Shown in pieces: positions 1 through 34,822 of a stretch of DNA of 34,822 nucleotides. Numbering within the stretch: position 1 is the stretch's first letter; every line of letters begins with the position of its first letter. A program made the position numbers and the translations under genes. A model generated the notes under the pieces. It was not told the DNA's origin and did not search any database. It was given only the letters and a program-made list of their open reading frames with translations. The stretch covers positions 1-34,822 of the forward strand of contig JAKAPE010000011.1 in the NCBI GenBank assembly GCA_021811945.1, read 5' to 3'. This DNA comes from Pseudomonadota bacterium (GTDB taxonomy: Bacteria; Pseudomonadota; Alphaproteobacteria; Rhizobiales; Xanthobacteraceae).

Positions 1-1
1 G

Positions 2-769
2 ATTCTTGCCGGCTATGCCGACCTCTGCGCAGGCGAAAGCAATCTCGCGGTCGCCGTGCGCTCCTCCGCTACCAGTGAGGACAGCAGCGAAGCGAGTTTC
101 GCGGGATTACAGGATACTTATCTGTGGATCTGCGGCGGCAACGACGTGGTTCACGCCGTGCGCCGCTGCTGGGCCAGTCTCTACAGCACGGAATCCATCA
201 GTTATCGCCTCCGCTTCAAGCTGCCCGAGGAGGGCCTCGCCATGGGCGTAGTGGTGCAGCGCATGGTCGATTCTCGCTGCTCGGGGGTGATGTTTACACG
301 CAGCCCGCTCACGGGCGATCGTTCGGTGATCGCCATCGAGTGCAGTTGGGGCCTGGGTTCAGCAACGGTCAGCGGCGAGGTGACGCCAGACAAATACGTC
401 GTCAGCAAGGTGACCGAGGAAATCATCAAGCGCACGGTTTCGCACAAAACCGTCATGCACATTCCCGATATCGTCGCCGGCGGCGTTCGCGCCGAACCGG
501 TGCCGCCCGAGCGCCGCCACCTCGCCTGCCTCAGCGAGGAGCAGATCGTCGAACTGGCGCGGGTCGGCAAGAGCGTCGAGGCGCACTACCAATGTCCGCA
601 GGACATCGAATGGGCGTTCGCGCCTGACGCTGGCGGAAGCGAGAGGCTCTATATGTTGCAAAGCCGACCGGAAACCGCCTGGGCAAGTAAAGAGGGCAAA
701 CCAACCGCCGTTCCCAAGGCCAGGGCGTTCGATCACGTATTCGAGATGCTCGGCAGAGGCAAGGCTTGA
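2..769 (+). CDS. PEP/pyruvate-binding (PEP synthase / PPDK N-terminal-like ATP-grasp) protein, 5' truncated by window edge
   Basis: Frame open from base 2. Contains VAVRSSATSEDSSEASFAGLQDTYL and a terminal MLQSRPET motif typical of the PEP-synthase ATP-grasp domain. Ends at 769 with no downstream phosphohistidine or PEP-binding domain. Confidence 0.88.
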   Translation: MLAGYADLCAGESNLAVAVRSSATSEDSSEASFAGLQDTYLWICGGNDVVHAVRRCWASLYSTESISYRLRFKLPEEGLAMGVVVQRMVDSRCSGVMFTRSPLTGDRSVIAIECSWGLGSATVSGEVTPDKYVVSKVTEEIIKRTVSHKTVMHIPDIVAGGVRAEPVPPERRHLACLSEEQIVELARVGKSVEAHYQCPQDIEWAFAPDAGGSERLYMLQSRPETAWASKEGKPTAVPKARAFDHVFEMLGRGKA

Positions 770-1257
770 TGAACCTGACGGACGACGACGTTCGCGAGAT
801 CATCCGCCTCATCGACAGCTCGCACGTCCACGAGCTGCGCATCAAGACCGAAAAGTTTGACCTCTGCCTGCGCCGCTCCGCCGCGGGCTGGACTCGTGAG
901 ACGAAGACGCTGACGCGGCCGGATGTGATCGGCGGCGTCGAGGCCGCGCCTGCGGCGACCTCCGATACACCCGCTCAGGCGAAATCATCGACACAAGACG
1001 AGGCATGCGGCGTTGTCGCGATCCGGACTCCCATCGTCGGCACTTTCTATCGGGCCCCGAAACCGGGAGCGCCGCCATTCGTCGAGATCGGGTCCGAGGT
1101 GGACGGTAATAGCGTCGTCGGCATTGTGGAGACAATGAAGCTGATGAATTCGGTGAGTGCGGGCGCTGCCGGCACAGTGATCGAGGTCTGCGTCGCCGAC
1201 GGGGAGTTCGTCGAGTCCGATCAAGTCCTGATGCGACTGCGGCGGACCGAGGCATGA
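769..1257 (+). CDS. Biotin carboxyl carrier protein (AccB-like)
   Basis: Biotinylation motif VETMKLMN (Lys codon 1138-1140); PIVGTFYRAPKPGAPPFVEIGSEV is typical BCCP. ATG at 769 overlaps the upstream TGA (TGATG); the ORF track's 766 start is a TTG. Confidence 0.93.
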   Translation: MNLTDDDVREIIRLIDSSHVHELRIKTEKFDLCLRRSAAGWTRETKTLTRPDVIGGVEAAPAATSDTPAQAKSSTQDEACGVVAIRTPIVGTFYRAPKPGAPPFVEIGSEVDGNSVVGIVETMKLMNSVSAGAAGTVIEVCVADGEFVESDQVLMRLRRTEA

Positions 1258-2621
1258 ACATCCGCCGGGTCCTTGTCGCCAACCGCGGCGAGATCGCGGC
1301 AAGGATCATCCGCACCTGCCGCAACCTCGGCATCGAGACGGCGCTGGCTGCCTCCGAGGCGGATCTCGACGCCGTGCCGGCGCGCCTCGCCGATCATATC
1401 GTCTGCATCGGGCCGGCACACGCGAGCCAGAGCTATTTGAATGTCGATGCGGTCGTGCGCGCCGCCGCAGCGGCCAAGGCCGATGCCGTCCACCCGGGCT
1501 ACGGATTCCTTGCCGAGAACGTTCGCCTCGCGCGCGCTTGCCGTGAGCACGGTATCGTTTTCATCGGTCCGACCGAGGCGCAGCTCGAAGCCGTGGGCGA
1601 CAAGATGCAGGCGCGCGCGCATGCTGTAGCGGCGGGGCTGCCGGTCGTCCCCGGCGGTCCGGTGGGCTCTCCGGCCGAAGCTGCCGCATTGGCCAAAGTC
1701 ATCGGCGTGCCGCTGCTCGTCAAGGCGGTAGCCGGAGGCGGCGGGCGCGGGATGAAGCTGGTAACGGACGCGGCGCGCACAGCCGAGACCGCGGACTTGG
1801 CGATGGCCGAGGCCGGCGCGGCGTTTGCCGACCCACGCGTCTATCTCGAACGCTTTGTCATCGCGGGGCGGCACGTCGAAGTGCAAATCGTCGGCGACGG
1901 CGGCGACGTCGTCCACCTTGGCGACCGCGATTGCTCTGTGCAGCGTCGCCATCAGAAACTGGTGGAGGAAGCGCCGGCGCCCGGCCTGCCCGAAACCACG
2001 CGCGCGGCCATGCACGAGGCGGCCATCGCCTTCGGCAGGCACCTCGGCTACCGCGGTCTCGGCACGGTCGAGTTCCTGCTCGACCGCGACTGCGGCGTGT
2101 TCTACTTCCTCGAAATGAACGCGCGTATTCAGGTCGAGCACCCGGTGACCGAGGCGATCACAGGCCTCGACCTGGTGGCCGAGCAGATCGCCATCGCCGA
2201 AGGTCGCCCGCTGCGCTTGCGGCAACAGGACATCCGCTTCCACGGTCACGCCATCGAGTGCCGCCTCAACGCCGAGAATTGGACCCACGACTTTCGGCCG
2301 AGCCCCGGCACGGTGACGACGGCGGTCTTCCCGGCCGGCGCCGGCATCCGTGTCGACACCCACATCGAGGGCGGAGCGCGGGTGCCCCCGTTCTACGACT
2401 CCTTGCTCGCCAAGATCGTCGCCCACGGCGCCAACCGCGGCAGCGCCATCGAACGGATGAAATCAGCGCTGGCCTCTTGTCGAGTCGACGGCGTGGCCAC
2501 AAACCGGGACATGCATCTCTTTCTGCTGGCGCTGCCGGAGTTTCTCCGCGGCGGAATGGATACGCCCTTTTTCGCCCGCGCGCTGCAACGGCGTGAGGGC
2601 GACGGTGGTCGTCCGTCATGA
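1254..2621 (+). CDS. Biotin carboxylase subunit (AccC-like)
   Basis: RRVLVANRGEIAARIIRTCRNLGI, VAGGGGRGMK, FLEMNARIQVEHPVTE. ATGA overlap with BCCP. Confidence 0.95.
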   Translation: MNIRRVLVANRGEIAARIIRTCRNLGIETALAASEADLDAVPARLADHIVCIGPAHASQSYLNVDAVVRAAAAAKADAVHPGYGFLAENVRLARACREHGIVFIGPTEAQLEAVGDKMQARAHAVAAGLPVVPGGPVGSPAEAAALAKVIGVPLLVKAVAGGGGRGMKLVTDAARTAETADLAMAEAGAAFADPRVYLERFVIAGRHVEVQIVGDGGDVVHLGDRDCSVQRRHQKLVEEAPAPGLPETTRAAMHEAAIAFGRHLGYRGLGTVEFLLDRDCGVFYFLEMNARIQVEHPVTEAITGLDLVAEQIAIAEGRPLRLRQQDIRFHGHAIECRLNAENWTHDFRPSPGTVTTAVFPAGAGIRVDTHIEGGARVPPFYDSLLAKIVAHGANRGSAIERMKSALASCRVDGVATNRDMHLFLLALPEFLRGGMDTPFFARALQRREGDGGRPS

Positions 2622-4108
2622 CCAGCATCGGTCTCGTCGACGTGTCGATCCGCGACGGCAACCAGAGCACCTGGGGCGCCACCGGATTGAATACGCCGCA
2701 GTGTCTCCAGATCGCGCCGGTTATGAATCGCGTCGGCTTTCACGCCGTCGATTTCACCGCCAGCACGCACATGGGCGTCGCGGTGAAATACTACAAAGAA
2801 GATCCGTGGGAGCGCATCCGGCTGATGCATCGGCTGATGCCGGATACGCCCCTGCAATTCATCGGCGTCGGTTTCCGCTTCATCTCCTGGGAGACCCTGG
2901 ACAGCGAGGTGATGCGGCTGGTCCATCGCTGTTTGATCCGCAACGGCATGTCCCGCTTCGTCGTGCTGGAACCGATGCACGATCTCGACGCCATGCTGGC
3001 GACCGCGCGCATGATTCGCGAGGAAGGCGGCACCGAGATCATGGCGGCGCTCACCTATACCCTGAGCGATGTCCATAACGATGCGTTCTACGCCAACCTT
3101 ATCGCCGCTCTGGCAAAGTCGCCCGATTTCGACCGCGCCTACATCAAGGATCCGTCGGGGCTTCTGGCGGCCGACCGCGCGCGCACCCTGATTCCCGCCG
3201 TGCGCGCAGCGGCCGGAAGACTGCCGATCGAGCTGCATTCCCACTGCACCATCGGCATGGCGCCTTATACGTACGCCGTCGCCGCAGACCTCGGCATCGA
3301 CACCCTGCACGTCGGCAGCGGACCGCTCGGCAGCGGGACGTCGCTGCCATTGTCGCTGCAGACGGTAGCCAATCTGCGCGACCTCGGACATACGGTTGAC
3401 ATCGACGACGATGCGCTGGCGCGGGTGAACGACTATTTCGAGCGTCTCGCGCGGGCGGAGGGCCTGCCGTTCGGCATGGCGCGTGAATTCGATGCCCGGT
3501 TCTTCCACCATCAGGTGGCCGGGGGCGTGATGACGACGACCAGGCGTCAACTCGAGGAGATCAACCTTGGCCACAAGCTGCCCGAGGTCATGATCGAGGT
3601 AGACCGCGTGCGGGCAGAACTCGGCTATCCCATCATGGTGACGCCGTTTCCGCAGATCGTCTGCACCCAGGCGATGTTCAACGTGATCGGGAAAGAGCGC
3701 TACGCCACCGTGCCCGATCAGGTGATCCGTTACGTCCTCGGGCGCTTCGGCCGCCCGGCGCGGCCGGTGGAGCCCAACGTCATGGACCGCATACTCTCTC
3801 ATCCGCGCGCCAGGGAGCTGCGGGACGAACCGCCGCCCGCATCGCTCGCCGAGCTGCGGCGGCGCTTCCCTCCGAAGTTGTCCGACGAAGAGTTTCTGCT
3901 GCGCGCCACCATGCCCGGCGATCAGGTTGACGCCATGCGCGCCGCCGGTCCGGCGCGCCGCCATTACAATCCCGATGTCCAGCCACTTCTGAAATTGCTG
4001 CGTAAGCTGGTCTGTCAACGCGACGTCTCGCGCGTGGTCGTGGACAAGCCCGGCTTCCACCTGGAATTGGCGGGCGCCGAAGTTGCCGCACCCACCGCTG
4101 ACGCGTAA
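2618..4108 (+). CDS. HMGL/pyruvate carboxylase subunit B-like biotin-dependent carboxyltransferase
   Basis: DVSIRDGNQSTWG, AYIKDPSGLL, ELHSHCTIG TIM-barrel motifs; follows accC-like gene with ATGA overlap; no fused biotinyl domain. Confidence 0.87.
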   Translation: MTSIGLVDVSIRDGNQSTWGATGLNTPQCLQIAPVMNRVGFHAVDFTASTHMGVAVKYYKEDPWERIRLMHRLMPDTPLQFIGVGFRFISWETLDSEVMRLVHRCLIRNGMSRFVVLEPMHDLDAMLATARMIREEGGTEIMAALTYTLSDVHNDAFYANLIAALAKSPDFDRAYIKDPSGLLAADRARTLIPAVRAAAGRLPIELHSHCTIGMAPYTYAVAADLGIDTLHVGSGPLGSGTSLPLSLQTVANLRDLGHTVDIDDDALARVNDYFERLARAEGLPFGMAREFDARFFHHQVAGGVMTTTRRQLEEINLGHKLPEVMIEVDRVRAELGYPIMVTPFPQIVCTQAMFNVIGKERYATVPDQVIRYVLGRFGRPARPVEPNVMDRILSHPRARELRDEPPPASLAELRRRFPPKLSDEEFLLRATMPGDQVDAMRAAGPARRHYNPDVQPLLKLLRKLVCQRDVSRVVVDKPGFHLELAGAEVAAPTADA

Positions 4109-4398
4109 TACGCCACGGACGATCAGCGCAGCCCTCCCCCGGCGAAAGCGCGCGAAAGCGACCGCGCGATCACCGCACTTCAATGCGGCCGCGGCATCAC
4201 TGCCGCGGAAGTTCTCGAGCGCGCCATCGCTCGTGCTGAAGCGGAATCGTCGATCATCAGTAGGCTTGCTGGTCTGCGCCAGACCGTCTATGAGCAACAC
4301 GCAAGAAGAAGCCCACCATATCTGCATCATGGATCAGAATCGTCATTTGCGGCATCGGGTCCGTTCCGGCAGCACAATCATTCCAAAGTGGACTTTCG
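4109..4398 (+). pseudogene. Possible degraded remnant of an amidase-signature protein N-terminus
   Basis: Frame 2 around 4154-4260 reads RESDRAITALQCGRGITAAEVLERAIARAEAESSIISRLAGLRQ, resembling the helix before the amidase-signature domain. No start codon and no downstream amidase core. Confidence 0.2.
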
Positions 4399-6408
4399 AT
4401 GACCTGCGCCAATCCTCTCCTGCACAAGCCGTCGCGTCCTTTGCCCGAACGCGCGGTGGTGGTCGGAGCCGGCACCATCGGTCCCGACATCGGCTATTAC
4501 CTCAAGAGCGCCATTCCGGGTCTGACCCTTCACCTTCTTGACGTCGCCGAGGCGCCGCTCGAACGCGCGGTCGCGCGCTTCAAGAACTATGCGCGCAAGG
4601 CGGTCGAGCGCGGCAAGATGAACGAGACCGAGGCGCGCCGGGTCACCGAGAACCTGCACACTTCGCTCGACTATTCCGTCGTCAGCGACGCCGATTGGGT
4701 GATCGAAGCCGCGACCGAGGATTTGGCGCTCAAGCGCAAGATATTCGCCCGCATCGAGGAGCTGGTGCGGCCCGAGGCGCTCATCACCTCGAACACCAGT
4801 TCGTTGCCCGCCGAGCGCATCTTTGTCGAATTGCGCCACAAGGAACGCGCGACCGTCACGCATTTCTTCGCCCCGGCCTGGCGCAACCCTGTCGTCGAGG
4901 TGATTAGCTGGACCGGTGCCGATCCGCGCCTCGTCGGCGACCTCAATTGGATTTTTTGCATGACCGGCAAGGTGCCGCTCGTCACCGCCGATGTGCCCTG
5001 CTTCATGCTCGACCGCGTATTTGACAACTGGTGCAACGAGGCGGCTCTTCTCTTGAGCGAAGCGACGGCTGCGGAGATCGACACGACCGCGCTCGAATTC
5101 GTGCACGCCGGCCCCTTTTTCGTGCTCAACCTCGCCAACGGCAATCCGATCATCGTCGAGACTAATACGCTGCAGGCGGCCGAGGAGGGCGCGCACTATC
5201 GGCCGGCGCCGATCTTTCGCTCGGTCGCGACCTGGCGCACGATCGGCCCGGACAAGCCGGCCGCAGTTGCGGATGCCGTGAGGGCGCGTGTGCGCGACCG
5301 CCTGCTCGGCATCCTGGTTTCGCAGACCGCCGACATCCTCGACCGCAAGATCGGCGAATCGGCCGATCTCGAGCTCGGGTGCCGGCTGGCCCTCGGCTTC
5401 AAGGCGGGACCGCTCGACGTCATGCGCCGCATCGGCGACGCCGAGGTCGAGCGCATCGTCGCGCGCACGCGGCGCGAACGTCCCGGCCTGCCGCTGCCTT
5501 GCCGACCGCTCGCCGAATACCAGGAGTTCCACCGCCACGTCCTGTTTGACGATGTCGGCGGCGTCAAAGTGATCACCATCCGCCGCCCAGACGCGCTCAA
5601 TGCCATCAACGACGAGATCACCGATGAGATTTTGGCGGTGATCCGCCGCTTCGAGGATGACGAAGCGGTGCGCGGCTTCGTGTTGACCGGCTACGGCCCA
5701 CGCGCGTTCTCCGCGGGCGCCGACATCGGCCGTTTCCCCAGCGTGTTGGGGGATGCCGAAGCCGCGGCCCAATATGCGCGCGACTGCGCGCGGCTCTTGG
5801 TGCATATCGACGCCATGCGCAAGCCGGTGGTCGCCGCCCTCAATGGCATGGCGCTCGGCGGCGGACTGGAGATTGCGCTTCGCTGCCACGGCATCGTCGC
5901 CGTGCGCGGCGCTTCCTTGCAACTGCCGGAAATTCTGCTCGGCATCGTGCCGGGCCTGGGCGGCATGGTGGTGCCCTATCGGCGCTGGCCCAAGGCGGCG
6001 GCCGCTTTCCACGATATGATGCGGCGCGCGCGACGCATGTCGGCGAAAGACGCGCACGCCCTCGGCATCATCGATGCGGTGGCAGACGATCATGTCGGGC
6101 TGATCGACGCCGCGGTTGCTCGCGTCGACGCGCTCGCGGGTCGCCTCATGCCGCTTGGAGACGGCGCCGTCCAAATCGAGCCGCCGGCGCCCATCGAGCC
6201 GGTGGCGGCGAACGGCCAGCTGCTCAGCGCGCAGGCAATCGGTATCCTCGACGCCGCCATCCGCGCGGGGGCGGTGGCGCCGAGCCTCGCCGCCGCGCTC
6301 GATATCGGCTACCGCGCCTTCGGTGAGAGCGCCTGCACCGCCGCCGCGCGTGAAGGCATCGACGCCTTTCTCGGGCGCCGGCCGGCGGATTTCAGCAAGA
6401 CCGGCTAG
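4399..6408 (+). CDS. Bifunctional 3-hydroxyacyl-CoA dehydrogenase (N-terminal) / enoyl-CoA hydratase (C-terminal)
   Basis: N-terminal VVVGAGTIGPDIGYYL, TSNTSSLPAERI, THFFAPAWRNPVVEVI (HAD); C-terminal ALNAINDEI, FSAGADIG, NGMALGGGLEIAL, LPEILLGIVPGLGG (crotonase). Confidence 0.92.
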   Translation: MTCANPLLHKPSRPLPERAVVVGAGTIGPDIGYYLKSAIPGLTLHLLDVAEAPLERAVARFKNYARKAVERGKMNETEARRVTENLHTSLDYSVVSDADWVIEAATEDLALKRKIFARIEELVRPEALITSNTSSLPAERIFVELRHKERATVTHFFAPAWRNPVVEVISWTGADPRLVGDLNWIFCMTGKVPLVTADVPCFMLDRVFDNWCNEAALLLSEATAAEIDTTALEFVHAGPFFVLNLANGNPIIVETNTLQAAEEGAHYRPAPIFRSVATWRTIGPDKPAAVADAVRARVRDRLLGILVSQTADILDRKIGESADLELGCRLALGFKAGPLDVMRRIGDAEVERIVARTRRERPGLPLPCRPLAEYQEFHRHVLFDDVGGVKVITIRRPDALNAINDEITDEILAVIRRFEDDEAVRGFVLTGYGPRAFSAGADIGRFPSVLGDAEAAAQYARDCARLLVHIDAMRKPVVAALNGMALGGGLEIALRCHGIVAVRGASLQLPEILLGIVPGLGGMVVPYRRWPKAAAAFHDMMRRARRMSAKDAHALGIIDAVADDHVGLIDAAVARVDALAGRLMPLGDGAVQIEPPAPIEPVAANGQLLSAQAIGILDAAIRAGAVAPSLAAALDIGYRAFGESACTAAAREGIDAFLGRRPADFSKTG

Positions 6409-6429
6409 TACCAATCTGCGCAAATTCCG

Positions 6430-6470
6430 ACCGTCATCCTTGAGGTGCTCGGCACGCAGCGCCGAAGTCG
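6430..6470. repeat. Possible remnant of a rhizobial-type intergenic repeat (CGTCATCCT(T)GAGGTGCTCGGC...)
   Basis: gaccgtcatccttgaggtgctcggcacgcagcgccgaag in the convergent intergenic space resembles one arm of the 'CGTCATCCTGAGG' repeats common in Bradyrhizobium-like genomes; the opposite arm is not seen. Confidence 0.35.
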
Positions 6471-6557
6471 GGTTGGTCGTTAAACCCAAATGTGGCGCCT
6501 CCTCCGGAGCGGCCCGGAAATCGACACTTTCAACGATCGGCGCTGCTGGCAGCCAGT

Positions 6558-7283
6558 CTATTGCGCGCGTGCCGCCAGTCCGAGATAGGTGTTGATCACG
6601 CGCGGGTTCGCGGCAACCTCGGCCGCGGGTCCTTCGAGCACGATCTCGCCCATCTCCAGAACGTAGCCGTAATCGGCGATTTGCAGGGCCGCCCGCGCAT
6701 TCTGCTCGACGAGGAGGATCGACACGCCGGTTCGCCTCAAGTCGGCGATGACATGGAAGATGTCGCGCACGATGCGCGGCGCCAAGCCGAGGCTCGGCTC
6801 GTCGAGCATAAGAAGCTTGGGGCGCGCCATCAGCGCGCGGCCAAGGGCAAGCATCTGCCGCTCGCCGCCCGACAGGGTGCGGGCGAGCTGGGCGCGTCGC
6901 TCGCGCAGCTGCGGAAAGCGGGCATAAACCGCCGCCAGATCCTCCGCGGCTTCGCCGCCGCGCCGCGGTCGTGAAAAGGCACCAAGCCGCAGGTTGTCCT
7001 CGACCGGCATATCACCAAACAATTCGCGGCGTTCCGGCACCAGGCACATCCCGCGCCTGACGCGCGCCTCGACGGACAGGTCCGCGACATTCCCGCCTTC
7101 GTAAACAATACTGCCGTGTGCCGACGCGAGGCCGATGAGGGCCGAAAGCAATGACGTCTTGCCGGCGCCGTTCGGGCCGATGACCGCCACGATTTGTCCG
7201 GCGCTGATCTGCAGGTGGGCATCACGCACGACGGAGACCTTTCCATAAGAAACGCCGAATCCGCGCGCCTCGAGCATATTCAT
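6558..7283 (-). CDS. livF: Branched-chain amino acid-type ABC transporter ATP-binding protein (LivF family)
   Basis: Walker A GPNGAGKT, signature LSGGERQMLALGRALMARP, Walker B LLMLDEPSLGLAP. ATGA overlap with upstream livMG. Confidence 0.93.
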   Translation of the reverse strand: MNMLEARGFGVSYGKVSVVRDAHLQISAGQIVAVIGPNGAGKTSLLSALIGLASAHGSIVYEGGNVADLSVEARVRRGMCLVPERRELFGDMPVEDNLRLGAFSRPRRGGEAAEDLAAVYARFPQLRERRAQLARTLSGGERQMLALGRALMARPKLLMLDEPSLGLAPRIVRDIFHVIADLRRTGVSILLVEQNARAALQIADYGYVLEMGEIVLEGPAAEVAANPRVINTYLGLAARAQ

Positions 7284-9037
7284 TCGACGCTCCCGAGATA
7301 GGCTTCGATCACCTCCGGCGAGCTTTGAATCTCGCGCGGCGAGCCTTCCGCCAGCTTTTCTCCGAAATTCATCACCACGATGCGATCGACAAGCCCCATC
7401 ACGAATTCCATATCGTGCTCGACCAGGAGGATGCTGACGCCCCGTTCGCGCAGCGAAAAGAGCAGCTTCGCCAGCGTCTGCTTCTCCAGATAGCGCAGTC
7501 CGGCGGCAGGCTCGTCGAGCAGGAGCAGCAGCGGATCGGCGCACAGCGCCCGCGCGATCTCCACCATGCGCTGAGAGCCGAGCGGCAGCGTCCCCGCGGC
7601 CTCGAACAGATGCGCGCCGAGACCGACCCAGTCGAGGCGGCACGCCGCCTCCTGCCGCAATCGCGCCTCCTCGGCGCGGTCGAGCCGCAGACTTGCCGAC
7701 AACACGCCTTCGCGTCCGCGCAGATGAGCGCCAATCGCGGCGTTGTCGAGCACGCTCATCGAGGGCACGAGGTGAACATGCTGGTAGGTGCGCGCGAGGC
7801 CGCAGCGCGCGATGTCGCGGCCGGGAAGGTTGTCGACACGCTTGCCGCGAAAACAGATTTCGCCGGCATCGGCGGCGAGCACGCCGGTCATCAGATTGAA
7901 CACGGTGCTCTTGCCCGCGCCGTTTGGACCGATCAGGCCGAGGATTTCGCCGGACCGCATGTCGAAGGACAGGCTTTTGACCGCTGCAAGCGCTCCGAAG
8001 CTCTTGCTCACGCCCTTGAGCTGCAAGAGCGACTCGTCCCGCTTCGGTTGGGTGCGCGGCGGCAGCGGCGGCACTTTCTTCGGCAACCGCTGCGCGGGCG
8101 TCGGGATCAGCCGGGCAAAATAGGGCACGAGGCCGTCCCGCGTGCGGTGCAACATGACGATGACCAACAACCCGAACACGATGATCTCGAAATTGCCGCT
8201 CTGCTCCATGAGCCTCGGCAGCAGGTCCCTCAACCATGCTTTGAGCAGCGTGAGCAGTGCGGCGCCGATCACCGCTCCCCAAAGCTCGGTTGCGCCGCCG
8301 ATCACCGCCATAAATTGATAATCGATGCTGTCGTTTATGCCGAACGGCTGCGGGCTGACGAAACGCAGCAAATGGGCATAGAGCCAGCCCGACACGGCGG
8401 CGAGCAGCGCCGCGTAGACGAAAATGATGATCTTGAGCCGCGCGGTATCGACGCCGAAATTCTCCGCCATCATGCCGCGATTGCGCAACGCGCGGATGGC
8501 GCGACCATTGCGCGAATCAAGCAGGTTGCGCGTGACGAGCAGCGCCAGCAGCGTGATCGCCCATATCAGATAGTAGAAGGCGCGTTCGTCGCCCAATCTC
8601 CAACCGAGCACTGTCAGCGGCGGAATCCCGGCGAGACCCGAATATTTGCCGAGAAAGTCGAGGTTGCCGAAAACGAAATAGATGGCGATGCCCCAGGCGA
8701 TGGTACCGAGCGGCAGGTAGTGTCCGGACAGCCGCAGCGTGATAAAGCCCAGGAACAGCGACACCACGAGGGTCACCGCCAGACCCGCCGGCAGCGTCAG
8801 CCACGGCGACATGCCGACCTTTGTGGTCAGCACCGCGGTTGCGTAGGCGCCGACGCCGACAAACGCGGCCTGCCCAAACGAGATAAGGCCTCCGATACCG
8901 GTCAGCAGCACCAGGCCAAGCGTGACGATGCTGGCAAGGCCGATGTAGTTGAGCAGCGTGACCTGAAACTGCGGCAGCACCAGCGGGGCTGCCGCCAACA
9001 GCGCGAGCGCCGCCAAGACCAGCGCGCGCCGCATCAT
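7280..9037 (-). CDS. Fused branched-chain amino acid-type ABC permease and ATP-binding protein (LivM-LivG)
   Basis: N-terminal multi-spanning LivM-like permease ([21 protein letters not shown]), C-terminal LivG-like ATPase ([28 protein letters not shown]) in one continuous frame. Start set at 9037 (ATGA overlap with livH). Confidence 0.93.
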
Positions 9038-10077
9038 GAGTCGTCTTCCTCCTCGCTGCGACGCGTCGCCAGCGAGCGCCACAACAGCACGGGAATGATC
9101 AGGGTGAAGACGATCGACTCCTTGAACGCGCTGGCCCAGAACGAGGAGTAAGACTCGAGGAAACCGACGGCAAGCGAGCCGAGGGCGGCGAGCGGATAGC
9201 TGGTCATGCCGCCGATGATCGCGCCGACGAATCCCTTCAGGCTGATCATGAAGCCGGTGTCATAGTAAATGGTGGTGATCGGAGCGACGAGAATGCCGGA
9301 CACCGCCCCGATCAGGGCAGCGAGCGCAAAGCTGAGACGGCCGGAGAATTCCGAAGAAATGCCGACCAGTCGCGCGCCGACGCGATTGATGGCGGTGGCG
9401 CGCAGCGCCTTGCCGTAGGTGGTGCGGCCGAACACGAGCGCCAGCAGCACGATCAGCACTAGCGCGGTCACGATCACGCCGATGCTCTGGCCGCTGATGG
9501 TGAGGACGCCGACCTGAAACTGAAGAGCGGGGAACATGCGGGCGCGCAGACCCTCGCCGCCGAAGAACACCAGCCCGAGGCCGGTGAGCACATAGTGCGC
9601 GGCCACCGCGATCACCAGCAGCACCAGCACCGAGGCGTTGGCGAGCGGCTGGAACGCCAGGCGGTACAGCATCGGTCCGAGCGGCATCACGATCGCGATC
9701 GTCACGACCACCTGCAGCAGCAGGTCGTCCGGCCGCGACGCCGACCACCGCGCGGCGGCGGCGATCGCCAGCGGCAGGGCAATATTGAGAAGCGTACTCT
9801 CCGGCAGCGATTTCAACGATCTCCGGCGCAGCGCCGCGAGACCGTCAAGCACGGCAACGATGATACCGCCGCCGATCAGCACATATATGGTGCCGGGCAC
9901 CTTGCCGGATTGCAACGTTGCCAACGAAAGCGCCGCGTAGGAAATGAACTCGCCCTGCGGCACGAAGATCACGCGCGTGACGGTGAACACCACGACGAGC
10001 GCGAGGGCGATCAGCGCATAGATCGCCCCGTTGGTCACCGCATCCTGTGACAGCCACAGCGCGATCGCCAGATTCAT
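9034..10077 (-). CDS. livH: Branched-chain amino acid-type ABC transporter permease (LivH family)
   Basis: Hydrophobic multi-TM protein; [28 protein letters not shown] typical of LivH N-terminus. Confidence 0.92.
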
Positions 10078-10153
10078 CGGAGCGCGTTCCGATCAGCAGA
10101 CATTTTCCCGCTCTTCCGGCGCAAGCGACGGAGCGTATCGATCCCGGCGAGCC

Positions 10154-10182
10154 CGATGGTCCCCGCTTTCGCGGGAACGACC
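10154..10182. repeat. REP-like palindromic element (GGTCCCCGCTTTCGCGGGAACGACC)
   Basis: Stem CCCGC-TTTC-GCGGG at 10162-10175. The reverse strand encodes the 'VVPAKAGT' peptide commonly seen as an artefact of this repeat class in alphaproteobacterial intergenic regions. Confidence 0.6.
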
Positions 10183-10237
10183 TCCACTGACGGCCGATCC
10201 GATTTCATCGGATTGCCCTTCCGTTGATCTCTGGCAG

Positions 10238-10268
10238 GGAAAAGGGGAAGGCGATGTTCCCCTTTTCC
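10238..10268. other. 12-bp perfect inverted repeat (hairpin) between livK and livH
   Basis: GGAAAAGGGGAA-ggcgatg-TTCCCCTTTTCC, 20 nt 3' of the livK stop on the - strand; no U-tract after it. Confidence 0.8.
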
Positions 10269-10288
10269 GATTCGATCGATTGCCCGTG

Positions 10289-11425
10289 CTACTTGATTAG
10301 CCGCCACTCGCCATTCTGGACCTGCACCAGCACGCGGGCGCGCTTATCGACGCCGTTGTGGTTTGTCGGGCTCATATTGTAGATGCCGTGCGTGCCGACG
10401 ACGTTCTTCACGTTTTCCAGAGCGTCGCGCAGCGCCGAACGGAATGCCGGCGTGCCCGGCTTCGCCGTCTTGGCAGCGATGGGAACGGCGGCATTCAGCA
10501 GCAGAAAACCGTCATAGCTGTAGCCGGCAAATGCGTTGCGAGTGCCGGCGCCGAACTTTTTCTCGTAGCGCCTGTCGAAATTCAGCGCGACCTTCTTGAT
10601 CGGATTGTTGTCCGGAAGATCCTCGGCCACCATGAGCGGCCCGGTCGGCGCAATGGCGCCCTCGACGTCCTTGCCGCCGACCTTGATGAATTCCCGGTTC
10701 ACGGTGCCATGGTTGTGGTAAATTTGTTTCTTGTAGCCGTGCTCGACCAGGGAGATCTGCGGCAAAGCGTCGCCGGTACCCGATCCGCCGACCACGACCG
10801 CGTCGGGATTGACCGCGATGATCTTGAGCACCTGACCGGTGACGCTGGTGTCGGCGCGCGCATAGCGCTCGTCGGTGACGATCTTGATGCCGGCCGGTCC
10901 GCACAGCTCTTGCATCGATTTGTAAACGATGTCGCCCCAGGAATCGGAGAAGCCGATATAGCCGATCGTCTTCACGCCGTGGGCCTTCATATGATCGACC
11001 ACGGCGCTCATCATCAGCGTGGTCGGCTGCGGCACGATAAAGGTCCATTCGAGCTTGCTCGGCGGCAAGGCGACCGGCGAAAGCGCCATCAGCGGCGTCT
11101 TCAGCTCGTTGGCGATCAGCGCGAGCTGGGTCGTCGACGGCACCGCCACCGAGCCCATGAAAGCGTCAACCTTGTCCTGCGTGATCAGCTCTCGCCCGTT
11201 CTTTGCCGCTTCGGTGGCATTGGTCTTGTCTTCGAGAATGATGAACTTGACCGGATAGCCGCCGATCGTCTTCGGCATCAGATCGAAGGCATTTCTGTAA
11301 TTGATCCCGAGCGAGGCGCCGGGACCGGTCGTGCCCATGGTGAGGCCGATGGTGACCTCCTGCGCCGCCGCGGTCCCGGCGAGACCGACCGACAGCGCAA
11401 CCGCTAACAGCAACTTTCGATACAT
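10289..11425 (-). CDS. livK: ABC transporter periplasmic substrate-binding protein (LivK family)
   Basis: Signal peptide MYRKLLLAVALSVGLAGTAAAQE, then VTIGLTMGTTGPGASLGINYRNAFDL; adjacent to liv permeases. Confidence 0.93.
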   Translation of the reverse strand: MYRKLLLAVALSVGLAGTAAAQEVTIGLTMGTTGPGASLGINYRNAFDLMPKTIGGYPVKFIILEDKTNATEAAKNGRELITQDKVDAFMGSVAVPSTTQLALIANELKTPLMALSPVALPPSKLEWTFIVPQPTTLMMSAVVDHMKAHGVKTIGYIGFSDSWGDIVYKSMQELCGPAGIKIVTDERYARADTSVTGQVLKIIAVNPDAVVVGGSGTGDALPQISLVEHGYKKQIYHNHGTVNREFIKVGGKDVEGAIAPTGPLMVAEDLPDNNPIKKVALNFDRRYEKKFGAGTRNAFAGYSYDGFLLLNAAVPIAAKTAKPGTPAFRSALRDALENVKNVVGTHGIYNMSPTNHNGVDKRARVLVQVQNGEWRLIK

Positions 11426-11506
11426 GACATTCCCTCCCGTGCTGTGACTTCACGCTCACTTCCACGGCCTCCGCCGTGATCCATGCCGGCGACGCGGCGC
11501 GGTGAC

Positions 11507-12697
11507 CTAAGCCACGATACCCTCCGCTGCCAAAGCTGCAATGTCCGATCGCGCAAAACCCGCCTGCGCCAGCACGTGATGCGTGTCCGCCCCGTATTTC
11601 GGCGCAAAGGGCAGATCGCGCGCGGCGCCGTCGATATCGACCGGCATTGGCTGCATGTGAATGGTCTTGCCGCCCGGCAGCGCGGTGCGTGTGAGCTTGC
11701 CCTGGAGCTGCGGCAGGGCGCTGACCTGGCGGATGTCGAAGATGCGCGTCGATGGGATCGTCGCCGAGCGCAGGTCGGCGAGAATCTCATCGACGCCATG
11801 ACGGATCGTGACCGCCGCGATGTCGCGATGGATCGCTTCGCGTTCCTTGTGGCGGCCTTCATTGGTGACGCGCGTATCGTTCGCGGCCGGTGCGAACTTT
11901 GCAATCGCGGTGAGACGGCGCCACTGCACGTCGCTGCCGATGGCGAGATACACGAAGCCGTCGTTGGCGGGATAGACGTTGGTGGGAATGAATTTTCGGT
12001 GCTCGTTGCCGGCGCGCGTGATCTCGCTCGGCGCGCAATCGAAGTCGATCAGCGGCAGCACGGTGATGAGCCAGGATGCGGCCGCCTGCAGCATGGAAAC
12101 GTGGATCGCCTTGCCGCGTCCGGTCTCGCCGCGTTCTAACAGAGCCAGCATGACATTGGCATAGATCTCGTCGCCGGCCTTGAGGTCGATCACCGGCAGG
12201 CCCATCTGCGTTGGCGATCCCTTGGGATCGCCTGTCACCTCCATATAGCCGCACATCGCCTGAATCACGGGGTCATAGCCGGGGACGTCGGGATAATCCG
12301 GTCCCATGGCGGAAATGCCGGCCCAAATCAGGTCGGGCTTGACAGCCGACAGCGTCGGATAATCGATCCCCAGCGCCGCGTAGCGCGACGGCAAGGTGTT
12401 GCAGCAGAACACGTCGACATCAAGCGCGCTGATCAGGCGCCGCAGGATTTCCTGCCCGCGCGGATGCTTGAGGTTGAGCGCGATCGCTTCCTTGCCGACG
12501 TTGGGCGCAACGAAATAGCTGCGCCGGTCATCGTCGGCGATCCGGCCGCCGATATAACGGTTGGGATCGCCGGGCAGGCCGCCGCCCGCCTTCGTCGCCT
12601 CGATGCGGATGACGCGCCAGCCGAGTTGGGCGAAGCGCAGCGTCGCCGATGGCAGCGACAACGCCTGCTCCATGCTGAGGACGGTGCGCGGCTTCAT
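11507..12697 (-). CDS. CaiB/BaiF family (type III) CoA-transferase
   Basis: [72 protein letters not shown]. Start set at 12697 from ATGA overlap with the upstream gene. Confidence 0.92.
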
Positions 12698-15081
12698 GCG
12701 GCGGCGATCCAAGTCGGCGGCTGCGAATTCGAGTGCAGGGCGCGGTAGACGTTCTCCGGGGTGAACGGCAGCGCCGTGATGCGCACGCCGGTGGCGTTGT
12801 AGATAGCATTGGCGACGGCCGCCGCGACACAGATCGCCGGCGCCTCGCCGACGCCCTTGGCGCCTTGCGGTCCTTCCCCATCCATCGTCTCGATGAAGGA
12901 GACGTCGATCTCGGGGATTTCCGGCGCGGTTACCAGCTTGTAGTCGCGAAAATTCGGGTTGCGGATGACGCCGTTCTCGACGATCAGGTCTTCGGTCAGC
13001 GCGTAGCCCTGGCCCATGACGACGCCGCCCTCGATCTGGCCCTCGATGCCGAGGCGATTGAGCACGCGGCCGACGTCGTGCGCGCCGATGACCTTCAACA
13101 GCTTGACGATGCCGGTCTCGGTGTCGACCTCGATCTCGACCACCTGCGTCGCCCAGGCGTAGGCGGCCGAGACGTCGCCGCGGAACTCCTTGTCCTGCTT
13201 GTGGCTCGGCGGCTCGTAATAGAAGGTCGTCATCACGAGCTCGGCTTTGTCGGAGAAGTGCAGCGATCGAATGAGCTTGCCGATCTCGATCAGCTTCTCG
13301 CCGGTGGCCTTGTCGATCACGCAGCCCTCGCGCAGGTCGAGGCGCTCGGCCGGCCGCCCGAACTTCGAGGCAGCCGCGGCCAGGATTTTCGCCTTGGCCT
13401 TGCGCGCGGCGCCGAGCGCAGAATTGCCGGCGATGAAGGTGGTGCGCGAGGCATGCACGCCGACATCCCACGGCTTCACATCGGTATCGTTGTTGACGAC
13501 CGTGACCGCCGACAGCGGCAGCCCCAGTTCCTCGCAGGCGAGCTGGGCGAGCACCGTCTCCGAGCCCTGGCCGATCTCGGAGGCCCCGGTGATTAGCGTG
13601 ATATGGGCGAAATCGTCCATCTTGATGATCGTGCCGCAGCCGTCGGACGGATAGATCTTGGCGCCGCCGCCGACATGCAGCATCGAGGCCATCCCGACGC
13701 CGCGCTTGACCGGGTTGCCGTCGTTCCATTTCCCGCGGGCGGCGCTGAACTTCGCCTGATAGTCGCTGCGCGAGGCGGCCGTCTGCAGGCAATCCTTGAA
13801 GCCGCAAGACTTGAAATGCATGCCCTGCGGCGTGACCTCGCCGGGATCCTGCGCGTTGATCAGCCGGAACTCGAGCGGGTCCATGCCGATCGCTTCCGCG
13901 AGCTTGTCCATATGTGCCTCGACGGCAAAGGTCGCCTGCAAATTGCCGTAGCCGCGGAAGGAGCCGGCATAGGGATTGTTGGTGTAGATGGCGCGCGTGC
14001 GGTAATTGCAATTCGGGACGCGGTAGAGCGAGGAGATGGTCTGCATCATGACAAACGGCGTGGTCGCGCCCCAGGACGTGTAGGCGCCGTTGTCGTGCAC
14101 CGTTTCGACGTCGCGGAACGTCAGCCGGCCGTCGCTGCGGCAGCCGGAACGCATCTTCAGGAGCACCGGCTGGCGGGTCGGCGAGGCCATGAATTCCTCC
14201 TCGCGCGAGAAGATCAGCTTGACCGGCCGGTGCGTGATCTTGGCGAGATAGATGGCGATCGGCTCGAAGGGGTAGATGTCGAGCTTGGAACCGAAACCGC
14301 CGCCGATGGGCGGCTGAATGATGCGGATGCGGCCGGGGTCCATGCCGAGCAATTCGGCGAATTCGCGCTTGTGCAGGAACGGAACCTGCGTGTTGGAGTA
14401 GAGCAGCAGGTTCTCGCTGGCATCAAACTCGGCGATGACACCGGACACGCCCATGCAGCAATGCGTGACATAGTGCAGCCGGAACACATCCTCGACAACG
14501 ACGACGGATTCCGCCTCGCCGTTGGGGATGTCGCCCTGCCCGTAATTGAAAGTCATCGCGACGTTGTCGTGTGAGGCTTTGTGCACGACTTCCCGCTTGC
14601 CGTCGGGGCCGGTGACGATGAGATCCTCGCCATGCAGCAGCGCGGCACCCGGCTTGAGTGAATCTTCGGCCGTGGCGACGATCGGCAGCGGCTCGTATTC
14701 GACCTTGATCAGCTTGACGGCCGCCGCGGCGATATCTTCGGATTCGGCGGCCACCGCGGCGATCTCGTCGCGCGGGCTGCGCACGCGATCGCCTTTGAGC
14801 GGCAGATGGTCCTTGGCGACGCCGATCGGGCGCTGCCACGGAACATCGGCTGCGGTGATAACGGCGTGCACGCCGGGCAGCGCCCGCGCCGCGCCGGTAT
14901 CGATCGCAACGATGCGGGCATGCACCTCGCTCGATCGCAGAATCTTGGCGTGCAACTGGCCGGGTAGATCAATGTCGTGGATATAACGGGTCTTGCCACT
15001 CGCCTTCTCCGGCGCGTCCATCTTGGGGATGCGCTTGCCGATGAGCGAACCGTCGTATTTCGGCTTTTCCATCGCGTCCAT
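12694..15081 (-). CDS. Xanthine dehydrogenase family molybdopterin-binding subunit
   Basis: [74 protein letters not shown]. Start refined to 15081. Confidence 0.94.
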
Positions 15082-15092
15082 GGGACAGCCTC

Positions 15093-15566
15093 CTAGCTCG
15101 AGGCCGCAGCGGCTTCGCTGATCGCCTCGACGATCTTCTTGTAGCCGGTGCAGCGGCAGAGATTGCCTTCGATGCCGCGCCGGATCTGCTCCGGCGTCGG
15201 GCTCCTCACCTTCTCCAGGAGATTTCTTGCCTGCATGACGAAGCCGGGCGTGCAGAAGCCGCATTGGACGGCCCCATATGCGACGAAGCTTTTCTTCAGC
15301 GCCTCGGTGCGCGGATCCGACACCAAGCCTTCGATGGTGACGATTTCGCGGCCGTGGCAATCGGCCGCAAACATCAGGCAGGCATTCGCCGAAAGGCCGT
15401 CGACGTTGATGGTGCAGGCGCCGCATTCGCCCTCGCCGCAGCCATATTTCGTGCCGGTCAGGTGCAGCTCGTCGCGCAGCATCTCGAGCGCGCTCATGCC
15501 GGGGGAGACCGTCGTGCGCACGTCGACGCCGTTGAGCTTGAAGGCAACGTCAATTTTGGGTGACAT
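15093..15566 (-). CDS. Xanthine dehydrogenase family [2Fe-2S] subunit
   Basis: GTKYGCGEGECGACTINVDG and QCGFCTPGFVMQARNLLE...GNLCRCTGYKKIVEAI. Start refined to 15566 (MSPKIDVAFKLNG). Confidence 0.95.
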   Translation of the reverse strand: MSPKIDVAFKLNGVDVRTTVSPGMSALEMLRDELHLTGTKYGCGEGECGACTINVDGLSANACLMFAADCHGREIVTIEGLVSDPRTEALKKSFVAYGAVQCGFCTPGFVMQARNLLEKVRSPTPEQIRRGIEGNLCRCTGYKKIVEAISEAAAASS

Positions 15567-16467
15567 TATTGAGCATCCTTCGCAAGACATTGCGCACAAG
15601 CTCGCGCCGGTACCATGCCGAGGCGCGGATATCCGAAATCGGATGGATGTCGGCGGCGGCCGCCGCGAGCGCCGGCTCGATCGCGGCCGGCAGCGGTTGG
15701 GAGGCAAGCGCGGCCTCCGTCTTGGCGGCGCGGATCGGGGTCGGCGCCACGGCGCCGAAGGCGACCCGCACCTGGCGCAACCGTTGCCCGTCGCGCACGG
15801 CGCCGAAACCTATCGCGATCGCGGAAATGTCGAGCGCCGGGCGGGTACCGAATTTATAGAATTCGCTGAAGAAGCCGTCGGGCGGCAGCGGCACTTCGAC
15901 CGCGGTCAGAAGCTCGGTCGCGCGCCGCTGGGTGCGGCCGGGGCCGACGAAAAACTCGGCAAGCGGCAGCGTTCGCCTCGCCGCCGCGCCGTTCACCTCG
16001 CTCGTAAGCTCGACGCGCGCATCGAAAACCAGCAGCGGCACCAGCGTATCGCCGGCCGGCGAAGCGTTGCAGATATTGCCGCCGATCGTCGCCGCGTTGC
16101 GCAACTGCTCGCTGGCGAAATGATCGGCAGCCTGCCACAGGGCATTGAAACGGTTCTTGACGAGCGCGCTGTCGAGCAACTCGGTGATGGTGGTCAGCGC
16201 GCCGAACCGCACGCAGTCCTGCGTCCCGCGGATGCCCCGCAGCTCGGGCACATGTCGGACGTTCATCAGCATCCGCTGGAAACGGGCACGGCCTGTCTTG
16301 CTTTGCGGCATCAAGTCGGTACCGCCGGCGAGAATGGTCGCCTCGCCGGTGCGCAGCAGCGCCACCGCCTCGGCGAGCGAGCGCGGCGCCGCGTAAGTCT
16401 CGATCGCCGCGACGCCTTCTTCTGGAGCGACGGCCGGGCGTCCTGTCGTTGCCGGTTGCGGACTCAC
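15550..16467 (-). CDS. Xanthine dehydrogenase family FAD-binding subunit
   Basis: ATILAGGTDLMPQ, NAATIGGNICNASPAGDTLVPLLVFDARVEL; adjacent to the other two subunits. GTG start at 16467 or a downstream start. Confidence 0.93.
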   Translation of the reverse strand: MSPQPATTGRPAVAPEEGVAAIETYAAPRSLAEAVALLRTGEATILAGGTDLMPQSKTGRARFQRMLMNVRHVPELRGIRGTQDCVRFGALTTITELLDSALVKNRFNALWQAADHFASEQLRNAATIGGNICNASPAGDTLVPLLVFDARVELTSEVNGAAARRTLPLAEFFVGPGRTQRRATELLTAVEVPLPPDGFFSEFYKFGTRPALDISAIAIGFGAVRDGQRLRQVRVAFGAVAPTPIRAAKTEAALASQPLPAAIEPALAAAAADIHPISDIRASAWYRRELVRNVLRRMLNNVTQN

Positions 16468-16468
16468 C

Positions 16469-18136
16469 TCATGCTCCGTACAGCTTGGTTGCGGCCGCGG
16501 CCGATATCAATCCGTCGCGCACTTCCTCCTTGAGCTTGGCGCGGCTGCGCAGCTTTGGATCGCCGTAGCCACCGCCGCCGCCCGCCTGCTGGTGGTAGTG
16601 GGTACCGCGCGGCACGCCGGCGAGGAGGTCCTTGTTGCGCGGCGTCACGACCCGGCCGTCCGGATAGGTCAAACGGATGAAGTTGAGCATGCCGTTGCCA
16701 CCGCCGAACAGGCCGAAGGCCGGCTCGAAATCGCCGTCGCCGAAGATGACCACCTGTGTGTCGTCAGAGCCGATCTCGAACATCGTCTCGACGCCGAGGC
16801 CGCCGCGCCACTGTCCCGGGCCGGCCGAGTCGGTCAGGTATTCGTGGCGGATCAGCCGGTGCGGAGTCTGCTGCTCGAACATCTCGTAATCCTGATCAAG
16901 GACGCCGCCCGAAGCATCGATCATGCCGATGTGATCGTAGCCGTCGGTGCCGCGCAGCGCGCCGGAACCGCCTTTGAGCCCCATGAAGCCGATGTCGACA
17001 TATTTCTCCTGCTTCTGCGGATCGATCCCGGTCGTCAGCGAACACAACAGGTTGTTCCACCCGGCGGTGACCCGGTCCGGCATGACCGGCGCGAGTGCGC
17101 GCTGAATCGCTTCCGCGTTGGGCGGACAGAGGTGGTTGCCGAACGTCGTGGCCTTCGGATAGGCGGCGTTGAGAATGGTGCCTTCCGGGATCACGATCTC
17201 GATCGGCGCCACCATGCCCTCATTGTGCGGGATGTCCGGATTGACCATCTGCAGCAGGGTGAGGATGGTCGCCGAGGCGCTCGAGGTAAAGGTGCCGTTG
17301 ACGAAGCCGTTGGTCTGCGGGTCGGTGTCGCTGTAATCGAACTTGATGCGCTTGCCGTCAACGGTGATGCTGACGCGAATGGTGAAGATCGATCCCGCGT
17401 GCCGGCCGTCGTAATAGACGCGCCCCTCGCCCTGATAGCTGCCGTCGGGGATGGCGGCAATCTCGCTTTCCATCATCCGCTGCGTCGCCTCGAACAGCGC
17501 CTCTTTGTGCGCCTCGAAACTGGCGCGGCCGTATTTTTGCAGGAGCGACAGCATGCGCCGCTCGCCGACGCGGCAGGCGCCGATCTCGGCCTTCATGTCG
17601 TGCTGGACGATGTCAAAACGGATATTGGCGAAGATCAGGTCCCAGACATCCTTGCGCAGCTTGCCGCGCTCGTAGATTTTCACCGGTGGGATGCGCAGCG
17701 CTTCCTGCCACACCTCGATAGCATTGGGATTGTAGCCGCCCGCGACCGCCCCGCCGATGTCGGCCTGATGGCCCTTTACCGCGGTCCAGGCGACGAGCTC
17801 GTCTTCAAAGAAGATCGGCCTGTACACGGCGACGTCGTTGTTCTGATTGCCGAACGAGAACACGTCGTTGTGGAAGATCACGTCGCCCGGGTGGATGTCA
17901 TCGCCGAAATAGCTGCGGATGTATTTGCACACGGGCGCCAGCGAGAAGGCGAGGATCGGCAGGTTCTCGGTCTGCTCGAGCATGCGTCCTTCGGCGTCGT
18001 AAAGGCCGGTGACGTAATCCTTCGCCTCGCACAGAATCGGCGAGCGCGTCGTCTGCTGCATCGAGATCGACATTTCGTCGGTGATCGAGCGAAAGGTGCG
18101 GGCATAGACCGAGAGCAGGATGGGGTCGATTGTCAT
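16469..18136 (-). CDS. Hydantoinase B / oxoprolinase / acetone-acetophenone carboxylase family protein (HyuB-like, copy 1)
   Basis: GDVIFHNDVFSFGNQNNDVAVYRPIF, GHQADIGG, QAGGGGGYGDP. ATGA overlap with upstream hyuA-like gene. Confidence 0.92.
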   Translation of the reverse strand: MTIDPILLSVYARTFRSITDEMSISMQQTTRSPILCEAKDYVTGLYDAEGRMLEQTENLPILAFSLAPVCKYIRSYFGDDIHPGDVIFHNDVFSFGNQNNDVAVYRPIFFEDELVAWTAVKGHQADIGGAVAGGYNPNAIEVWQEALRIPPVKIYERGKLRKDVWDLIFANIRFDIVQHDMKAEIGACRVGERRMLSLLQKYGRASFEAHKEALFEATQRMMESEIAAIPDGSYQGEGRVYYDGRHAGSIFTIRVSITVDGKRIKFDYSDTDPQTNGFVNGTFTSSASATILTLLQMVNPDIPHNEGMVAPIEIVIPEGTILNAAYPKATTFGNHLCPPNAEAIQRALAPVMPDRVTAGWNNLLCSLTTGIDPQKQEKYVDIGFMGLKGGSGALRGTDGYDHIGMIDASGGVLDQDYEMFEQQTPHRLIRHEYLTDSAGPGQWRGGLGVETMFEIGSDDTQVVIFGDGDFEPAFGLFGGGNGMLNFIRLTYPDGRVVTPRNKDLLAGVPRGTHYHQQAGGGGGYGDPKLRSRAKLKEEVRDGLISAAAATKLYGA

Positions 18137-20256
18137 GCCGGTACCCGTTCGCGTTCGAGGCAAGACTCCACCAGGTCTTCGCGGCCCTTGCGGTAAAGCG
18201 TCAGCGAGCGGTGGCCATCCATCAGACAGTCGAAACTGCCCGACACGAACACCGCGGTCGTGACCGTTTCGATAACGGCGGGACCCTCGATCCGGTTGCC
18301 GCACCGCAGGCGATGGCCGTCGTAAACCGCGGCGGGCTGAAACGACGCACTTTCCGGGAGGTAGACGGTGCGCCGGCCCTTGAGCGCGTGCCGCGCATCC
18401 CCGCCGCTATGACGCTCGAGCGCGTAAGTCGGCCGCTCGATGGCACCGATCGCCTGCAGCCGCACGTTGATGACCTCGATCGGCGCGCCTTCCGCTTCCA
18501 GGCTGTATCCATACAGCCGGTTGTGCTCGACGTGAAAGGCGCTCGCGACGGCCTGCCGATCGCGCGCTTCGATCGCCTGCGCCGGGACCTCGAAGGAAAC
18601 CTCGTGGTATTGCTTGACGTAGCGGCAGTCGAAGCGGACGCGGTAGCGCCGCTGCACGACGGCGACGCGCTCCTCTTCCAGCATGCGGTCGCCCTCCAGC
18701 CGCATCTCGCCGAGCAGATCGGCGAGGCGCGCCCAGTCGAGCGCGTCGAGACGCGTGACGAAGGTGCGCACGAAATCGTGCTGCAGCTCCGACAACAGCA
18801 TGCCGAACGCACACAAGACCGAGGCCGACGGCGGCACGACCTGCAGCGGGATTTCCAGTTCGTTGCAGATCAAACAGGAATGCATCGGTCCGGCGCCGCC
18901 GCCGGCGACGTAGACGAATTCGCGCGGATCGAAGCCGCGCTTGATGGTCACCTCGCGCACGCCCTGCGCCATGTTGTTGCAGGCGATGCGGTACATGCCG
19001 GCGGCGGCCTCCTCGACCGAAAGCCCCATCGGTCGCGCGATATGATCGGCGATGGCGCGTCGCGCCGCCTCGACATTGAGTTGCATGCGACCGCCGGCGA
19101 AATATTCCGGATCGAGATAGCCGAGCACGAGATTGGCGTCGGTGGTGGTCGGCAGCGTCCCGCCCTTGCCGTAGCAGGCCGGGCCCGGATCGGCTCCGGC
19201 GCTCTGCGGGCCGACGCGCAGCAGGCCGCCCTCGTCGAGCCACCCGAGCGAGCCGCCGCCGGCGCCGATCGTGTGAATGTCCAGCATCGGCAGCGCAATC
19301 TTGTGGCGCGCGATTTCGCCGTCATTCACGGTGACCGGCGACCCGATCGCGACCGAAGCTTCGAAGCTCGTGCCGCCCATGTCGGTCGTGATGCAGCGGT
19401 CGGTGTTGAGGGCGCGGGCGAAATAAAGTCCGGCGGCCGGTCCGCCCGCCGGCCCCGACAGCAGCGTCAGCGCCGCTTTCTCGCGGGCAAGCTGCGGGGA
19501 GATGACGCCGCCGTTCGACTGCATGATGAGCAGCACGCCGCGAAAACCGGCGGCCCGCAGCCGGTTGACCAACTGGTCGAGATAGCGGTTGAGTTTCGGT
19601 CCGACATAGGAGTTGAGCGCCGTCGTGCTCACCCGCTCGTAAAATCGGATCGACGGCAAGAGATCGGTCGACACCGTGAGAAAAGCCTCGGGCAATTCGC
19701 GCCGCACGAACTCGGCCGCGGTGCGCTCGTGCACGGGATTGGCGAAGGCGTTCATGAAGCAGATCGACACCGCTTCCACCTTCTCCTCTTTGCAGAGGGC
19801 GACCGCCGCACGGATGTCGTCGAGGTCGAGCGGCTCGATCTCGGCGCCGTTGCGGTCGAGGCGGCCCCCGATGCCCTGGCGCAGATAACGCGGCACCAGC
19901 GGCGTGACGTTGGTGTAGCGATTGTCGTATTGGCGTTCGCGAATGCCGCGCCGCATTTCCAGCGCGTCGCGCAAGCCCTTGGTGGTCAGGAGCGCCGAAC
20001 GCGCGCCGGTACGCGTGAGCGTGGCGTTGGTTGTTACCGTCGTGCCATGCACGATGGTATCGACCGCGCCGATGAATTGCCCAAAATCCGCCTGTGGCTG
20101 CAGGATTTGCGCTATTTCCTGTAATCCCGTGAGAACGGCAACCGAGGGATCGTGCGGCGTCGACAATACTTTGTGGATCGGCGTGTCGAGGCCGTGCCCG
20201 GCCACGATGAAGTCCGTGAAGGTACCGCCGACGTCGATCCCGATCTTAAGACCCAT
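18133..20256 (-). CDS. Hydantoinase A / oxoprolinase / acetone-acetophenone carboxylase family protein (HyuA-like, copy 1)
   Basis: KIGIDVGGTFTDFIV, VHGTTVTTNATLTRTGA, TTDMGGTSFEASV, TIGAGGGSLGWLDEGG. Confidence 0.93.
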   Translation of the reverse strand: MGLKIGIDVGGTFTDFIVAGHGLDTPIHKVLSTPHDPSVAVLTGLQEIAQILQPQADFGQFIGAVDTIVHGTTVTTNATLTRTGARSALLTTKGLRDALEMRRGIRERQYDNRYTNVTPLVPRYLRQGIGGRLDRNGAEIEPLDLDDIRAAVALCKEEKVEAVSICFMNAFANPVHERTAAEFVRRELPEAFLTVSTDLLPSIRFYERVSTTALNSYVGPKLNRYLDQLVNRLRAAGFRGVLLIMQSNGGVISPQLAREKAALTLLSGPAGGPAAGLYFARALNTDRCITTDMGGTSFEASVAIGSPVTVNDGEIARHKIALPMLDIHTIGAGGGSLGWLDEGGLLRVGPQSAGADPGPACYGKGGTLPTTTDANLVLGYLDPEYFAGGRMQLNVEAARRAIADHIARPMGLSVEEAAAGMYRIACNNMAQGVREVTIKRGFDPREFVYVAGGGAGPMHSCLICNELEIPLQVVPPSASVLCAFGMLLSELQHDFVRTFVTRLDALDWARLADLLGEMRLEGDRMLEEERVAVVQRRYRVRFDCRYVKQYHEVSFEVPAQAIEARDRQAVASAFHVEHNRLYGYSLEAEGAPIEVINVRLQAIGAIERPTYALERHSGGDARHALKGRRTVYLPESASFQPAAVYDGHRLRCGNRIEGPAVIETVTTAVFVSGSFDCLMDGHRSLTLYRKGREDLVESCLERERVPA

Positions 20257-20290
20257 GAACGTCTACCCGTTGTCGCCGACCATGCGCGCC

Positions 20291-21826
20291 TCACGCGGCC
20301 GCAGCCGCGGCGACCGCCAGCCGCAATTCCTCGCGTTGCACCTTGCCGAGCGCGGTCCGCGGCAGGCTGTCCAAGAAATGCACCGCCCGTGGCCGCTTAT
20401 AGCGGGCGATGCGGTCGTCGAGCAGCGCCATCACATCGGAGGTGGTCACGCGTGCGCCTGGCTTGAGCACGAGCGCCGCCACGACGACTTCGCCCCAGCG
20501 CTCGTCCGGACAGCCGACAACGCAGGCTTCGGTGATCGCGGGATGCTCGAGCAGAATGTTCTCGATCTCGGCGGGATAGATGTTCTCTCCGCCGGAGATG
20601 ATCATGTCGTGCTTGCGTGCGACGACATGGAGATAGCCCTCGGCATCGAGATGGCCGAGGTCGCCGGAATGGTACCAGCCGCCGCGCAGGGCCTCGGCGG
20701 TCGCCTGCGGCGCATTCCAATAGGCCATCATGATGCTTGGGCCGCGCACCAGAATCTCGCCGTCCACACCGACGGGAAGATCACGGTCCTCCTCGTCGAC
20801 AATGCGGAGCGCGCAATAAAGCGCGGGCAAGCCGGCGGCGCCCGCCTTGCGCGCCGCATCCTCGCGGCGCACATAAGCCGCGATCGGACACGTCTCGGTC
20901 GAGCCGTAGACCTGGATGAGCGGCACGCCGCTGTGGTGCACCCGACGCACCAAGGCTTCCGGCACGATGGTCGAGCCGGTGGTCACGACGCGCAGGCTGG
21001 AGAGGTCGGCCGTGCTCCAGCGCGGGCTGTCCATCATCGCCGCGAGCTGCGCCGGCACCAGCACCGCGAGCGTGATGCGCTCGCGTTCGATTATCTCGAA
21101 GGCGGCATCGCCATCGAAGCGCGCGTGGAGAACGACGGTCGCGCCGGCATGCAGGGCGGGCACGGTCTGGATGTTGAGCCCGCCGACATGAAACATCGGC
21201 AAGGTGGTGAGCACGCGGTCGGCGCTGGTGAGATCGTGCATGTGCACGCTGTTGATCACGTTGAAGAACAGCGCGCCCTGCGTGAGCACGACGCCCTTCG
21301 GCAGGCCCGTCGATCCCGAGGTGTAGCACAGCAGCACGGGCGCCCGGTGCGCGGGCGTTGACGCCGGCTTGGTCGCCGCCGCCGGCGCGATCGCGTTCCA
21401 GTCGTCCCAGGCAGTCGGCGCACCGCCCGCGCCGCCCGCGCCGCCGAGGGCGAGCCAATGCGCCGTCGGCAGGCCGTCGTGCAGCGCCTGCGCATGGGCG
21501 AAGAAATCAGGCGCTGTCAGCACAAGGCGGGGCGCGGCATCGGCCAGGACACGGGCGTGTTCTGCAGCGCTCAGGCGCCAGTTGAGCGGCAACAGGATCG
21601 ACCGCTGCCGCGCGCAGGCGAACAGCAGCGCCAGCATTTCCGGATGATTGAGGCCCAGGAAGGCGACCACATCGCCTTCGCCGATGCCGAGCGTCTCAAG
21701 TCGGCCGCGCGCCTGCGCGACGCGCGCAGAGAGCGTCGCGTAGTCAAGGTCCTCGCTGCCGAAGCGAACGGCGATCTTCCTCGGCGTGAAGGCGGCATGC
21801 CGTTCGATCGGGACGGCGAGGTCCAT
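20291..21826 (-). CDS. AMP-dependent acyl-CoA synthetase/ligase
   Basis: LLCYTSGSTGLPKGVVLT, VYGSTETCPI, YHSGDLGHLDAEGYLHVVARKHDMIISGGENIYPAEIE, RTALGKVQREEL. Start refined to 21826. Confidence 0.94.
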   Translation of the reverse strand: MDLAVPIERHAAFTPRKIAVRFGSEDLDYATLSARVAQARGRLETLGIGEGDVVAFLGLNHPEMLALLFACARQRSILLPLNWRLSAAEHARVLADAAPRLVLTAPDFFAHAQALHDGLPTAHWLALGGAGGAGGAPTAWDDWNAIAPAAATKPASTPAHRAPVLLCYTSGSTGLPKGVVLTQGALFFNVINSVHMHDLTSADRVLTTLPMFHVGGLNIQTVPALHAGATVVLHARFDGDAAFEIIERERITLAVLVPAQLAAMMDSPRWSTADLSSLRVVTTGSTIVPEALVRRVHHSGVPLIQVYGSTETCPIAAYVRREDAARKAGAAGLPALYCALRIVDEEDRDLPVGVDGEILVRGPSIMMAYWNAPQATAEALRGGWYHSGDLGHLDAEGYLHVVARKHDMIISGGENIYPAEIENILLEHPAITEACVVGCPDERWGEVVVAALVLKPGARVTTSDVMALLDDRIARYKRPRAVHFLDSLPRTALGKVQREELRLAVAAAAAA

Positions 21827-21830
21827 GGCG

Positions 21831-23045
21831 CTATCCGTGATCCGAGACCTTGAGCACCACCGCCATGGCGGTGTCGCCGGCGGCGCAGCCCGCGAACAAG
21901 CCATAACCGCCTCCGCGCAGCACTAATTCCTCGATCAGTTCGATGATCGCACGGGTGCCCATCGGCGCCTGCGGATGGCCCCAGACCAGCGAACAACCGA
22001 AGTTGTTCATGCGTTCGAGCGGCACGCCGGTCTGGCGGGAAAACAGCACGTCGTTCACGGCGAACGGATTATGCGTCTTGATCGCATCGATCTGCGTTAT
22101 GGGCAAACCTGCCTGTTCGAGCGCGCGCCGCGCGGCCGGGATCGGCGCTTCCGGCATATAGGCGAGATCGGCGCGCGCGAGGCCGAAGCCGAGGAGGCGG
22201 ATGCGGATCTTTGCATCGCGGCTCAATGACGCCGCCTTCTCCGGCGAGGCGACGATGATCGCGGCATTGCCGTCCGCCGGATGCGTCTGCCCGCCGAAGG
22301 TGACGCTACCGCCCTCCATCACCGGCTTGAGCTTGGCGAGGCCTTCAGGCGTGGAGAACTTGATCCCCTCGTCCGTTGCCAGCGTCGCCGCGGTCTTGCG
22401 GAAAGAAGGATCCGGAACCGCGAAGGGGAGCGTCATATAGCGCTTTTGGAACTTGCAGTCGTCGGCCAGCGCGTCGCGATACTGCGCCTCGCGCCGCAAC
22501 ACCACATCGTGCTGCTCGGCGGCGGTGATCTGATGCTTGGTCGCGACGTTCTCCGCGGTCTTGATCATCGCGTGGCCGCCGAGCGGGTCGTGATTGAAAT
22601 TGTCCATCACCCAGTCTTCGCTCGCGCCGGTGCCGCCGGCGCCCCTGGGATTCGGGTAGTAGACATGCGGGCCGTTCGAGGTGCGATCGCAAGTTACCGC
22701 GAGCACGCTGTGACATTGTCCGGCCTCGATATCCTGGGCGGCGCAAAGCAGCGCGCGCACGCCGGTCGCGCAGGCCTGCATCACGGTCGAACCGCTGACA
22801 TGAGGCAGTCCCGCCATGCCGGCGACCCAAGGCATTCCGTAGAACGAATGCTTCTGCGGCACGGTGAAGCCGAGCACGCCGGACTCGATCGCTTCGGCGG
22901 GAATCTCGCGCTTGGCCAGTTCCTCGCGCAGCGTCTGCGCCGCGAATTGCAGCGCATTGAGGTTGGCGAATGCGCCCTGCCAGCGCGCGAAGGGCGTGCT
23001 CCAGTAAGCACCGTAGGGAATCTCAGCCTTGTACGCCATGGCCAT
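21831..23045 (-). CDS. Thiolase family protein (divergent acetyl-CoA acetyltransferase-like)
   Basis: MQACATGVRALLCAAQDIEAG, IDAIKTHNPFAVNDV, NNFGCSLVWGHPQAPMGTR, GCAAGDTAMAVVLK. Start refined to 23045. Confidence 0.87.
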   Translation of the reverse strand: MAMAYKAEIPYGAYWSTPFARWQGAFANLNALQFAAQTLREELAKREIPAEAIESGVLGFTVPQKHSFYGMPWVAGMAGLPHVSGSTVMQACATGVRALLCAAQDIEAGQCHSVLAVTCDRTSNGPHVYYPNPRGAGGTGASEDWVMDNFNHDPLGGHAMIKTAENVATKHQITAAEQHDVVLRREAQYRDALADDCKFQKRYMTLPFAVPDPSFRKTAATLATDEGIKFSTPEGLAKLKPVMEGGSVTFGGQTHPADGNAAIIVASPEKAASLSRDAKIRIRLLGFGLARADLAYMPEAPIPAARRALEQAGLPITQIDAIKTHNPFAVNDVLFSRQTGVPLERMNNFGCSLVWGHPQAPMGTRAIIELIEELVLRGGGYGLFAGCAAGDTAMAVVLKVSDHG

Positions 23046-23721
23046 TGGGTCGCCCTTTTTGCCGTCCGATCGCTTCTTGCAGGATGCGTTTGGCCTCGCC
23101 GAGATGATCGCGCATGGCCACGGCGGCATCCTCGGGCTTGCCGGCGGCGAAGGCGCCGGTCAACCGCTTCAGGCCCTTGAGCACGACCGCCCGCGTCTTC
23201 GGCTCGCCGAGGGTGAGCACGCGCAGATAGCGCACGTGGTCGGCATAGAGTTCGATCGCGCGCAAAAGCCGCGTGTTCGGAACCCGTTCGAGCCAGGCGG
23301 CGCGGTAGCGGTAATTGGCGTCGCTGAACGCATTCGCGTCATCCGCCGCATGCGCCGCCACCATGGCTGCGAGCTGGTTGCGCAGCGGCTGCAACGGCTT
23401 GCGGCCACTGAGCCGCCGCGTCACCTGGCTGATCGCCTCCGGCTCGAGCAAGAGACGCAATTCGTAAATATCGTCGATGTCGCTGCGCGACAACGCCGGG
23501 AGGACGAAGCTGCGCCCCGACGCCTGGAGGAGACCCTCGCTCGCCAGGCGGGCAAGCGCTTCGCGCACCGGCGTGCGCGACACGCCGAGCTGGGCAGCGA
23601 GCGCCTCCTCCTGCATCGGCTCGCCACCGGCCGAGCGGCCCGACAACAAATGGTCGCGCAGCGCCAGATAGGTGCGATCACCGAGCGAGGCCGGGCGGTC
23701 GAGCGCCTTGAGCGAAACCAT
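23023..23721 (-). CDS. GntR family transcriptional regulator, FadR/FCD subfamily
   Basis: N-terminal wHTH (LRDHLLSGRSAGGEPMQEEALAAQLGVSRTPVREALARLASEGLL) plus helical FCD-type C-terminal domain. Confidence 0.94.
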   Translation of the reverse strand: MVSLKALDRPASLGDRTYLALRDHLLSGRSAGGEPMQEEALAAQLGVSRTPVREALARLASEGLLQASGRSFVLPALSRSDIDDIYELRLLLEPEAISQVTRRLSGRKPLQPLRNQLAAMVAAHAADDANAFSDANYRYRAAWLERVPNTRLLRAIELYADHVRYLRVLTLGEPKTRAVVLKGLKRLTGAFAAGKPEDAAVAMRDHLGEAKRILQEAIGRQKGRPNGHGVQG

Positions 23722-23739
23722 GTGAGCTCGCCGGTTGCG

Positions 23740-23777
23740 GGAGGACGTACTCTGTGTACTGTATACGAATACGACCT
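23740..23777. promoter_or_regulatory. Candidate GntR operator in divergent intergenic region
   Basis: gaggacGTACtctgtGTACtGTATACgaaTACG between the gntR start (23721, -) and the EthD-like start (23811, +); GTATAC core at 23761-23766. Confidence 0.4.
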
Positions 23778-23810
23778 GCCGTCAATCGCCCGCGCGCCGG
23801 CGCGCACGCC

Positions 23811-24497
23811 ATGATCGTCGTCTACGAAATCGCCTTTGCCGTCCCGGCCGGAACCGGCCCGCGGGGCCTTTCAGTGCGCCTGCGAAATGCCTTTGCGACG
23901 TTACCGGGCCTCGCGTGGCTCGACCTTTATGCGCCGGCGGTGGTCCCGAGCCACGATCCCTACGTGCAGGATGGTCCGGCGCCGGCGCATCTCGCCATAC
24001 TTGCCTTCGTCTCGCCTGGGGCGGCGGCGCAGGCCGCGAGCACCCCGGCCTTCATCGCCGGCCTATCGCACTTCGCTGCGACGACCTTGACGGCCATGCA
24101 CTATCTGCCCAGCGCGGTCGCCGGCGCGGCCAGCCCGGCGCCGCTCGTTGCGCCGTTCTCCTATGTCGTGCGCTATCACCGGCCGGCCGACGACGAGGCG
24201 GCGTTCGTCAAGCATTATTTGGAAGGCCATCCGCCGCTGCTTGGACGGCTGCCGGGCGTTCGCAACGTGATGTGCCATCTCCCACTGCCTTGGCGCCATC
24301 CCGACGGACCGCCGCCGGCCGATTACATGCTCGGCAACGAAGTGGCGTTTGACGATGTCGCGGCCTTCGACGCGGCGATGGCCTCGCCGGTCCGCCACGA
24401 CTTGCGCGCGCACTACGGCACGCTGCCGCGCTTTACCGGCCGCAACACCCATTTCGCTTTTGATCGCACGCGGCTTGTGGGCTACCACAGGGGATGA
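23811..24497 (+). CDS. EthD / dimeric alpha-beta barrel-like protein
   Basis: MIVVYEIAFAVPAGTG; second half FSYVVRYHRPADDEAAFVKHYLEGHPPLLGRLPGVRNVMCHLP resembles EthD-family YxRxxD..F..HY...HPPL..LPG pattern. Start chosen at 23811. Confidence 0.65.
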   Translation: MIVVYEIAFAVPAGTGPRGLSVRLRNAFATLPGLAWLDLYAPAVVPSHDPYVQDGPAPAHLAILAFVSPGAAAQAASTPAFIAGLSHFAATTLTAMHYLPSAVAGAASPAPLVAPFSYVVRYHRPADDEAAFVKHYLEGHPPLLGRLPGVRNVMCHLPLPWRHPDGPPPADYMLGNEVAFDDVAAFDAAMASPVRHDLRAHYGTLPRFTGRNTHFAFDRTRLVGYHRG

Positions 24498-24790
24498 AAC
24501 GAATGCCTCCTGCCGCACATCCGGGCCGTTTGTTGAAGCGCGAGTTGCGCGCGCGCGGACTGAGCGCCGATCGGCTCGCGCTCGACATCGGCGTGCCGTC
24601 CGGGCGCGTCACCGACATTTTGCACGGCCGGCGCTCGATCTCCGCCGACACCGCGGTCCGCCTCGGCCGCTATTTCGGCAACCGCGCGCAGTTCTGGCTC
24701 GACCTGCAAAGCCAATATGACATCGCGGTGATCGAGCGCGACCGCGGCGGGGAGATTACGCGCCGCGTGCGCCCGGCGGATGCGGCGTGA
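24494..24790 (+). CDS. HigA-family addiction-module antidote-like HTH protein, no adjacent toxin
   Basis: PAAHPGRLLKRELRARGLSADRLALDIGVPSGRVTDILHGRRSISADTAVRLGRYFGNRAQFWLDLQSQYDI is characteristic of HigA/XRE antitoxins. Confidence 0.88.
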   Translation: MKRMPPAAHPGRLLKRELRARGLSADRLALDIGVPSGRVTDILHGRRSISADTAVRLGRYFGNRAQFWLDLQSQYDIAVIERDRGGEITRRVRPADAA

Positions 24791-24806
24791 TCGACGCGCT
24801 CACGCC
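24784..24806. other. Inverted repeat spanning convergent stop codons
   Basis: GGCGTGA-tcgacgcgc-TCACGCC; the TGA of the higA-like gene and the TGA (TCA) of the mutase gene are in the two arms. Confidence 0.55.
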
Positions 24807-26488
24807 ACCTGGCGCCAGAGCTGGGTCGGCTCGCGGAAGCGCCCGTAGATATCGATCAGCGCGCGCGTCATCTCGCCGACCGTGGCGTAGGTTTTTACCG
24901 CCTGCATCAGCGCCGGCATGACGTTGCGGGCGGCCGCGGCATCCGCGCGCACCGCGTCGAGCGCCCGCTCGACCGCCGCGTTGTCGCGCTCGGCCTTGAT
25001 GCGGCGCAGGCTCTCGACCTGCGCGATCGCGCCCATTTCGTCGTAGGGGTGCAGCTCGACGTTCGGCTTTTCCTCCTCGCTTTCGACGTAGCAGTTGACG
25101 CCGACCTTGCGCAGCGTGCCGTTCTCCAGCGCGCGCTGGCGCTGATAGGCATATTCCGAGACCCTTGCTTGGATCACGCCTTCGGCGACCGCCTTGACGA
25201 TGCCGCCCTGCTGATCGACCCATTTCATCGCCTCGACGATCTTTTCTTCCATCTGGTTGGTCAGCGTCTCGACGTAATAGGAGCCGCCCAGCGGATCGGC
25301 GGTGTCGGTGAGGCCGATCTCCTCGATCAAGAGCTGCATCGTGCGCAGCGACAGCCGCTGCGCCTTCGGCGTGGGGATGGTGTAGGCCTCGTCGTAGCAG
25401 CACAGCGCCATGGTCTGTGCCCCGCCAAGCGCCGCGATCAGCGCATAATAGGCGCCGCGCATGATGTTGTTCTCGGGCTGCTCGATCGTCAGCCCGAAGC
25501 CGCCGCCGCCCGCGATCATGCGCAGCCATCCGGACGAGGGGTTTTTGGCGCCATATTCGTCGACAACGATCTTGGCCCAGCGGCGGCGGCCGGCGCGGAA
25601 TTTCGCCACCTGCTCGAACAGGTTGCCGAAGATGTTGAAATTGAAGGACAGCCGGCCCGCGAATTCGTCGATGTCGAGGCCGCGCGCCAGCGCCGCATCG
25701 GTATAGGCCTTGGCGATGGAGAAGGCGTAGCCCATCTCCTCGGCGGGCGTCGCCCCGGACTCGCGGATGTGATAGCCGCAGACGCTGACCGGACTGTATT
25801 TGGGCGCCACCTTGGCGCAATATTCGATGGTGTCGGCGACCAGCTTGACGGAAGGGTCGACCGGGAAAACCCATGTGCCGCGGCCGATGAACTCCTTCAG
25901 AATATCGTTCTGCGCCGTGCCGCGCAGCCTGCTGATGTCGTAGCCGCGCTTCTCGGCCATGGCCAGATACATGGCGATGAGAATGGCGGCGCTGCCGTTG
26001 ACGGTCAGCGACACGGTAATGGCGTCGAGATCGATCCCGTCGAAGGCGATCTCGAAATCGCGCAGCGTATCGACCGCCATGCCGACGCGGCCGACCTCGC
26101 CCATCGCCTCCGCGGCGTCGGAATCGTAGCCGCATTGCGTCGCCAGGTCGAAGGCGACGTTGAGGCCGGTCTGGCCGTTGGCGATCAAATATTTGAAGCG
26201 GGCATTGGTGTCGGCGGCATTGGCAAAGCCGGTATATTGCCGCATCGTCCACGGACGATGCCGGTACATCAGCGCATGGATGCCGCGGGTAAAAGGCGGC
26301 TCGCCCGGCCGGCTCAAGTCGGGCGGCGCGCCGGCGGCGATGTCCTCGACGGTGTAGAGCGGCTTGATTTCGATGCCGCTCTCGTTGACGACGCGGCGCA
26401 CGCCGTCATGGACGGAGCGCGGTCTTGCCGAGGCTTCTTTGCTTGGAGCGATTTTGCTTGAAGCGATTTTGCTTGAAGCGGTGCTCAT
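24800..26488 (-). CDS. Methylmalonyl-CoA mutase family large (substrate-binding) subunit
   Basis: FTRGIHALMYRHRPWTMRQYTGFANAADTNARFKYLIANGQTGLNVAFDLATQCGYDSD, GTAQNDILKEFIGRGTWVFP, GYHIRESGATPAEE. No fused B12 domain. Start set at 26488 (ATGA overlap). Confidence 0.94.
   Translation of the reverse strand: MSTASSKIASSKIAPSKEASARPRSVHDGVRRVVNESGIEIKPLYTVEDIAAGAPPDLSRPGEPPFTRGIHALMYRHRPWTMRQYTGFANAADTNARFKYLIANGQTGLNVAFDLATQCGYDSDAAEAMGEVGRVGMAVDTLRDFEIAFDGIDLDAITVSLTVNGSAAILIAMYLAMAEKRGYDISRLRGTAQNDILKEFIGRGTWVFPVDPSVKLVADTIEYCAKVAPKYSPVSVCGYHIRESGATPAEEMGYAFSIAKAYTDAALARGLDIDEFAGRLSFNFNIFGNLFEQVAKFRAGRRRWAKIVVDEYGAKNPSSGWLRMIAGGGGFGLTIEQPENNIMRGAYYALIAALGGAQTMALCCYDEAYTIPTPKAQRLSLRTMQLLIEEIGLTDTADPLGGSYYVETLTNQMEEKIVEAMKWVDQQGGIVKAVAEGVIQARVSEYAYQRQRALENGTLRKVGVNCYVESEEEKPNVELHPYDEMGAIAQVESLRRIKAERDNAAVERALDAVRADAAAARNVMPALMQAVKTYATVGEMTRALIDIYGRFREPTQLWRQVA
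26437..26480 (-). repeat. Short 15-bp tandem repeat inside the mutase 5' end
   Basis: gagcgattttgcttg|aagcgattttgcttg|aagcg, encoding SSKIASSKIAPSK near the N-terminus. Confidence 0.8.
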
Positions 26489-26880
26489 CGCACATTCTCC
26501 CGGATGAAGGCTACGATGTCGTCGGTGCGGCTGCCGGTCGGAAAGATCCCGCGATAGCCGAGCTGCCTGAGGACCATGCGGTCGGTTTCCGGAATATTGC
26601 CGCCGACGATCCATAGCTTGTCGTGCAAACCATGGTCAAACATCAGGTCGCGCAGGCGCCGGCACAAGGGGATGTGCGAGCCGGAGAGGATCGACAGGCC
26701 GATCACATCGGCATCGACGTCGCGCGCCGCCTTGACGATGGCCTCCGGGGTCTGGCGCAGGCCGGTGTAGACCACGTCGAAGCCCGCCCGCAGCAGCGCG
26801 TGCACCACGACCTTGGCGCCGACATCATGGCCGTCGAGGCCGGGTTTGGCCAACAGCACCTTGATCTTGCGTTCGCTCAC
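26485..26880 (-). CDS. Cobalamin-binding domain protein (mutase small subunit)
   Basis: KIKVLLAKPGLDGHDVGAKVVVHALLRAGFDVVYTG (DxHxxG B12 motif), LSILSGSH, VGGNIP. GTG start overlapping upstream TGA. Confidence 0.94.
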   Translation of the reverse strand: MSERKIKVLLAKPGLDGHDVGAKVVVHALLRAGFDVVYTGLRQTPEAIVKAARDVDADVIGLSILSGSHIPLCRRLRDLMFDHGLHDKLWIVGGNIPETDRMVLRQLGYRGIFPTGSRTDDIVAFIRENVR

Positions 26881-28010
26881 TCGGACAACTCCTTGGCAAT
26901 GATCAGCTTGAGAATTTCGCTGGTGCCGCCGCCGATCAAGGTGAAACGGATGTCGCGCAGGTGGCGTTGCACCGGATATTCCATGCTGTAACCGTAGGAA
27001 GCCATGATGCGGGCCGCCTTGTCGCAGATCTGCAGCGCCGCTTCGGAAGCGAACAGCTTGGCCATCGCGGCTTCCTTGTGGTGCGGCTTCTCGTGATCCT
27101 TGAGCCAGGCGGCATAGTGCACCAGCCGTCGCGCCGCTTCGAGGTCCGTCGCCATCTCGGCGAGCTTGAGCTGGATCGCCTGAAAGCGATTGATCGGCTT
27201 GCCGAACTGCTGCCGCTCGCCGGCGTAGCGGATCGCCTCTTCGAGGGCCCCGCGCGCCCCGCCGAGGGCAAGCGCGCCGGTGACGATGCGGATTTCGGCG
27301 AGCAGCTTGCGCAGATGAACTTCGCCATCGCCTTCCTCGCGGGAAAGCCGATGCGTATCCGGCACGAAGCAGTCATCGAAGGCGAGTTCCGAGGTCGGCA
27401 GCGCCCAAACGCCCATCTTCGCGATCTCTTTGCCGATGTGCAGGCCCGGGAAGTTTCGCTCGACCAGGAAGATCGTCAGCTTGCGGGCCTCGCCGGCGCG
27501 CGCGAAAACGGTGAAGAAGTCCGCGACCGGCGCCGAGGTGACCCACATCTTCTGGCCCTTGAGCGTGTAGCCGCCGTCCACCTTGCGCGCCGAAGTGGCG
27601 ATGCCGCCGAGATCGCTGCCGGCATTGGGCTCGGTGATGCAGATGGCGCCGATTTTTTCGCCGCGCAGCGCTGGAACAAGCAATCGGGCGCGGATATCGG
27701 CATTGCCCAGCATCTCCAAGAATTTGGTACCCATCAGCGACTGCATGGTGGCGCAGCCGGCAAGCGACATCGAGCCGCGTGCGATCTCCTCGAGCGCAAG
27801 GCAGAGCGTCACCAGGTCGAGTTCGAGGCCGCCGACCGCTTCGGCATAGCGCATGCCGAAGAAGCCGAGCTTGGCCAGTTCTGCGAACAAGGCGCGCGGA
27901 TAGGCGTGCGCCTCATCGATCGCCGCCGCTTGCGGGACGACCTTGTCGTCGCAAAAGCGCGCAAAGGTCTCCTGGACCTGCCGCTGTTCCTCGCTGAGTG
28001 CGAAATCCAC
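26877..28010 (-). CDS. Acyl-CoA dehydrogenase
   Basis: MDFALSEEQRQVQETFARFCDDKV, ICITEPNAGSDLGGIATSARKVDGGYTLKGQKMWVTSA, FGKPINRFQAIQLKLAEMATDLEAARRLV. GTG start at 28010 inferred from family N-terminus. Confidence 0.93.
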   Translation of the reverse strand: MDFALSEEQRQVQETFARFCDDKVVPQAAAIDEAHAYPRALFAELAKLGFFGMRYAEAVGGLELDLVTLCLALEEIARGSMSLAGCATMQSLMGTKFLEMLGNADIRARLLVPALRGEKIGAICITEPNAGSDLGGIATSARKVDGGYTLKGQKMWVTSAPVADFFTVFARAGEARKLTIFLVERNFPGLHIGKEIAKMGVWALPTSELAFDDCFVPDTHRLSREEGDGEVHLRKLLAEIRIVTGALALGGARGALEEAIRYAGERQQFGKPINRFQAIQLKLAEMATDLEAARRLVHYAAWLKDHEKPHHKEAAMAKLFASEAALQICDKAARIMASYGYSMEYPVQRHLRDIRFTLIGGGTSEILKLIIAKELSE

Positions 28011-28042
28011 GATCTGTCGCCGCTCCTCGTTCTGGTGTTTCC

Positions 28043-28825
28043 CTAGATGAGCGATCCGCCATGCGCCATCCCGCCGTCGATGGTGACGACGGTGCCGGTG
28101 GTATAGGCGGAGCGATCGGAGGCGAGCAACGCCACCATTGCGGCGATCTCCTGCGGGGTGGCGGCGCGCTGGAACGGAAACGGTCTGGCCAGCTCCTTCC
28201 AACGGTTCGGGCTGCCGAAGCGGTCCTTCGCTTCCTTGTGCATCAGCCCGACCAGGCGCTCGGTCGCGACCGGTCCGGGATTGATGCCGACGACGCGCAG
28301 CCCGTCGCGGTGGCTGGTGCCGCCGAGCGCGCGCGTGAACGCCATCAGCGCGGCATTGCCGGTGCTGCCGCAGATATAGCCGGCATCGAGCCGCTCGCCG
28401 CCATTGCCGAGAATGTTGATGATGACGCCTTTGCCGCGCGCCTTCATCAGCGCGTAGAAGGCGCGCGTCATGTTGATGTAGCCGAACACCTTGAGATCCC
28501 AGGCCTCGCGCCAGCGCCGCTCGTCGATCTCGTCGAGCCGGCCGCGCGGGATGGCGCCGGCATTGTTGACGAGGATGTCGACGCCGCCGCAGGCGCCGGC
28601 GAGCACGTCCACCGACTTGCTGTCACTCAGGTCGAGCGGATAGGTGGTTACGGTGACCCCTGTCGTTCCTGCGATCTCCTGGCGTACCGCTTCAAGATCG
28701 GCGGCGCCGCGCGCGGTCAGCGCGACCGCGACGCCTTCGCGCGCCAGTTCGAGGGCGATCGCCTTGCCGATGCCCTTCGAGGCCCCCGTGATCAGGGCGC
28801 TGCGCCCATGCAAACCGAGTTCCAT
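28043..28825 (-). CDS. Short-chain dehydrogenase/reductase
   Basis: ALITGASKGIGKAIALELAREG, DILVNNAGAIPRG, C-terminal DRSAYTTGTVVTIDGGMAHG. Confidence 0.93.
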   Translation of the reverse strand: MELGLHGRSALITGASKGIGKAIALELAREGVAVALTARGAADLEAVRQEIAGTTGVTVTTYPLDLSDSKSVDVLAGACGGVDILVNNAGAIPRGRLDEIDERRWREAWDLKVFGYINMTRAFYALMKARGKGVIINILGNGGERLDAGYICGSTGNAALMAFTRALGGTSHRDGLRVVGINPGPVATERLVGLMHKEAKDRFGSPNRWKELARPFPFQRAATPQEIAAMVALLASDRSAYTTGTVVTIDGGMAHGGSLI

Positions 28826-28853
28826 CGCTCCCTCCCTTCACCGCTGCACTCGC

Positions 28854-30233
28854 TCAGCGCCCGCCCGGCTTGCCCTCGACTTCGATCAGCCGCACTTTCT
28901 TGCTCTCGCGCGGCAGGCTCTCCGGCGGCAACCACTCGATCGAGGGGCGAAGGCGCAACTCCTGCCGGCAGCGCGCGACGAACTCGTGCTCCAGCGTGCT
29001 CAGCGCCTCGCCGACAAGCCCCGCCGCATGCTCGATGGCAAGCCGCAGCGGTGGCTCAACGAGCGGTCCCGGACGCGGCAAGCGAATGCGGAAATGGCCG
29101 GTGACGCGCGGTTGGAACGAGACGATGAGGTTTTGAACCGCTTGCGGATAGACGTTGACTCCCTTGACGATCAGCATGTCGTCGGCGCGGCCCATGATCT
29201 TGAAGCGCAAGCCGGGCCAGCCGGAGGGACATGGCGAGGTCCACACTTCGATAATGTCGCCGAGCGCGTAGCGCAGGAACGGACCGCCTTCCCAGTCGAT
29301 GAAGGTGAAGACCATCTCGCCGCTGGCGCCGTCGACGAGCGGGATTGGCGCCTTGCTGCACGGATCGACGATCTCAAGGATGCAATGGTCCTCGGAGACG
29401 AAATACATGCCGCTATATTGCTCCGGCGGCTCATCGCGCGAGATGCCATGAAAGGCGTGGCCGCCGCCGGTATGGTCGAAAATCTTGGCGCCGAAGCCGT
29501 CGGCGAGCGCGCGCCGCACTTGCGGCATGCCGCCGCCCGGCTCGCCGGCGCAGAAGAACCAGCGCAAGCCGAGTTTATGCGCCGGCTTGCCCGCGAGCCT
29601 GGGCGCCTCTTCGATCAGATAGAGCCCGAACGACGGGGTGGCTACGATGGCCTGAGGCCGCAGCATCTCGATATGCTCGATCACGCGCCGTGTGCCGCCT
29701 TCGATGCCGACCGGCACGACGCAGGCGCCGAGATGCTGGATGCCTTGCGACAGCGGCAGGCCGCCGGTGAACATGCTCAGCGACAGCGCCTGCAACATGA
29801 TATGGCCGGGGCGGATGCCGGCGCGCCAATATTTGCGCGCGTGCATTTCGTTGATGACCGCGACATCGCGGGCGGTGACGGCGTAGAACGTCGGCATCCC
29901 GGTGGTACCGGAAGTGCTGTTGATCCGCACCACCTTTTCGATCGGCGCGCAATTCATCAGGCGCAGCGGATCGCCATGGCGTTCGAGCGACTCGGCTTGC
30001 GCGCGGCGATGTTCGTCCTTGGTCGTCAGCGGCAGGCGGATGAAATCCTCGAAGGAGCGAATGTCGTCCGGATGAGCGCCCGCCGCGGCGAATTTTCCCC
30101 GGTAGAATTGCGAATTGGCGTGGTTGTAGGCGAGCTGCCGCCTGAGCCGTTCGAGCTGCAAAGCGCGCAGCGCCTCGCGCGACAGACGTTCGATCGCCTC
30201 GTTCCAGAGCGCGCGGTCGGGATCGCCGTGCAT
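28854..30233 (-). CDS. Phenylacetate-CoA ligase (PaaK)-like adenylate-forming enzyme
   Basis: RINSTSGTTGMPTFYAVTARD, GGLPLSQGIQHLGACVVP, RADDMLIVKGVNVYPQAVQNLI. ATG 30233 (TGATG) chosen over GTG 30236. Confidence 0.9.
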   Translation of the reverse strand: MHGDPDRALWNEAIERLSREALRALQLERLRRQLAYNHANSQFYRGKFAAAGAHPDDIRSFEDFIRLPLTTKDEHRRAQAESLERHGDPLRLMNCAPIEKVVRINSTSGTTGMPTFYAVTARDVAVINEMHARKYWRAGIRPGHIMLQALSLSMFTGGLPLSQGIQHLGACVVPVGIEGGTRRVIEHIEMLRPQAIVATPSFGLYLIEEAPRLAGKPAHKLGLRWFFCAGEPGGGMPQVRRALADGFGAKIFDHTGGGHAFHGISRDEPPEQYSGMYFVSEDHCILEIVDPCSKAPIPLVDGASGEMVFTFIDWEGGPFLRYALGDIIEVWTSPCPSGWPGLRFKIMGRADDMLIVKGVNVYPQAVQNLIVSFQPRVTGHFRIRLPRPGPLVEPPLRLAIEHAAGLVGEALSTLEHEFVARCRQELRLRPSIEWLPPESLPRESKKVRLIEVEGKPGGR

Positions 30234-30649
30234 CACGGCTGCTCCGCGCCGGGGCCGTGTGCGCAGATTTCAAACAGAACACCTGTCGCCCGGTCGCGCT
30301 CGAAGAACGCCACCGTGCCATGCGCGCCGCGCCGGGGAAAACCCGGTTGCACGCGGAACCCGGCCGGCGCCAACCGTTCGAGAGCGGCATCGACGCCCTC
30401 GACGGCGACCGTGAGGTGATTGAGACCGTTTTCGTCACCCATCACTGCGCGCGCGAAAGTCGCCGCGCCGTCATAGGCGATGAGTTCAAGCGCGACATTT
30501 GCGGTGTGGAATTCGGCGATACGCAGCTCGAGTTCCGGGAGGTCGCGACGCTGCGGCGCGAGGCCGCCGAGCAGCGCCGAGAAGCGCGCGATGGCGGCGT
30601 CGAGGTCGGCAACGACGATGCCGATATGATCGATGCGCGGCAGCGTCAT
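30233..30649 (-). CDS. VOC family protein, methylmalonyl-CoA epimerase-like
   Basis: RIDHIGIVVADLDAAIARFSALLG, GLNHLTVAVEGVDAALERLAPAGFRV, GVLFEICAHGP; 138 aa. ATGA overlap with upstream hyuB. Confidence 0.8.
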   Translation of the reverse strand: MTLPRIDHIGIVVADLDAAIARFSALLGGLAPQRRDLPELELRIAEFHTANVALELIAYDGAATFARAVMGDENGLNHLTVAVEGVDAALERLAPAGFRVQPGFPRRGAHGTVAFFERDRATGVLFEICAHGPGAEQP

Positions 30650-32412
30650 GCCGACCTCCCGCGCAGCGCGCGCGTAGCCTCTAAATCAGCATCGAGTGTC
30701 GTCGGATCGATCACCACGCCGTAATCCTCGCGCGCCCTGGCAAGCGACACAAATCCATTGCGCACGTCGGTGACAACCTGCTCGACCGGGCGTTCGCGCG
30801 GATCGCCATAGCCGCCGCCGCCGCCGGCGCGCTGGCGCACCACCGAACCGCGCTCGATGCCGCGCACGATCTCCTTGGATCGAGGTCGCCGCACGCTCCC
30901 TCCCGGATCGGTGATGGTGATTTCGTTGAGGCTGCCGGGTTTGCCGCCGAAAATGCCGAAGCCGCGCGCCTCCTCGTCGACGCCGTCGCCGAACACCACG
31001 CCGGTGACATCGTCGCCATCGATGCGCAATTCGGTGTCGACGCCGAGACCTCCGCGCCAGCGGCCGGCGCCCGCCGAGTCGGTTGCGTATTCGTGGCGGA
31101 TCAGAACGTGCGGGTCGTGAATCTCAAACATCTCATAGTCCTGCGCCAAAAGCCCGCCGCCGCAATTGATGAGACCGATATGGTCGTAACCGTCGGCCCC
31201 GCGGGTTGCGCCCGAGCCGCCCTTGAGAGCCAGAAAGAGAATATCGACGTAAGGGTGGCGGCGGCGCGGATCGGTGCCGGCAAGGGTGAGCCCGAGCATC
31301 CGGTTCCAGCCCGCCGTCACCATCTGCGGGACGGCCTGGGCGAAGGCGCGGAAGATGGCGTCGGACGTCGGCCCTGTTAGAGTATTGCCGAAGGTGGTCG
31401 CGGCCGGGAAGCGCGCGTTGAGGAACGAGCCCTCCGGATTGATGATCTTGAGTGGCCGCAGCAGGCCGGCATTGTGCGGAATGTCGGCATCGATCAGCAT
31501 CAGGAACGTGAGCAGCAGCGCCGAGGCGGTGGCCGAATAGGGCGCATTGACGAAGCCCGGCGTCTGCGGCGAGGAGCCGGTGAAGTCGAAGATGATTTCG
31601 GAGCCGGCGACGGTGACGGCGAGCTTGATCCTCATCTGCGATCCCGGCGTGACGCCGTCGTAGAAGGCGAGGCTCTCGCCCCGATAGGTGCCATCCGGGA
31701 TCGCCTCGATCTCCTTGCGCACCATCCGCTCGGTGCTGTCGTAAAGATAGTCGATATGCGCGAGCAGCCGCTCGACGCCGTAGCGCGCGACGAGCTCCTT
31801 GAAGCCGCGCTCGCCGACCAACGTTCCGCCGATCTGCGCCTTGATGTCTTCCTCCACGATCTTGAGCCGGACATTCGCGAAGATCATGTTCCAGACATCC
31901 TTGCGCAGCCGCCCGCGCTCGTAAACCTTGACCGGTGGGATGCGCAGCGCCTCCTGCCAGACCTCGCGCGCTTCCGGATTGTAGCCGCCGCGCACCGCAC
32001 CGCCGATGTCGGCCTGATGACCCTTGCAAGCGGACCAGGCGAGGAGCCGCCCGTCGGCGAAGATCGGACGGAACACGGCAACGTCGTTGTTCTGGTTGCC
32101 GCCGGAGAACACGTCGTTGTGCAGGATCACGTCGCCCGGCGCGATATCCTCGCCGAAATAGCGCAAGACATGCTCGCAGCTCGGCTGCAACGCGAAGGCG
32201 AGCACCGGAATGTACTCGGTTTGCTCGAGCATGCCGCCTTGCGCGTCGTAAAGACCGGTCGCGAAATCGCGCGCCTCGTTGAGAATGGGCGATCGCGTGG
32301 TGCGCAGGAGCGTGAACCCGATCTCCTCGGTGATCGATTTGAGCCGCCGCTGCAGCACCGCGGCCAAGACCTGGTCGATGGCGGCGGTCGGGACGATCAC
32401 GGATGTGGTCAT
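30646..32412 (-). CDS. Hydantoinase B / oxoprolinase / acetone-acetophenone carboxylase family protein (HyuB-like, copy 2)
   Basis: GDVILHNDVFSGGNQNNDVAVFRPIFADGRLLAWSACKGHQADIGGAV, QRAGGGGGYGDP; clear paralogue of copy 1. ATGA overlap with hyuA copy 2. Confidence 0.92.
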   Translation of the reverse strand: MTTSVIVPTAAIDQVLAAVLQRRLKSITEEIGFTLLRTTRSPILNEARDFATGLYDAQGGMLEQTEYIPVLAFALQPSCEHVLRYFGEDIAPGDVILHNDVFSGGNQNNDVAVFRPIFADGRLLAWSACKGHQADIGGAVRGGYNPEAREVWQEALRIPPVKVYERGRLRKDVWNMIFANVRLKIVEEDIKAQIGGTLVGERGFKELVARYGVERLLAHIDYLYDSTERMVRKEIEAIPDGTYRGESLAFYDGVTPGSQMRIKLAVTVAGSEIIFDFTGSSPQTPGFVNAPYSATASALLLTFLMLIDADIPHNAGLLRPLKIINPEGSFLNARFPAATTFGNTLTGPTSDAIFRAFAQAVPQMVTAGWNRMLGLTLAGTDPRRRHPYVDILFLALKGGSGATRGADGYDHIGLINCGGGLLAQDYEMFEIHDPHVLIRHEYATDSAGAGRWRGGLGVDTELRIDGDDVTGVVFGDGVDEEARGFGIFGGKPGSLNEITITDPGGSVRRPRSKEIVRGIERGSVVRQRAGGGGGYGDPRERPVEQVVTDVRNGFVSLARAREDYGVVIDPTTLDADLEATRALRGRSA

Positions 32413-34538
32413 GTCTGACTCTCCGCGGTCAGCACGCTCGTGCCGACGGCATCGACAGCGAGCGCAAATCCATCCGGCAGGATGATCGTGGTGTTCACCG
32501 TCTCGATCACGGCTGGGCCCCGCATCCGGTTGCCGTGGCGCAGCCGGTCGCCATCGTAGACAGCGACCTCGGCGAAGCCGCCGCGTTCCGGGAGATAGAT
32601 CGGGCGCGCGCCCTTGCGCGCCGCCGTGGCATCCTCGCCCGCGTGCGGCTCCGCCGCAAGCACCGGCTTCTGTACGAGGCCGGTAGCGACGAGGCGGATA
32701 TTGATCAGGTCGACAGCAGTACGTTCTTCGCCGAGGTCGTAGCCATAGAGTCGATTGTGCTCGCGATGGAACAAGCTTCGGATGGCGTCGAAGTCGGCAC
32801 TGCGCAACACCGCCTCCGGCACATCCACCGTGACTTCGTGATATTGTCCGCTGTAGCGCAGGTCGAGCTGAAGGGCGAATCGCCGTCTGTCGGCAGCGAC
32901 CCCCTCCGCCGCGAGCAACGCTTGCCCTTGCGCGAGCATATCGTCGAGCTTTGCCAGCACGGCCTTGTGGTCGAGCAACGCGGCGTCGAGCGTGCCGGCG
33001 TGGCTGCGCACGAAGTGATGCTTCAGGTCCGAACGCAGCATGCCGGCAGCGCAGAAGATCGCCGCTTCGCGGGGGACGAGCACGCGGCGGATGCCGAGCT
33101 CGCGGGCGATCATGCAGGCGTGGATTGCACCTGCGCCGCCGGCGCAGATGAGCGGAAATTCGCGTGGATCGTAACCCTTCTGGACGGAAATTGCGCGAAT
33201 GGCCGAGGCCATATTCACATTCATGATCCGGTACATGCCGGCCGCGGCTGCGGTCACGTGAAGGCCGAGCGGCTTGGCGATGCGCTCGGCGACGGCCGTC
33301 CATGCCGCCTCGCGATCGAGCCGCAGGCGGCCGCCGGCAAAAAAATCGGGATTAAGATAGCCGAGCAGCAGATTGCCGTCGCTGCAGGTCGGTTCGACGC
33401 CGCCTAATCCATAGCAGACCGGCCCCGGCTTGGCGCCGGCGCTTTGCGGGCCCATGCGCAAGAGGCCGCCCTCGTCGATCCAGGCGATCGAGCCGCCACC
33501 GGCGCCGATGGTGACGATCTCCATGCTCGGCAGAGCGAGCGCCATGCGCTCGACGCTGCCGTTGTTGGTCACCGCGGGAACGCCGTCCTTGACCAGGGCG
33601 GCATCGAAGCTGGTGCCGCCCATGTCCATGGTGATGAAGCTGTTCTCGCCGTGCGCCGCCATGTAGGCGAGGCCGGCCACGGGCGCCGCCGCCGGTCCCG
33701 ACAGCAGCGTGCTTGCCGCGAGATCGGCAACCGCGCGCGGAGCGCTGACGCCGCCGTTCGACTGCATCACCAGGAGGATACCGCCGTAGCGGGCAGCCGC
33801 AAGCATTTTCAAGAGGTTATTGAGATAGCGACCGAGCACGGGCCCGACGGCGGCGTTGAGGACCGTGGTGCTGACGCGCTCATAGAAGCGCACCTGCGGC
33901 AGTACGCGCGAGGAGACCGAGAGGAACACGTCGCCAAGCAGTTCGCACAGCCGCTTCGCCGCCATCTCCTCATTTGCAGAGCAGGCATAGGAATGCATGA
34001 AGCAGACGGCAACGGCCTCGACTTTGGCCGCACGCAGCGTTTCCGCGGCGCCATCGACGTCGGCGATATCGAGGGCGGTCATGATCTCGCCCTCGGCGTT
34101 GACGCGCTCGGTTATCGGCAGGCGCAGGGTGCGCGGCACGAGCGGCGCCGGGGCGCGATACTTGTTGTCGTAGAGCTTCTCGCGGATGCCGCGCCGCATC
34201 TCCAGCGCGTCGCGAAACCCGCGCGTGGTGAGAAGGCCGGTGCGCGCGGTCTTGCCGGTCAATATCGCATTGGTCGTCACCGTCGTGCCGTGCACGATGA
34301 TGTCGACGCCCGCGAGGAACTCGGACAGACCCCGCCCGTACTCCTGCGCCAGCTCGGTGAGCCCGTCGATCACCGCAATGGACGGATCGTCCGGCGTCGA
34401 CAACACCTTGCGGATGCGGTTGCCGCCGGCCTCGTCCATCACCAGGAAGTCGGTGAACGTCCCGCCAACGTCGATGCCGATCCGCAAGCCGGCCGCGCGC
34501 GGAGCCGTTGTTGGTATGTCGGGGGCTGCGGCTGGCAT
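32409..34538 (-). CDS. Hydantoinase A / oxoprolinase / acetone-acetophenone carboxylase family protein (HyuA-like, copy 2)
   Basis: RIGIDVGGTFTDFLVMDEAGG, VHGTTVTTNAILTGKTARTGLLTTRGFRDALEMRRGIREKLYDNKY, TMDMGGTSFDAALV. ATG 34538 preferred over TTG 34556. Confidence 0.92.
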   Translation of the reverse strand: MPAAAPDIPTTAPRAAGLRIGIDVGGTFTDFLVMDEAGGNRIRKVLSTPDDPSIAVIDGLTELAQEYGRGLSEFLAGVDIIVHGTTVTTNAILTGKTARTGLLTTRGFRDALEMRRGIREKLYDNKYRAPAPLVPRTLRLPITERVNAEGEIMTALDIADVDGAAETLRAAKVEAVAVCFMHSYACSANEEMAAKRLCELLGDVFLSVSSRVLPQVRFYERVSTTVLNAAVGPVLGRYLNNLLKMLAAARYGGILLVMQSNGGVSAPRAVADLAASTLLSGPAAAPVAGLAYMAAHGENSFITMDMGGTSFDAALVKDGVPAVTNNGSVERMALALPSMEIVTIGAGGGSIAWIDEGGLLRMGPQSAGAKPGPVCYGLGGVEPTCSDGNLLLGYLNPDFFAGGRLRLDREAAWTAVAERIAKPLGLHVTAAAAGMYRIMNVNMASAIRAISVQKGYDPREFPLICAGGAGAIHACMIARELGIRRVLVPREAAIFCAAGMLRSDLKHHFVRSHAGTLDAALLDHKAVLAKLDDMLAQGQALLAAEGVAADRRRFALQLDLRYSGQYHEVTVDVPEAVLRSADFDAIRSLFHREHNRLYGYDLGEERTAVDLINIRLVATGLVQKPVLAAEPHAGEDATAARKGARPIYLPERGGFAEVAVYDGDRLRHGNRMRGPAVIETVNTTIILPDGFALAVDAVGTSVLTAESQT

Positions 34539-34622
34539 GCGGGAGCTGCTGATCAATTCGAACGATAGCGAAGGTCACGGTTTGGCCGCGCGCGAATCGC
34601 CGCGCACGGCAATTCCAGAAAT

Positions 34623-34651
34623 ATCTTAAATTTCAACTATTTTACGCGCAA
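34623..34651 (-). promoter_or_regulatory. Weak sigma70-like promoter candidate upstream of the hyuA copy 2 operon
   Basis: On the - strand TTGCGC-17 nt-TAAGAT in an AT-richer intergenic region; only partial consensus match. Confidence 0.2.
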
Positions 34652-34822
34652 TAAGGGCGCGACATTGGCGGACCAGTCAATTAAGTGCACTGTCACCGTA
34701 ATGCGTAATGGCCGTGTCAAGGAGAAATCGCCGCAATTACATAGGTACAAATAACGGCCTCTGCCGAGCTTTTCGATTCCAGATCAAATGCTTAGCCGAA
34801 AACTCGCGGCAACTTCGGACTA

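Follow-up and report, generated by a model that had tools for sequence, protein, structure and literature searches.

The operon at the start of the analysed window (34,822 nucleotides; contig C34) is quite likely to encode a biotin carboxylase that acts on a phenolic methyl ketone only after its phosphorylation, with 4-hydroxyacetophenone or a close relative as the probable substrate, a reading that draws on the gene content, gene order, subunit architecture, catalytic motifs, conservation and clade membership observed here. In Rhodococcus rhodochrous GD02, HpeHI phosphorylates 4-hydroxyacetophenone on the phenol hydroxyl group and HpeCBA accepts the ketone for carboxylation only in its phosphorylated form (PMC9618137, PMC12167813). 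This coupling was demonstrated biochemically in 2022 (PMC9618137); it is thus not novel, contrary to what a preliminary description of these genes had supposed, and the operon adds to a known pathway. The strategy of phosphorylating a phenol and then carboxylating it with biotin was recognised only recently, and the present operon extends it to a bacterium in which a phenylphosphate-type phenol cluster occurs as well.

Operon layout and the kinase-linked carboxylase

The window contains, as originally described, four consecutive genes, for an ATP-grasp protein, a biotin carboxyl carrier protein (BCCP), a biotin carboxylase (BC) and a carboxyltransferase (CT), which overlap at TGATG (ATP-grasp/BCCP) and ATGA (BCCP/BC and BC/CT) junctions; all four frames are open and match the expected families in profile searches (Table 1). 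The ATP-grasp gene does not head the operon, however, as two genes precede it on C136, another contig of this assembly. The window opens with exactly the 110 bases that close C136 (5087–5196), this overlap sequence has only two 100% places within this genome, and the HpeI reading frame runs uninterrupted through the junction. We take C136 and C34 to adjoin on the basis of the exact overlap, the unbroken frame and the conserved gene order, rather than of reads. C136 carries a phosphohistidine swivel gene, a UPF0261 gene (U1) and a divergent acetoacetyl-CoA-synthetase (AACS)-like gene, giving the operon order U1–hpeH-like–hpeI-like–BCCP–BC–CT.

Table 1. Coordinates of features in the window
Feature	Position	Strand	Evidence
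Assembly overlap	1..110	.	C136 carries the operon on upstream; identical 110 bases and unbroken HpeI frame
HpeI/PpsB-type ATP-grasp (PPDK_N) subunit, putative two-component dikinase	2..769	+	PF01326, frame across the join, identity to 9goj
Biotin carboxyl carrier protein, HpeC/XccB-type	769..1257	+	TIGR00531 125 bits, cut-off 115
Biotin carboxylase subunit, HpeCBA/Xcc-type	1254..2621	+	GGGGRG and EMNARIQVEHPVTE motifs
Carboxyltransferase subunit, HpeCBA/Xcc-type (PYC_OADA + HMGL-like)	2618..4108	+	Family matches, motifs
3-Hydroxyacyl-CoA dehydrogenase/enoyl-CoA hydratase fusion	4399..6408	+	290 bases downstream of CT, same strand

The three carboxylase subunits are separate, and their biotin-lysine, ATP-grasp and CT lysine/metal motifs are all intact. 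BCCP, which starts at the ATG at 769 (a TTG at 766 is also possible), has the biotin motif ETMKLM with its lysine codon at 1138–1140, and BC scores 584 bits against NF006367 (cut-off 597). CT matches the PYC_OADA domain (PF02436, E 7e-26), with an HMGL-like domain below its gathering score, and contains RDGNQS, the carboxylated-lysine motif YIKDP (K177) and the metal motif H207xH209. Together, BCCP, BC and CT are predicted to act as an HpeCBA/XccBCA-type phospho-ketone carboxylase, and their genes are linked to those of a phenolic kinase.

Searches of a genome contig collection found 404 relatives of CT, 80 of which were examined. Among 81 loci with this CT, 47 have HpeHI, 27 have a single-component UPF0261 kinase of the MarK type and none has both; a kinase gene of one type or the other, never both, lies directly upstream of the carboxylase genes in 74 of 75 untruncated loci. 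These loci span Pseudomonadota, Actinomycetota, Acidobacteriota and Thermodesulfobacteriota, and the order HpeH–HpeI–BCCP–BC–CT recurs in dozens of other genomes, far above chance, so that the four-gene neighbourhood singled out at the outset is conserved. At least six swaps between HpeHI and the MarK type map onto the CT tree; two unrelated kinases, the HpeHI dikinase and UPF0261/MarK, have thus repeatedly taken each other's place before this carboxylase.

The window CT falls within a large clade that includes clusters of bisphenol A degraders. Plasmids of two such degraders, Sphingomonas bisphenolicum AO1 and Pseudomonas putida YC-AE1, encode relatives that are 57–64% identical to it; the AO1 gene is next to genes for an aldehyde dehydrogenase and a carotenoid-oxygenase-family protein. 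4-Hydroxyacetophenone is a metabolite of bisphenol A. Rhodococcus sp. JS3073 carries a GD02-type cluster whose HpeI shares 97% identity with the crystallised chain 9goj; against this cluster, identities are 49% for HpeH, 41% for HpeI, 50% for BC, 49% for CT and 54% over 67 aa for BCCP. With only 41–54% identity to the enzymes whose biochemistry has been studied, this system could act on a different substrate, and HpeHI itself takes several phenols, the kinase helping to set the substrate range. The same machinery may therefore serve acetovanillone, a longer hydroxyaryl ketone or another phenol with an activated CH, a lesser but appreciable chance that is lowered by the placement of the window CT in the clade with the bisphenol A degraders, whereas the GD02-type and SYK-6-like carboxyltransferases fall outside it. 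It is far less probable, to the point that we discard the idea, that the dikinase genes are only chance neighbours of a conventional carboxylase of the acyl-CoA, pyruvate or oxaloacetate type: the closest curated models for CT are indeed pyruvate carboxylase subunit B and oxaloacetate decarboxylase, but CT scores below the cut-off of all of them, and both the start/stop overlaps and the upstream kinase genes across four phyla argue for a functional link.

The two-component kinase

The window edge, which is also the contig edge, truncates the ATP-grasp gene. Its PF01326 match (E 3e-79) covers only profile positions 88–321 of 328, showing that the 5′ part is missing from the window, where the 3′ 255 of 357 codons lie; the first 102 codons, from a GTG at C136:4782, are on C136. 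The complete product is a stand-alone protein of 357 aa that consists of PPDK_N only, lacks a PEP-binding domain and is 42% identical to 9goj. Directly upstream is the gene for a 607-aa HpeH-like swivel (phosphohistidine) protein, which matches NF006153 over its full length (816 bits) and carries SDIGGTMSHAAIV, an instance of the T/SXXGGXXXH motif (SDIGGTMSH, with His565) in which Met takes the position of the regulatory Thr, a substitution shared with phenolic kinases. Profile searches found a PEP-binding barrel neither in the two kinase subunits nor anywhere else in the operon. Because C136 completes the ATP-grasp gene and adds the separate swivel protein, there is next to no chance that the window frame is a truncated full-length PEP synthase or PPDK, even though its best named matches are PEP synthase models.

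By sequence, the pair is a two-component phenolic dikinase of the HpeHI/PpsAB/CreHI type, with a predicted phenol-phosphorylating activity. The HpeH-like protein groups in a tree with carboxylase-linked kinases, apart from four phenol (PpsA) sequences that include a PpsA-like paralogue from the same genome (contig C53). The preliminary description had likened the ATP-grasp protein to a split phenylphosphate synthase and had proposed looking upstream for a PpsA-like phosphohistidine/swivelling gene, which is indeed there; the outcomes it had named as contrary to its reading, a full-length PEP synthase upstream or a four-gene set not conserved elsewhere, were both examined and neither was found.

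Proposed reactions and the UPF0261 gene

Phosphorylation very probably precedes biotin-dependent carboxylation, broadly in line with the mechanism put forward in the preliminary description and by analogy with characterised homologues, which are also our guide to the order and chemistry of the remaining reactions; the exact substrate and the dephosphorylation step are less certain. The ATP-grasp subunit would bind ATP and pass its β-phosphate to His565 of the swivel subunit, which would phosphorylate the phenolic hydroxyl group (ATP to AMP + Pi). BC would load CO2 onto the BCCP lysine, and CT would transfer it to the aryl-phosphate ketone, at the methyl carbon, to form a phospho-benzoylacetate. 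The phosphate would then be lost, the AACS-like ligase would activate the β-keto acid, and the activated acid would be split into an aroyl-CoA or acid and acetyl-CoA. An aryl phosphate, one of two intermediates originally suggested, fits this scheme; the other, an enol phosphate, is unneeded because the known chemistry phosphorylates the phenolic hydroxyl group.

An HpeD-type HAD phosphatase gene was found neither downstream of the window CT nor in this genome at E ≤ 1e-4; one defining pathway step is therefore without its usual enzyme, and another would have to remove the phosphate. The candidate HpeE-type acyl-CoA ligase is the divergent AACS-like gene, which scores 567 bits against NF002937 (cut-off 639) and runs off the opposite end of C136. 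A search for HpeF (β-ketoacyl-CoA hydrolase) gave only the crotonase domain of the fusion protein downstream of CT and a thiolase at 21831–23129, neither of which is assigned to this role; the fusion could catalyse a later pathway step, and its place next to the operon is not conserved elsewhere.

U1 belongs to the same UPF0261 family as MarK (Saro_1862 of Novosphingobium aromaticivorans; PDB 9mpy, with bound acetovanillone), a kinase published in 2025. MarK-type genes, upstream of the same BCCP–BC–CT(–HAD) module in 27 loci, at first looked like a new kinase in place of HpeHI, but they correspond to this published enzyme. Whereas the MarK type replaces HpeHI upstream of the carboxylase, U1 accompanies it, lying 5′ of the hpeH-like gene. 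U1 is ~30% identical to the MarK type and 65–77% to its own group, has GGATST where the MarK type has GGSMGT, and lacks HNxxLTAVR and HxND. These sequence groups, together with the co-occurrence of U1 with HpeHI or MarK, rule out a second MarK copy and identify U1 as a MarK paralogue. The 21 other U1 copies whose context could be assessed all lie in clusters of phenol or hydroxyaryl kinases.

The idea that U1 strictly replaces the HAD phosphatase is not supported, because six U1 loci also carry a HAD gene (L035, L039, L040, L044, L171 and L172), mostly 1–8 kb away and not directly after CT. The predicted U1 structure (pLDDT 90) has convincing fold matches in the PDB only to 9mpy and Tm-1, and thus gives no independent clue to the reaction. 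As a doubtful suggestion, U1 might be an uncharacterised aryl-phosphate-metabolising enzyme that two chemically distinct pathways share, those of phenol (UbiD-type carboxylation) and hydroxyaryl ketones (biotin carboxylation); as a MarK paralogue, it could have the aryl phosphate as its own substrate and, for instance, remove or recycle the phosphoryl group, possibly back to ADP, in systems that lack a HAD phosphatase (HpeD, or phenylphosphate carboxylase subunit PpcD). The operon provides a concrete genomic context for the U1 group, of relevance to the degradation of bisphenol A and lignin ketones and to the Tm-1 family at large.

Comparison with characterised systems

Phenylphosphate synthase (PpsABC of Thauera aromatica and Azoarcus) belongs to the same two-component kinase family, and the window kinase is 47% identical to Azoarcus PpsA; however, the window kinase falls outside the PpsA clade, in a separate one, is followed by a biotin carboxylase and has no CBS-domain γ subunit in its cluster. 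AcvABCDEF of Sphingobium lignivorans SYK-6 combines a kinase pair, a carboxylase and a phosphatase. Two Acv-looking loci (G244 and G325) share 48–50% identity with the window in CT and 54% in HpeH, but lie outside the window CT clade and have the phosphatase. XccABC, from the anaerobic p-ethylphenol/4-hydroxyacetophenone pathway of Aromatoleum aromaticum EbN1, is likened here by description as an hpeHI-linked biotin carboxylase (PMC9618137). This is the hydroxyacetophenone case to which the preliminary description had alluded, and xccBCA is itself clustered with hpeHI homologues (PMC9618137).

The closest parallel is the Hpe pathway of GD02 (HpeHI, HpeCBA and HpeD, with HpeEF). The window operon differs in its sequence divergence, in the missing HpeD-type phosphatase, in having no gene assigned as HpeF, in the extra U1 gene and in the ligase gene, which is divergent here and downstream in GD02. 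In both, however, the dikinase genes are directly followed by a three-subunit biotin carboxylase, the genes overlap, the catalytic motifs are shared and an AACS-like ligase gene lies nearby; the gene order is that of the GD02-type cluster of JS3073.

Probable completion of the operon upstream

The four genes that the preliminary description placed at the start of the window, joined by overlapping start and stop codons, are real and were correctly seen (see table), and the first of them, the ATP-grasp gene, is interrupted by the window edge. In the source assembly (4.55 Mb, 399 contigs, with the window as contig C34), window bases 1–110 repeat the final 110 bases of contig C136 without a mismatch, and there is no further perfect match in the genome. 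From this exact overlap, the unbroken reading frame, and a gene order conserved elsewhere, we infer that C136 and C34 adjoin. Completed by C136, the ATP-grasp gene has 357 codons. A look upstream for a swivelling-domain gene, as had been suggested, found one directly before it, encoding a 607-residue protein with a PEP-utiliser swivel domain at the C-terminus; beyond lie a UPF0261 gene (U1) and a divergent acetoacetyl-CoA-synthetase-like gene interrupted by the contig end.

The swivel protein carries SDIGGTMSHAAIV around His565. Phenolic kinases have been described as having T/SXXGGXXXH and Met in place of the regulatory Thr of PEP synthase, and both features are present in this protein; the PEP-binding barrel of PEP synthase is absent from both the swivel and ATP-grasp proteins. 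Judged by sequence, the two proteins together form a two-component dikinase like HpeHI, PpsAB and CreHI. The same genome contains a probable phenol cluster with a PpsAB-like kinase and two copies of a third, distant dikinase type (about 26% for HpeH, 34–39% for HpeI) with an adjoining SDR gene; the C231 copy has no U1 on its contig. This third type also occurs on contig C59 of genome G609. Elsewhere in the window, two HyuA/HyuB pairs are 52–57% identical to each other, the first being closest to the caprolactamase model and more weakly to acetophenone carboxylase, with all scores below cut-off. The large subunit of a molybdenum hydroxylase scored best against 4-hydroxybenzoyl-CoA reductase alpha (586 bits, below the cut-off of 995), too low a score for an assignment.

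Locations of the operon, U1 copies, dikinase clusters and other window genes
Feature	Location	Strand	Remark
ATP-grasp PPDK_N protein, BCCP, biotin carboxylase, carboxyltransferase	window 2-4108		TGATG/ATGA overlaps at joints
U1 beside window operon	C136 1679-2950 (L008)
Probable phenol cluster: PpsAB-like kinase, UbiD-family carboxylase, U1, NUDIX, CBS protein	C53 (L012 1454-8705)	minus
U1 in ppsA-ppsB-ubiD-U1-NUDIX-CBS cluster	C53 (L012 2748-3962)
Third, distant two-component dikinase type	C231 (L013 8197-11024)
Third, distant two-component dikinase type	C238 (L118 7915-10859)
U1 beside more distant dikinase	C238 (L118 11676-12911)
Three-subunit molybdenum hydroxylase	window 12694-16467	minus
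HyuA/HyuB (hydantoinase/oxoprolinase) pairs	window 16469-20256 and 30646-34556	minus

Kinase exchange before a common carboxylase

Scanning the contig collection with a carboxyltransferase (CT) alignment gave 404 relatives, the best 80 of which were examined with their neighbourhoods. Among these 80 loci and the window, HpeHI accompanied the carboxylase in 47 of 81, confirming conservation of the neighbourhood; a UPF0261 gene stood there instead in 27, and both kinases together in none. Neither was present in seven loci, six of them interrupted by a contig end; the seventh, from Rhodoblastus (L046), has a split biotin carboxylase reading frame. HpeHI and the single-component UPF0261 kinase are mutually exclusive before the same biotin carboxylase (loci L030–L109). 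The replacing group contains Saro_1862 from Novosphingobium aromaticivorans (PDB 9mpy, a structure holding acetovanillone); this protein is very probably MarK, which is described as a single-component kinase starting the same pathway.

On the CT tree (FastTree), kinase types require seven changes, at least six forced by well-supported branches. The window and a Roseiarcus locus (L030, CT 80%) have HpeHI, and the sister Telmatospirillum locus (L031, CT 72%) has the MarK type. Among 19 congeners of the window genome, 18 lack CT and one has a match at 40% identity; the cluster is therefore patchy and was probably acquired horizontally. Five different sphingomonad records (L095, L098, L099, L100, L115) encode identical CT proteins, one on plasmid pBAR1 near a Tn3-family transposase; their MarK-type cluster has undergone recent horizontal transfer. 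The CT of L048, titled a Klebsiella pneumoniae MAG (genome 2.9 Mb), is very close to that of gammaproteobacterial MAG L051, and this title is probably wrong.

The UPF0261 paralogue U1

U1 is about 30% identical to MarK-type proteins and forms its own group (65–77% within); 38 invariant columns are common to both, and several motifs differ. The window genome has three copies. A U1 query against 277 genomes from the class that includes Geobacter argillaceus and 348 from the order to which the window belongs yielded 14 copies in 12 further genomes: 10 have an HpeH/PpsA-like gene ~3 kb away, one adjoins CT, and three are on contigs allowing no judgement. All 21 judgeable copies outside the window locus, five of them found via the carboxyltransferase itself, belong to clusters with a dikinase or the carboxylase. 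Dikinase clusters of genomes G826, G1154, G1028, G958, G804, G806 and others contain U1 as a conserved member, typically as ppsA-ppsB-ubiD-U1-(NUDIX)-CBS-ubiX; the five phenol-type loci whose complete order was inspected have ppsA-ppsB-ubiD-U1, then CBS and mostly ubiX. U1 is absent from the Azoarcus cluster with ppcB, D, A and G. By rough estimate, a random gene would have a chance below 1% of falling 3 kb or less from a kinase of this kind, and thus the linkage is not accidental. Searches of a literature library for U1 found nothing; we infer that it may act on aryl phosphates.

Substrate, phosphatase and the GD02 pathway

The window HpeH groups with carboxylase-linked kinases, apart from a phenol group that includes the C53 paralogue. 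Two bisphenol A degraders, Sphingomonas bisphenolicum AO1 and Pseudomonas putida YC-AE1, have plasmid-encoded CT relatives (57–64% identity). The bisphenol A pathway yields 4-hydroxyacetophenone. This favours, rather than proves, that ketone as the predicted substrate.

A HAD phosphatase gene lies directly 3′ of CT in most loci examined. No HpeD-type gene was detected at E ≤ 1e-4 in the window genome or in four other genomes whose loci lack this phosphatase. In one of the four (L064), a gene identified by sequence alone as a calcineurin-like phosphoesterase (11470–12210) directly follows CT and is a possible non-homologous replacement.

The preliminary description guessed broadly correctly that phosphorylation would precede biotin-dependent carboxylation. 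The same arrangement in Rhodococcus rhodochrous GD02 phosphorylates 4-hydroxyacetophenone and acetovanillone, carboxylation is restricted to the phosphorylated ketones, and HpeD then removes the phosphate (PMC9618137, PMC12167813); in strain EbN1, xccBCA is clustered with hpeHI homologues (PMC9618137). The coupling, presented as novel, had therefore already been published; interest now lies in U1, the absence of an HpeD-type phosphatase and the recurrent switching of kinases. For comparison we took a GD02-type cluster on a plasmid of Rhodococcus sp. JS3073; the HpeI encoded there shares 97% identity with crystallised chain 9goj. Relative to this cluster, the proteins of the window operon are 49% (HpeH), 41% (HpeI), 50% (biotin carboxylase) and 49% (CT) identical, and BCCP is 54% identical over 67 residues.
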